This document shows, piece by piece, positions 1 to 64,000 of a stretch of 64,000 nt of DNA; positions within the stretch are counted from its first letter, which is position 1; each line of letters starts with the position of its first letter. A program made the translations under genes and the position numbers. Source of the stretch: Karstenula rhodostoma CBS 690.94 (lineage: Eukaryota; Ascomycota; Dothideomycetes; Pleosporales; Didymosphaeriaceae); contig MU001506.1 in the NCBI GenBank assembly GCA_010093485.1, positions 930,001 to 994,000 on the forward strand, in the 5' to 3' direction. Under the pieces are notes generated by a model that saw only the letters and a list, made by a program, of their open reading frames with translations, was not told the DNA's origin and did not search any database.

Positions 1-1308
1 GGTGGTCTGTTGGTGGATTTAGAACCTCGTTCAATCACTCCAATTGCTCGCCCGCGTACATCAAACCGAAATCGACCGAGTCCTGCACAAGCGTTTTCTC
101 CATTTTTGCCTCCTGCACCAGCGCGCATGCGCACGCCACTCATGAACAATACCGCGAACCCTGCCTTCAACCCTCGCGCTCCGGCGTCTCCACCTAGACG
201 GGCAGTGCATACGCCGAGCCTCTCCGAAGTTCTCAATGGCGACAACTCTGTAAATGCAAGTCGTTCCGCCTCCGTCACTTCCGCCAGCAACTCTTCCGCG
301 GTATTGACGCCTGGCACTTCAACGCCTACGTCACAACAGTCTAACAGCACGGTGTCGCAACCACAAGTTGGACTGAGCATTGACATGGGAGACCGTCCGC
401 CCAGCAGAGTGAATTCGCGTCCCCCTTCAGCTGCTGGACGGCGCAACTCCGCGGGCTTTTCGCCGGTATATCCCCAGTTTCCTCATTCCAATGTCGGTCT
501 GAACATCCAGGGTCGCATATTCCCTCCACAGGCGGGGAACCCTTGGGGTGCGTTCGTCCAGCCCCGCATCCGAAATCGCAATTCGCGCCAGGTGCTTAGA
601 GAGCAATCCTCGACTGCCACTTTGAGACCCGTCAGTTCTCGAGCCAATGTCCGAGAGCCTGTAGCTTCACCACAAGGCCCTAGAACCCAAGCCTCCCGTA
701 TCGACCTACGTCCTCAGCCTTCTCGCCGCCGGCTCAACACTCAGGCTTCCACAAGAACCCTGCGAGCAAGTGAACACGCTCGGCCACCACCGTCTCCCAC
801 CACTGGGCCTGCGACCGGTGGCGCACAACCTGCTTCGCGCCCCACACGGTACACGCCAGAAGAAACGGACCGCCTTGCGCGTGAGCTCATCAACACTAGG
901 ATGCAAGTACTGAGACCCCCAGGGCCGACACCAGCACGCAACAACCCATTTGTGCCAGGATTCAGACGCCCAGCCAATCCCTCTGAAGCGACAGCTGGTG
1001 CTACAACAGCGTCGTATCACACCAGGAGCAATTCAAACGAGTCCGTGAACTCCGGAGGCTCCTCGCATACCACAACTTTGACTTCGTCCTCGCCTGGACT
1101 CACTCGAAGGCGAAGCAATCGCCACATTGGTGTAGCGCCACCAGGCGTCTTACCCGCGACTTCAAATGGTGCTTTCCCGACAGCGGCCTCTGGATACTAC
1201 GCTCGCCAGAGACAGAACTCCATCGGTAGCTCCAATGCAGCCTTCGATGTGCCCCTAGATGCGAATACCCGAGGTATGAGTCCGATGTTGGCGACCTCCC
1301 TCATCTAG
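1..1308 (+). CDS. 3' end of a Ser/Pro/Arg-rich disordered protein (5' partial)
   Basis: The reading frame is already open at base 1 and closes with TAG at 1306-1308, so this is the C-terminal part, at least 435 residues, of a protein that begins outside the window. The visible part is almost entirely low-complexity: Ser, Pro, Arg, Thr and Asn dominate. There is no recognisable globular domain, signal peptide or membrane segment. Repeated Arg-Pro-Pro-Ser and Ser-Arg patches are spread along it, as in intrinsically disordered regulatory tails of fungal proteins. The gene lies in tandem with the RING-like gene 643 nt downstream. I do not recognise the family. The lack of stops over 1.3 kb, and the steady composition across it, make it very likely coding. 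Confidence 0.7.
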   Translation, partial: GGLLVDLEPRSITPIARPRTSNRNRPSPAQAFSPFLPPAPARMRTPLMNNTANPAFNPRAPASPPRRAVHTPSLSEVLNGDNSVNASRSASVTSASNSSAVLTPGTSTPTSQQSNSTVSQPQVGLSIDMGDRPPSRVNSRPPSAAGRRNSAGFSPVYPQFPHSNVGLNIQGRIFPPQAGNPWGAFVQPRIRNRNSRQVLREQSSTATLRPVSSRANVREPVASPQGPRTQASRIDLRPQPSRRRLNTQASTRTLRASEHARPPPSPTTGPATGGAQPASRPTRYTPEETDRLARELINTRMQVLRPPGPTPARNNPFVPGFRRPANPSEATAGATTASYHTRSNSNESVNSGGSSHTTTLTSSSPGLTRRRSNRHIGVAPPGVLPATSNGAFPTAASGYYARQRQNSIGSSNAAFDVPLDANTRGMSPMLATSLI

Positions 1309-1951
1309 CGGATGAGGATACATGATTCATGATGACCAATACTCTCGACCTCAGCCGACTTTTCTTCACTTTCTTTTCCACATTCTTTACTTGCATTGGG
1401 GTTTCCGGGCATGGGATGGATATGAGTAAGGATACATCCGAAATCAATGAAGCGGACACATGAGTCACTACTACTGGACGCCGTGGTATGATACAGTACG
1501 GAAATGGTTATGTTGACTGGCATCGCATCGGCGTTTCTCTGTTCGGCATTATACCACGGTAATAGCATCTCGGTCATTAGCGGGCGTTGACGATACCAAT
1601 TCGATCCTTTTGAATCCGATTGTCACTTTGCATTGACAATATTGTGTTTCAGTGAAATTTGTGCAGGTACCTATCACTAGTGTGAGGTATTCTTAGTGCC
1701 TCGCCAGTACCTAGCAACAACAGATATTGAACAGCTGAGCAAATTGACATGGAACTGTCTTGTAGTAGTCTCTTCCATCGATCACTGCTGGACAAGGGCA
1801 GTACTTCACTAACCGCTTCTTCTCTTTCACACCAGGGTTCGTTCGTGAAGAGTTCTTCGACTTCAAGTTGGCTGTAAGCTACAAAGTCGGGGGAACCTCC
1901 CTCCGGTAGTTCTCTCCTCACCCACAAAACCTACAGTTATCATACAACGCA
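1309..1951. other. intergenic, tandem genes
   Basis: This is the 3' flank of the disordered-protein gene and the promoter side of the RING-like gene. I see no convincing gene, RNA or repeat in it. Confidence 0.5.
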
Positions 1952-3571
1952 ATGTCCTCGACAGACACAGACAGCACTGCTGATAGCATAGGCTTCGGAG
2001 GGAGGCACTGGCACTCATTGCGTAGCCGCTTATACACCGGTCCCGGCCTGCCTACGTATCAGACGTTCATTGATCAGCTACAAGACTTAGACACTGGTAT
2101 TCTGACTCCGGGTATGATTTGCCCAATATGCCGCATTCCCTTCTCCGAATCGCAGGCTGTTTCTGGCAACGCCGGATCCGAACACCAACATGTTCTCGCC
2201 CTGGAGGCTCTGCCATTCCATGTTGAAGACAACCGCACTCACTCCGACAGACCTGTCCGCTTGCCATGCGCTTTCCGGCATATTGTGGGTAAGGCGTGCA
2301 TCATGAGCTGGGCAACCGAAGGTGGTGGCACAACCTGCCCACTGGATCGAGAGGAGCTTTTCACCGTCGGCACAGGAGACTGGTTTACAGTCGCAGACGA
2401 CACAGACCGCTTCGACAGCGGACTACGCGATATCGAAAAGATGCCAATCCGCCGACTCCTCCAGCGCTTCCGCACCGCCACCGAAACCGACATCGTGACC
2501 GTGAATGCGCGCTCCATGACAAAGCGTCTGGCCACACTGCTCTTCCGCATCGTGTTCGAAACACACGGCATCCCCGAATCCGCCACCTTGCGCTGGAAAT
2601 GGCCGCGCATCCGCCGCCCGTTGTACGGCTACAACGAAGCAACCGCGTTCTACGCCGTTGTCAAGCACTTCCTCAAGAGCGAGCCGCTGCCAGACTCAGG
2701 GAAGTACCCACGCCACATCATTACCCTTCTCAACCCCGCACTGCCGCACGTCTTCGCGGTGCTGTACCGCCTCGCACGCTTCTTCCAGGCGAAGAGCATG
2801 CCCCTCGCCGCACTGGCGTGCGCAATGCAAGAGCACCTCGCGGAGTTCTTCGTCAACTTCGCGTTTCTCATCACCGATGGCAACGTCCTCGAGTCTATTG
2901 CTTTCAAAACCATCGATATCTGGACTACGCAGGAGCTGCTCGTGACGCAGCTCAGGACAGCGACGAACCAGCCTAATGAGTGGGATGACATCGTTGGGCC
3001 GCGGGATCCTGAGATTGAGCGGAGTGGGCCAGTGAGGCCGTATTTTGGGCTTGGGGGCATGGACTGGATTGGGTACTCGTTTGCTCTGCGATGGAGGGAG
3101 GGAGGGGAGTCGGGGTTGCCGCTAACGCTGGGGGCGGCGGCGGAGACGCTTGTGTACGACCGCGATAACTACCTCCCGCTGTCGGAACGGGGGCGTGGAA
3201 GCTACGGAGGAGGTAGGGCGGGGAGTGCGGACTCTCGCGTATCGCCGGGAACAAGGGAATATGGGCGGAGCAGATCACCAAGCCCGCGACTATGGTCCTC
3301 GAATCCGTCCGTCCGCTCGAATACATCCCGTCGTCGAGGATCCAGTGTATCACCAGCTCCGGGACGCTCGAGTGCACCGGTGCTATCGTCTCCGCGTCGA
3401 AGAAACGATTTGGAGCTTTTGCGGCTTGAAAGTATGCCGTCTAGCCCGAATTTATCAGTGCGGCCGTGGTCGCCTCTGAGTGACGAGAGTGGCGAGGAAC
3501 TTCTTGCTCCCACTAGTGGTACCATTGCTCTTGCTAGACTCAGGATGAGAAGGTTCCGCGAGAGGTCATAG
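1952..3571 (+). CDS. RING-like zinc-finger protein
   Basis: This is a single-exon gene of 539 residues. A Cys-Pro-Ile-Cys pair near residue 54 is followed about 50 residues later by a block with Leu-Pro-Cys, Arg-His, Gly-Lys-Ala-Cys, Ser-Trp and Thr-Cys-Pro-Leu-Asp-Arg. The order and spacing match a fungal RING finger (zinc-binding, usually E3 ubiquitin ligase), with a long first loop. The usual final Cys-x2-Cys is Cys-Pro-Leu-Asp, so the last ligand would be Asp or absent. Residues about 180-370 look folded, with hydrophobic helices. The C-terminal 140 residues are Ser/Arg/Pro-rich and probably disordered. E3 activity is inference and the substrate is unknown. The chosen start is the first ATG of the frame. 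The gene is convergent with the epimerase-like gene 303 nt away. Confidence 0.8.
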   Translation: MSSTDTDSTADSIGFGGRHWHSLRSRLYTGPGLPTYQTFIDQLQDLDTGILTPGMICPICRIPFSESQAVSGNAGSEHQHVLALEALPFHVEDNRTHSDRPVRLPCAFRHIVGKACIMSWATEGGGTTCPLDREELFTVGTGDWFTVADDTDRFDSGLRDIEKMPIRRLLQRFRTATETDIVTVNARSMTKRLATLLFRIVFETHGIPESATLRWKWPRIRRPLYGYNEATAFYAVVKHFLKSEPLPDSGKYPRHIITLLNPALPHVFAVLYRLARFFQAKSMPLAALACAMQEHLAEFFVNFAFLITDGNVLESIAFKTIDIWTTQELLVTQLRTATNQPNEWDDIVGPRDPEIERSGPVRPYFGLGGMDWIGYSFALRWREGGESGLPLTLGAAAETLVYDRDNYLPLSERGRGSYGGGRAGSADSRVSPGTREYGRSRSPSPRLWSSNPSVRSNTSRRRGSSVSPAPGRSSAPVLSSPRRRNDLELLRLESMPSSPNLSVRPWSPLSDESGEELLAPTSGTIALARLRMRRFRERS

Positions 3572-3874
3572 GATTGGGCGTCGGGGAGTGGTGGCTTTGT
3601 TTGAACGGTTCAAGTGTGGTGGTCTTTCTGGATGATATACCCTGTTGTAGGTTTGCGTTTTGGAGTCAGTGACTACCTATGTATTTTACTTAGTATGCAG
3701 TCAGTTAATGCTGACCGATTTTTTCATAGGACATAGAATTTAGCAGTGCAGGTTCGAGCCGTTTGAACGCTTAGTACTAACGAGGGAAACTATCAACTGA
3801 CTTAATATTTCGCATGTAGCGCAAACTACCTAAACACCGTTTCAGATGCACAATAGCACCATTGCTCACTTAGC
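3572..3874. other. intergenic, convergent 3' ends
   Basis: This is the shared 3' flank of the RING-like gene (+) and the epimerase-like gene (-). I see no further feature. Confidence 0.5.
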
Positions 3875-4816
3875 CTACTTCTTCATCTCTTTCGCAACCT
3901 CCACATACGACCCACTCCTGATGTCCTCCAAAATCCCCTTCTCCGCCTGGATGCTCCACCCAAGCTGCTCCCTCGCCTTCCTATTTGTCGCCCGACACTT
4001 CGCCGTCATGAAAATCGCCCAAAAGTGCCCCATCTTCTCCTTGACCTCCTCGACATCAAGCTGCTCACAGGGAACCCCAAGCGTCTCGCAGATAGCCTCA
4101 GAAATCGCCTTCTGCTCGATGTCCGTCTCGGAAGTCGCATTGTACGACTCCCCGGCCTCTGCCTTCTCGGCGAGGATGAAGTACAGGCGCGCGGCGTCTT
4201 CCACGTGCACGGTGGTGGTGCGGGCGGTGCCGGGCAGGATGAAGAAACCGGCGCCGCGGGGGACGAACGATTTCATGTATAGACGGACGCCGCTGCCGCC
4301 TCTGCCGTACACGTACGGCGCGAGGCGGACGTAGGAGATCCGGATGCCTTGGTCGAGATACGTCTGCTTGTTTGACTCGAAGCCCCGGCTGTAGATGTGG
4401 CCTTGGGGCCATCCAGGCGAGGTCTCGTCTGTTTCTTCGTCGTTGGGGTGAGGCTGTGCATTCATGGCACCGCTGGTGATGATGAGGGGCTTGTTGGTGC
4501 CTTTTACACCGGCGGCGAGGGCGTCGTGGGCGGCGTAGTTTGTGGCCCAGCGCTCGTCTTGCGATATGTTGAAGTCCGAGGCGATGGCGTCCGCTATGTT
4601 GATGACGATGTCGGCTTCTCTTGCCTCACGCGTAAGAACATCGAGGGACTTGATGTCGCCGCGGACAGGGCTGGCTCCAAGGGCGCGGAGTTTGTCGTCA
4701 CTGGATTCGGAACGGGATAGGGCGTTGACTGAGTAGCCTTGTGCAACAGCATATTCGATGATGACCGCACCAATGTATCCTGAACCGCCAGTGATGAAGA
4801 TGGTCTGCTTGGACAT
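3875..4816 (-). CDS. NAD(P)-dependent epimerase/dehydratase-like protein (extended or atypical SDR)
   Basis: This is an intronless gene of 313 residues. Residues 4-16 hold a beta strand followed by Gly-Gly-Ser-Gly-Tyr-Ile-Gly, the GxxGxxG dinucleotide-binding loop of extended or atypical short-chain dehydrogenases. The acidic region near residue 54 (Arg-Gly-Asp-Ile) fits the strand that contacts adenine. A Val-Arg-Leu-Ala-Pro-Tyr-Val-Tyr-Gly-Arg-Gly segment near residue 165 resembles the substrate-side motif of NAD-dependent epimerases. A clean Tyr-x3-Lys pair is hard to place, so catalysis could be atypical (NmrA-like or isomerase-like). It is probably soluble, as I see no signal or membrane helix. 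The substrate is unknown. Length is normal for the family. A TATAAAG lies about 150 nt upstream on the minus strand. Confidence 0.88.
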   Translation of the reverse strand: MSKQTIFITGGSGYIGAVIIEYAVAQGYSVNALSRSESSDDKLRALGASPVRGDIKSLDVLTREAREADIVINIADAIASDFNISQDERWATNYAAHDALAAGVKGTNKPLIITSGAMNAQPHPNDEETDETSPGWPQGHIYSRGFESNKQTYLDQGIRISYVRLAPYVYGRGGSGVRLYMKSFVPRGAGFFILPGTARTTTVHVEDAARLYFILAEKAEAGESYNATSETDIEQKAISEAICETLGVPCEQLDVEEVKEKMGHFWAIFMTAKCRATNRKAREQLGWSIQAEKGILEDIRSGSYVEVAKEMKK

Positions 4817-6302
4817 GGTGTTGGGGAAACGGTGATTGATTGGAAAAATTGAGAAGGACGTGAACTGGAGTGATATGGAGGTATGTGTGAAGGTTCAAGA
4901 TGGCCGTGAAACTAATCGTGGATGAACTTTGTGTGAGTAGATGTTGTAGCGTACCTTGCTCGATGCTTTATAGAGCCCATTTCGTACGACCTACAGGGCA
5001 GCGAGCGGGCGTACCGGAGGTAGTTAACGTATAGAAAGGAGATAGTGAAGCGCTTAGTTGTACTTTAAAGGTGCCTACGACACGACTATACTCCTACTCC
5101 CATCGTTGGGCGATGTCCGCATCCTCATTGAGGAACGAGCTAAACCCTCGTCGTAAAGGCAGGCGTCTGAACGGGGCGCAAGGCTGATGCTGCAAGTACT
5201 ATACCTGAACACGTAACGCGCTAACCCGTTGTCGTACGCAAGGATCTGTGGGCAGAACCGTACCATCGGGTAACACTGTGAAGCGGCGGGGATAGCTTCG
5301 GAGTTAGGCCGGCTTTCCAAGGTTAGGCTCCGAACACGTGAGAGCCCAAACACTTGCATGGTCATGGTGGTATTTGCTTAGCTTAATGCCTTAACTATTG
5401 ATCAATGCGATGGCTCGGATCTGTACGCGCTCGCATGGCCCGACTAATATGGACGAGTAAGCACAAGAGCGTATCGGACTACGTGAAGTTGAGGCTTTCA
5501 TCTCGTGCTGCCTTGAATACCTCATAAGCAAATGTAGAGTAGCAGGACTTGTCTATGGGAAGTGCTGGTATAAAGCTGACCCACTCTATTCATGCGAGGA
5601 CACGTTCGGAATAGATAACAGCCTCACCTCGATTGGAGAACGTATTGCGTGAATAGGAACTACAAGTACATTGGAAAGACAGAATCGAATCTGAACCCGG
5701 TGGCCCTGCTAACTTAACGTGCTGCTGAGGCTTTGGCTGTCTCCCTGCCCAGCTTGCGTCACTGCATCCTGCACTTTGACAATGCCCTGAGTATGTCTTG
5801 AAGTTGCTGGCTGTGTATCTTATTGACCTGCATCATGTAACACCACCGTGACAATGATCTAATAGCGACTGAAATCGTATGCTGGCAATTTAGTAGACAC
5901 TTAGGCCAACACAATTCGAAACACTGTTACAGTTGGCAGCACCAATGGCTGACATAACGCAACTGCGATCTCAAAATATGTTCGCAACAAACGAGTGCAA
6001 TTTTTTTTTTTAATATCTTATTAAAAGAGGAGGAACAATGGCTATAACGAGAGTGGTAGCATCCGAAAGTAGTGTAACATAGGAAAATAAGGGAGCGTCA
6101 AGAACACGGAAGACATAATTTGAAATAACAAGCATCCAGTGCGGGTCGACTTCGACGTGTGTTCCCGCTCTCGTCCCAAGAGAGACCCACCCGGCTCCAC
6201 AAGCTCTTTCGAGACCCATCGTCCCGCAACGCCAGAGAGTAGTCTTATGCCGCCGACTCATCCTGTCCGCGGCTGTCCCACAGGGCTACTGGACAAAAAT
6301 CT
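4817..6302. other. 1.5 kb intergenic region
   Basis: This is the promoter side of the epimerase-like gene and the 3' flank of the C2H2 gene, both on the minus strand. Short open frames occur on both strands but none has family-like residues. A run of T sits at 6001-6012. Nothing else is supported. Confidence 0.5.
4967..4973 (-). promoter_or_regulatory. possible TATA box of the epimerase-like gene
   Basis: The minus strand reads TATAAAG about 150 nt upstream of the start codon, a plausible distance for a fungal TATA element. The call rests on motif and position only. Confidence 0.3.
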
Positions 6303-7406
6303 TCAAGAGGGGCAGCCTTTAATGTCGACCCAAACATCATCAAAGATGCATGACATAGGGAATAGGCTGAGGAGCACACGTCGGTGTTGACGAACTTCTG
6401 CTGAAATTCCGTGTCCGAAGTATTCTCGAATCAAATCCCAGAGATATTTTGACTTGTTGAGTAGTGAAAGATTCTGGGAATGACTGCCCTGGCCATGGCT
6501 AGTGAGGAGGTGACGATGAAACTCAGCCTGCTTCGTGAACTGAACACTCCCTGGAGGACAGACGGGGCACACAATAGCCCCTGTTCGTCCATCGTAGCCT
6601 CGTTCCGACAGCAGAGTCCCGTAGTTCATTCTGCCCTTCGAATCGTGCTTCACTTGCAAATGCAACAGTATGGCATCCATCATCGCAGGTTCATAGCCCC
6701 GAATATGAATTCGGAATGAGCATTTCGGCATGGGACATTTGCGCAACTGGTTGAGATCAAACACGTAGTTGTGTAGCGTCATCAAGTCTCTTGTTAAAAT
6801 CCTGGAGCACCCTATCACTGAGCATTTGAACAAAGTCTCAGAATCGTGGCCACTCAACATATGATCCCTGAGCTTGTCGTTACGAGGAAACGCACGGCTC
6901 CCTGTACGATTGCAATCAATTGCCGTACAGGGATACTGTGGAGGTTGAGTGCTATGTTTCTGCTTCTGATGGCGTCGCAATTCGGCGTCACGTTTGAACG
7001 GCTTAGCGCGGCAACCCTCGACATGACAAACGAACGGAAGTTTTTTTATTAATGGGACCTCTTTCTTTTGATCTGGAGGCTGGTGTAAGAGTGGGTGATT
7101 GGGTACGGTTTGGATCGAGTCGGTAAGGGGCAAATGAGGCTCAAGGAATGTATTATCCATGGCATCTACTATCCGCACACTTGCCCTTTTGTTAGCGTGT
7201 TTCTTTTTTTTAACTTACTCATTTCCAGGCAGCAACGCAGCGCCCTGGTCATGCGGCGCGTATGCATCCCAATCAAAGTAGTCCATCGAGTCCATCCAGG
7301 GCTCTTGCATAATCTCCTGCAGCTCGGCGTTCCAGTCGACGGCGCTGAGGTCCTCATTGGCGTCGAAAGGGGCGAACTGCGTATGGTTGCTGACGTAGTC
7401 GGACAT
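6303..7406 (-). CDS. C2H2 zinc-finger protein with acidic N-terminal exon
   Basis: The model is 354 residues, exons 7406-7219 and 7179-6303. Exon 2 carries a clear finger near residues 95-120 (Cys-x4-Cys, then His-x4-His). A second follows with Cys-x4-Cys and Asp-His-Met-x3-His, then two more Cys/His-rich units, the last starting Cys-Pro-Val-Cys and ending His-Arg-His-x4-His. It is probably a nuclear DNA-binding protein. Exon 1 encodes about 62 residues rich in Asp, Glu, Trp, Tyr and Phe, including a Met-Asp-Tyr-Phe-Asp-Trp-Asp stretch typical of acidic activation domains. The exon 1 donor is GTAAGT and there is a CTAAC branch-like site. The only in-frame acceptor near it gives a 39-nt intron, which is very short. 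Alternatively exon 2 starts on its own ATG, 19 nt into the exon. The exon join is the uncertain part. Confidence 0.65.
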
Positions 7407-7954
7407 GGTTGGTTGACGAGCTGAAAGCTTGGCGAAAAGGGCGACGAGGCTAAGACGTTGCAATAGGATTGGTGGACGGTATATTGAGTGTAGGAAGGCT
7501 GAGACGTCGGCGGTATCGGGAACGGAAGGAGCTGACGAGGAGTGAGGCGCGATAGGTTGAGAAGCGTGTACGTTGGTAGGAAATCTGTTGCTGGAGGGTG
7601 AGGGGGATGGCTTGCCTTTATGCTCCTGCTCGCGACATTTCAGCCTAGCGAAAGGGCACACGCACTGTTAACACTGTGAGCTCATCTCGGAAGTCTTCCT
7701 CTTGTAGGCGGGCTTCCATGACTGCTTTCTCGTGCCTCACTTTGGCGCGCGGCTCCAGGCGACCACATCAGGAGATCAAAACTTACCTTGTCACGCTCAT
7801 CCTGTGCTCCTACGTCACTCCTTTTTGCTCGACACACCCCCTAGGTACACTCAGCAGAACCGAAGTCACTAAAAATGCCATTGACATACACAAGCCTTTA
7901 CAATACAGGGGAATCATACAAGCGAGAGATGGAATATCAAACCCCTCTCTTTTC
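7407..7954. other. intergenic, C2H2 promoter side and GH47 3' flank
   Basis: Just upstream of the C2H2 start the sequence is pyrimidine/purine-biased and probably 5' UTR. I see no gene or RNA in the remainder. Confidence 0.45.
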
Positions 7955-10150
<2,196 letters not shown>

Positions 10151-10936
10151 TCAAAACGGCTGAACGGCGCGGCTGGCCGTTGTCGTGTCGCGTCGGCGCC
10201 AAGAACGGTAGTAAGAACCGCGATTATCAAATATAATCACGTCTGCCCCTCACTCTAGAAAGCAATCGAGAGAGATGCGGATTGACAACTGTCTTCAGTC
10301 TGGGGACGCGGCGTAGGGAGTATTCCCATTGGATACCTGGCCTCTGAGCGGCAGGGATCTAGCTTTACGCGAGCGAGCGGTGGGTGCCACGCAGATGCCA
10401 TACCGACTTCACACCTCCATATTGGATATTTGGAACTTAAAGATAGAGCAGCAGCCAAGAGGAAAATGCTCCAAAGATTTCCAGATCTGGGCGGTCTGTA
10501 CGCTGTTCCCCGCGATACACGTTGAACGCATCATGGTGTGCCTACCTGCTGCGTGCAACTCCTACCGCATATAGAAAGTAGAACACCCAAAACACGACAA
10601 AGCTTGAATTCGAGAAGGCAGGACCACATTCCAACATCACTGACCATGGCTGCCCCATCTTGCAGACGCAACGTTGGTCACGTTGTCCGAGATCAACAAC
10701 GCGTTATTCCAGCCAATCACCATCGCCAAAGCATGACCACTGCGTGTCGTCATGGCCTTTTGCACGCGGGATGAGCTGCATTTCTTACTTTATGCCATAT
10801 TCTCTTGCTGTCCATTGTACAACTGTTGCAATCGCCAGGAAACTCAGAACCCACTATTCTTGGAATCAACGGCCACCAACGCTGAACACCAGGAGACACG
10901 CCCTAGCCCCAACGCTCAAGCGCAACATCCACAGCA
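10151..10936. other. divergent intergenic region, GH47 and MBL-fold genes
   Basis: This 786-nt spacer separates the start codons of the minus-strand mannosidase and the plus-strand hydrolase, so it should hold both promoters. I see no strong TATA element and no additional gene. Confidence 0.5.
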
Positions 10937-12068
10937 ATGAAGCGCCTCACCATCGACCCCTCAACCTCGGGCCTCCCCACCAAAGACCACGTGGAGACGA
11001 AAGCATTTCCCGAGGCAAAGACCACGAAGCTACACCCAGCGAACGCGAAGGAAGAAGACACAAACGCAACTCTCTACTTCATCGGCACTGCGACGACAAT
11101 CCTAGAATGGGAAGGCCTACGTATTCTGACCGACCCCAACTTTCTCCACGCAGGCGACCACGTGCACCTCGGCCCTGGCGTGTCCGGCACCCGACAAACC
11201 AATCCTGCCATCGACCTGGAAGAACTCCCGCGAATCGATGCTGTGCTGTTGAGTCATTATCACGAGGACCATTTTGATAGACTGGTGGAGGACAAGCTGA
11301 AGAGGGAGTTGCCGATTATTACAACCCCGCATGCGAAGAAATGTTTGGAGGGGAAGGGTGAAGAGAGCTTTACGCACGTGCATGCGTTGGACTTCTTTGA
11401 GTCCATACAGGTTGACGTCAAGGACGGAGAGGCTACGAAACAAAGGAAGCCGAGCATCAAGATAACAGGGATGCCGGGAAAGCATGTACCGCCAGGGCCG
11501 CTGGCGGTCGCGAACGATATACTCAAAGCGGTGCCTCCTATCAACGGGTGGATGATCGAACTGGGCTACGCAGATGGTCCTGAGCAGGTGTGTGATCCCC
11601 GAATGACGTCCACATGCAAGCACTAACTTAATGACCTCCCAGTTCGAGAACGGATACCGCATCTACATCTCAGGCGACACTCTGATGATCGACGAGCTGA
11701 AAGAGATCCCGGAGCGGTACAAGGGTCAGAACATCGACCTCATGCTGATTCATCTGGGTGGAACGACGATACCGGGACCGAACATGCCGCTCCTGATGGT
11801 GACGATGGATGCGAAGCAAGGCGTGCAGTTGATGCAGCTCATCAATCCGGATCTTACCATTCCTATCCACTACGATGATTACGACGTCTTCTTGTCACCG
11901 TTGTCGGATTTTAAGAAGGCGGTGTTGGAGGCGGGGCTTAGCGACAAGGTTGTATATTTGGATCGGAAGGACCAATTCAAGTTCAACGTGCGACAAGGCG
12001 ATGACTCCGGTTCCGGTTCCGGTTCCAGCGGGTTGTTGGCAGAGAAGTTGGCAACTCATGCCGTGTAG
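10937..12068 (+). CDS. metallo-beta-lactamase-fold hydrolase (UlaG/NAPE-PLD-like)
   Basis: Two exons (10937-11587 and 11643-12068; 55-nt intron, GTGTGT donor) encode 358 residues. A beta-rich N-terminus leads to Leu-Thr-Asp-Pro-Asn-Phe and then His-Tyr-His-Glu-Asp-His at residues 107-112, the HxHxDH metal-binding motif of the metallo-beta-lactamase fold. Later metal-site candidates are a His in Gly-Lys-His-Val, the Asp in Ser-Gly-Asp-Thr (exon 2) and the His in Ile-Pro-Ile-His-Tyr-Asp-Asp. The sandwich layout with a 'Leu-Thr-Asp-Pro' strand is typical of the UlaG / N-acyl-phosphatidylethanolamine phospholipase D branch, so a lactone, phosphodiester or similar substrate is possible but unproven. 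No signal peptide is visible, so it is probably cytosolic. A short Gly-Ser repeat lies near the C-terminus. Without the splice the frame stops inside the intron. Confidence 0.9.
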
Positions 12069-12336
12069 TAAACTGGAGATTCACGCTGTTAAATTTAGCT
12101 TTATCGAGTTTACATGACAACGTTGTCCGAGAAGCATGCATATGCGAGCCACAGTGGAGTTTTGACGTTTTTCATTTCTTGGTCCCACTCATTGAAGGGT
12201 TCCAGTATGCCATTGAAGTATGTCAACCGAAGAGACGCCGTCCGCCAGTCCCATCATGCTTCGTGTGATCTTCACCCGCTGTGGTCCTTCGCCTCTCTCT
12301 GTTTCCTAAACCCCTCACCCCGCTACCGTGCTCCGT

Positions 12337-12773
12337 TTATGCCGATCGCTTGCCCTTGGGGTTCTTCTTGCCAACGTCGGAGATGGTGAGACCTGTAGTC
12401 GCACATTAGTTTTAGGGGGTCGTGATGAGTAAAGCGGGGAAATCGTACCCGGGGGAAGAGACTGCTTGAGCTTCTCGGCCTTGTCGGTGTCCTTGAGGAC
12501 CAGGGTGTAGATGAAGCGCTCGCATCGGACCTTGAACTTGATGTTGCCGGCCTTCTTGTTCTTCTTTATGCGCGCAGCTGCAAGGCGTGTCAGCAATTGT
12601 CCTCTGCATCTTTCCCGCAAGCAATCGTCCCATGTGTCTCAGTGCTCCCTCTAGTGGTGCATTCGCTAGCGACGGGCGCAATTGCGTGCGGGCGAGTTGG
12701 TCAACGTACACCTGGCATCCTTGCGCCTGCAGATCTCGATGAACTGCTTGATGTCGGAAACTTCGGACGGCAT
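12337..12773 (-). CDS. RPL38: 60S ribosomal protein eL38
   Basis: Three exons (12773-12710, 12577-12449, 12392-12337) give 82 residues, normal for fungal eL38. Exon 1 encodes the Ser-Asp-Ile-Lys-Gln-Phe-Ile-Glu segment through Arg-Arg-Lys-Asp-Ala. Exon 2 encodes [13 protein letters not shown] and [11 protein letters not shown]. Exon 3 encodes a Lys-rich tail. All of these are eL38 hallmarks. The GTACGT donor of intron 1 is required, because the nearer GT, 3 nt upstream, breaks the frame. The protein is a small cytosolic component of the large subunit. The gene is head-to-head with the 88-residue membrane protein. Introns in a short ribosomal-protein gene are usual in fungi. Confidence 0.96.
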
Positions 12774-13110
12774 TTTGACGGGTTGTGGTGGATCGGTGTC
12801 GGTGATCTGGTCGTTCAGCTGGAAATCGTTGTGGAAATCGTTGTGGAGATTCGCTTGCGGGGCACGGGCCAGGAAGGGGCGGCGATGGGCGTTACTGTAT
12901 GCGGGAAAGTGCGGTTTGCGGGTGACGACGTGTGGCGCAAACAACGTGAACCTGATCCAGACAGCTTGCCTCTTCACTACTGCTGCCTGCCGCTATATAT
13001 TCCGGTGTCACGCTGTTGAATAGAAGTGCACTCGCTATATTTGCACCCACAATACCTAGCACCCGCGGTCTGCGAAATCAGTATCTCAGCCCTCACGCCA
13101 CATCGCAAAC
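12774..13110. promoter_or_regulatory. divergent promoter region, eL38 and 88-residue membrane protein
   Basis: The 337-nt spacer lies between two start codons on opposite strands. A short TA-rich element sits at 12993-13000 (cluster of TATATA) and another TATATT at about 13036. Either could serve one of the genes. A shared regulatory region is inferred from geometry only. Confidence 0.4.
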
Positions 13111-13965
13111 ATGCCTACACCCATTGACCGTGCAGTCAGCCAACGTGTAAGTCCATCATCTACCTTGCCTTTTGAGAAGCATATATACACTATATCTCTT
13201 TCAATATTCAAAACAGCCCTTCTTCTCTCTTTGCACAGATCCAGGGTATAGTTGGGCAACGAGTTCGTCTTCTGCTTCGTTGCCAACTTATCAGTCACTG
13301 ATTCTGGGGCAACTTGAGAATCACCTATTACCCATGGTCCTGTCACTCGCGCATAACGATCGTCACCCTCTCAAGTCGCCGCTTTATCAGTCAACAATAA
13401 AGTGGCAACTTTAGTCTCAATATCAAGAACCCTCCTACTAACAACCAGTATAGGGTCCCTTCCTCGCTTTTGCCGCGATAATCACCGGCGTCGCCGCCTG
13501 GAGTATCTGGGGCGAAGACCTTTTCCCCAGCCAGGATCCCAAAGGAGGTATGCTCCTCCTCTTCCTCCTCATATTTATCTGCGGTGCACCTGCACTGTGG
13601 TTGTTCATGCCGACGGGTATCACTGCGCCCCGGAGGTCGTAGAACCAGTAGTCAACATTCCGAGCATATAGTCGGGCTTGATTGAAGACTGTGAAATCTT
13701 TGTGTATCAAGCGGATTTCCAAGAGAAGTTTGAATGTGGTGCTGACTGAGGGGCGCAGACCCGGCGACTTGGACGCATGAGGAGTGTGTAATCTGGCTCA
13801 AGAAGGTATGTGTATTTTGTCCCTTGTTGTCCTTCCTCTACTCGTTCGTTGAAGCCTTGCTGACTTGTCTCGCAGCGCAATCTTCACCCCTCACCCCTTG
13901 CCACGACGGCGGAACTTCTCGAGCGCATCAAGGCCAACATGCGCATGGCTACGAGCGGACCGTAA
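13111..13965 (+). CDS. small single-pass membrane protein, 88 residues, uncharacterised
   Basis: Four exons (13111-13146, 13454-13547, 13759-13805, 13876-13965) join in frame to 88 residues. Donors are GTAAGT, GTATGC and GTATGT, and intron 1 has a CTAAC branch-like site just before its acceptor. Residues about 13-32 are a hydrophobic helix ending Trp-Ser-Ile-Trp-Gly. Then follows an acidic Asp-Pro-Lys-Gly-Asp-Pro loop and a C-terminal helix-rich region with Trp-Thr-His-Glu-Glu, Trp-Leu-Lys-Lys-Arg-Asn-Leu and Glu-Leu-Leu-Glu-Arg-Ile-Lys-Ala-Asn. This tail resembles the small HeH/SAP-like helical repeat of nuclear-envelope or chromatin-associated proteins. I do not know a function. The precise exon structure of such a short gene, with consistent phase at every junction, argues that it is real. 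Confidence 0.72.
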
Positions 13966-14524
13966 GGCTTGAAACGGATTTGTGGACCTACCAGGAGCAT
14001 GGAGTGTGTGTGTCTAGTTATTGATCTGTGTTGGAAGCGAGCATGAGACAGTGGGTGTGGATTTCCTTTGCTACAGATTGATACCCTACAGTACCCGGAT
14101 ATGCACATTTCTCGTCGATTTGATCTTCATCAATGATATCCCACCAGCATTTTGAGCACCTAAGAACACTTTTTGTGTTGTTTTGTGATATTCGCCCCCC
14201 AGATCGCAACCGGAACGCACTTTCCAAGCGAATCGAGGCCGTAACAAGATACTCGTAGGAGAGATGAAATCTATACACCCGGGTCATGGACAATCCGGCC
14301 GCTAAAGTTGTTTGTCGCAACTCGCCCAGATTCACCTCAAGGCCCGTTACCATGCCGCCGACGCCCAAGAACCCCAGAAAACTTTGACCGCCCCAATCAC
14401 TGTAGTTGATATGAGGGAGTGCAGCTCCCACAACGAAAGCCACCGGCAACCCATCCACAACCGATCGTCCTTCCTCACCCCCCCCCCCTAAGTCATCCCA
14501 AGCTCCCCCTTCCCCTTGCGCACT
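13966..14524. other. intergenic, convergent 3' ends
   Basis: The stretch holds 3' flanks of the 88-residue protein gene (+) and the 555-residue protein gene (-). A minus-strand open frame covers 14018-14458, but it has no recognisable features. There is also a run of ten C at 14479-14488. Confidence 0.45.
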
Positions 14525-16291
14525 CTACTCCCCACTCTCCACCCTCTTCATCTCCGCCAACATGGCCGCATCATCCCTAAGCGCCTGACTCTCCTCCCTC
14601 CACATCTTGGTCTCCTCTTCGAGCTCCCTGGCCAGCCTCTCCTGCTCCTCGCGCATCTTCGCCGTGTAGGGCTCGAGCTCCGAGTCGAGATCGAGCCGCT
14701 TCTTCGCGACCGTCTCGCGGCGCGCTTTCATGGCCTTGAGTTGGCGGCGCGTCTCGGCGATACTGAGGGGCTTGGTGCGCTTGGGGTCGGGTATAAGAAG
14801 AAGAGGGGCCGGGGGTGCGGGACGCTTGAGGGTTGGGGCTGCTGGTGCGACTGGAAGTGTGGGTGTGAATGGGGAGGCTGGGAGCATTGGTGCGGTGGGT
14901 GCGGGGGTGGGAGCCATCGAGGGTGTTGGAGTGGTGAGGGTTCGCTCGGTGGGCTCGGTGGGCTCGGTGGGCTCGGTGGGCTTGGTAGGCTCGATGGGCT
15001 TGGTAGGCTCGTCCTTCTGCTTATCGTTCTTGCCACCTTTGTTCTCGTTGGTCTTCTTGCCGGTGTTCTCCGCCTTCTCGGTAGGTGTCTGGACGTCCGT
15101 ATTCTCCTCTTTCTTCTCGGTAGGCTCCTTGACACCCGTGGGTTTCTCTGTCTGCTGCATGGGCTCCTCGACACCCATGGGCTGCTCAGTCTTCTCGGTG
15201 TGCTCTTCGGCAACGATGGTCTCTGAGGATGCGTAGTCAGAAGGGGCGGACCTCTGTGCGAGCGGGCTTGGAGGCGAGGTGGGACGGCGAGGGAAGAACG
15301 GACTGCTCTGCGTGAGAGGGGTATCAGGGCGGCTAGGTGTGGGGGAGTCTGCACGCGTGGAACCACCGTCATTCGGCTTCGCTGGTTTGGCTCCGATGGA
15401 GAGGGGTGGGAGAGGGTCGAGTTCAAGGGTGTAGGGCTCGGCGCCTTTGCCTTTCGTCTTGGGGTTGTGCGAGAGCTTCATGCCATGAGCGTCAATGGCC
15501 TCTGCAGACGTGTTAGTGAAGTCTCATCAGAAAATATTGGGCTACGTACCCTTCGAACGGTAGTGGAAGCGGAAGATAGCCCAGGGGTCTTTGCTCGGGC
15601 GCTTTGCGTTCAACTTCTTCTTCCAGGCGTTCGCGGCCTTCTTGTCGAGTTCTTGGCAGTTCTTTTCAAAGTCAATCATGTACTCCGGGGCGATAGTCTG
15701 GTAAGTCGCCTTCTTCTGATTAATGCCGTCCTTCTCCTCGTCGTCTTGACCGTCAAGGTAAGTGATCATAGCGTCCCGCGGGTACTCAGCCCCAAGGGTC
15801 CGGAGCACGTAGAGGCGAACCTCAATGGTTCCGACCGTCTCCAAGTTATCCTCATTTTTGGTGAAGCTGAAGCCGGAAACAGTAACCACCTTCATCTGGG
15901 TGTCGATGGTTTTCGCTTCACTGAGGCCGTGGTCGCTCTGGTATAGCGCCTCCTCGAAATCGAGCTTGACGCGACTCTGCAGCTTGACGGTCTTGCTAAT
16001 CATATTGTTGGCTTTGCGGAGGACTCCGTCGACGTGCAGGTCCCAGTGGACAGACAGCGTCTATTACACTCAGCAAAGTTACTTGGAAAGCTCCACAAGA
16101 GCCGTACTTACCGTTCCATGGAATTTACCCGCGACCTTGATTATGTTTCCATCTTCGACCGGCACGTAACAGCAGATGGCTGCATCATCAGGGTCGATGT
16201 ATGCACCGTACTCCGCAAGCTCCTCGACCTGTTCTTGGACGTGCACATGCAGCTCCGCACGGCGATCGGTGCCTTTCTCTTGGACTTTCAT
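14525..16291 (-). CDS. uncharacterised fungal protein, 555 residues, beta-rich N-domain and coiled-coil tail
   Basis: Exons 16291-16112, 16060-15550 and 15501-14525 are joined through GTAAGT and GTACGT donors. The first about 235 residues look globular: acidic start, an Asp-Asp-Ala-Ala-Ile-Cys-Cys-Tyr-Val strand, Val-Asp-Gly-Val-Leu-Arg, then Val-Gly-Thr-Ile-Glu-Val-Arg-Leu-Tyr-Val-Leu-Arg. This pattern reminds me of the DUF7918-type fungal proteins of unknown function, a low-confidence comparison. Residues about 250-460 are low-complexity (Pro, Thr, Lys, Glu), with a run of Thr-Glu-Pro / Thr-Lys-Pro triplets encoded by near-identical 9-nt units. The last 75 residues are a charged heptad-rich coiled coil (Arg/Glu/Lys/Leu). 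No signal or membrane segment is present. No function can be assigned. Confidence 0.75.
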
Positions 16292-17074
16292 GGCGGACAG
16301 CGGAAAAGAGAAATACTGATTACGGAGTCAGTTCCAGTGGGTCTCCGATATCATCTATAGAGGGGTTGGATTGAACTGACGTACAAGCAGCAGATTTGGG
16401 TGTGCGCTGACGTGTCTGCGCGCGGGCTGCAGATGAAGGGTTTCTGTATGGAAAAGAGCTGTTGTCTGTAGGTGTTGCTAGGTGTGCAGCATGTATTGGA
16501 GCGATGATTGATGTCAAACTGTTGTAAGTGGGAAGTAGGGACAGTGGTAAAGAAGAGCGAATAGGTGCGGGGTTCGAGCTATATGTAGCAGGTTTGTTCC
16601 TGGCAAGTGAGAGGATACCGACCGACTCTCCGTAGGTGAGTCCAAAAGTGAGTCTCAGGGTGGGATCTAAACGGGTTCCAGTAGAGTCCGAGCGTAGCGA
16701 TCTGCTTTACCGCAAGTGAAGAACGAAACCCAGATATGAGCGAAAGAGAGTGTACTTCACCGCAGACTAGAAAGTGTGTAGCCTCACGTGCCAGGATCCT
16801 GTGTGTATGAAAGATTCGGATATGGGAAATAAAGACGAGTCACTCCAGGCTAGATCACAAGCAGTCCTCAGAACCTGTTTGTTCTTTCTTTTTTTTAGTG
16901 CAAAGTTCGTGTCCATGTTTAGAGCTCCGCATACTCAGGATTGCCCTTTCCCACCCAAAAGATGACGTTGTTGTACGTAGTGGAAGTCCGAAAGTATTGA
17001 ATACCAAGTCGTGATGCCGCGTCAGTGCAGCGCTCAAGATAAAAAGGAAGGGCCTTGTAGGCAGAAACACGCCC
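16292..17074. other. intergenic, 783 nt
   Basis: This is the promoter side of the 555-residue protein gene and the 3' flank of the dehydrogenase-like gene. No gene, RNA or repeat is supported. Confidence 0.45.
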
Positions 17075-18142
17075 CTAAGAACCGCCTGAGTTCCTCCTTC
17101 CCTCATTCTTTTCCGTCTTCTTGATCTCCACGTCTGCCCTCTGCTCCCAACTCTTCAAGCTTTCAGCATGATCCGCTCCCTTTTCCACCACCTTTAGCGA
17201 CTCTTCAAGGTACCTCTCAGCCAGCGCTGGCAACTCTGTCTGAAAACCTGACTTCTCGATCACGTCTCTTGCGATCTTAACGTCCTTGACCAGGAGCTCC
17301 AGTTGGTAGCCGGTGTCGTACGACTTCAAATTCTTTTGCGAGTACTTCGTGGAAAAGTTGACGCCAGTACCAACGTTCATCACGTCGATCATGGTCTGCG
17401 GATCGAGACCGAGCTTTTGGCCGGTGACCTGAGTGCTAGTGAGTTGAAGGACATGATTTGTTACGCTAAAAAGAGCGCGGTATCTTTGACCTCGCAGTAC
17501 TTACTAAAGCGTCGTTCAGCGCGATGATGCTTCCAACACTGACGTAGTTGTTGAGCGTCTTCATGGTATGGCCCGCACCTAAACCGCCCATGGGAAACAC
17601 ATGCGTACTCATGTCCTTCAATATGGGCATCACTTTCTCGAGCGCTTCAGCAGAGTCGGCACCGACCATGAGCGTGGCACCTCCCTGATCAATGGCATGC
17701 AGCTGCTCCTGGGTGATGGGTGAGTCCACAAGGTCGACCCGTAGACGGGTCAGCTCAAGGCCTAAAGCTCTCGTATCGAATGGTGAAGAGGAGCCGGTGT
17801 CGACAATAACCGATCCTGCTTCGTATAAGATGCACGCCGAGATTGATCGAGCTTCGAGGCGTACATGCCTGGCTTCAAATGTGGAGCGATGCCGTTCGCA
17901 CCCAGCAGCACATCGTTGACGACTTTTCCGTTGGGCAGCATCGTGATGACAATATTGCAGTTCTGGAAACTGTCCGGGTCTGAGGTGGCTATCCTTGACT
18001 TTGCATACTCCTCGACGAACTCGATGCCTCGCGCTGGGTCCGCATCCCGAACAAGCAGCCTGTGGCCCTTCTTCGCGAGACAAGCGGCCATAGGGTAGCC
18101 GGCGTTACCCAAGCCTACCCATCCAATGCTGGGTTCCTCCAT
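17075..18142 (-). CDS. 3-hydroxyisobutyrate dehydrogenase-like protein (beta-hydroxyacid dehydrogenase family)
   Basis: Exons 18142-17869, 17815-17505 and 17428-17075 give 312 residues, normal for the family. Residues 7-15 are Gly-Trp-Val-Gly-Leu-Gly-Asn-Ala-Gly, the NAD(P)-binding loop. Leu-Gly-Ala-Asn-Gly-Ile and Lys-Pro-Gly-Ser-Val-Ile-Val-Asp-Thr follow, then Gly-Ala-Gly-His-Thr-Met-Lys-Thr-Leu-Asn-Asn, with the catalytic Lys at about 177. The usual Asp-Ala-Pro-Val-Ser-Gly-Gly loop is Asp-Ser-Pro-Ile-Thr-Gln-Glu, so the serine is threonine and the glycines are lost. Intron 1 (17868-17816, 53 nt) must start with GC rather than GT: the donor reads CAG|GCATGT. The join restores the conserved Lys-Pro-Gly-Ser-Val-Ile. 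Without it the frame breaks, so a pseudogene is the alternative reading. Intron 2 is GTAAGT-AG. Substrate unknown. Confidence 0.82.
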
Positions 18143-18792
18143 TTTCGATTGGGTATGGGGTTAGTGGTGCGAGGCGTGAACGAAGGGTGCTAGGTAGAGT
18201 AGATAAAATGCGGAGCCCTTCCGCAATTACCCCACAACTAGCTCAAATGCCGACCCATGAGCAGACGTCTAATGATGTACCGTGTGGCAGTCCGGAGCAT
18301 TATATAGCAAGGCGATCTGAACGACGACGGACCATCGCCCTTTGATGCGCTCGCGATAGAAGAAGCAGGCCAGACGGAATAGGAAGGTGGGCTCCGGGAG
18401 GCTAAGAGATAGGTCAAGACGACGCAGGGCAACGGCGCATCTGTAGGCGCCATGTACAGCTTCACAAGCTTATCTTCGACATTACTTTTGGGAGAACGGT
18501 ACATAGCACGTCGAATTGTTCTGGGGCAGGACGGATGGGGTTGTTATGGGGAGCAAGAGGAAGATTCGGACGATTCGGACACGCGGAGATGGCAGCTGGG
18601 CAGACCCACTTTCACATGTGGTCGTCGCATCGTGAGGACGGCGCAAAGGTTTTTCTGCAGGCGCCGTTTTGAGCCCCACGAACAGGCGTGCGGTAGAATA
18701 GTGACTGTTGTGCGCGCGCCTAAGCGTGTAGAGGGAGAGGAGTCGAAGAACATGTGTGATTCCGAGAATTTCCCTTCGTGTACAATTGCCGC
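18143..18792. other. intergenic, promoter side of the dehydrogenase-like gene
   Basis: About 650 nt of normal base composition between the dehydrogenase start codon and the AT-rich block. Short open frames exist on both strands, but nothing is recognisable. Confidence 0.45.
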
Positions 18793-18801
18793 GGCCAAAT
18801 C
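18793..18801 (+). repeat. putative 9-bp target-site duplication, left copy
   Basis: GGCCAAATC lies 11 nt outside the left inverted repeat, and the same 9-mer recurs at 25478-25486. A chance match at such symmetrical places is unlikely but not excluded. Confidence 0.55.
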
Positions 18802-18812
18802 GTGCAGGCAGG

Positions 18813-18832
18813 TCACCCGACTATAGTTTTTA
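18813..18832 (+). repeat. left terminal inverted repeat of the AT-rich element
   Basis: TCACCCGACTATAGTTTTTA is the exact reverse complement of 25448-25467. Inward of it, about 35 nt (a run of C, then CTTATAGGCG) still resemble the complement of the right end, with differences that are partly C-to-T. Confidence 0.85.
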
Positions 18833-19730
18833 GATCAGCGTATACTGCCCCCTTATAGGCGTACAGGTAAATTTTATAGTATACACTAAGGTAGTATTAA
18901 GGCTTAGTATATTATATAAGCTAGATTACCTATAATAAATAAAATTACCTAAATAATTTCTAAATATATTTAACTATAATACTATATATATATTTATATA
19001 AATAAGTTTTAAATAAGTTTATATAGTAATTACTAATATATCTACTAAAAAGCTCTTTTACTATATAAATAAATATATTTTAAATATATTCTAGCTCTAA
19101 TATATAGTAGCTATTATATTAATAATATCTAGTCTTAAATTATTTACTTAATAGCCTTAGCCCCCTTTTAATAAATATATAGGTATTTATATTTAAATAT
19201 ATTCTAAATATATTCTAAATATATTTAACTAATAATTTAAAGGGAGAGTATATTATTAAATATAGTAAGAATAGGTATAGGGCTTATAGAGTAAGTTTAA
19301 TATATTCTAAACTTATTTAAATCTTTTACTTATATAATACTAAAGGGTATACTAGACCTATAGTACTTATATTACCTATATAATTAAGGTATATAGTTTT
19401 ACTATTATAGATTTAGTTTAAATATATTCTAAATATATTTACTTACTTTAATTACTAACTTTTTAAAAATAAATAAAGGATAACTAGAAAAGTACTTCCT
19501 TCTCTAAATAAAAGGTAAATATATTCCTAATCTATTCTAAATATATTTAGCCTATTAATTTATATCTAGTCTACTATAATACTATAATAGTAGCTTATAA
19601 TACTATTAATACTATAAGTTTAAATATATTTAGAATATATTTAAGCTAATTCTTACTAGACTTTTACTAGGCCTATTACTCTCCTCTCTTTCTCCCCTTT
19701 CTCTTCCTCTCCCCCTCTTACCCTTAACTA

Positions 19731-20345
19731 GGTAAGCCCTTTAAATAGATTCTAAATATATTTATACTAATATACTTAGAATAATAATAAAAATAAAAAG
19801 GAAGAAAAAAAGGAAAAAAATAAAAAAAAGGAAAAGAAAAAAGCTATTCTTTTCCTCTTTATTTAGGTAAATCCTTTAAATAGGTTCTAAATAGGTTAAG
19901 AATATATTTAAGCTAATATCTATAAGATAAGGATAAGAATAAAGAAAATAAAAAAAAAAAAATAAAAATAAAAAAAAAAAAGGAAGAAAAGACTTCTTTT
20001 CCTCTCTTTAGTCTAGTAAATTTTTTAAATAGGTTTAGAATATATTTATACTAATATCTATAGAATAAGAATAAAAAGGAGGAAAATAATAAAAAAAAGA
20101 AGAAAATAAAAAAAAAGGCTACCTCCTTTTCCCCTATTTAGGTAAGTCCTTTAAATAGGTTCTAAATAGGTTAAGAATATATTTAAGCTAATATTTATAA
20201 AATAAAAATAAAGAGGAAGAAAATAATAAGAAAAATAATAAAAAAAAAGAGAAAATAAAGAAAAAGGAAAAGAAAGCCCCTCCTTTTCCCTCTAATAAGG
20301 TAAGTTTTTTAAATATATTCTTAACTTATTTTAAATATATTCTAG
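19731..20345. repeat. degenerate tandem array inside the AT-rich element, about 5 units of 127-158 bp
   Basis: Units start near 19731, 19865, 20014, 20141 and 20299. Each begins with a GGTAAGTCCTTTAAATAGGT-like stretch, continues through AAGAATATATTTA and CTAATAT, and ends with a long A/G-only run followed by CCTTTTCCTC. Length differences come mainly from the purine run. Confidence 0.7.
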
Positions 20346-20469
20346 TAAATACTAATATTTTTAGCCCTTAACTAAGAACTAGAAGAAAAGGAGGAATAAA
20401 AAAGAGAGAAAGAAAACTACTATTACTACTACTACTACTAATACTAGTAATAATAAGACTATTACTAAA

Positions 20470-20720
20470 GTAAATTTAAATAGATTTAGAATATATTTAA
20501 TCTATTACTAATATATTTAGGCCTCTACCCCCTTAACTATTACTAAAATAAGTTTAAATAGATTTAGAATATATTTAACCTATTACTAATATATTTAGGC
20601 CTCTACCTCCTTAACCCTAAAGAGGTAGAGTAGTTCTTAAAATAACTCTAATAGTTAGGTAAGTCTAAATAGATTTAGAATATATTTAAACTATTACTAA
20701 TATATTTAGCTATCCTCCCC
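20470..20720. repeat. second degenerate tandem array, about 3 units
   Basis: Units start near 20470, 20549 and 20659. Each has TTTAAATAGATTTAGAATAT or its CTAAATAG variant, then CTATTACTAATATATTTAG, and two of the three continue into GCCTCTACC. Confidence 0.65.
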
Positions 20721-23700
20721 TAGTAGCCTATTTAAGAGAATAAAATTAAGTTTTTATAGTAATAATAGTAGCTATAAAACTAGTCTTAAATATAAAGTCT
20801 AAATATATTTAGAACTTATTTAAACTAGTTCTAAATATAACTATAAACTATTTTTTAGATAGATAATAAAGTTTTAAATATAACTCTAAACTATTTTTTA
20901 AATAGAAAATAAAAACTAAATAGTATTTTATATAAATATATTAGTAATATATTTAAATATTTTCCTTAAATATATTTATAATATAATATAATTACTATTT
21001 AATTATATTTAGCTAATCTAAAAGGTTTTTCACACTAGTCTATATATAAAAAAAATAAGGGGTAAAAGAGAACTATAAAAAGATTCCTTTTTTTATTTTA
21101 TAGATATTACTTCTTTATTTATATCTTCTTCTTAAAGTACTTTATTATAATATTAAAGCTAGAATAAAATATAATTCTTTCTATAAATATATTCTAATAT
21201 TATTTATAATATATTTAAGTAGGTTTTCTACTAAAAGTATATCTAGCTTAGGTCTCTTTCTTCTAGTATACTAGAGCTTTCTAAAGATATTTCTAGTAAA
21301 GAATACTTTATTTATCTTAAGGAACTATACTACTAAGTATTACTATTAAATAATATAGAAACTCTATTTTATAGAGTAAGTTCTTTTATAGGAATATATT
21401 ATAAATAAGTTTCTAATATATTTAGTAGTATTTTTATAAAAAGGGTATACTTTATACTTATATTAAGTAATACTATCTAAACTACCCTATTACCCCTAAA
21501 AAGACTAGCTAAGCTAGCTTTACCTAAATATTAAAGACTATTATTTAGTATACCTAGCTTATAACTTTAAATTCTAAAGATATCTATAGAGAGGATAGCT
21601 ATATAAATATAATTAAATATATTCTAAATATATTTAAACTAGTATAAACTATACTAGTTAAACCTATTTAAAATACTTTTAATAAATAAAATACTAGTTA
21701 CTTTTTTACTTATCTAGTAACTCTAGAAGAATAGTATTAATAGGTATTCCTTTAATCTACTCTCTTTTACTCTACTAATTATATAAAACGCTAGGTAAAA
21801 GGAAAAGTAAAGAAGTATTACTTCTTTTTAAAAAGTAGCTAATTATTCTAGCTAAATTTAAAAACCTACTAGTAATTTCTTTTAGCCTTAAAGTTTCCTT
21901 CTATATATTTAGTATATAAAGAGAAGAACCTATCTATTTATTCCCTTTAAAGAAAATACTAGAAATAGTAATATTTTAAGATAGCTAAGTAAATATATTT
22001 AGAATATATTTAAGCTACCTAATATATCTATCTATAGTTCTTTTTTATATAAATTTATTTTTTTTTATAGCTTAAATTACTACTTATCTAGCTTAAACTA
22101 TTTTTTCTAAATAGTAATTTAATCTCTCTATAGCTATAGTACCTTTTACTTTACCTATAACTCCTAGTTTTAAATAAGAACTTATTACTATATAGATTAA
22201 TTTCTACTTAAATATATTAGGATTAATTTTAGAATATATTTAAATTAATATATTTAGAATTTAAGGAAGATCTAATAAGAGATATTTTTACTAAAGAGGA
22301 TTCTATAAAAGAAGTTTTTACTAGAGAAAATCTTATAAAAGAAGACTTTATAAAAGTAGTCTTTCTAATCTTAGCTAAAAGTAGGCTACTTAATAGATAC
22401 CTTACTCTTTCTATATTAATAAAGCTAGATAAGTCTAATATATAAAATACCTTATCCCCTTTTATAATATTTTTAAATAAATTATTCTCTCTTTACCCTA
22501 AATATATTATAAATATATTTATAGAGATTTTACTTAGAATTTATTCTTTTTTACCTATTTACTAGCCTCTCTTTATATATTAATAAAGAACCTCTAAGAT
22601 AGGCTTAAAGAATTATAATTTATATATTAAATCCTATATATATCCCTTACTTTATATTCTATAATATCTTAAAGATCTATTTATTTTATACTAGAATATA
22701 TTATAAATATATTTTTAATAGGTTTATATTAACTTACTTTAGAATACCCTTAAAAAGAGGTTATTTTTACTTTATTTAATATCCTTTATTTCTAGCTTAT
22801 TTAACTATATTAGAGTATAATTTTATTTAATTTTAAGTAGCTTTAGGTATTAGACTTATATCTTATAGTAAGCCTACTATAATTATAGAATATTTTTTAT
22901 ACTTAGCCTAGTTCTTAATACTATCCTATATTAAATTCTTTAGAATATATTAGGAATATATTCTAAATATATTTAGCCTTTACTTCTTACTTATAAGAAG
23001 ATTATATAGCTTTATATATTTAGTCTTTATTCTAATATATAGAAGACTCCTTATTTAATTCTATATTATTCCCTAAATATATAGTACTCTTAGAACTATT
23101 TTATTAATACTTTAATAGAAATATATATAATAAAAGTATATTATACTTTAGAGTTATTAATACTAGTCTCTTAAGTAAGAGTCTAAGATATAAAGTATTT
23201 CCTTAAAACCTATAAATATATTTAGATAATATTAGAAATATATTTATTTAGTTTACTTTATATTTATTTTATATCTATATTAACTATAGTACTAAGAAAT
23301 CCCTAATTATATAAATAATTCTAATAAAGGTCCTTTTAGGTAGCCTTACTACTTTTTTAGAAAAAGTAGAGTAAGCTATTCCTATATACTAATAAGGATT
23401 TAGAGTTAGTAATAATTTAGCTAAGAGTAATAACTAGAACTTATTAGAAATATATTTAAATAAAGTAATTAATAAACTATACTTTTACTATACTCCTTAT
23501 AAAAGATAGTAATAAGAATTTTAAACTATTTCTTTTTAAGTTTTTTATAAAATATATCTATTTAGAATATTATCTATAAAAAGAGAATCTTTACCTATTA
23601 ATTATAGAAATAGACTATATAGTTAGCTAAAGCTATTATAGTAATATCTTAAATATAATACTAAATATATTAGAAATATATTTAGATAAATATATTTAGA

Positions 23701-25447
23701 ATATATTTATATAAATATATACTTCTACTAGATTCTATAGATATCTTATATACTACTTATAAAGAATACCTTTAAGACTATATTTAAATAGAAAGGTAGT
23801 AAGCTTTTTATATTTTATAATTTACTAAATTTAGTCTTTATTAGTAAAGATAGTATTTAGTTTCTCTAAATATAAGATATTTTACTACTATAAATAGGCT
23901 AATAGTTATAAAGAATTTAGAAATTAGGCTAAACCTATTACTAATATATTTTAAATATATTTCTATAGATAAGCTTATATCTACTTAGTATTAGTATAAG
24001 TATTAAATAAAAAATATTATAAATCTCTTTTAACTAGTCCTTTAGAAGAAAGTATAGTAGTAGTAAAATATAAAAGTAAGTTCTAAATAAAATAAAAATA
24101 TAATAAAAAGTTTTTACTAAATTAATAAGAATAAGGATAAGAAATTTTACTAAGTAGATCTTCTTTACTATTTTACTCTAACCTTAGAGATAATCTATAC
24201 CTAAATATATTTAGAAATTATTTAGAATATATTTAAGTTTAAATTTACTATACTAATTAATCTAAGCTATTTAGGGTTCTATAATATTATAGTATTTTAT
24301 TAGGAGAGGTAGGCTATTCTAGAATAGATTTTTTAGATAATTAATATCTACCTTTTATAATACTTTCTAAAAAAAGTAGTTTTTTATTTTTACCTTTTAC
24401 TATATCTATACTTTATATTTAATTACTTAGTATATAAAATTAAATAGATCCTACTATTATTAGCTAGAATAAATTTTAAATAAGTTATAAATATATTCTT
24501 ATATAATATAGTAGTTAAAGAACTAGACTATATTTTTATAGATATAATATATAATATAACTAGTTTTACTACTATCTTTACTTTATACTAAGATAATACC
24601 TTAATACCTCTTTCTCTTTACTTCTTCTTTTATTTAAAATACTAGTATAAAGCTATTTTATCTCTTTAAAAAATTAAAAAATAACTTTAGTATATAAATA
24701 GGTTTAGATTATATTCTAAAAGTATTTATAATACTTAATCCCTATATATATATACTTTTACTTCTATATATTTATATTTAGAAATAGAGAGAAGGTTTAT
24801 TTTAAAGAGTATACTTTCTTTTTAAAATATTATATCTAAATATATTAAAATTATATTTAGAATCTATTTAGTTATATATACTACTAATACCTTTTTTAAT
24901 ATCTTTTTACTAGTTAGGTATATACTACTAGCTAGCTATAGTATATAGATAATATATATAATATCCTTATTATAGGTTTTTAGATATATTAGGAGGATAA
25001 AGGAGTAGATTATTTCCTTAATATATAGTACTATACTAAGCTTTTTATTTATACTTCTAAGTATAAATAATATTATTTATATAAATATATTATAAATATA
25101 TTTAGAATATATTTAAGCTAAAAATATATTATAACTAGTAGTTTAATACTTTTTTATAGCTCCTATAGTTAAAGGTTATTATTAGATTTAACTACTATAT
25201 CTAAACTAATATTTTAAAGTAGATTAGGGTTTTTAAATAATAAAATAGGTTATAGTAATAGATTATAGATAAAATCTATATTTAAATATATTCTAAATAG
25301 GTTAGCTCTAGGGAGGTATTAGAAAGATAAAGAGATAAAAAGGATACTAATAATAATTTTATTCTTAAGGTAACCTAACCCTAAAAACTCTATAATTACT
25401 ACTTTAAGTAAGGTAGTTGCGCTAGTAAGGGGTATAGTTAGCTAAGG

Positions 25448-25467
25448 TAAAAACTATAGTCGGGTGA
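25448..25467 (-). repeat. right terminal inverted repeat of the AT-rich element
   Basis: TAAAAACTATAGTCGGGTGA on the plus strand is the exact reverse complement of 18813-18832. It marks the point where base composition returns to normal. Confidence 0.85.
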
Positions 25468-25477
25468 GCTGTATCCT

Positions 25478-25486
25478 GGCCAAATC
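25478..25486 (+). repeat. putative 9-bp target-site duplication, right copy
   Basis: GGCCAAATC lies 10 nt outside the right inverted repeat and matches 18793-18801. Confidence 0.55.
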
Positions 25487-25602
25487 CCAGGTTGGCCTGT
25501 GTTGTCATAGCGCCAAGTGGCTTGCTTTTTGCTCCAGCCGCGAGCTCCAGCTTGCTTCTGCAAATCCCTCACGGCCGTGAAGACTGCAACCCCACCGCCA
25601 CG

Positions 25603-26988
25603 ATGCTATCAAGATCCTCCCAGAAGACGGCGCAGGTACGCACGCACCTTCCACGGTCCCATTGAACTGCGAAACGGGCATCACAGCTAACGCGCACGAC
25701 AGACGCTCCTGCGGGGCGCGCGACCAGCCTCACGATGCATCGCTGGCCCGTCCATGGCCACCCGTAGTACGCGCAAACCCTCATGCCTCGCCGAGCAATG
25801 GAGACTGACAGCGCGCAGCCATGGCCACGGTCAACCACGACATCTTCAAGCCCACCAAGTTCGGGGGCAAGTACACCGTTACCCTGATTCCTGGTACGCG
25901 CCTTCCGCAAGAAGCAGCCCCCCGATTCAACATGTATTGAACAGAGCGCAGGTGACGGTATCGGTGCCGAGGTGTCCGAGTCGGTCAAGCAGATCTTCAA
26001 GGCCGACAACGTGCCCATCGAGTGGGAGCAGGTCAACGTGACCGGTGTTGAGACGGGCAACAAGCACTCCGAGGAGCTCTTCCGCGAAGCCATCGCCTCG
26101 CTCAAGCGCAACAAGCTGGGTCTGAAGGGTATCCTCCACACGCCCATCGAGCGTTCCGGCCACCAGTCGTTCAACGTCGCTTTGCGCCAGGAGCTCGACA
26201 TTTACGCCTCCATTGTCCTGATCAAGAACATCCCCGGCTACGAGACGCGCCACAAGAACATCGACCTCTGCATCATCCGCGAGAACACCGAGGGCGAGTA
26301 CTCCGGCCTGGAGCACCAGTCGGTCGATGGCGTCGTCGAGTCGCTCAAGATCATCACCCGCGCCAAGTCGGAGCGCATCGCCAAGTTCGCTTTTGCCTTT
26401 GCCCTTGCCAACAACCGTAAGAAGGTTACCTGCATCCACAAGGCCAACATCATGAAGCTTGCCGATGGTCTCTTCCGCAACACTTGCAAGAAGGTGTCCG
26501 AGGACTACCCCACGGTTGAGTACAACGACATGATCGTCGACAACGCCTCCATGCAGTGTGTGTCGCGTCCCCAGCAGTTCGACGTCATGGTCATGCCCAA
26601 CTTGTACGGAGGTATCCTCTCCAACATTGGAGCTGGTCTTGTCGGTGGTCCTGGTATCGTGCCCGGCTGCAACATGGGCCGCAACGTTGCTGTCTTCGAG
26701 CCCGGCTGCCGTCACGTTGGTCTTGACATCAAGGGCAAGGACCAGGCCAACCCTAGCGCTTTGATCCTTTCCGCTGCTATGCTTCTGCGACACCTTGGTC
26801 TTGACGACCACGCCAACCGCATCTCGCAGTCCGTCTACAGGGTTATTGAGGAGGGGTACGTACTACAACATATCAGGAATCAACAGCCGCTAACACCGAA
26901 CAGCCAAGTCCGGACTCGCGACATGGGAGGCAACTCCACCACGCAGGAATTCACCAGGTCAATCTTGGCAGCGATGGAGAAGGCATGA
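25603..26988 (+). CDS. IDH1: isocitrate dehydrogenase [NAD] subunit 1, mitochondrial
   Basis: Five exons (25603-25635, 25703-25766, 25819-25893, 25952-26855, 26904-26988) give 386 residues. The product is a subunit of the mitochondrial NAD-dependent isocitrate dehydrogenase of the citric acid cycle. Residues 1 to about 33 are Arg/Ser/Ala-rich with no acidic residue, a typical matrix targeting sequence, and occupy exons 1-2 almost exactly. Exon 3 begins Met-Ala-Thr-Val-Asn-His and leads to Thr-Leu-Ile-Pro-Gly-Asp-Gly-Ile-Gly. Exon 4 has Arg-Glu-Asn-Thr-Glu-Gly-Glu-Tyr-Ser-Gly, Lys-Ala-Asn-Ile-Met-Lys, Val-Asp-Asn-Ala-Ser-Met-Gln and Gly-Gly-Pro-Gly, all typical of the IDH1-type subunit. The last intron is 48 nt and has no in-frame stop. 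The exon 2 donor could also be 3 nt upstream. The start codon is 125 nt from the AT-rich element. Confidence 0.96.
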
Positions 26989-27319
26989 TTGTATAACGAT
27001 GTACCGCAGTCAGCTACTCCGTGATCTATCGCGAAGATGGCTTCTACTTTCACGCATGCTTGAAGTGGGTAACGCCGGCCAACGAGGAGCTCGACGTACC
27101 CTTTCTGCATGCGATCGCTCTGATTCTTCATGATTTGGTTACAGCGGTTGCGACTTGTACAGTAGGGCGGGCTGCTGGTTGTGAATAGAGCTGTACTTTT
27201 ATATATAGCTAGCATGCATGAATCGATTCAATCTATACCCTCCTGAACGAATGAAACGCCTTTCGCTATGCAGAATTCGTGAATCGTGGTATCATCTTCT
27301 CCCTTCCCAAGTACAGCGT
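26989..27319. other. intergenic, convergent 3' ends of IDH1 and BUD23
   Basis: 331 nt between two convergent stop codons. No further feature is seen. Confidence 0.5.
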
Positions 27320-28219
27320 CTAGAACTGCACTCTCCGCTTCCTTCCAGTGTACTTTGAACTTGCCTTGACAACCTTGCCTTTCCGCTCCATCTGCTCCTT
27401 CTTCTTCAAGATCCACCCTTTGCTTCCCTTCGCCTCCTGCCCTCTTTTCGCGCCTCTCGCCACGCCCGGCCGCGCCATGACATCCACACCGTCCATTCCC
27501 CTCACGACGCCTGTGATGTCGCCATCGAGATCTCCTCCACCAACCGTCAACACAAGATATGTCTTCGCATTCTTCGTCCCCTCGTCATCCTCAAGCAAAC
27601 CCGCGCCAAAGCCAGCCTTAATCGCCGCCTGACTCACCATCTTCTTCTGCTCGTCGTTCTTGGGATAAAACTGGCACACCGCGCGCCCTCCCCTCCTCAA
27701 ACTCGCATACAACCCGCCAAAAAACCGACTCAGCCGCCCCAGCGGACTATCCTCCGACGTCTCGGCGTTGCACAGCCACTGTATCGCACTGATGCTAATC
27801 GCCGCGTCGAACGTCCCCGGGCGAAACGGCACGCCCTGCCCTGCGTCCGCGAGGAACAGGTCGCCCTCGACTTCCTTCTCCAACGCGACGCCCAGCATCG
27901 ACGACGAGATGTCGAAGCCGATCCAGACGTGCGGGCCGCCTGGAGTGCCGTCGTCGGCGGTGTTTGAGAGGATCTCGCCGGACAGCCCGGAGCCGCAGCC
28001 GACGTCGAGGATGAGGGAGGGGGAGTGCAGGTCGAGGAGGGAGAGCGCGCGGTGCGTCATGTCGGACTGGATGCGCTGGATTCGGGAGGAGGTGGTGTAT
28101 TTGCGGGATTCGGAGTCATTGTAGAAGAGGTCGGGGGGGCTGTGCGAGGTTAGTTGTGGAAAGGTTTGGGGAGTGGGGAGGGAGGGGAGGACGTACAGTA
28201 TGTCTTCCGGGCGGGACAT
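27320..28219 (-). CDS. BUD23: 18S rRNA (guanine-N7)-methyltransferase Bud23
   Basis: Two exons (28219-28197 and 28139-27320) give 280 residues. Exon 1 encodes only Met-Ser-Arg-Pro-Glu-Asp-Ile plus part of a codon. The GTACGT donor and an acceptor preceded by CTAAC restore Pro-Pro-Asp-Leu-Phe-Tyr-Asn-Asp-Ser-Glu, the N-terminal signature of Bud23. Motif I of the SAM-binding fold is Leu-Asp-Val-Gly-Cys-Gly-Ser-Gly near residue 54, and motif IV is in Ala-Ala-Ile-Ser-Ile-Ser-Ala-Ile-Gln-Trp. The C-terminus is Lys/Arg-rich, with a final Arg-Lys-Arg-Arg-Val-Gln-Phe, as in family members. Known role in yeast: methylates a guanine of 18S rRNA with Trm112 and supports 40S maturation in the nucleus. 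The gene is head-to-head with the SVP26-like gene, 279 nt apart. Confidence 0.95.
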   Translation of the reverse strand: MSRPEDILYVLPSLPTPQTFPQLTSHSPPDLFYNDSESRKYTTSSRIQRIQSDMTHRALSLLDLHSPSLILDVGCGSGLSGEILSNTADDGTPGGPHVWIGFDISSSMLGVALEKEVEGDLFLADAGQGVPFRPGTFDAAISISAIQWLCNAETSEDSPLGRLSRFFGGLYASLRRGGRAVCQFYPKNDEQKKMVSQAAIKAGFGAGLLEDDEGTKNAKTYLVLTVGGGDLDGDITGVVRGMDGVDVMARPGVARGAKRGQEAKGSKGWILKKKEQMERKGKVVKASSKYTGRKRRVQF

Positions 28220-28498
28220 TGTTGAGGTTTTTGCTTCTGAGCCTGGATAATGTCTCTTTAACTGTCTCGAAGTACTCTTTTTGGGCGGTGGAGCTTCAAG
28301 CGGCGTTACAGGTGCAATTGCGCAGTTACTTCGATGCCAAGATTTCACCTTTCGCGACAACTTTTTGGTGTTGTCCCTGGTTCGCACCTGCCCCACATGT
28401 CCGGAATCGCGCTAACTTTGTTCCGCTAAGTGCCACCTTTGCCCTCTGACCTCATTGCAGTCGACGCAGCTTTCCTGCACAATTGGCAAGTTACAAAC
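28220..28498. promoter_or_regulatory. bidirectional promoter region, BUD23 and SVP26-like gene
   Basis: The 279 nt lie between divergent start codons, so both promoters must fit here. I recognise no specific element. Confidence 0.45.
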
Positions 28499-29358
<860 letters not shown>

Positions 29359-29838
29359 AGGCCATGAATACACATGTTTTAATGAGACGACGAGGACCGT
29401 GTTCACAATCGAGACGAGCTGGAGGCAACGTCAATTGCTATCTTTCAAGACGAATAATCTACTACGAAAACAAACTATCAAGAGCTATACGAACACAATC
29501 GAGCAAAGGGAGATACTTACTCCGGATGCAACTCAGTTTCGTCTCGTATGTTTGAGCTGCAGGTCGGCCCGCCGACCGGAATCAACTTCAACACCACGGC
29601 GCACGGACATCAATGCCACGACTACCGCTTTTGACTCAGCTGCTCAGAAATCTTCCACTTTCCCTTTGTGCCCGCTTGGCAAATTCACGCAAGCGCTCAA
29701 CGCTACCGTCTGTGTCTCAGGGCCTCCGCCGCGACCACCCTCTGCATCTAATCGCCAGCCCTCGCCCGCACTTCACCCCGCTCCCCTTTCCCAACTCCAA
29801 GTCCTCTTCACCCATCATTTCTCGACCCCACACGAGCA
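29359..29838. other. intergenic, tandem genes
   Basis: 480 nt between the SVP26-like stop and the BTB gene start. An open frame crosses part of it but shows no family-like residues. The 150 nt before the BTB start are C-rich and may be 5' UTR. Confidence 0.45.
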
Positions 29839-31712
29839 ATGGCGGATCAGTCTACGGCCACGCTGGGTCTCGGCAACTCGTATAGTGCCGCGAATCTGCT
29901 TGCTCACGGCTTGAAGCGCGCATTCTGTGTCAACATGATGCAGCTCCCTAGTACGCAGGAGCTTCGCAAAGAGTAAGAGTTTCATCCGGCATGTCTACTA
30001 TCTAGTACTGACACATACAGGCGCCTCGATGCCCTTCTCAATACGCCGACCGGCCGCGACTTCACAATCAACACGGCGGTCGGCGTGGTCTTCAAGGTCC
30101 ACTCGATTATGTTGATTGGCGGTCCGAAGGCGCTTGAGCAGGTGGCATTTCCGGTATGTTTCTGCTCGTAGTACCTTGTATGTATGAGAGACTAATATGC
30201 ACCACATAGAAAGACAATGCGCCCGGCGACAACACAGTCAACCTCCCTGGCCGCTTCGAACCCCTCTTCGTCGACCGCTTAGTGGCCTTCATATACACCT
30301 CCACCTACCCAGTCGACTCGCAGACTATCAAGATCACCACGCTCCAACACCACACCGTCCTCCCCCCTGGCGCGACGCCCGACTCGTTCGCCCTAGCGAT
30401 GGACGCTACAGAGTTCCAAGTCTGCATGTACGGCCTGGCAGAAGTCCTCGAGTACACCGCACTTATATCATTCGCGTACGGCAAGCTCGCTTCGTACTTT
30501 GTCTTCGATCGGAAGGCCCCACATAAGGTTTCCCATCTCATCAAGCTCCTGTTCGCGCCTGTGGGTGGCCCAGGTCGAAAGTGCAAGGACGAGGTCGGCG
30601 CCCTGAAGAGTCTGGGTATCGCGGCTGTGTTGGTGCACGAGAAGAAGCATTGGAGTGGCCACGAGATGGATGAGTTCCGTGACTTGCTGGCTAACGAGCT
30701 TGAGCAAGGTTCGTGGAAAGAATACCGCGCGTGCTATAAGCAGATCAAGGATGCGAATCGGGACTTGCTGGTTGACCCTACTTCGGCGTATGCACACCAC
30801 TACGGCACACGCCCAGTTGCGCAGAATATCGGGTCGCTGGTCTCGTCGATGAGCAATGTTGCCTTGGCCGGCGGCAGCAAGCCGAACCTGCTGGAGGAAC
30901 TCCACCTCCTCTTCGACGAGTATGCGTATTGGTCCCTCAAAGTCCTCAAAGCCAAGACTGGACGATCTGGTCAAGCACTCAACGAGGCGCTTCCCAAGAT
31001 CGCCCACCAGGTTCAAACACACCCTTTCCACGGCTTCTGGCAGCGCAAAGCCCACTTCAACCGTCCCTCCCTCTACCAGTGCACGGAGCAGATGGGACAG
31101 ACCAAGCCTCTCCCCCTATCCCAGTCCCACCCTCAGCTCGTCTTCCCATCCCGCAACCAGCAAATGGGCATCGGCCACCAGCCTGCACCTACAGCTTCCG
31201 CCTCGCACCCCACAAACGACATCCGCGAGGGCACACCCCTAGCCAAGCGCAAATTCGCCAACCCCTCCCGCACAGTCGTCACCACGCCCTCCGGCATGAA
31301 GATCGTCGACACCGCCGGCGACAACAACGCCATGGACCACGATGCCGCAGACGCCACCGGCATGCTGGATTCCAAACACGCGCCGAAAGTGGCGAAGCTC
31401 GGCGTCAAGGGCATAGCGAATGCGACGTTCGACTTCGCGGGTCGGACGATGGCCTTTGATTCTGCGCCGGCGGCGCCCCAGGCGGGCACTATTTCGTTGG
31501 AGGGCCTGAAGAAGCTGCAGCAGGTAGGCGTGGCGAATGGGCAGGCGAAGAAGACGGTGAAGGTTGCGGAGAAGGCGGAGAAGGGAGGACAGAAGGGGAA
31601 GGCGAAGGCGAAGGCGAAGGAGGAGGGTATGGATGTCGATTGGAATAAGGAGAATATCCCGGTGGATTCGGACTACGCTGCCCCGCAGGTCGAGGAGGAG
31701 ATGGTGGACTAG
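29839..31712 (+). CDS. BTB/POZ-domain protein, 589 residues
   Basis: Exons 29839-29972, 30021-30153 and 30210-31712 keep one frame through GTAAGA and GTATGT donors. Residues about 50-130 fit a BTB fold: Asp-Phe-Thr-Ile, then Val-Phe-Lys-Val-His-Ser-Ile-Met-Leu, then Val-Asn-Leu-Pro, then Phe-Val-Asp-Arg-Leu-Val-Ala-Phe-Ile-Tyr-Thr. BTB proteins dimerise and often act as cullin-3 adaptors or in transcription. No Kelch or zinc-finger partner domain is visible, so the role is open. A helical middle part runs to about residue 350. The C-terminal 150 residues contain a Lys/Ala/Gly-rich stretch and a late Lys-Glu-Asn motif near Trp-Asn-Lys-Glu-Asn-Ile-Pro. The KEN box is a possible APC/C degron, but this is only a motif match. 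Confidence 0.85.
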
Positions 31713-33504
31713 GGGTTATGGCTCGGGACGGTTTGAGTCGTGCTGGGCTCGGTGATGCCTAGTTTGGGCTTGCATATGGTGCTTAAACGGCTGTTTGCGT
31801 GCCGGAGCTGCGGTCTGGTTCCTTGATGAGCCGGCTCTTCTCCATGTTTGGCATCGACTGTTATTTCCATACCTGGACCTGATCAATTGGTTCATTGGCC
31901 CCTTTTTGATGTGTGGGAATGGTACAACGGAAGTGTAGTTCATGGTATTGGCAATGGCTGGGGTGTATCACGCGCTGGCATATGCCATCCGCGTCTACCG
32001 CCTCGGCTTATGAAGTGTATTCCTGAACAATTGTGTGTGTTATGATGTGTAATGCCGTGAAGGAGTTTCTATATGGCCGATGTGGTAACCTGTAGGTCCG
32101 AGTCCTCTCCGGGAGAACTGAAAGTAAAGCGTTGTCTGCCTGTGGAAGACAGCATCTACAATACATCGTCGGAGTTCCATCTCGCGCCTCCCTGTACCCA
32201 TGCATATCCCGCGCGGAACCCAGAACAGGGAATTTCCGAAGGGATTCCCATCTAGTTCCAAATGTCGCTCAAACTAACGAGCGCGGGTAGTGACACGCCA
32301 AATACGAGCTTTTTCGTGCAGGCCTCTATCGACCGCGTTTAGCGCTGGTAGTCTCGATGCGCCAGCAATGGCGGCCGACAAAGTCGTGTCTCGTGCGATA
32401 CGATCCATCGCGTATGGTTGCTGACAGCTTCTCCATCGCGACTTGCCATCAGCGAGGAAACCTATACCCGAAGATGGCTACGGGAATAAATCCTACGCCA
32501 TAGAGCCTTGGCCTGTACTATAAGCAGTCTTGAGCAGATGTTTCCTTGCCCTGCGTAGCTTGCACAGTAACAGCATGTTCGAGGCATCGTTGAGTTTAGA
32601 CGTGAGTACTGCCCTTTCTTGCGTGTTGAGTTGTGCCATAACTAGCAATTGGTCTTCTTGGTGGTGAGCGTTTTCTGACCGTGCAGGTCAGAAAACTTGG
32701 CACAGTAAACATTGCGCGTGATTCCTGCCATGCTACTGTGTTGTGGCTACACGCACCCAGCAATCGGAAGAGTAACCGACTACCGCGTACACGCAATCGA
32801 CACTCTGGGCGGCGCAGTGGCTTTTGGTCGCTATGCGGGATAAGATGGGAAGATTAGCATGCGATCTGTAGGTATCGTGCATGCTTTCCATTAAGCTCGC
32901 AGTAACACGCTTCTACACAAAGCTTGTTTGGCTAATAGGCGTGAAGAATATACCGAGCTGGTACATCGTTCGAAAGATAGCGGTTGATTAGATCGTGCCC
33001 CGGGACCAGGGTCGGGGTTCCAGTCACTTTGCGGAATCTCAACGTTTGAGGTCAGTTATGGCAAAGACAAACATTTTCTGGAAGACGTATGCTCGCGCGC
33101 TTTAGTGTTGAGTTTCTTTGCTCGCAAATATTCCCAGCCACAGGACTGTACATAGGCAGCGGTGTGACTTGATCCTTATAAGTACGCCAGCGAGGAGCGC
33201 TTTAGCGACCCGGTATGCATGCGTGCGCTGCTTTCGGTTCGGCGCATCATGCAACCGAATCTCGCACACCGAAGGCACCGACTTATGCTTACCAGATGCG
33301 ATACGTTGCCAAGTAGCAGGGTCAAAATCACATTGGGCTGATTTACAAGCCTCGCGCGATTGGGAGGTCGGATGCCGCGTCTGGAAGATGAAACCCTAGC
33401 ACTGGCCCTGTCAGCAATTCATGGTCTATGCTATGTCTTAATCCGCCGGAGACCCTTCCTTGTCCATCCTCACAAAACCGTTTGTTCTGCGCACGCTATC
33501 CGAA
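31713..33504. other. 1.8 kb intergenic region
   Basis: Only short open frames occur on both strands and none looks like a family I know. There is no clear repeat. The right end holds the promoter of the second dehydrogenase-like gene. Confidence 0.45.
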
Positions 33505-34660
33505 ATGGCGCCGAAATTTACGTATCTTGGGATGGGCGCTATGGGACGTGTAGGTAAAGTTTCCATACATATGGCAAGGCCACCACTAACGGAGCATGCC
33601 TAGGCTATGAGTAAGAACTTGGTCGAGAAGGGCAACCTCGACAAGCCCGTTACATTCTGGAATCGGACCCACAAAGCAGCCAGCGAATGGGCTGCCATTG
33701 TTGGGCCTGGAGCCAACGCGGTAGAAGATCTTTTGGACGCTGTCAAAGATGCCGACATCATATGGTCGTGCCTGGCGACTCAAGACGCCGTGCTCTCATG
33801 TTTCGACAGAATATTAGGCATCAACATCAGAGGCAAATTCTTCGTCGAGAGCTCAACTGTGACCTCGGAGGCGTCAAACCGGCTTGCCGAAAGAGTTCGG
33901 GAAGCAGGCGCAGAGTTCATTTCCATGCCGGGTACGAGAACTTCATTTCATTCGTCTCGGGCGAATCGATCTAACAGAGTGCGGCGTAGTTTTCGGGGAG
34001 CCTACCATAGCCATGGCTGGTAAATTGGTAACTGTTCCTGCCGGTCCCAAGGAGTCGGTCACAAAAATATTGCCATACCTGGAAGGCGTGTAAGCCATAC
34101 CTGTCGCTCTAGATTAATAGTGCTAACCAGGGTGGCAGGGTCGCTCGCGGCGTTGTCAATTTGAGCGAGCAACAAGTTGGGACGGCGTCGCACCTCAAGC
34201 TCATCGGGAACGTCATGATCCTGATGATGATTGAGGCAGTTGCAGAAACCCATGTTCTTGCGGAAAAGACAGGACTAATGAACGAGGTGATGCACGATGC
34301 CATCAACACACTTTGGCCTGGTGCTGCTAGTGTGTACTCCAGACAGATGTTGTCGGGGCAATACTACGTCGAGAACGTAAGGGTTTCCTTATCGACCCCC
34401 GAGTCGCTTAGCTGACCAGGTAGCCAATGGTGCCTATCGATATGGCCGTAAAGGTCTCCTCGCACGTATTAAATCTAGCGGAAGCACACGGAGCCGAGCT
34501 TCCTGCATACAAAGCAGTGCGAAGACAGATTGAAGCCGTTAAGAACCACTGCGGATCTAAGGGTGATCTTTTGGGCGTTTATGGTGCTGGACGGTTACAG
34601 AGTGGATTACCGTATGAGAAGGAGAAGGTACTAAAAGAGGACGGTACAAGAATGAACTAA
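33505..34660 (+). CDS. 6-phosphogluconate dehydrogenase-type NAD-binding protein (beta-hydroxyacid dehydrogenase superfamily)
   Basis: Five exons (33505-33549, 33604-33931, 33990-34089, 34139-34376, 34424-34660) give 315 residues. Residues 7-14 (Tyr-Leu-Gly-Met-Gly-Ala-Met-Gly) are the dinucleotide loop, followed by Phe-Trp-Asn-Arg-Thr, which fits NADP preference by the Arg. Val-Glu-Ser-Ser-Thr-Val and Gly-Thr-Ala-Ser-His-Leu-Lys-Leu-Ile-Gly-Asn, with the catalytic-type Lys, are family landmarks. The Asp-Ala-Pro-Val-Ser-Gly-Gly loop is here Ser-Met-Pro-Val-Phe-Gly-Glu, so the serine is Phe. The exon 1 donor must be the first GT (GTAGGT), because the next one meets a stop. All introns are 47-58 nt. 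It differs clearly from the dehydrogenase-like gene at 17-18 kb, so this is a separate subfamily and not a recent duplicate. Substrate unknown. Confidence 0.88.
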
Positions 34661-35734
34661 TCGAGAGCCTAGATATATCTTAGCGACAAATGATACCAGA
34701 TGGATTTCCACATGGCTCTTATGTCTTGCCGTACAGCACGGTGCGCGATCCTTCACTACATGCCGTTCCTTTCTAGTACCGATACGGCGTCGTCACGCAA
34801 ACGACCACCTTGGCTTGTAGATGGCGTGAGTTTGAGCGACGTCGCCGCACAGAGGCGTAAGCCTGGCATGACACCAATGTGAGAAGGATGGGAAGATGAA
34901 TAGCTTCGAAAATGGCAAGAGGCCCATCGGATTACTAATCTCCGGCCTCTCGGGATGCCGACGCAATATCGAATACCATGCACCTTTTATTGCCCGCATT
35001 TGTTTGAACGCGCATTGAATATCCGTTCTACATCTTAACTCCGACGGTCCATACTGCCCAGCCTCTGGACCTGCCCATTAAAACCGACGGCGGAAGACAG
35101 CGGTGTTAACCACACATCCGGCCAAGAGCAAGACACGAGTTTCCAGCAAGGATTGGACGTATCACCTTGCTCATCCAAGCGGTCCCCTATCCTCGGAGAT
35201 ATTGTATATTCGCACTGTGGCTGCGCTCGAGGATATGTCCAATCCTAGGTATTGCGTGACCAATGTGGACAAGCATGAGGAACACCGTAGGCTGGCCTTC
35301 CATCTCAACGAGTCAAATGCGCAAGGGTCTGGATATTTTCAAACAATCAAGCGCTCTCGCCGCGCACCGATGGGCCAGGGCACAAGGTCGCGTCGAATAA
35401 CAATGGGAATCTTGACGCAAAACGTGTAGCCGGGTGTGAATAGGAAGGTTTTGCGTATCGTGCTACGCGGAGTACAGTGTCGGCGACGAGATCACTTCAG
35501 CAGACATATCTTTGCCTGTTCGAGTAAAAGCCTGACCTTGCGAGTTTTCTAACAGCTCAGAAACCTTGGAATGTCATAGCACATGGTTTATTTCGACGCC
35601 AGAGGTGTTCCAACTCAAGGTCGCGAAAATCGAGGAAGAAAGCTCGAATTGGATGATGCTGGCTAACTGATACACACCCGTCTATCAAGCGCCATATTCC
35701 AACCTTACGAAGTCATGAGACATACGACAAGACC
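34661..35734. other. 1.1 kb intergenic, convergent
   Basis: This is the 3' flank of the dehydrogenase-like gene (+) and of the 7TM gene (-). A plus-strand open frame at 35103-35429 is unconvincing. No other feature is seen. Confidence 0.45.
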
Positions 35735-37141
35735 TTACTCCGCCGTCGAGTACGAAACCTCAAACTCCGTGGTCCTGCTAATCTTGCCGTGTCCCGGACT
35801 ACCCGCCTGCCTATCTACTACAAGGCCCTCATCGCTCGCGTTCGTCTTTGCGCTCTCGGTGTCAGTCCCCGTCCTGATCTCCGAAAGTCGGATCTGTCCC
35901 TCACGGCTACGAAGTGTGGACTGTGCCTCGCCGCTTCCGGAACCGTAGGAGTCTTCGCCGGGTTTGCGCCAGACGTAGCGGATGGCGCGTATAGCAGGCA
36001 TGCTTGATACGAGGATTCCGATCGCCGGTTCGGCGACAGACCAATTCATCGGGATGCCCATGGCGTAGGAGAAGTCGGCGTCTTTCAAGAGAGCTGGAAT
36101 GAAACCAAGACGGACAGCTGATGTCACGACCGCGCTGAACTGGCTGTTAGCTAAGATGCTCTCGATGCGAACGGGTCCGGATCCTCTGGACGTTCTGCTT
36201 CAAGTTGGGCTATGCCACTTACAATCCACCGACAAGCATGGTCGCGAGAAGCTGCAGCTTGGTCTTTCTATCCAAGTGCAAAGGCAGGACTATCGGTATC
36301 GACAAAAAGTACACGATCGCGTCTGTGGATACGCCCGTGATCGCATTGCCAAGGTAGAACGCGTTGATATCCACACACCTAGACAGGTCAGCCACTCCAT
36401 ACCGCTCAAAATTCGCATCACAGAAGCTTACCGGAATCCTTTTGATGTGGGCGAGCTGTCCCACGCAGCCTTGATCGGGTGGCATTGGAACATAGCGACG
36501 AGGACGTTGGCAAACGTATTCGCGGCTACGATGCCAAAAATAACCCAGACGACTGTTCTAAGTGCTGTTGACTGCACACCTCGGAGGATCCGGTGATAGA
36601 GCGATAGGACACTGAGTTTGATCATGCCAAGGGTGAAGTTGTAGAATATGGCGGAGACATAGATAGCCTGAGTGGTCAGTGAGTATGCCTGAGCGAACGA
36701 CATATGGGAACACGCAGAAAAGACAGCTCAGTGTGGAGTAAATGCGAACTCACCTGTCTGTATGCAGTCACGCCTGCTACGCCCCGATCGTACTTAATAA
36801 CGTCTTTGTGGACGCCCATACCGCGATGAATGGCGACTAACACGGCACCAGCAAGACCGTAGAAAGACAGAAAGGCCAGGACATTGAACACTAGAACGGT
36901 TAAGATAATTCTTGTATGTGGCTTTTCCCGCAACGCAGTTGCACTTACGATCGTCGAGGCCCCAGATTCCCTCGCCTCGTCTTCCCTTCCCGGCGTTCAT
37001 ACGCCGTTGGAGTATCCATCGACCTGTATATCGCAAGATTACGGTAATGGTGACCAGGATGATACCGCCTGCACACACGCCAACTTCGGATACCGTTAGA
37101 GTATCCTTCGCATGCGCAGGGCGCTCCGTTGGCCTCTCCAT
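35735..37141 (-). CDS. fungal rhodopsin-like 7TM integral membrane protein (PTH11-related, no CFEM)
   Basis: Five exons (37141-36949, 36890-36754, 36667-36432, 36378-36223, 36134-35735) join in phase to 373 residues. Seven hydrophobic segments can be followed. The first is near residues 20-38, the third contains Tyr-Asn-Phe-Thr-Leu-Gly-Met-Ile-Lys-Leu-Ser, and the fourth ends before Cys-His-Pro-Ile-Lys-Ala-Ala-Trp-Asp. The fifth and sixth lie around Thr-Asp-Ala-Ile-Val-Tyr-Phe and Leu-Leu-Ala-Thr-Met-Leu-Val-Gly-Gly, and the seventh contains Trp-Ser-Val-Ala-Glu-Pro-Ala-Ile-Gly-Ile-Leu-Val-Ser-Ser-Met-Pro. These are the landmarks of the Fung_rhodopsin domain shared by PTH11-like receptors. No extracellular CFEM domain precedes it. 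The C-terminal about 90 residues are cytosolic and Ser/Thr/Glu-rich. A receptor role is inference. Confidence 0.9.
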
Positions 37142-38296
37142 TGGTGTGCGATTCGGGGTAGTGGTGTAGATTCAAGGTGAGGTACGCGCAACGAGCGCTT
37201 CGAGTGGGCAAGTAGCGGAGGCGCCTTCCGCGCAAGGCTCGAATGGTTGAGTTGAAAGTATAGTGCCGTGCGCGGCGAATGAGTGGACAGTCCGTCGAGC
37301 GTACGGACACAGGCAGCAGTCAACGCTCAGCCGCTTCAGCAGTTAAACCTTATGTGGAACTCTTTCCTGCTGCGCAACGCTTTACCATCTCTCCAGCACA
37401 ATGCCCTCGTGAGCAGCCTGTCGATCCGCGTTCACAAAGGCCATGGTGGTGTATGTGCGGGCAAGCGACGGTTCACTACTCGCGCCCAACGGCCGCCTCC
37501 TCACGGTCCTATTAGTCCTTTCTGGTGGCTGCTCCGTGGCTGCTCCGGTCCTTGCATTTCGTGCAATCATACTCATACATCGAGGGGCCGTTCAACCCGA
37601 AGTCGCGGCGTCCCGCGTCCACCGTGCGACCTTGCTTCTGTCGGCGGTTCCAAGATATGTGCGCTAGGCCTACCCAGATCCGTAGCACTTGCGGATGCTG
37701 CAACTTCACTGGTTCGGAAGAGACGCTACGATGCTTCCCAAACGCGGCCTTCTTTGTTGCGCAGAACAGAACCGCGTGCTCGTCACACCTCACCCCAGCC
37801 TCCCGCCAGCGCACTTCTCCGCAAGCTGGCCCAGCGCTCACGTCAATCGATCGTCGCCTCACGTGCAAGGTAAGATGGTAGAGTGTTGGTACCTGGCATG
37901 TACTACAGCAACATGGGAATCTGGTGTCGAAGAACAGACGTGGCAAACGCGTGTAGGACAAGCATTCCGGGTCGTTGGTGCAGCCGGCCAGCAGCAGGGT
38001 TCGTGACGAGTGGCACTATATGTCCGAAATAAAGAGATGCATAAGGTCTATCGTAGAGCGTCTCGATCTCGTTCACGATCGTCCTGTTCCTGCCCGATAT
38101 CTCATCCCGCATGAAGACAATATTCCCAAATTCGGATCCGGGAAAGCCAAGAAACGTGCGTTCATGCTCCAACATTGGGGGCTCAGCAAGCTGAAGGTGC
38201 AGCTTTGCAACGGAGCATCTCGATGATGCCTTGAGTCGTCGCTCATAAGTTGAGTGCACGATATCATTCGTAGCGAAGCCTTCCACCGCCTACAGC
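37142..38296. other. 1.15 kb intergenic region
   Basis: Open frames exist on both strands (37283-37873 plus, 37903-38286 minus), but their translations look like antisense or random sequence. It contains the 7TM promoter and the 3' flank of the P450. Confidence 0.45.
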
Positions 38297-40118
38297 TCAA
38301 AGTTTGCCTTTCTCCCCCATCCTCTCCACAAACCTCCCCAAGAAGTTCTGATTGTACGCAACCCCGCCTGCAACAACATACTCGCCCTTCTGCAGAACCT
38401 CAACGTCAAAGCGTCTCACAATCTATCTCGGCATCAGTTCCAGCTTCTCGACTCTCATCGCGGGCGCTCGCAAGACTCACCTCAGGCAATAACTTGAACA
38501 TCTCCATGTATGCAACGTCCTTCCCAAAGCACACCCTCGGTCCCATCCCAAACGAGAACTGCACCGCCTCCAGCTCATTCGTCCTCTTCTCGCTTTCCAA
38601 CCACCTCTCCGGCCGAAACTCATTCGCGTCCTCTCCGTAGAGCTCATTATCCCGCTGCATCACATATGCGTAGGCCGTGATCTCTGTACCCTCGGGGATG
38701 AAGTGGCCATCAATGACTTTCCCGCCTTTCGGCGCGATCCGTGCGAAGAGATTAGTAGCAGGTGGGTTCAAGCGGACGCCTTCTTTGATGCAGGCTACGA
38801 AGTAGGGTAGATGCCGGCGCGTTTCTTCGTACAAAATGGGCGTCGAGAGGTGGCCGGCGCGATCTGCTTCCTCGATTTCTGCGCGAGCGCGAGCGAATAC
38901 GCCAGGAGTGGTGGTAATGAAGCGCAGGATGGAACCGAGCGCGGTGCCGGTTGTGTCGGCTCCGGCCTGGATGAGGAGAGTGACGTGGGAGCGCTTTTGA
39001 ACGGGGGTTAGGGGAGAGCCGTCGGAGTAGCGCGCTTCAAGGCAGCTGTTGCCATCTCAGTAGACGTTCACAGCCCTCACGGACCGGGGCCACTTACTGC
39101 TGCATGAAATCCGGTGCGTCGTCGAATCCCTTCTCTGCAACCAGCTTCTCGCGCGCGCTAACCTGCCTATCAGCCTCGCACATCAACCATCCCATGCCCA
39201 CCTCGTTGTCGACGGAAGGTAGAAAGTACCGCCCAACATACGGCATCGGGATGATCTTCTCCCTGAAGAATCTAAAACGACCCACAAACCCAAAAAAATC
39301 AAGCCCAATCCTCCAATTCGTCAAAATGTGCTTTTCATCGCGCTGGTTCTTAACACAACCAAACGCATTCGTGAACGAAATCATGCTCATGATGTCCGCC
39401 GCAAACTCCGCCACCTTGTCACTCAAACACACGACTCTCCCCGCCGTCGCATGCTCCCTCATCTTCCCCACGAAAAGAGTAACCTGCTCATCAAACCGCT
39501 GCTCCCACCTATTCTTCAGCTGGCCAATCGTCCACGGCGCATTCGACAGCGCTTTGCGCAGCTGCCTGTGCTGCTCGCCGTCGAGCGTCGAGAAGAGCGA
39601 CGGCGGACCCAGCGCACCCGTCCCATACAGCCCACTCTTGACGTTACACTTCGGGTCCCAGTAGATGTCTCGAGCGGCCGCCGGGCGCGGAAAGACCAGC
39701 ATAGTGGGCGAGATGCGGATTGGCTGGTCAGCTGAAACGGTATGTTAGCCTGTCAAAGCGGAGGTGTGGCGGCGTTGCACCGCAGGTAATGAATGCAAGG
39801 CGATGCTGCACGTCATACGACAGACGTCGGTGCGACAGAGACCCGAGGTGCGGTGAGGGTAGGGAGGCAGCGCCAGTACGTACTGCCATATTTCCTGACC
39901 AGGTAGGTGAGGAACTGAGGCTCCTTGTACTTGACCGAGATGATGGCGCCTACGAGCGAGAACGACGTCGCCCACCACGGCCCTGGGAACTTCGCCAAGG
40001 GGTGGAAGAATTGGCAGTAAACGATGCGTAGGATGAGGGCTGCGAACACACTGCCGAACACGGCAAGCACGAACGCGTAGGGTGTGATGCTGAGAGATAG
40101 GACGCCGAGAACACCCAT
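38297..40118 (-). CDS. cytochrome P450 monooxygenase
   Basis: Four exons (40118-39884, 39731-39098, 39045-38481, 38422-38297) sum to 519 residues, the usual length of a fungal microsomal P450. Residues about 8-30 are an N-terminal membrane anchor followed by Lys-Phe-Pro-Gly-Pro-Trp-Trp, the Pro-rich hinge. The I-helix reads Ala-Gly-Ala-Asp-Thr-Thr-Gly-Thr. Glu-Gly-Val-Arg is the ExxR motif, and Phe-Arg-Pro-Glu-Arg-Trp is the PERF-like motif. Phe-Ser-Phe-Gly-Met-Gly-Pro-Arg-Val-Cys-Phe-Gly is the haem loop, with the Cys ligand at about 462. The last exon is short and adds the C-terminal beta structure. The start chosen is the Met just before the anchor; an in-frame upstream Met would add 24 residues. 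The sequence resembles benzoate-hydroxylase/pisatin-demethylase type P450s. The substrate is unknown. Confidence 0.94.
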
Positions 40119-41488
40119 CCTGGGAAGGAGATTTCGTAAGATGTCAGGCGAAAACGGAATCGGAACGTGATGCGACTCGAGTGTGAGCAAGAAAGAAGAG
40201 GAGGCAGCTGAAGGATGCAGCCAGAGAATGCTGTGTTTATCAGTTGAAGGCTACTTTGCATGATTGTTACACAGTATGGGTAGCGGTAGCCACCAGCAAA
40301 CACAGGCCTCAGTAGTCTTCTCCTGTGTGCAATGAACCAACGCGAATCCGGGACCAGCCCTGCTGTGATACGTTGCGGGTGCCATCATTCCTGTCACAGG
40401 CACGCATCCAAGATGCCCTGTCAAGGCCGAGAGATAAACCGCTTGGAGCCCTGCTCATACGCAAATGCCCCAAAGTTGCTTAAGATGGAGCAAGAAGACG
40501 ATATAGGGCTGACGCTTGGTGATGGCTGTATGGTGGCTCACAACAGCCGGCATATCTAGGTCGGTTAAAAGGGCCCCGATCGGTCGGCAAGCATTACGGA
40601 TAACGTAGCTGGGGCCGTTGATCATGGGGACATTTACGCCCCGTAGTCTAGCGTTCACTCTTTTAGTATTTCATCGCGATTCAGGCGACTAGCTCCGGGT
40701 GAAAAATGGTGTGGCTGTGATGGGGCCTTGGGCGACTTGACATGTGGGGATCCCGGAGTCGTGGAAGACAATAGGGAGGCGCCCGTGGGTGCCCGTTGGG
40801 AGGGCGCCCGCGAGGAGGAGGGAGTGTTGGGGTGATCGGTGGGGTGAGTCACGTGTGACCGTGGCTCTGGGGTTATCGTCGCCTCAACCATCTCAACACT
40901 GTTAGGCGACTTGTACCACCACCATCGAAGGCTGACTCGTCGCTAGGCATGGAAGAAAGCCGACACTGCGCGTTATTTATGATATCTTACGGGCGTATAT
41001 AGGGCAGTCCGCCACGCACAGTTGGCTAGGGCTTATGTCCATGGAGTAAGCCACGTCACAAAGTTAGCGCAGCTCAACAAAAGAAGGCATGGACGACTAA
41101 GCACCGACTACAGCCTGACAGCAGCGACTAGGAAGGCAAAGCCCACTCAAAGACAGACAAGATGTAGCGAAAGTTCGTTGTATAGACTGGATCACATCAT
41201 GATTTCAACTCTCGACTATAATGCGGATATTCTTTGTACTCCGCGGGGTATGTATGCGTTGGAAGTCTGTTTATACATGATAGATGCGCGAACTCGTCTG
41301 GATCTGATAACGACGATACGACTTTGCTCGTAGTGGTCGCTGGTGAAGCGAGCTGTCATTCCGGTGAATACCCTGACGCGATCAATGTCATACGCACTTC
41401 GCTCTGGTCCATGCGGTCCCCTGCTTGCTTGTTTCCACCATTGAAACCTCTGGAAAAGGCCGTGGTATACATCCATTGCTTAACCGGT
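40119..41488. other. 1.4 kb intergenic region
   Basis: This is the P450 promoter side. A Pro/Ser/Thr-rich minus-strand frame at 40655-40891 and others are too short and featureless to call. No repeat is seen. Confidence 0.45.
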
Positions 41489-42022
41489 CTACGCCTGGAA
41501 GCTAGGATCAGGTGCATCAGGTCTGGGTCCAAGGTTAGATGCAGAGCGCGTCCTCTGCCCTCCATGATGTAAGGAGCTTATCGAGACATTGGCATACGGA
41601 GGCTGTGACGCCGATCGCTCTCGAGTGAGCCCAATGGGGATTTGTAGTTGATGATGTGGTCCGGGCCAAGTGGGGGTTCGTGATAGCTGGTTTTGGTGCG
41701 CAATGGGTTCCGGAAGTGTCTGCGATGCGAGTGTTCGGACAGGGGAGTTCGGTTGTAGGTTTTGATTCCAACGTGACGGGCTTACAAGCCCTGGAGAAGT
41801 GAGATCCCGTGTTCGTGATCGTATCTCTACCGTAGAAGCGGCTGAACTGACGGGCAAGGACGGATGCAAATGTGGGTCAAGAACGATGGTTGTCGTTATG
41901 TGTGGTGTCGTAGGTTGAGAGTGATAACGTAGAGATGTTGTCTCAAAGGGCTGAGATTGAGCATGGGAAAAAGCTCGGTTGCTTGAGGGGCTGGACGTAT
42001 GGCTGAGCTGGCGACTAGTCAA
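41489..42022 (-). CDS. possible Ser/Pro/Thr-rich hypothetical protein, 177 residues
   Basis: An open frame with an ATG at 42022 encodes a Ser/Thr/Pro/Gln-rich, probably disordered polypeptide with no Cys, no hydrophobic helix and no recognisable motif. It begins 273 nt beyond the stop of the Zn2Cys6 gene on the same strand. The composition resembles fungal disordered regions, but a chance frame cannot be excluded. I assign no function. Confidence 0.3.
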   Translation of the reverse strand: MTSRQLSHTSSPSSNRAFSHAQSQPFETTSLRYHSQPTTPHITTTIVLDPHLHPSLPVSSAASTVEIRSRTRDLTSPGLVSPSRWNQNLQPNSPVRTLASQTLPEPIAHQNQLSRTPTWPGPHHQLQIPIGLTRERSASQPPYANVSISSLHHGGQRTRSASNLGPRPDAPDPSFQA

Positions 42023-42295
42023 TTAGTGACTGAACGTGCGGTCGAAGTAAGGTGAGAGAAGATGGTAAGAGACAAAAAGGACAATAGGGTTATATGTAAA
42101 GAGACGTTACTTCGTTTCTCATGACATCGGTGCATAAGCGATGCTAGTACAATCCAAGTATACAACAAGAAGATAGGACTTGGGGCCAAATACAAGCGCG
42201 CCACACTTAAATCGTGTGCAGCAACATGGGTTACAACGGCACGGAAGTAAAAATGAAAGCGTCGGGGGAAGTTTATGGGATAGAGCAGGGGAAAG

Positions 42296-44722
42296 TCATA
42301 CCCAATAGTTATTGTCACCAGGCAGGCTTCCGGGCCATATTTGCTCCTGTACAAGAGCATCCCAGTCTTCAAAGATATTACCAGTTGTTTGGAAAGCAGA
42401 TCTTTGGCCAAAGTTGGCGGGGGACGAGACTGGAGGGTGGGGGGCAAGATGCGCCGGATATCCTTCAGCAGACGCTTGCATGGTGTGCTCCCCCAGGTGA
42501 GTGCCAACTGGGATATGGAGTCGCAGCTCCTTCTTCATGCGGGCTTTTGTGACTATCTTCTCAAGTAAAGTCTCGCGCATTCCAGGCTCCATAGGTCGCT
42601 GAGCGGCGTCGACGGGGAAAAGCTGATCTAGAATAGACCAAGCCGCGCTGGTATCCTCTATGCTGAGCTGCTGGTCGGAGGAGAGAGCTACCGCCAAAAA
42701 AGAACAGGAATACACGTCGCGAATTCGTCGGGTGTACCAGTTATATGATGAGTTTGAGTATTGATGCATTAGACCAGCACAGCGTGATGCCAGATGTAGA
42801 GCGTCGTGGAAGGTGCTGCTTCAGTCAGCCGGGCTGTGTTTGATGGGCGATGTCCATGAAGTGGTTTGTGAGAACTGGGTTCAGACTTACCTGAGAATCT
42901 CCGAGGGCCCGTATTGGCTTGTGGCAGACATCTCTTTGCGCTGGGTCATGCTGCCCATGAGCTTGATTTTCAGTAAATTTATTTGACAAATCTCCGCCAC
43001 TAAGTACTGCAGTGGGTCCGAATTGTCGTAATGATCCCAGTTATATCGTTCCGAAAACCGCACTTGTAGTTCGTGGGCCCATTGCGTTCTGTCTGTCCTG
43101 CCTGAGAAGGGAATGGCTCGCTTTGCTATTGGCGAAGTAGAACTTGTTCGGAGTGGACGATCTCGGGGATTATACCGAAGGCATAGTAGTTGCTGCTGTT
43201 GACGTGCTGTTTCCGCCTCTACAATAAGCAGAGCCATTGGCGAAAACGGGACCGCGTGCTCTTGAGAATCCTCCACCTCCTGAAACCTCGTAAGGTCCAT
43301 GTCGGAGTCTTGGTGAGCCGACCTGCTATGGATATCGAGTTCGGTTAAGTTCTGGTCGGTAAGACTTAGCGGAAGAGAGATGTCGAAGGTGTCCGGATTA
43401 ATGGCGGGCTCGCGGCAGAGCTGTTCAGCAAGTCGCGAGTCCAAGATACAGATTTGAGCCCACAATCTACGGCGCGTCTCGATTTCGACCGGACCGAGAC
43501 CGAATGTAGAGGGATCCCGATGAACACCCAAGGACTGCGCCATATGTATTGTTGTACCAAGCTGCAACCATTGTCTCTGAGGGTTTACGGTACCGAGTTC
43601 AACAGACTGAATGCGTCCGTTAGTACGATGGAAGCGGAGAAGTCGGTTGGGGACTCACCAGATACAGTACCATGGCTTGCAGTAGTTCCATTGAAGCCGC
43701 CTGTACAAAACTTTCGTCCATGATGTTGAGCCTCGAGATCATCTCCCTTCTTAGTGAAGACCATAAACCGACAGCATTGATACTTTGGGCAAGATCGGAA
43801 GGATTTGGTCCGTGTATTATCGAGATGATGGAAGCATAGTATACGGTGCAAAGTAGAGTGGCGAATGCCCGATCGAAATTCGTACTTGACTGCTTGTCGC
43901 CACCCAGGGTCGGTCCTTGGATGGTCCGGATAGCAGAACCTGTAAACGGCGAAGGTTGCTGTGCGGAGTAATGTGGATCTTGGACGTATGCACCTGTATA
44001 TGCAGCACCTACTGGCATCTGCATCTGTGATCGTCTTCTCCTCCTGAAAATACTGCATTTATCCTCAAAGGATGGCCAGTGCAGTACTCGGACAATAGGG
44101 TCCACTCGATGACTGAATGCTTCCAGCAAGGTTTCATGTAACTGGTCATCGATCATACGTAGAGTCTCCTCCGTTGCTGAACCGAGAGACTCCTCAAAAA
44201 GAACTTCGGTGGCCGTTTGGTTCCCTGTAGGTTCGAACGGCAACATCTAAAGACTATCAGTGGAGGCGTCCTCGGACGATTACGCCTGGCACACACCTCT
44301 CCTGCAGCAACCGCCCATGAGTAAGGACTCAGGTATCCGGGAGTTCTCCCCTCCACCAGCTTTCCAGAATTTGCGGATAACCGGTTCGTTCCGGTCTCGA
44401 TCGGAGGAGGTGAATACGATGGTTCCCGCGAAGGTGATTTGCTATCGACTTCTCTCGAGAGGCGAGCGACCTCTTCTTCCAATTTTGTGAGTCGGCTCCG
44501 TTCTACCGGCTCTCGACTCCCTGGTCGTGATGTGGCAGACGCACCAGATGAACCCGTTTGTTGGACTGGCTGACAAAGAGCACCGACTTTGATGCAATTT
44601 GAGCACGCTGGCTGTGCGCGGTCACACTTTACTCGTCTGGCTCTGCATCTCGCACATGCTAGTACGTGTCTTCGACGGGTTATGGTGGGGGCATCGCCTC
44701 GGCCGTCGTATCTGGACGCCAT
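42296..44722 (-). CDS. Zn(II)2Cys6 fungal transcription factor
   Basis: Four exons (44722-44297, 44246-43659, 43606-42891, 42815-42296) give 749 residues. The N-terminal binuclear cluster is complete: Cys23, Cys26, Cys33, Cys40, Cys43 and Cys50 with C-x2-C-x6-C-x6-C-x2-C-x6-C spacing, preceded by an Arg-rich stretch. A short leucine-containing coiled coil, Leu-Glu-Glu-Glu-Val-Ala-Arg-Leu, at about 80-90 would dimerise it. The middle region contains Gln-Leu-Gly-Thr-Thr-Ile-His-Met-Ala-Gln-Ser-Leu-Gly-Val-His-Arg-Asp-Pro and Glu-Thr-Arg-Arg-Arg-Leu-Trp, the signature of the fungal-specific transcription factor domain. It is nuclear, and its targets are unknown. The donors are GTGTGT, GTGAGT and GTAAGT. 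It is the outermost of three minus-strand genes (7TM, P450, regulator), which makes joint regulation possible. Confidence 0.94.
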
Positions 44723-47700
44723 TGTGAGGCCGTGATCGTAATCGTTAATGTGTGGTTGACTGTATTGTGTAGGTAGAACAGTCTTAGAGAAAGCGATCTA
44801 GCGTGAGCGAAAACGAGTGAACGCCTTATTCGTGCGAATGGCCAAAGGGGATTGTAGGTTCATGTAGGGAGAGTAGGCATGGCATAGATGACCCGTGAAC
44901 TGTTTTCGTGCGAATAGGAAGCAAGGTTCTTTGTTCACGTGACGAGCGAAGCGCCAGGCTAAGAGGCTAAGTTACGCCCGGCAGCATCCTATTTTAGGTC
45001 AGCCATCGAATCAAGCATACAGCCTTGCGGCATACAACAAAGCTCAGGTAATCTGGAATGGTATGCGAAATAGGGTGAGCACATACCACGTAGTGTAAGA
45101 TAGGGAAACCCCGGTTCAGTCCCACCTTATCCCAGGCCTCCGATGGTAGACTGGTCCTTGCAAGCGTAGGCGAAGATGTCGTATGATGGCAGACTCCATT
45201 CTGCGGGCTAGACTGATACAGTTGCGTCACAGTTGTCCACTTTACTGACGGTGCACGGCACACGGATATGGAGTCGGAGGAGACTTCTCAACTACAGATG
45301 GAGCAAGGCTCAGACGGTCGGACTCGGACGGTTCTCACACAGTGGGTTGGGACGAGCGAAGCTCGCCCAGGGCGGTCCCCCCGGCGTTGCTAGTACCGCC
45401 CCGCCGAACACTGCGCAGGGTCCCTCGGACCCCACGGCGGTGTAGAGGCCACCAGAGCGGCCGCAGAAGATGCCAACTTACCTCCGGGCTAGTCGGGCAA
45501 TGATGCAAGCGCTCGACGACAAGTGGATGGAGTCTCGCGTCGCCCTCGCTTCATGATCACCGTCTCGACTGACAAATTGTGGTCCTAGTCAGGCAATGGA
45601 GCGCTAGTGCATAGCTGGGGCGTCTGGGTATAGCGGCCAGTGCAGATTTGATTGTCGCTCACGTAGTCGAGCAGCTGGGAAAGTTACCAGCAGGACTTGC
45701 AGTTGCATGGCGCCCTGGAATGTTCCGGAGAGCATGGTTGAAACGCCCGTGGAAGGGGTCAGGCGCGTCAGGCTGAATTCGGGAGACGATGTCGCGGCGA
45801 TGGCGGAGAGCGGGGCGTAAACCGCAGTGTCCCGCCGGTAGCGGTTTGCATGTCCGGGCCGGGTGCGGACGAGGTTGGCGTGTCGATGCGGCGCAGGCGG
45901 GCCTGGTGAGGTTTGATTAAGGTTAAGGTTAGGTGGTGAGGATGTAATCCACGACGGATGGGATGGCCGTTCGGGGCCGGCGTGCAAGTTGCAGCACGGT
46001 ATGGCTAGTACACAGCACACAGCACACAGCACACAGCACACAGCACACAGCACACAGCACACAGTACACAGGACGCCGCATGCCAGCTTCCTGTCTGGTC
46101 GGTAGAGGTATCCATTGTGCACTTTGAGCACCGTCGCGTCGTCGCCCTCGCCGCACCCGAGCCCACACATCTTCCACAAGATAGCCCACCCACAGGCTCC
46201 AACGGTGCATTTCTAATGCACGAAACGCGGTGCCCTCGGCGATGGGGGCCTGCCGTCTGCCGTTATGCTGGCGTGGCCCTATGCTATGCAATGCAATGGC
46301 ATGTCCCGTGTCGACCGTGTCGACCGCGTCGCGTTAGTGGCCGGGAGTAGAAGGTGCGCTTCCACGCGTGCCTGCTCGACCCGCCAGACGCGTCGCATTC
46401 ACTTCCAAAACCCGCCACGCCCACCACCACACGACGGCCACGGCCATTGTGGCCTGCTCACCCCACACGACTTCTTCTTCTTCTGCGTGAGCCTCTTCTC
46501 CTGGCCCCCCAACACCTGAGCATGCCGACGCACCCCTGCCGCTGCACTCCCAAGCGACACACGATTTAGCCTTGGGCCCCACAGCGGCTGCCGCTCCGCC
46601 CATCATCAGAGTCACGGACAGCGGGCTTGTTTGTATGTACGCTGCGGTCGTGACTCGCCTCTGCGCGAAGCCATGCTGCAATGGTAGCTTGCTGCCGTCC
46701 ATCCAGGGGACGCAGACGGCAACGGCCAGAGAGCGACAACATGGGCAACGGGCCCGCGACGAACCCGCGACGAGCCGCACGCCAACAATAGCTGCAGAAG
46801 TCCATCACCATCACAAGCCTCGTGCGCACGGTCCACGTTGGAAAGGGAGCGACTGTCTGTGCCCCAAACGGCGAAGCCACAGCCCGGTGGTGCCCCTGCC
46901 GCCCTCGAATCAGCCTACTCTTCGCAGTGGCTGCCTCGCCCACTATAGCGGCCCCTCTCACTTATGACGAGCGTTGGAGCGTTTCGAGTACTGTCAGTCT
47001 GTGAGTACACTTGCGGCCCTCCACGCTTCGGAGTCGGCACGGCCGCAGGGGGCCAGCGATCCGCCTTCAGATCGGGACAATGGCTGCACTTTGAAGACGC
47101 CGCCTATTCGACCCTTCCAATGCCCCTGCATCTTTGCACGTTGCACCACCCAAGAGCTTGGAATAATATGCACCTGCTCCTCGACCGGGACCGACGCCAC
47201 AACGTCTGCTGAGACTACCTTCCTGCCGTTTCGTCACCGTTACCGTCCTGTCGGAACAGTCCTCTGGTGAGTACTATACTGTACATACACTACTGTGTAA
47301 GCAGGCTACGAGCAGCTAACCTGAACCAGTGCAGTGCAACTCTTTTCGGAAAGATGTAGTTGAATGACACCCTTTCCGTTCTTAGTATACGACTGGTGAA
47401 AAGACGCTGAAATAAAATGATACGGAGCTCTGCCGATACCGCTGCCGCTTCACGCTTAACTATGCGGCAGACATCGAAATCTTCCATGTCCACTAGGTTG
47501 TTTCTTGTGTTTGCGTACAGTATTCGCCATAGTTGGCAAACGATACGTGCGTCATCTACCAGTTCCCGTCTTGGACTTTCTAGGTGCCGCTGAAAAGCCA
47601 GGCGGTGTACGCCCGACCGTAAAGCATCTCTATACAACTCCGATCCACTCACGTGGACAACGCTAACGCTATACGCGGCGCAGGAAGTGGAAGCATGGAT

Positions 47701-47839
47701 TTGGAATTGGCAGGTGCCAAGAGATCGTCTCTACCAAGCAGCATCTAGTACCCAGAGTGCCCCCAAATCACACTTCTAGACCTTTTTCAGAAGCAGCTGC
47801 GAACCAAAAACAGCGACCGATAACTCAAGGCAAGGATAC
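44723..47839. other. 3.1 kb region without a supportable gene
   Basis: It contains the promoter side of the Zn2Cys6 gene and the 3' side of the gelsolin-type gene. Many overlapping short open frames occur on both strands between 45.6 and 47.3 kb, as expected in GC-rich non-coding sequence, and none carries a motif. A heptanucleotide repeat sits at 46010-46071. A minus-strand frame at 47290-47652 (120 codons) is the best leftover but is unrecognised. Confidence 0.4.
46010..46071. repeat. heptanucleotide tandem repeat, about 9 units
   Basis: The unit ACACAGC repeats almost perfectly, ending with a variant ACACAGT. It is not in a supported gene. Confidence 0.9.
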
Positions 47840-49036
47840 CTATGCCTGAAGAGCGGCAACGAAGGCTCTGCCTTCATTACCTTGCGATACTTTCGCAAAA
47901 GATACTCCGGCCGCGTCGCCCTGCTGCGCGATATATCGCTGCACAACTTTAAGCCACATTGCTTTCTCTGCTCTGCTCGCACCCCTTCCTTCCCAAACCC
48001 AAATGGTATTTCCCGAATCCAACAGGAACACATCGTTTCCGTTCAGATCGTTCATCTCGATTCCATTCCCCTCCTTGGCCAGGCTGAACGAGAGTTGCCC
48101 TTCAGAGTCGCTCAGCCGGAACAACTTCTTCGCTTCGCGTGCCGTCGCGCTTGACACCGGCCTGGGAGATTTGAACCTGGTCTCCAGCGGGCCGATTTCG
48201 CTGCCGCCCAGGTAATCTACCACTACTTTGGATCGCGATTCTGCTTGACTCAGAACCTCCACTTCCACATGCTTCGCGATAGTCATGTCGTTGACTACTT
48301 GCGCCGCCTTCAACTTTTCCATCGGTGCACAGTTTTTGCCCTGCCACACAAATATCTTATCACCCTTGTCGAGAACGAAAACATCGTCTTCGTCCAGGCT
48401 CTGCCATGTGGGCTCAACCTCGTGAACGAAGATGGAATCGCGGCCCGCGCCAGCACTTGGGTGCTTGAAAACACGCAGCAGCGTGTCCGTGTGTGCCGGC
48501 TCTTCATTGGTCTCGATGTGTGTGAAGCCAGAGCGTACCCCGCCCCGCAAGATCTTCAGGCGCGGGAATAACGCGCAAAACGCATCTGAAGGTGCCGATT
48601 GTAGCTCTCGATGTTGGATGGCCGTTCCGTGGAGAAATTCATCCAGCTCAACTGTCTTGTACGCTGCTGTGCCAGCCTCATCTTGACTGGTATGGTTTCC
48701 TAGCCAAAAGAAGATTTCATGCACCAGCTTATCCTCATCTTCGTCGCCTCCCGGTTCACCTGCGGCTTTTTTTACCCGCTCACTCTTCAGGACGATGTAT
48801 GAATCGCCTTCGTGAAATGAGCCATACTCTCCCTGAGGCCAAGGCACGACCTCAAAGGCTTCAATGCGCCAGATGAACAGGCCTGGTTCGCGCCCAATGA
48901 CGCCAGTGTTCCAGGCTGGCTCTGTGGAAGCGGACTGGTGTTTGACTTTGTGATCAATGTCCGAGTTGATCAGCGTAACGTTAGAATCGCGCCAGTCGTA
49001 CTCTTCCAGGTGGGCGAGACCTTCGTGGGGTGGCAT
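47840..49036 (-). CDS. gelsolin/severin-type actin-binding protein
   Basis: This is one exon of 398 residues. Three gelsolin-like repeats can be traced. The first (about 45-150) contains Pro-Gly-Leu-Phe-Ile-Trp-Arg-Ile-Glu and Gly-Asp-Ser-Tyr-Ile-Val-Leu, then Glu-Ile-Phe-Phe-Trp-Leu-Gly and Asp-Glu-Ala-Gly-Thr-Ala-Ala-Tyr-Lys. The second is around Asp-Asp-Val-Phe-Val-Leu-Asp, then Ile-Phe-Val-Trp-Gln-Gly. The third is around Asn-Asp-Val-Phe-Leu-Leu-Asp, then Ile-Trp-Val-Trp-Glu-Gly. This three-repeat layout is that of severin/fragmin, proteins that sever or cap actin filaments in a Ca2+-dependent way. I start at the ATG before Pro-Pro-His-Glu-Gly-Leu; the frame stays open for another 13 codons upstream but has no ATG there. 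An upstream exon cannot be excluded. Cytosolic. Confidence 0.92.
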   Translation of the reverse strand: MPPHEGLAHLEEYDWRDSNVTLINSDIDHKVKHQSASTEPAWNTGVIGREPGLFIWRIEAFEVVPWPQGEYGSFHEGDSYIVLKSERVKKAAGEPGGDEDEDKLVHEIFFWLGNHTSQDEAGTAAYKTVELDEFLHGTAIQHRELQSAPSDAFCALFPRLKILRGGVRSGFTHIETNEEPAHTDTLLRVFKHPSAGAGRDSIFVHEVEPTWQSLDEDDVFVLDKGDKIFVWQGKNCAPMEKLKAAQVVNDMTIAKHVEVEVLSQAESRSKVVVDYLGGSEIGPLETRFKSPRPVSSATAREAKKLFRLSDSEGQLSFSLAKEGNGIEMNDLNGNDVFLLDSGNTIWVWEGRGASRAEKAMWLKVVQRYIAQQGDAAGVSFAKVSQGNEGRAFVAALQA

Positions 49037-49144
49037 GGAGGGCTTCGATTCAGGGAGTGTAGGAACTATCGCCACAACCGTTTATTCGCACGAGAAGCAA
49101 ATCGCGGAACAAGCCTTGTAAAGAGTAGTGTCAACGGGATGGCG

Positions 49145-49183
49145 TCGACGTTGACGTTGACGTTGTTGTTGTTGTTGTTGTTG
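49145..49183. repeat. GACGTT/GTT microsatellite upstream of the gelsolin-type gene
   Basis: Hexamer GACGTT units pass into pure GTT triplets, about 110-150 nt upstream of the start codon on the non-template side. It could lie in the 5' UTR or promoter. Confidence 0.85.
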
Positions 49184-52112
49184 TGAGATACGGAGCTCAC
49201 GCAGGGTTCCAAGCTTCGGCGGGGAATTTCCGTACCTGAAACGTGGGGCGTTTTCGAGGCTGATTCAATCAACGTCACCGCTCACCAAACATCGCTGATA
49301 CCACGAGGCAGTCTACACATGACAATGCACCAAGTTCTCGTTTTCCGTCGAGATCAAAGCTTATAATGGACTCCGTTCGCAGGACCGCAAGCACAGTGAC
49401 TACGCGGAGCCTGGACTTGTCCGGTTCTAACAGGCGCTAAGCCACTGCTACCGCTTCCAGCGGCTACTGCACCATTCTGCTTCAATGGTTCTGGTATGGA
49501 AGAATGTACACCTCCGCATCATCATGCATTATGGCGGTATTTTTGTGGTTGCACCGAGTCGAACGTGCAGACGACCTCATCTCGCAGACGGCGGGTAGCA
49601 AAGTCCTAGGCCACCTGCAGCGCGGGCCGTCCCATCGTCAGTACTTGTAGTTTCTAGCTTGTACAACGGTATGCAGGCTGAGATTCTTTTCAGACGTGAC
49701 GAGTAGGTACATCATGGTATGAGCTGCTTCTGTGAGTAGCCATTGGGGTTGTTCAGTCCGTTCGCGACCCTAGGCGGACGGTTGAATTTCGCCGAAGTGG
49801 GTGGTTGCGTATTAACTCATCAAGGCACACGCACATGTATGTTCAAGCTTAGCACATCACGCAGGATACTACATGCGCCTGGTAATCTCTGCATTACACA
49901 GTAATTCATGTTTCCACTGTCAGGACAATGTTCGGGAACGATTACGCCGGCTAGCATCGGCCTCGGACATGGTCCACTTCAAAACCATTTCAATTGCCAC
50001 CCAGGGCATCGCTGGTTACAACAACGAGTGATCGTCAGCTGGACCATGCTAACGTATTGTTGTTTCTATGCGACTGACGTGTCAAGTACATGATCATTTT
50101 TCGCTTATGTAGATTAACCCATCGCACCTATAAGATCCTCTAGATCAAGTCAAGCGTACGCAATATCAGGGGTCTCTGAGTCAATCAAATCAGTAACTCC
50201 ATACGGTATACAAATTTGTCGTTCCACGGTATCCATATTTTCCCGTGTGCGCAATCCTTCCCGACTAGATGCCCCCTTCGCCTCGACTCGCACGAGTATT
50301 CCCAACACGCCATTCAAGCAGCCATCCAAATGCAACACCTCCGCGTGGACCTTACGCCCTGTCAATTCTGCCTACACTAATCTACTCGTTAAGCCCGTCT
50401 GGGATGACAACGGGCATCATGGGATTAAGCGACGTCACCGGCAAAAGGGTACTGTCTTCCACCCATCACGCTGGGCACGTACCCCATGTCATGGCTAACC
50501 CATGCAGACCCTCTTATTTAATGCACACAGTCACCACCTCCACGCGACGCTATTCGCACTCGCTAACTGCGGTGCAAGCTATCGCATCCTGAGAACCCGC
50601 AGCCGTTGAAGTTCATTCGCGATCCGATCGACAGCGTGGCAAGGATCGCATGGCACGGCGTGGACGGCTTACACGCAGCCGCGATAGTGCCTCCAGGGCC
50701 GTTCCAGACGGGCTTTAGAAATGACCGGCGCAGCGTTGGAGGCAGCAAACCCCTAGGTGTTCATGCGCCGGCTGTTGGGCCTGCGAGTGTGCCTTGGGGT
50801 AGGTCTGATCATATATTAGCTCGATGTCTGAGCTTGGGTCTGCGCCAGGGACTTCCACCCACAGCCCTACGTCGTCGAGGTGGCAGTTGCTGGTGCGTGT
50901 AGCGGACCTTGGTAGTGCTTGGTCTGCGAAATGCAAGGGCACATTGGAGAACGAGCGGCAACATAGCGTCGGCAACCTGGGGGTTGGCGTATCGTGCTAT
51001 GTGTACACTCTTCCAGACTAAACTAGCACATGGCTACTGGATGGAGTAGTTGCTAGTACAAAATGACTTTGCTATGCTTTAGGAGTATGTTTTGCGAGGC
51101 TAGCTAGCGAGCTTGGACGAACGCTGTAGGCTTTGCGAGGTTAGGAAGCTTGGGCGAATTTGGGTGCTGGACAATGAGGGTGTTTTACATAAGGGACCGA
51201 TGGCATCAATGCATATTTTCAGCAATGTGCAAGTATGTGCAAACTTTTGCATTGCTTCAGGGTCTTTTGACGTCCCTGCGAAGTCGACGGATCTCGATGA
51301 TACTTCCATCTGCCCGCAGGCCAGCAGCAACTCGACAGACGACGCAATCCGGTATTTGAGCCTTGGTATCCCTCATAGTCTTATTGTGGAAGTATTACAA
51401 GAGAAACAACAATGCTTGGTTCGTTGCACCATCATAATTAAGTTTTCAATCCCCTTTACTAATCGAAGAGCAGTGTCATACGCTCGACGTCCTCAAAGAG
51501 AACCTGCGCAAACACTGACCAGTCACCAGCCACCAGAGCTTTTCAACAAATACCTACGAAGCGAAGAGGATACTTAAACCGCGAAGCACTAATGGTGCCA
51601 GTGGCTCTCACAACACTGTCGTCACTATGCTCCTTGTCCGCGAACCTTTGCTTCCTCTTGCAGACCCACGTTACGTTTCCAAAGTCCTCTTACAACCAAA
51701 CACGACCTACGATAACGAATACCTACTGCTGTTGTCCCTATATATAAGGCGACAGTTGCTACACCGCTGTAGGAAGAGCATGCAGGCTGAGTCGTGACGT
51801 CCGAAGGAACACGAACCTGGGGCAGAAGGCATAGACATCCACTTTGTCCTGGCATCGATCCCATTCATGGGCACTGCGACACTGAGAAAAAGAAAACTCG
51901 TCCTCAAGTACGTGCCATTTCGTCCAGCATGGGAAGAACATTTGAACAGTAAGTACGTCCTGCTCCTCACCCACAAATCCACTACCACCTTCAGAGCACC
52001 TGCAGAGCGCCGAATACGAAACCCTCTTTATCCTCCCATCTACCCCATTCAAGCAAATCCCTATACTCGGTCCGCAAAGTCTTGGCGCGGAACACAAGTA
52101 GCAGAGCGAGTG

Positions 52113-52150
52113 GCATGTCATCGCATGTCATCGCATGTCATCGCATGTCA
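52113..52150. repeat. decanucleotide tandem repeat, nearly 4 units
   Basis: The unit GCATGTCATC is repeated, and the last copy is incomplete. It lies in non-coding sequence. Confidence 0.85.
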
Positions 52151-52975
52151 CCGTATGGACGCCGCCTCACCATCTCCACTTGCGGTCCGTACCTAGCGTC
52201 CGCTGTCGGTTTTTAAAAAGCGCGCACGTACTCTCCGACGATCCTTTTGTGTGTGTAGCTTTCGTGTAGTGGCTTAGAGCGTGTGTGTTGTGGTACGGCC
52301 GTGATATTTAGGGAGAGCGGACACCGACCACTCATAGAGGAGGTGTTTGAGGTTTCTAGCAGTCGAAAAAGGCAAGTCGATGACCTTCCCAATTTAGTTA
52401 ATGGTTCTCGGGGAGGAAAGATCTTGAATGCGGATGGTTTACCAAACTGTGTATAATTGCATAGTCACCCGTTTGCTTTATGGGTGGAAATTTTTAAATT
52501 CAACACGATATTTGGGTTATTACACTGATGTATCTGGTGACTTATTGTAGGGCATAGACAGAAGATATTCAAGTCAAGTTGTCGGATAGTTTGAGTATCG
52601 CCTGTCAATTTGAATTTGCGCTTCTACGCATAGCTCCTATGGACGCATGTTATTGGAGATAAACTCACGTGTCATGAGACGAGTATGGATCCGAGCACTG
52701 TCTGTCGTTGGCTCAAGCAAGCCGTTCAAGGTAAGAAAAGATGTGTATTGATCTGTACAATATGAGAAAAGATGCGTATTTCTCCTGTGATCAACGTAGT
52801 GAAGGTCTTTGGTTCCGACCAGAAACATTTCACCTTGAGATGAGGTGAAAGAAGGCTGACGGTGGGTCGCGCTCAGCTCAGTGAGTGTTTGCACGTACCG
52901 GGCCTTCCGCAATGGTAATGCACCTAGCTTCACCTAGGAAGCCGAGATCACTCTACGTGTTCCTGCCTCACCCTG

Positions 52976-52981
52976 TATAAG
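52976..52981 (+). promoter_or_regulatory. possible TATA box of the secreted-protein gene
   Basis: TATAAG lies 87 nt upstream of the start codon and is followed by a C/T-rich stretch typical of highly expressed fungal genes. Confidence 0.45.
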
Positions 52982-53062
52982 AAACCCTTCGCCTCCCTCG
53001 ATCTGTCTTTACCTCCGCACCTCCACTCTTGGACGACACCTCCCTCAGTCTTACTCATCACC

Positions 53063-53796
53063 ATGCCCACGATGGCATACGTTCTGGCCACTCTGGTCGC
53101 ACTCGTCTCTTTCGCCTCGGCGAACTTTGATCTCTACCGCATCCATGGCCAGCGTGACACCCCAGGATCTCCCTGGGGCACACAGCCTAACGGATACATG
53201 GTGTTCAACAACGACCCTCAATGTGGCGATGTCCAGAAAGACTCGCAGTTCTGGTGGGCGCGTTCTGACGTGAGCGGAAACAAGCTCGGCGTCCGCTGCA
53301 AGGGCAAGTGCGAGGTTGACGACGTAAGTGATAGCTCCGTGACAAGCAGGTGTCGAGGCACAGTACCACTGACATTGACTCCAGTGGCCTTGGCCCGAGG
53401 TTGAGGAAGTCGAGATGCACTTCTGCAACGATCCGCTCTATCACTTCAGTAAGTTCTCCCCAGAGCACAACATACACTCTTTCTTGCTCCGACTGACAAC
53501 GCTTCGCAGCCATCTACAAGGACAAAGGCCACCAAGACGGCGACACCTGGAAGTGGGATCTGCTTGGCGTCGATAACGTGAAGCGTGGAGAGTGTTTCGC
53601 ATACGGAGGCTATGGCTGGGACTGCAAGTGGCCGAATCTGCATATATGGGGCCAGCGCAAGTTCCGGTGCCTCACCCAGGCCGACGCGAAGACCTTGAAC
53701 GACTGCCATCATGGGAACACCAAGGGCGACGACGACGGGCCCTCGAACGCGACTGCCTCGGCGGTTGTTGCACGCTCGATCGCTTGGGCAGCATAA
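53063..53796 (+). CDS. small secreted cysteine-rich protein, candidate effector
   Basis: Exons 53063-53323, 53385-53448 and 53510-53796 give 203 residues. Residues 1-20 form a signal peptide: short polar start, a Leu/Val/Ala core and Ala-Ser-Ala before the likely cleavage site. The mature part has eight Cys, an even number suited to disulphides, plus many Trp, Tyr and Gly. Pro-Trp-Pro-Glu-Val-Glu-Glu-Val-Glu separates the Cys groups. The C-terminus after about residue 185 is Ala/Ser/Val-rich and weakly hydrophobic, so a GPI-type tail is possible but weak. It is probably extracellular and could act in the apoplast or cell wall. It resembles no enzyme I know. An effector or host-interaction role is only a hypothesis from size, Cys content and secretion. 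A TATA box and C/T-rich leader suggest strong, regulated transcription. Confidence 0.88.
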
Positions 53797-54112
53797 AGGG
53801 GGATTGATGGCATGGCAGGTGTGGGGTTGGAGTCCAGGTTAACAGCATTTCCGTCACTGGGTTTATAGTGGTGGACCGTACATAGTGATATGCTTTTGAC
53901 ATGGCAGGAATGCAAGATGACCATATCTCTCCAGATCGTCAGTCACAGACTCAAGTGACATGTTGGAGTGCACGAAGTGTGCATGATACCATGGACATAA
54001 TTGTGATGAGATCTGACTTTGATGGCATCGGCATATGTTGGTCTCGCATGCGGTGCACCTGCCCGTGCAGATTGGAGAACAAAATATCTTCTAAAAGGCT
54101 TATCGATATATC
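53797..54112. other. intergenic, convergent 3' ends
   Basis: 316 nt between the secreted-protein stop and the PEX10 stop. No further feature is seen. Confidence 0.5.
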
Positions 54113-55255
54113 CTACCCTCGCAAAGGCAATATATGCTGAGCCAAGCAACTCTGCCTGCACAACGGACACTCGGGCTTCTCCCTCGCCCAGTCGCTAATG
54201 CACGTCCAGCAGAACACATGCCCACACGTCGTCACACTGGGATCTTTCATGCCCTCCAAGCACAGCGTGCACTTCCGATTGTTCTCCCCTATCCAAGCCA
54301 TCGTCTCGTCGTCGTTCAACTCGTACCGCGGCTTATCCGCCACGGGAGTATTCGTCCACTTCTGCAGCTCCGTCGGCGGCGTCGTCTGGCCCGTCGACGC
54401 GTCGAAGAGCAGCGCGTTGTTGGCGCTGTATGCGTTTGGGTCGAGCGACACTTCGGCGCCACCGCCGACCATGGCCGAGGTGCCCACGCCGGTGCCCAGC
54501 GCGCTCGTCTGCGGTATGTCGCGGGACACGGTGTTCTGGAGGTGGAGGTATGCCTGGACGGCCATCTGGAGAATCAGGAGCACGCTGAGGACTTCGTAAC
54601 CCATGCGCTGGTCGCTTTCCTGCACGTGCCGCGTGAAGATGTAGCGGAGGTTCCATATCCGCTTGGAGAGGTGGTAGTAGCTGCCTGCGAAATAGAAGGT
54701 TGCTAGGGAGAGCGCGTAGACGGGGGACGGGGAGGTGATGGTGTCGAGGTTCTGGAGGATGTAGTTCTGCACGCGGGCTTGGAGGGATGTGGATATGGGT
54801 TTCGTGCTCCCGCGTTCTTGGGCGTGCTGGTGTGCCTTTGCGCGCTGTCGGGCATGTTTCTTCAAGCTGGCTTCTAGCTTTGCGCGGATCCTCTTTCTGA
54901 AAGCTGGCAGTATCCTGCCCAGCACATAAGGCCCCAACACGCAGCTCAGGATGTAGGCTGCTCTTCTCCCTAGAGCGGGCAGCCTCCCGCTCTCGCCTTC
55001 GACCTGTATGATATCGCAGTACTCCTCGCCCAGGGTCCGATTTCCAATCAGCGTTGTGAGGCCGAAGTAAAGAAGCTCGCTGGAGACGCGTGTTTCGGAC
55101 GAGTATGTGTGCGCATATCGCGCGCCTTTGACTTTGCGGAGGAGCGTAGTGAGCTGTTCGAGGAGCACGGCGCTGAAGTATGCGTCTTTCTGGTGCGAGC
55201 GGATCACGTCGGGCGAGGTCGCGAAAGGGTACACGAATCGCGGTGCGGAAGACAT
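54113..55255 (-). CDS. PEX10: peroxisome biogenesis factor 10 (RING E3 ligase)
   Basis: This is one exon of 380 residues. It opens with Met-Ser-Ser-Ala-Pro-Arg-Phe, then the conserved Pex N-domain with Arg-Ser-x-Gln-Lys-Asp and Leu-Leu-Tyr-Phe-Gly-Leu-Thr-Thr-Leu. Hydrophobic helices follow at about 100-120, 170-200 and 225-245. The C-terminal 50 residues are a complete C3HC4 RING: Cys-Thr-Leu-Cys, Cys-Gly-His-Val-Phe-Cys-Trp-x-Cys, Cys-Pro-Leu-Cys. Pex10 sits in the peroxisomal membrane with Pex2 and Pex12 and ubiquitinates the import receptor Pex5. An in-frame Met 16 codons upstream exists, but homologues begin near the chosen one. About 920 nt separate it from the divergent 322-residue gene. 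Confidence 0.95.
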   Translation of the reverse strand: MSSAPRFVYPFATSPDVIRSHQKDAYFSAVLLEQLTTLLRKVKGARYAHTYSSETRVSSELLYFGLTTLIGNRTLGEEYCDIIQVEGESGRLPALGRRAAYILSCVLGPYVLGRILPAFRKRIRAKLEASLKKHARQRAKAHQHAQERGSTKPISTSLQARVQNYILQNLDTITSPSPVYALSLATFYFAGSYYHLSKRIWNLRYIFTRHVQESDQRMGYEVLSVLLILQMAVQAYLHLQNTVSRDIPQTSALGTGVGTSAMVGGGAEVSLDPNAYSANNALLFDASTGQTTPPTELQKWTNTPVADKPRYELNDDETMAWIGENNRKCTLCLEGMKDPSVTTCGHVFCWTCISDWAREKPECPLCRQSCLAQHILPLRG

Positions 55256-56176
55256 GGTGTAGAGCGTGTACGGGGCAGCCAAGCGGGCAGCAGATGTGCA
55301 CAACGGTGTCGTCGCGATATGGTGACTGCTGCTGTTGCATGTCGAGATGGTTGGACCTCGGCTTGTGATCGGAAAGGAGCTTGGGCCACCATCGATGCTT
55401 CCTCACAAACGTCACCCTGCCAGAGATCATTACTACCACCATCCATGGCCTTATTGAAACAAATTCATATTGTTCAATCCCGTGAAAGCATCTGTCTGGT
55501 AGCATTCTACGGCCTCGTAGCGATGTCTCTCGTACCAGACTGACTGTAACAGAGCACTGCCAGACGCGTTGTCCCAAATAACACATACACATACACATAC
55601 ATGTTGGCGAACGAAAGTTCGATCACTCAAACAGGCTTTCGCAAACTATGCTAGCCAACCATATGAGCCCAGCGATCAAACGTGAAGAAACCCGCGCGGG
55701 TGAAGCGGCGCTCCCTTCCTGCTGCAATAGATCCAAATCCGCCGGGAAACGGCGATGCACGGTACCGGTGGAATTCGAACAGTTCCAATGGCTAGTTCGA
55801 CTGGTTCGAGGTTGATGTGAGGAAACCACGAGGCGATTGAACCTTCCCGGTCAACAGAGGGGAGCTCGAGCCGAACCGCACTCGCAGACCATGTTTTACC
55901 GTTCACCCATCAACCCGAGCAGCCATAGACCTCGATGAAGTATTTATAACGCTCGCAATCGCTTCCATATTCTACTTCGACTCGAACAAACTCTCGCTCA
56001 ACAATAGGGTCGACGGCTTCGAGACTATCATCGTCATTGTCGAAGTGATTGCTATTTCTGTCGACTTGCTTCTCTCACGGTGGTCCATCTCTAACGGCAA
56101 TCTTTTGCGTCGAGGGCCCAGCCAAGTCACGATCACGACAGCTCGAGCTACCGAGCAACAACCTGGATCCGGCGAA
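55256..56176. other. divergent intergenic region
   Basis: It should carry the PEX10 promoter and that of the 322-residue gene. A short ACACAT repeat lies at 55581-55602. Nothing else is supported. Confidence 0.45.
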
Positions 56177-57200
56177 ATGGAAGCTACCAATGGCGTTCCC
56201 GCTCTCTCAAGATTCTACAAGCTTCCACGTGAGTTGCGAGACATCATTTACGACCTTTTATGGACCAAAAGCCGTCGCATGGAAGGGGAGTGTGCGCTGG
56301 GTGCTATCTGCGCTTTCTATCGTCCTGGGCAACCAAATCAGTTTTCCAAAGGTACCGAAATTCCTATTACTGACGGTGGAAGACCCCCAGGCTAATTTTC
56401 TAATAGATGCTTCACAAGCACTTCCACAGTGGCTCGTTACTAGCAAACAGATTCTACAAGAGGGCCTTGACCAATTTCGGCGCAACTCTACATGGCACGT
56501 CGTCGACGTTTTATGCTTGTCCAAGCCGATCATATACATGCCACCTCTCATGCACCCGCGCAATGCCCAAGCCCTCGTCGTGTGGCTCCCCCCTATCTAC
56601 GAGGACTACAACCCCGCAGGACTACCACATGGAATGAGACGAAAATGGGAGCTAGAGCCTCGCATCACGCGCGCGCTTCACCACCTGTGGACCTCGATAT
56701 CGGTCGATGACACAGTCCATCTGAAGAAATTGTGGGTCAGGACTAGACTCGCTTACCGCGAGTGGAAGAACGTCCACAGGACCTATGTGCTTTATCGGGC
56801 ACATAAAGAGGACAAATACGACAGAAAAGTTCACTTGAACCACGGCTGGTGGAGGTCATTCGGAGACGCTGACGGCGACAAAGACGATGGCTGTCCTTAC
56901 AACTCCGCGAACCACTCACCGGAAGTCTTTGACTTCTCAGGCCTGGAGCCTCCTGACAGGTTCTGCCGGGCGCTGTCCACCTTCTCTCTTGAATTCAAAG
57001 AACTTGAGTCTCGCCCATGCCAACCTGGAAGTGCCGCGATTGTAAGAATTGCCACTGAAGTAAAAAGACTGGGAGAGAGACTGCTTGGGACAGACGTCGA
57101 AATGAACGAGTTTATATATGAGATGGACAGTCTCTGGAGGGAGAAAGGAAGTGTTCGCTCCTTCGTGTTTAAGCGAGCCACAGGGCACGTTGATCATTGA
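56177..57200 (+). CDS. uncharacterised F-box/2EXR-like fungal protein, copy A
   Basis: Two exons (56177-56351 and 56407-57200; 55-nt intron, acceptor CTAATAG) give 322 residues. Near the N-terminus, Phe-Tyr-Lys-Leu-Pro-Arg-Glu-Leu-Arg-Asp-Ile-Ile-Tyr-Asp-Leu-Leu-Trp is the Leu-Pro-Glu/Arg-Glu-Leu-Arg-x-x-Ile-Tyr pattern of the F-box-like/2EXR proteins that are numerous in filamentous fungi and have no settled function. Exon 2 opens with Ala-Leu-Pro-Gln-Trp-Leu-Val-Thr-Ser-Lys-Gln-Ile-Leu, and near residue 250 Phe-Asp-Phe-Ser-Gly-Leu-Glu-Pro-Pro occurs. Both blocks recur in the convergent gene at 57585-58936. The start used is the ATG before Glu-Ala-Thr-Asn. The frame remains open further upstream, so a longer N-terminus is possible. 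No membrane or signal segment. Confidence 0.82.
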
Positions 57201-57584
57201 CAGACCATGTCAAGGAAGCGAGTACATCGATTTTGAGAATTGGCAGTTTTCTTACTTCCTTGGTCTCCTTCACGTCATCGTTTTGTGACTCGGAAAAGGC
57301 TGTGCGATGGCTGCGTGAAACTTGAACAACCGTAGATCCACGTAGGCATTCGACTGCTGAACACCACCATGCGTCTTGCTGTCGTCCCATGGGCCTAGCC
57401 TGGCATCGTACGCGAACATTGACGAGAGGTCACAACAACTCGGATAGAACGTGATTGATAAAAAATGCAGGTTTCGATTTTTTTTTTTTTTTTTTTTAGG
57501 GGAGACTGTTCTCGGATACTGCAAGCTCTAACTATGCTCTAGGAAGCAAAGAAACGCTCAAACCCTGCAGGGCCTATCAATACC
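57201..57584. other. intergenic between the two convergent paralogues
   Basis: It contains a run of 20 T at 57478-57497. The 3' ends of both paralogues lie here. No other feature is seen. Confidence 0.5.
57478..57497. repeat. poly(T) tract, 20 nt
   Basis: Twenty uninterrupted T on the plus strand lie between convergent stop codons. It reads as poly(A) on the minus strand, 3' upstream of nothing identifiable. It may be a mononucleotide microsatellite or a remnant of retroposition. Confidence 0.8.
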
Positions 57585-58936
57585 CTAGGAGGCAAGAAAA
57601 TCCGCAACCCTGACGTCCATGTCGAGACCGTAACGCCAGCGTTCAAATGGAAACGGTAAATATTCGAACTTGCCACCTTTTCCAACAGCCCTAACCATCC
57701 ATGCTCCGCCTCGTTCGCGCTCTCGAGAAAGCCGGAAAGGTCCACGCCGAAACTCCCACCGCTCGCCGATACAACAAGCTCCATGTATGCCTACCACGCC
57801 AACGGTCCATCGAGAGTTGGGGACGATAGCGTCTGCCAGTGCCGCCATCCCCCCGTACATGCGCTTCCGAGCGCTAGGTGGGGCCCATGGTTCGTTCGTG
57901 AATCGCGCCTCGACGTGGAACTGTTGGATGCTGTTGGAGAGCATCGCTGGCGGCTCGAGGTAGGAGAAGTCGAACATGTCTTTGTCGATGGATGCCGGGG
58001 CCTGGGGGTAGCCGTCGTGGATCGCATCGTTGAGGTCCGGTGCCTCGTCCGGGTAGAGCCCCTCATCATCGTCAAGCTCCTCTTCGTCGACGCTCGCTTC
58101 TTCCAGCATGAGGAAGAACGAGTAGAGGTGCGGATGATACGCGAGCTTGAGAAGGCGCATCGTGCTGCGGAACTCGAGCACCTTCAAGCGGGGCACGCCG
58201 TCGTCGTTGTCCAGGAGCAGGCTGTAGAGGGCGTCGAGGGAGTCGCGCTTCGGCTTCGCCCACCGGCGCGTGAGGTTGGCCGGGTAGCCCTCGAGGTGGT
58301 AGATGCTGAAGAGCGTGTCCAGGTGGACGATGATGTCCTCTGCGGTTGCCGGGTGGAGGAGACGCTGGATGTGTAGGTCCGTCGAGAGGTCGGCCGGGTC
58401 GGAGACGTACCACACGCCGCGGTCCTGGAACTGCGAGAGACCCTCGGAAAGCATCTGCTTGTTCGTGAGGAGCCATTGGGGCAGGGCTCGCACCGGGCCT
58501 ATGTAGAGAGATGCGTCAGCAAGGTGGATTTGACCAAGCGGAGAGCAGGGACACTATCTGACATACCATTCCGGCGACCAGGCCACGAGTCGTAGATAGC
58601 GCTGATGGCGGCTCCGGCCCGCGAGATTTCCTTGTCGTCGTCGTCGTCTGGGGCATCCCAAGCAACTCCCATACAGGGCGTGTCCTTCCAGAGGTGGTGG
58701 TAGATCAAGTTGCGGATCTCACGCGCACAGTTGAAGAACCGACAGAGACCTTCCACATCTTGCGTGTCCTGCTGCTCCATCAGGGCGAATGCAGTTTCCT
58801 GGACGGGGCGCTTCTTGCGGAGTGGTTTCGAGGAGCGTGACGCGGACGGAGGCTGACGATGCGGCTTCTGGGGGTCCAAGGCGATGGGCGCCTGCGGCCC
58901 TTTGCGGTTTCCGCGGCGTTGCTTGCGACGGGCCAT
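57585..58936 (-). CDS. uncharacterised F-box/2EXR-like fungal protein, copy B
   Basis: Exons 58936-58567 and 58498-57585 (GTATGT donor, 68-nt intron) give 427 residues. The first 45 residues are Arg/Lys/Pro-rich, with Arg-Lys-Gln-Arg-Arg and Leu-Arg-Lys-Lys-Arg, a possible nuclear signal. Then Phe-Phe-Asn-Cys-Ala-Arg-Glu-Ile-Arg-Asn-Leu-Ile-Tyr-His-His-Leu-Trp matches the F-box-like block of copy A. Exon 2 begins three residues before Ala-Leu-Pro-Gln-Trp-Leu-Leu-Thr-Asn-Lys-Gln-Met-Leu, and Phe-Asp-Phe-Ser-Tyr-Leu-Glu-Pro-Pro follows near residue 310. The intron sits in the same codon phase and at the same distance before Ala-Leu-Pro-Gln-Trp-Leu as in copy A, so the two genes are paralogues. 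An acidic Glu/Asp stretch lies near residue 270. The molecular function is unknown. Confidence 0.87.
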
Positions 58937-59867
58937 CTCTGGAAGAAGTCTCTTGGAAGGTGTCTGGAAGAAATCTCGTGGAAGGTGTCTTTGGATTGTC
59001 TCTTGGGGGAGGTGTGTAGCAGACGCCGCTGAGTTGGGGCAGAGTGCGAATTTATAGCAGTCGGTGTCCTATTCCCTCAGGCACTCCGCACATTCGAGTC
59101 GCGAGTCGGTTCTCTGCAACATGTTCCATTTTCGGTGGATGTACTGGGGTTTTCTGCAGGTGCAGGGGGGTTACCGTGGTTGCGATGGGAGTCAGTGTGC
59201 GGATATGCAGTGGGAATTGTAGTGGTGCGGTGAGAATTCTCCTCGTCAGTTTTTCGACCCGGCAGGCGCGGACAGGAATTGGTGGTGTAACACTTCACCG
59301 TCCACGTTGCCGAACATGCCAAATATCGGTCCGATGACGAGGGATCGGCGTGGTTTCTCGAGCCCGGTCTGTAACGGAAGGCGACATGGAGAATACGCTG
59401 TTAGTTGCGTTGTGTAAAGATTGGGTAGATAACAACAAACTTGAAGTTTTTCGTTATATTCGCGAGTACGTTTGAAGACTGGAATTGACACAGCACATCT
59501 GTAGGCGTTTACAGACGCACATCCCGCCATTCTGAAAGTACAACACACGCGAACAGCATCTCGCTGTCGCGAGATCAAATACTCACGGCCGTTGTCCGAA
59601 TACGCAGATCGACGTGTGTTGTGTTACCTCAAGGCCCCTCAATCGCTTACCAAGTGCCACAAACCCTCGGAATTCTCTCCCGTCGCTCTTTTCTTCTCCT
59701 TTTATTCCTTGAGTCTCTCTCTCTTGCTACTACCTACATCTTAAGCCCTGCATACGGCTCCTGCGAATCCAGCACTTGGGCCGACGATCGGGAAAGGGGT
59801 GTTCGGCCACACGGGCAAGGCGTTTCAGACTCTTTTATATAATAGCGGCAATTATTATGGAAGACAG

Positions 59868-59993
59868 CGTCCAAGATAGTGATAGTGGTGAATAAGTCTA
59901 TGTTTGGATAGAACGATGTCAGGGGAAGGGCGTCCAAGATGGTGATAGTGGTGAATAAGTCTATGTTTGGATAGAACGATGTCGGGAAGGACG
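59868..59993. repeat. tandem duplication, 2 copies of about 63 bp
   Basis: CGTCCAAGATAGTGATAGTG starts one copy at 59868 and a one-base variant starts the next at 59931. The following about 40 nt are identical between copies until near the ends. Confidence 0.88.
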
Positions 59994-61233
59994 TCATCAT
60001 GCGGGTCTCTCTCGTCCCCATCACCACTGTCCTGACCCTCCGCATCGTCGCTACTGTCTTCTTCCGCGCTATTGCCCTCGTCTTCTGTATCGTCGTTCTC
60101 AGTGTGAACTCGTCCTGGAAGCCTTGCTGGGGACCCTATTTGAAAACATATCGATGCGACCGTTCGGGGCCGGGAAAAAGTATTTTGGAGTAGTTTCCTG
60201 AGCAGAGACTGATGGGGAAGTGTTTCAATACCCTGCGTTCGTGCTTGAGTGCTTAGCTCGTATGCTGATGAAGCGAGGAAAGAGCCCGTGACACCGTCAA
60301 AGACACAGGTTGGAGAATGGAATGTGGCAACTACAGCACAGGGATACTACAGATGGGTCCAGGAACACGCAGATTGCGGTCCGCAATTACATGATTGCAA
60401 AACGCCTGCCCATCATTAGTCTGGCTTCTCATTCTACTAGCAAGACAACCATTGTGAAGGTAATCGAGAGAGACCAGGTTGTGTAAGATTCCGAGAATCG
60501 GCACCGGAGTCGTCGAAGTTTGTTGATTTGCGTACTTCCATAAGCCATGGACCACGGGGGCCATTACGATGAAGTGATGCCTAGCGATGGGGACCTGAGC
60601 TGGGACAAGCACCTTCCCGTGCCTGTATGCTATCCGCCTTCTGTCCCTTTGAACCTTTGTGGATGGAAGTGCGATCTACCAACACGACACCCACAAAATA
60701 AGGATGACATAATCACCAAAAGGACATCACTTTACGGGACACTACTTTGTAGTTCGAATCAACAATCAGAAAACCACCAAAAGGACATGATCAGATGCGG
60801 GTTGCTATGTCGAAACGACCAAGGTGGACGGAACTGCACAGGCTAGACTCAGCACTCATGGCTGACCACCACACCACCTGGTGCACATGATGCCACACGA
60901 ACGACTCAAACACAGTGGTTCCCTCGACATGACGACACCCACCAGAAGCACGTTTCCGCGGACCGAAGTACAGTCCGTCGGACCCCCAAAGCCCCAACCA
61001 TGCTCCATGGGACCACTAACACGCCATCCAAAGCCCAAGCCGTGTCGCGCGGGAGCGGCGATGCAAACTCCTGTCAAAGCTGTCGGGTGACAGGTGCGGA
61101 TGCAGTGGGATGCCGGGACCCACCGCCACTGAATCAGCGAACCCCCCTCCTTCGTTTTCGCCTCCCCCCTTCCATCATTCCGCGTCCGCGAGCATGCCCG
61201 CGCGCAGGACAGAGGCCAAATTGCGATCGAATC

Positions 61234-61295
61234 GTGGACGTGTGGATGTGGATGTGGATGTGGATGTGGATGTGGATGTGGATGTGGACGTGGAC
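61234..61295. repeat. hexanucleotide (GTGGAT)n microsatellite, about 9 units
   Basis: The unit GTGGAT repeats with GTGGAC variants at both ends. It would encode alternating Val-Asp on the plus strand, but no gene is supported there. Confidence 0.9.
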
Positions 61296-62436
61296 ATGTC
61301 AAGCCGTTGAACGCTGGGTGCGGCTCCAAGGGCGCTCCGACTCGTATATGCAGCGCGCATCATCCGCCCAAGCTCCCCATGGATGGCAAACGGCAATTTC
61401 GCTAACAAGTGCGACGTAATCGAGTGAGGTTTGGGTTCCTGGGCATGTACATTGCACAGTGAACAGTTACATGCATGGGATGGGAAAGCGAACCCGAGAC
61501 GGCTTTTTGATTAAATACCCAGGCGACGGCGACGCGCGGTCCAAAAAGCAACAAGGATTCGCGACGCAAAACTCTATGAATCCCTCGATTCCCGCGCAAC
61601 CCTGAAGTCTGAGATCTCGCCCCGCAAATCGAAATCTACGCCCATGATTCAAGCTCGAAGCTAGTTTCTAGTATTGGTTTTTTTTTACCCGGCACGCCAC
61701 ACAACAACGGCACCAGCCGCTCGCTCGCGCGCGCGCAGAGCGCCAAAGGCGGTCCCTTTTGTTGCGCTGCGCTGCGATTCAGGGAACAGGGGCCTGGCCC
61801 CCATGGGATGGGTGCGTTAAAGTTTGAGCGCCATCCGTCCGTCCCCACGAAAATAACATTGACACTTTGTTTGCAACCCGAATCCGAACCCACCTTCCCC
61901 CCCCTGCTCCCAGAAACCCCGTCACAGCACGATGCTGCTGAGCTGAGTCTGGTCTGTCGGCGCGTTGCCTCGCTTGCCGGAGCGCGGGCCTTCAATCTCC
62001 GCAGTTCTGCAACGCGTGCCCGTTGTGCGACGGTGATGCGCCCTCCTCCGTCATAATTGATTGTGCAGCGTGGGGCGGGCGCGGCGCAGCGTAGAGGAGG
62101 CGGCGAATGGCGAGGTGCATCAGGAAAGGAAACAGGGAGTTTGTTTGATTCATCTTGCTTCTAGTCTTGAAGGGGCGGGTGCCCCGATGCAGAAAGCCGG
62201 CGCGATATTGGCCACGCGAAGGTTTGGTGTTCCGCAGACGAGACGGTCCCTGATGGCCGTGGCAGACGGACGGCGCAAACAACGGGGCGGACGGCCGCTT
62301 TCTTTGCATGCAACCGCCCTCATCCTCATCCGCAGCAGACAGAGCAGAAAGGCCAGGCCGTGGCAGGGCCCCCGCTGGATGCATTGCACGAATGACGGTG
62401 ACACCCCCCAAGCTGGGGAAGCGGGAGCAAGCAGCC

Positions 62437-62461
62437 CAACGCAACGCAACGCAACGCAACG
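62437..62461. repeat. pentanucleotide (CAACG)5 microsatellite
   Basis: Five perfect units of CAACG lie in GC-rich non-coding sequence. Confidence 0.9.
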
Positions 62462-63340
62462 TTCCGGCCTCCCGAACCATGCACGGTTGAAGGCGGCGGC
62501 GTTGCTTGCCGCCACCGCTGCTGCGACGAGTACCGAGCTGCGGCACAGCTACTGGCACCAGCTGGTCTGATCTTCCCAGTTGATGTGCATGGTGGACAGC
62601 GATCAATGCTCATCTTACCATGCAAACGGTCCAACGTCCGCACCGCCTTACCACAACCCAACTAGGACCGCCCTCGCTCTCGCCCAATGCGACGCGCAAC
62701 CTGGTGCTACTGCAGTCCAACCATCATCATTACCCAATCTTGCAACACCAAGGCACATGTTTGCTGCTCTTCGCTTCACCTAGCGCCATCCATTGTTCCC
62801 CACCCTGCCTGGCCATTGCTGACCGTGGCGCAAACCCTCCGTCACCAGTCAAGCCATTGTGCACGCCTTTCGAAACACATGCCCTATACATGTCATCTAT
62901 ACCAGAAACAGACTTCACTCCCCTTGCCACTCGCATGCTTTGCTTGCCCAACATACTCGGACGAAGCGAGCTTGCTACAAATGGTACAGAAACATTGGAC
63001 ATCATCAAAGTGCTAAAGCCCTTTTTGACGCCATGTAGATATGCTATGGATCCTCAAACTAGTCAAGGTCGTACGGGGGTATATGTGAAAGTAGAGTACA
63101 GGTACATGCACCATGCATGAGGTGTAAATGCGTGTATGAAATCCGACGCTCGGACCTCGACATAGCGGCCTGTGCCGCCGAGCTTTTGTCGGAAGCGCCC
63201 AAAGGGTCCTGTGGAGTCGACTAGAAGCGGACCAAAATCATGCCGCCCCAGGCAATGAACAGCGATAGCGGACCGGTGGGACTTGTGCGACAAGTTCTTG
63301 ACTGCAATGGCCGAGCCCAGCCTTCCCTCGCGGCATGATG

Positions 63341-64000
63341 CTAGTGAGCAGTTTCTTCCCTCTTCACCCTCTTTCCCTCTCCATGTACGTCGTGAAACAT
63401 GTTGTCCGAGTCGTCAAGAGGGGGTATGTAATGTCCTAGTACCCGCGCTATCGTTGGAGGTATTCGCGGGTCTGTCTTAGGATCAAACCCCGATCGTCCC
63501 GATGCAGCTTCTTTGTTCGCCTGATCCGGGGGCGGCGTCAAATGTGATGTTCGTGGTGGAGACTCGGTGGCCCGTTTCTGCAACTTCGTAGGAGGGGACG
63601 TATTCTGCACCGATTCCTCAAACTTTCTCTTGCTGCCTGATGAATGGTCCATACAATTACAATGACCACCCGAATGCAGTTGCCTCCACTGGTTGAAATC
63701 CGCGTCTTTTTTGTTCTGATAGTCGGCCAGTTTTGTACTCACAGCGCCCATATTCTGCTGCATTTCCTGGGGTGTGCGAGACGGTTTCTGGGGCAAACCC
63801 TCTGTATCTGGTGGCGGATAGGTCCATATCGCGTGGCAAAATTCACACTTTTCTCTCAAACTTTCTGCATCAGCGTGGGATACGCCCGGTGAATACCTGG
63901 GAGTGTGCTGCGAGACACTAGCGCTCGGAGAGAACGAAGGAGCTTCTGTGATCAGAGATTCCGAAGGTAGAGTAGATGGTGGAACCGGAGGAGGTGGCAT
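63341..64000 (-). CDS. partial or edge gene, Pro/Ser-rich protein with Cys/His pairs
   Basis: A minus-strand frame of 219 codons ends at 63341 and is open to the last base of the window, where an ATG happens to be complete. It may start there or extend beyond. Residues 1-48 are Pro/Ser-rich. Then come Lys-Cys-Glu-Phe-Cys-His and, about 60 residues later, His-Cys-Asn-Cys-Met-Asp-His, which could form a zinc site. A basic Lys-Arg-Lys-Phe and a C-terminal Lys-Arg-Val-Lys-Arg hint at nuclear location. The family is not recognised. The sustained length and the paired Cys argue for a real gene. Confidence 0.5.
   Translation of the reverse strand: MPPPPVPPSTLPSESLITEAPSFSPSASVSQHTPRYSPGVSHADAESLREKCEFCHAIWTYPPPDTEGLPQKPSRTPQEMQQNMGAVSTKLADYQNKKDADFNQWRQLHSGGHCNCMDHSSGSKRKFEESVQNTSPPTKLQKRATESPPRTSHLTPPPDQANKEAASGRSGFDPKTDPRIPPTIARVLGHYIPPLDDSDNMFHDVHGEGKRVKREETAH

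Follow-up and report, generated by a model that had tools for sequence, protein, structure and literature searches.

Structure and Borders of the AT-Rich Block

The window (the whole 64,000-nucleotide stretch of Karstenula rhodostoma CBS 690.94 DNA that was analysed) contains an AT-rich block with a GC content of 0.19, compared with approximately 0.48–0.63 across most of the window. The first-pass annotation had described this block as a single element of about 6.7 kb with defined ends, and it is one: it occupies positions 18802–25477 (6,676 bp), full-length copies align over approximately 18802–25478, and the ends could be read. The 20-mer TCACCCGACTATAGTTTTTA at 18813–18832 is the exact reverse complement of 25448–25467. 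The 9-mer GGCCAAATC, the target-site duplication, is found on the left at 18793–18801 and on the right at 25478–25486, placed 11 and 10 nt outside the inverted 20-mers; both repeats had been reported correctly. The left terminal inverted repeat (TIR; 18802–18832, plus strand) has a perfect inner 20 bp and an imperfect outer 11 bp, and the right TIR (25448–25477, minus strand) reads AGGATACAGC followed by TCACCCGACTATAGTTTTTA on the minus strand. The end sequence of the family, in inverted pairs, is GTGCAGGCAGSTCACCCGACCATGGTTTTTA. The clear TIR is approximately 30 bp long in the window copy and 41 bp at 90% in the short element L045. At the right end, a single base separates CCT from the duplication (G in 16 of 23 cases, C in six, and T in one); the right terminus is therefore uncertain by one base, and position 25478 could belong to the element.

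Three kinds of internal feature were identified. A purine-rich local tandem duplication with a 137/275-bp period lies at 19740–20307, and a 78-bp tandem duplication in two copies lies at 20458–20615. When palindromes were masked, 14 self-matches remained, namely the TIR pair and 13 matches within 19.77–20.71 kb, while ten shuffles gave 0–4. Sites fitting the palindrome GAACNNGTTC as collapsed by repeat-induced point mutation (RIP) number 67 and form 37 clusters between 18962 and 25293; a less mutated form occurs in short relatives. A weak, repeated coding-like signal, changing frame along its length and with no homologue found, is located on the minus strand at 23900–25400.

Dinucleotide composition shows that the block is RIP at saturation. 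Relative to expectation, CA is 0.03, TG 0.02, and TA 1.36 in the block, compared with 1.09 for both CA and TG in positions 1–18700 of the window. An isocitrate-dehydrogenase-like open frame (named by eye; 25888–26988, plus strand) starts approximately 400 bp past the right end, and the insertion may sit in or near its upstream region. The gelsolin-like protein encoded in the window is 89–90% identical to proteins of Didymosphaeria variabile, Paraphaeosphaeria minitans, and P. sporulosa among the best 120 of 7,998 candidates; D. variabile and P. minitans belong to the Didymosphaeriaceae (Pleosporales).

Large Copies, Short Relatives, and Their History

The first-pass annotation had asked for the TIR to be sought in inverted pairs elsewhere in the genome. 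Searching the 44.3-Mb genome (29 contigs) with the element and a TIR pattern identified at least 14 such large elements with 28 paired ends (the window copy and at least 13 others), together with at least ten short elements. The 20-mer with up to three mismatches had 45 matches, compared with one for the reversed control pattern, which is well above chance. Sorted by coordinates, 28 of these are the ends of the 14 large elements, nine belong to short relatives, and eight are apparently unrelated. A second TIR pattern (35 matches compared with four for its control) contributed further short elements and also five lone ends for which the matches listed include no partner. Several of the 13 other large elements are split by later insertions, and their main pieces are 88–92% identical to the window copy.

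The short relatives share the same ends and measure approximately 370–550 bp, apart from one of 2.5 kb. The latter (L067) was considered as a candidate long relative and rejected, being a short element with a nested insertion; with this exception, the two TIR pattern searches returned no other long element with these ends. Two more short elements from the second pattern (C2:1140202–1140562 and C10:394926–395440) fall outside the ten checked for duplications. The cores of five short relatives (L019, L020, L022, L045, and L050) contain, by eye, a degenerate CCCTAA telomere-like tract of approximately 50 bp. Seven near-identical 20-mers TAACRCGTCTATAGTTTTTA were also seen, at C5:1930197, C10:1378771, C12:1597641, C18:65044, C24:517426, C27:208060, and C28:77769; they are possibly the end of another repeat family. 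Viral and prokaryote contigs had no exact match to the TIR pattern, a result that says little about fungi.

Target-site duplications were scored as the best of six alignments per element. By this measure, all 13 ordinary large copies and nine of the ten short relatives carry their own 9–10-bp duplication with at most one mismatch; the short element L045 has no clear duplication. In the six pairs with one mismatch, every difference is a transition, as RIP would give. The large elements thus bear the marks of class II transposons, with inverted ends on 28 ends of 14 copies and a different target duplication for each copy, and the short relatives bear those of MITEs (small size, common TIR, and a duplication in nine of ten).

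The remaining large copy, c13 (C7:1656454–1677844; L013, L071, and L047), extends over 21.4 kb, has a right-type end on both sides, and contains a nested element as well as part of a copy in inverted orientation. By eye, the 9-mer GTTGCGGGT flanks it on both sides, and GTGCAG is left over from the left end; the rearrangement probably postdates insertion. An LTR-like element containing a repeated 245-bp stretch was seen nested inside several copies and beside a Mutator-like element (MULE) (L013 from 3870, L006 from 7878, L014, L015, L016, L017, and L061).

Median copy-to-copy divergence, taken over row pairs sharing more than 2,500 columns of the copy alignment, is 8.8% for transitions and 0.17% for transversions. 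Once RIP is discounted the copies would be nearly identical, which suggests a recent, joint spread. Variable sites left among the copies are mostly in CT and AG contexts because CA is nearly exhausted. Attempted recovery of the ancestor by pooling all copies raised GC only to 0.27, and the pooled sequence has 1,439 TA compared with 21 CA and 21 TG, indicating that CpA is saturated. The CA+TG share of (CA+TG+TA) is 0.47 in the outer 60 bp on the left and 0.34 on the right, and 0.00 in the middle. Sequence flanking the element was examined in five copies and is of normal composition; the CpA-to-TpA depletion is thus that of a RIP substrate, present in the repeated DNA and absent from these flanks. 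GC content is 28–40% in eight short relatives (19-base flanks counted in), compared with 14–24% in the large copies. RIP has a length limit, known from Neurospora work, and the GC kept in the short relatives is as expected near that limit.

Coding Content and the Palindrome Array

Six-frame Pfam scans of two of the 14 copies (L004 and L002) detected no transposase domain and nothing credible; the weak matches were to unrelated families (Apo-CIII, E 0.34; Vfa1, 0.52; Guanylate_kin, 0.12). As a positive control, two RIP-mutated MULE copies from the same genome (three frames each) matched PF10551 (E 2e-4 and 1e-5), in each case short of the Pfam cut-off; their GC contents are 0.12 and 0.22, compared with 0.20 and 0.24 for the element copies. 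Simulated RIP on the gelsolin left 360 bits (pooled-copy level) or 330 bits (single-copy level) of 665. A PDB sequence search with one minus-strand frame of L004 gave nothing useful (best E 0.64), and Rfam gave no match.

Codon signal was examined separately. In a first codon test, the true frame came out on top in 31 of 38 control bins, though the median margin was only 2.7; none of the element's frames was conspicuous. We then calibrated a RIP-aware codon model on genes of the host, where 84% of 38 windows (600 nt each) scored above the 95% level obtained from shuffled sequence. At this length, three of 31 element windows exceeded the level, compared with 10 of 15 for a MULE copy, with the proviso that the model uses host codon usage and that an odd or intron-rich gene could escape it. 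At 300 nt, where 71% of 72 host-gene windows exceed the threshold, the pooled element had 13 of 64 windows above it and a MULE 22 of 32. Chance alone would put approximately three of 64 windows above it; some coding is therefore possible, the most plausible place being the minus strand close to the right end. Seven of the 13 windows lie in the left 1.9 kb, which holds the tandem and purine-rich repeats. Overall, the 6.67-kb form looks mostly non-coding.

We regard it as possible, if on balance doubtful, that the 6.67-kb form is autonomous, with a gene for a transposase of approximately 400–500 aa on the minus strand at 23.9–25.4 kb that is too RIP-mutated or divergent to recognise. The other six pooled windows above threshold fall in this interval, five of them favouring the minus strand, and the signal also rises there in single copies c01 and c04 and less so in c06. 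An autonomous large form would also fit the family in that the only other long element with the same ends in the two TIR pattern searches is the nested 2.5-kb one, five single ends being left over. However, single copies have only 15, 13, and 10 of 64 windows above threshold, whereas the fractions are higher in MULE copies (17/32, 17/30, and 10/30) and in the nested LTR-like stretch (39/57). In addition to the Pfam results from two copies, a 490-aa read-through of the interval had no homologue in a search whose sensitivity is limited for sequence mutated to this degree, and the palindrome clusters continue unchanged across it.

The palindromes are far in excess of expectation, the 67 sites derivable from GAACNNGTTC comparing with a mean of 6.0 and a maximum of 13 in 40 second-order shuffles. 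Spacings of exactly 11 bp account for 17 of 66 and spacings of 22 bp for seven of 66. The 37 clusters are spaced more evenly than chance would give (coefficient of variation 0.39, the expected value being 0.71; p = 5e-5, corresponding to one among 20,000 random placements), under a placement model that we chose and applied after the pattern was seen. Mean cluster spacing is approximately 121 bp in the left third and 215 bp in the remainder. Tandem duplication was detected only at approximately 19.77–20.71 kb and therefore does not explain the spacing elsewhere. The short relative L019 keeps a less mutated form of the palindrome, GAACTTGTTCAGAACTTGTTC. We rejected the idea that such palindromes are a general feature of RIP DNA, having found no excess in three MULE copies, the nested LTR-like stretch, or the L067 nest; three other loci with weak matches to the element have two, one, and one sites. 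We also discarded a conjectured ancestral form, a double palindrome with CG centres, which was not enriched in the genome (three matches compared with five for the control).

We infer that the palindromes serve to bind a dimeric protein, possibly the transposase. A more speculative and rather improbable extension is that the large element is poor in protein-coding content and chiefly carries the array of dimer-binding palindromes, acting as a scaffold to which a DNA-binding protein (the transposase or a host factor) attaches and not as a gene carrier.

Origin, Classification, and Comparison With Known Systems

The element is a genuine TIR DNA transposon. A transposon of this kind hidden by RIP was the reading first proposed, and it is borne out by the recurring TIR, whose restriction to this one locus the first-pass annotation would have taken as a refutation, and by the position of nearly all copies inside their own duplicated target. 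We are highly confident that the locus belongs to a TIR DNA transposon family that spread to at least 14 sites in a recent burst, followed by RIP, the host's own defence, which silenced all 14 large copies by mutating them to saturation. A transposase, itself deduced, would have recognised the common ends and excised the element, and insertion at staggered cuts approximately 9 bp apart would have produced the duplications. After the burst, RIP left the outermost 60 bp and the short relatives partly spared. The 6.67-kb form either would have moved in trans or may have carried a small transposase gene near its right end that has since become unrecognisable. The points against this history are L045, which lacks a clear duplication, the rearranged c13, and the five single TIR-like ends without a listed partner.

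Assignment to a superfamily is based on duplication length, from which the family is probably Mutator-like, a placement that we hold with modest confidence. Passages of PMC3310237 give MULE target duplications as 9–11 bp, a range that includes the 9–10 bp of this family. The original label of Mutator-like fits the duplication length but is not demonstrated: the two copies scanned yielded no MULE domain, although one was found in two RIP-mutated MULE copies. Filing as a MULE is not possible, as no transposase was found.

Superfamilies of the hAT, P, and Merlin types have 8–9-bp duplications, and it is somewhat unlikely that the element belongs to one of these instead of Mutator. Such a placement would agree with the failure to find a MULE domain in the two copies and with the duplications of the window copy and L022, for which a reading of 8 bp followed by a terminal G is also possible. 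However, the best duplication length is 9 bp for 14 of the 22 matched elements and 10 bp for the other eight, and the two copies likewise yielded no hAT, P, or Merlin domain. RIP genomes commonly contain long AT-rich blocks, but there is virtually no chance that the ends are a fortuitous inverted repeat within an AT-rich isochore instead of the termini of a mobile element; that notion is refuted by the 14 copies, which share their borders and each have a target duplication of their own.

Recognition of the transposon family turns an anonymous AT-rich block into a defined, recently spread family, in which some of the unmutated sequence survives at the element ends and in the short relatives. 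Duplications and a RIP-aware codon test can help to separate coding from non-coding elements once homology has been erased, and the palindrome array is a testable oddity.

Among known systems, ascomycete MULEs of the Phantom-Ca and Mutyl groups have duplications of 9 bp and 9–10 bp, respectively (Table 1, PMC6446971). As far as these groups are characterised there, the element resembles them in its TIR ends and duplications and differs in having no detected MULE domain (two copies), an asymmetric outer 11 bp, and palindromes along its length. The clear TIR of this family is shorter than those of plant MULEs, given as typically 100–500 bp in passages of PMC3310237, which counts against a Mutator placement, though TIRs of ascomycete MULEs are given as 22–99 bp in the relevant part of PMC6446971. 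The same genome has a second TIR family, a RIP-saturated MULE of 3.47 kb (L072:2570–6036 and further copies) with many short derivatives; a copy read by eye has the 9-bp duplication CTCTCGATG. This family is like the element in these respects, but it has a different end sequence (by eye), a detectable MULE domain and coding signal, and no palindrome excess. Compared with MITEs and other non-autonomous TIR elements, the short relatives agree in having the ends and duplications of a family, as does the large form in being mostly non-coding, but 6.67 kb far exceeds MITE size. In Aspergillus flavus, AT-rich insertions resemble the window element in their RIP-like patterns and include some without discernible TEs, according to the abstract of PMC9910759. 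Those lacking TEs are described there as subtelomeric with constant polarity, in contrast to the window element, in which ends and target duplications define a transposon. The titles and abstract openings searched contained no description of this transposon family. The family is new and of a known kind, a TIR DNA transposon, and is unusual for its evenly spaced palindromes over the whole length.
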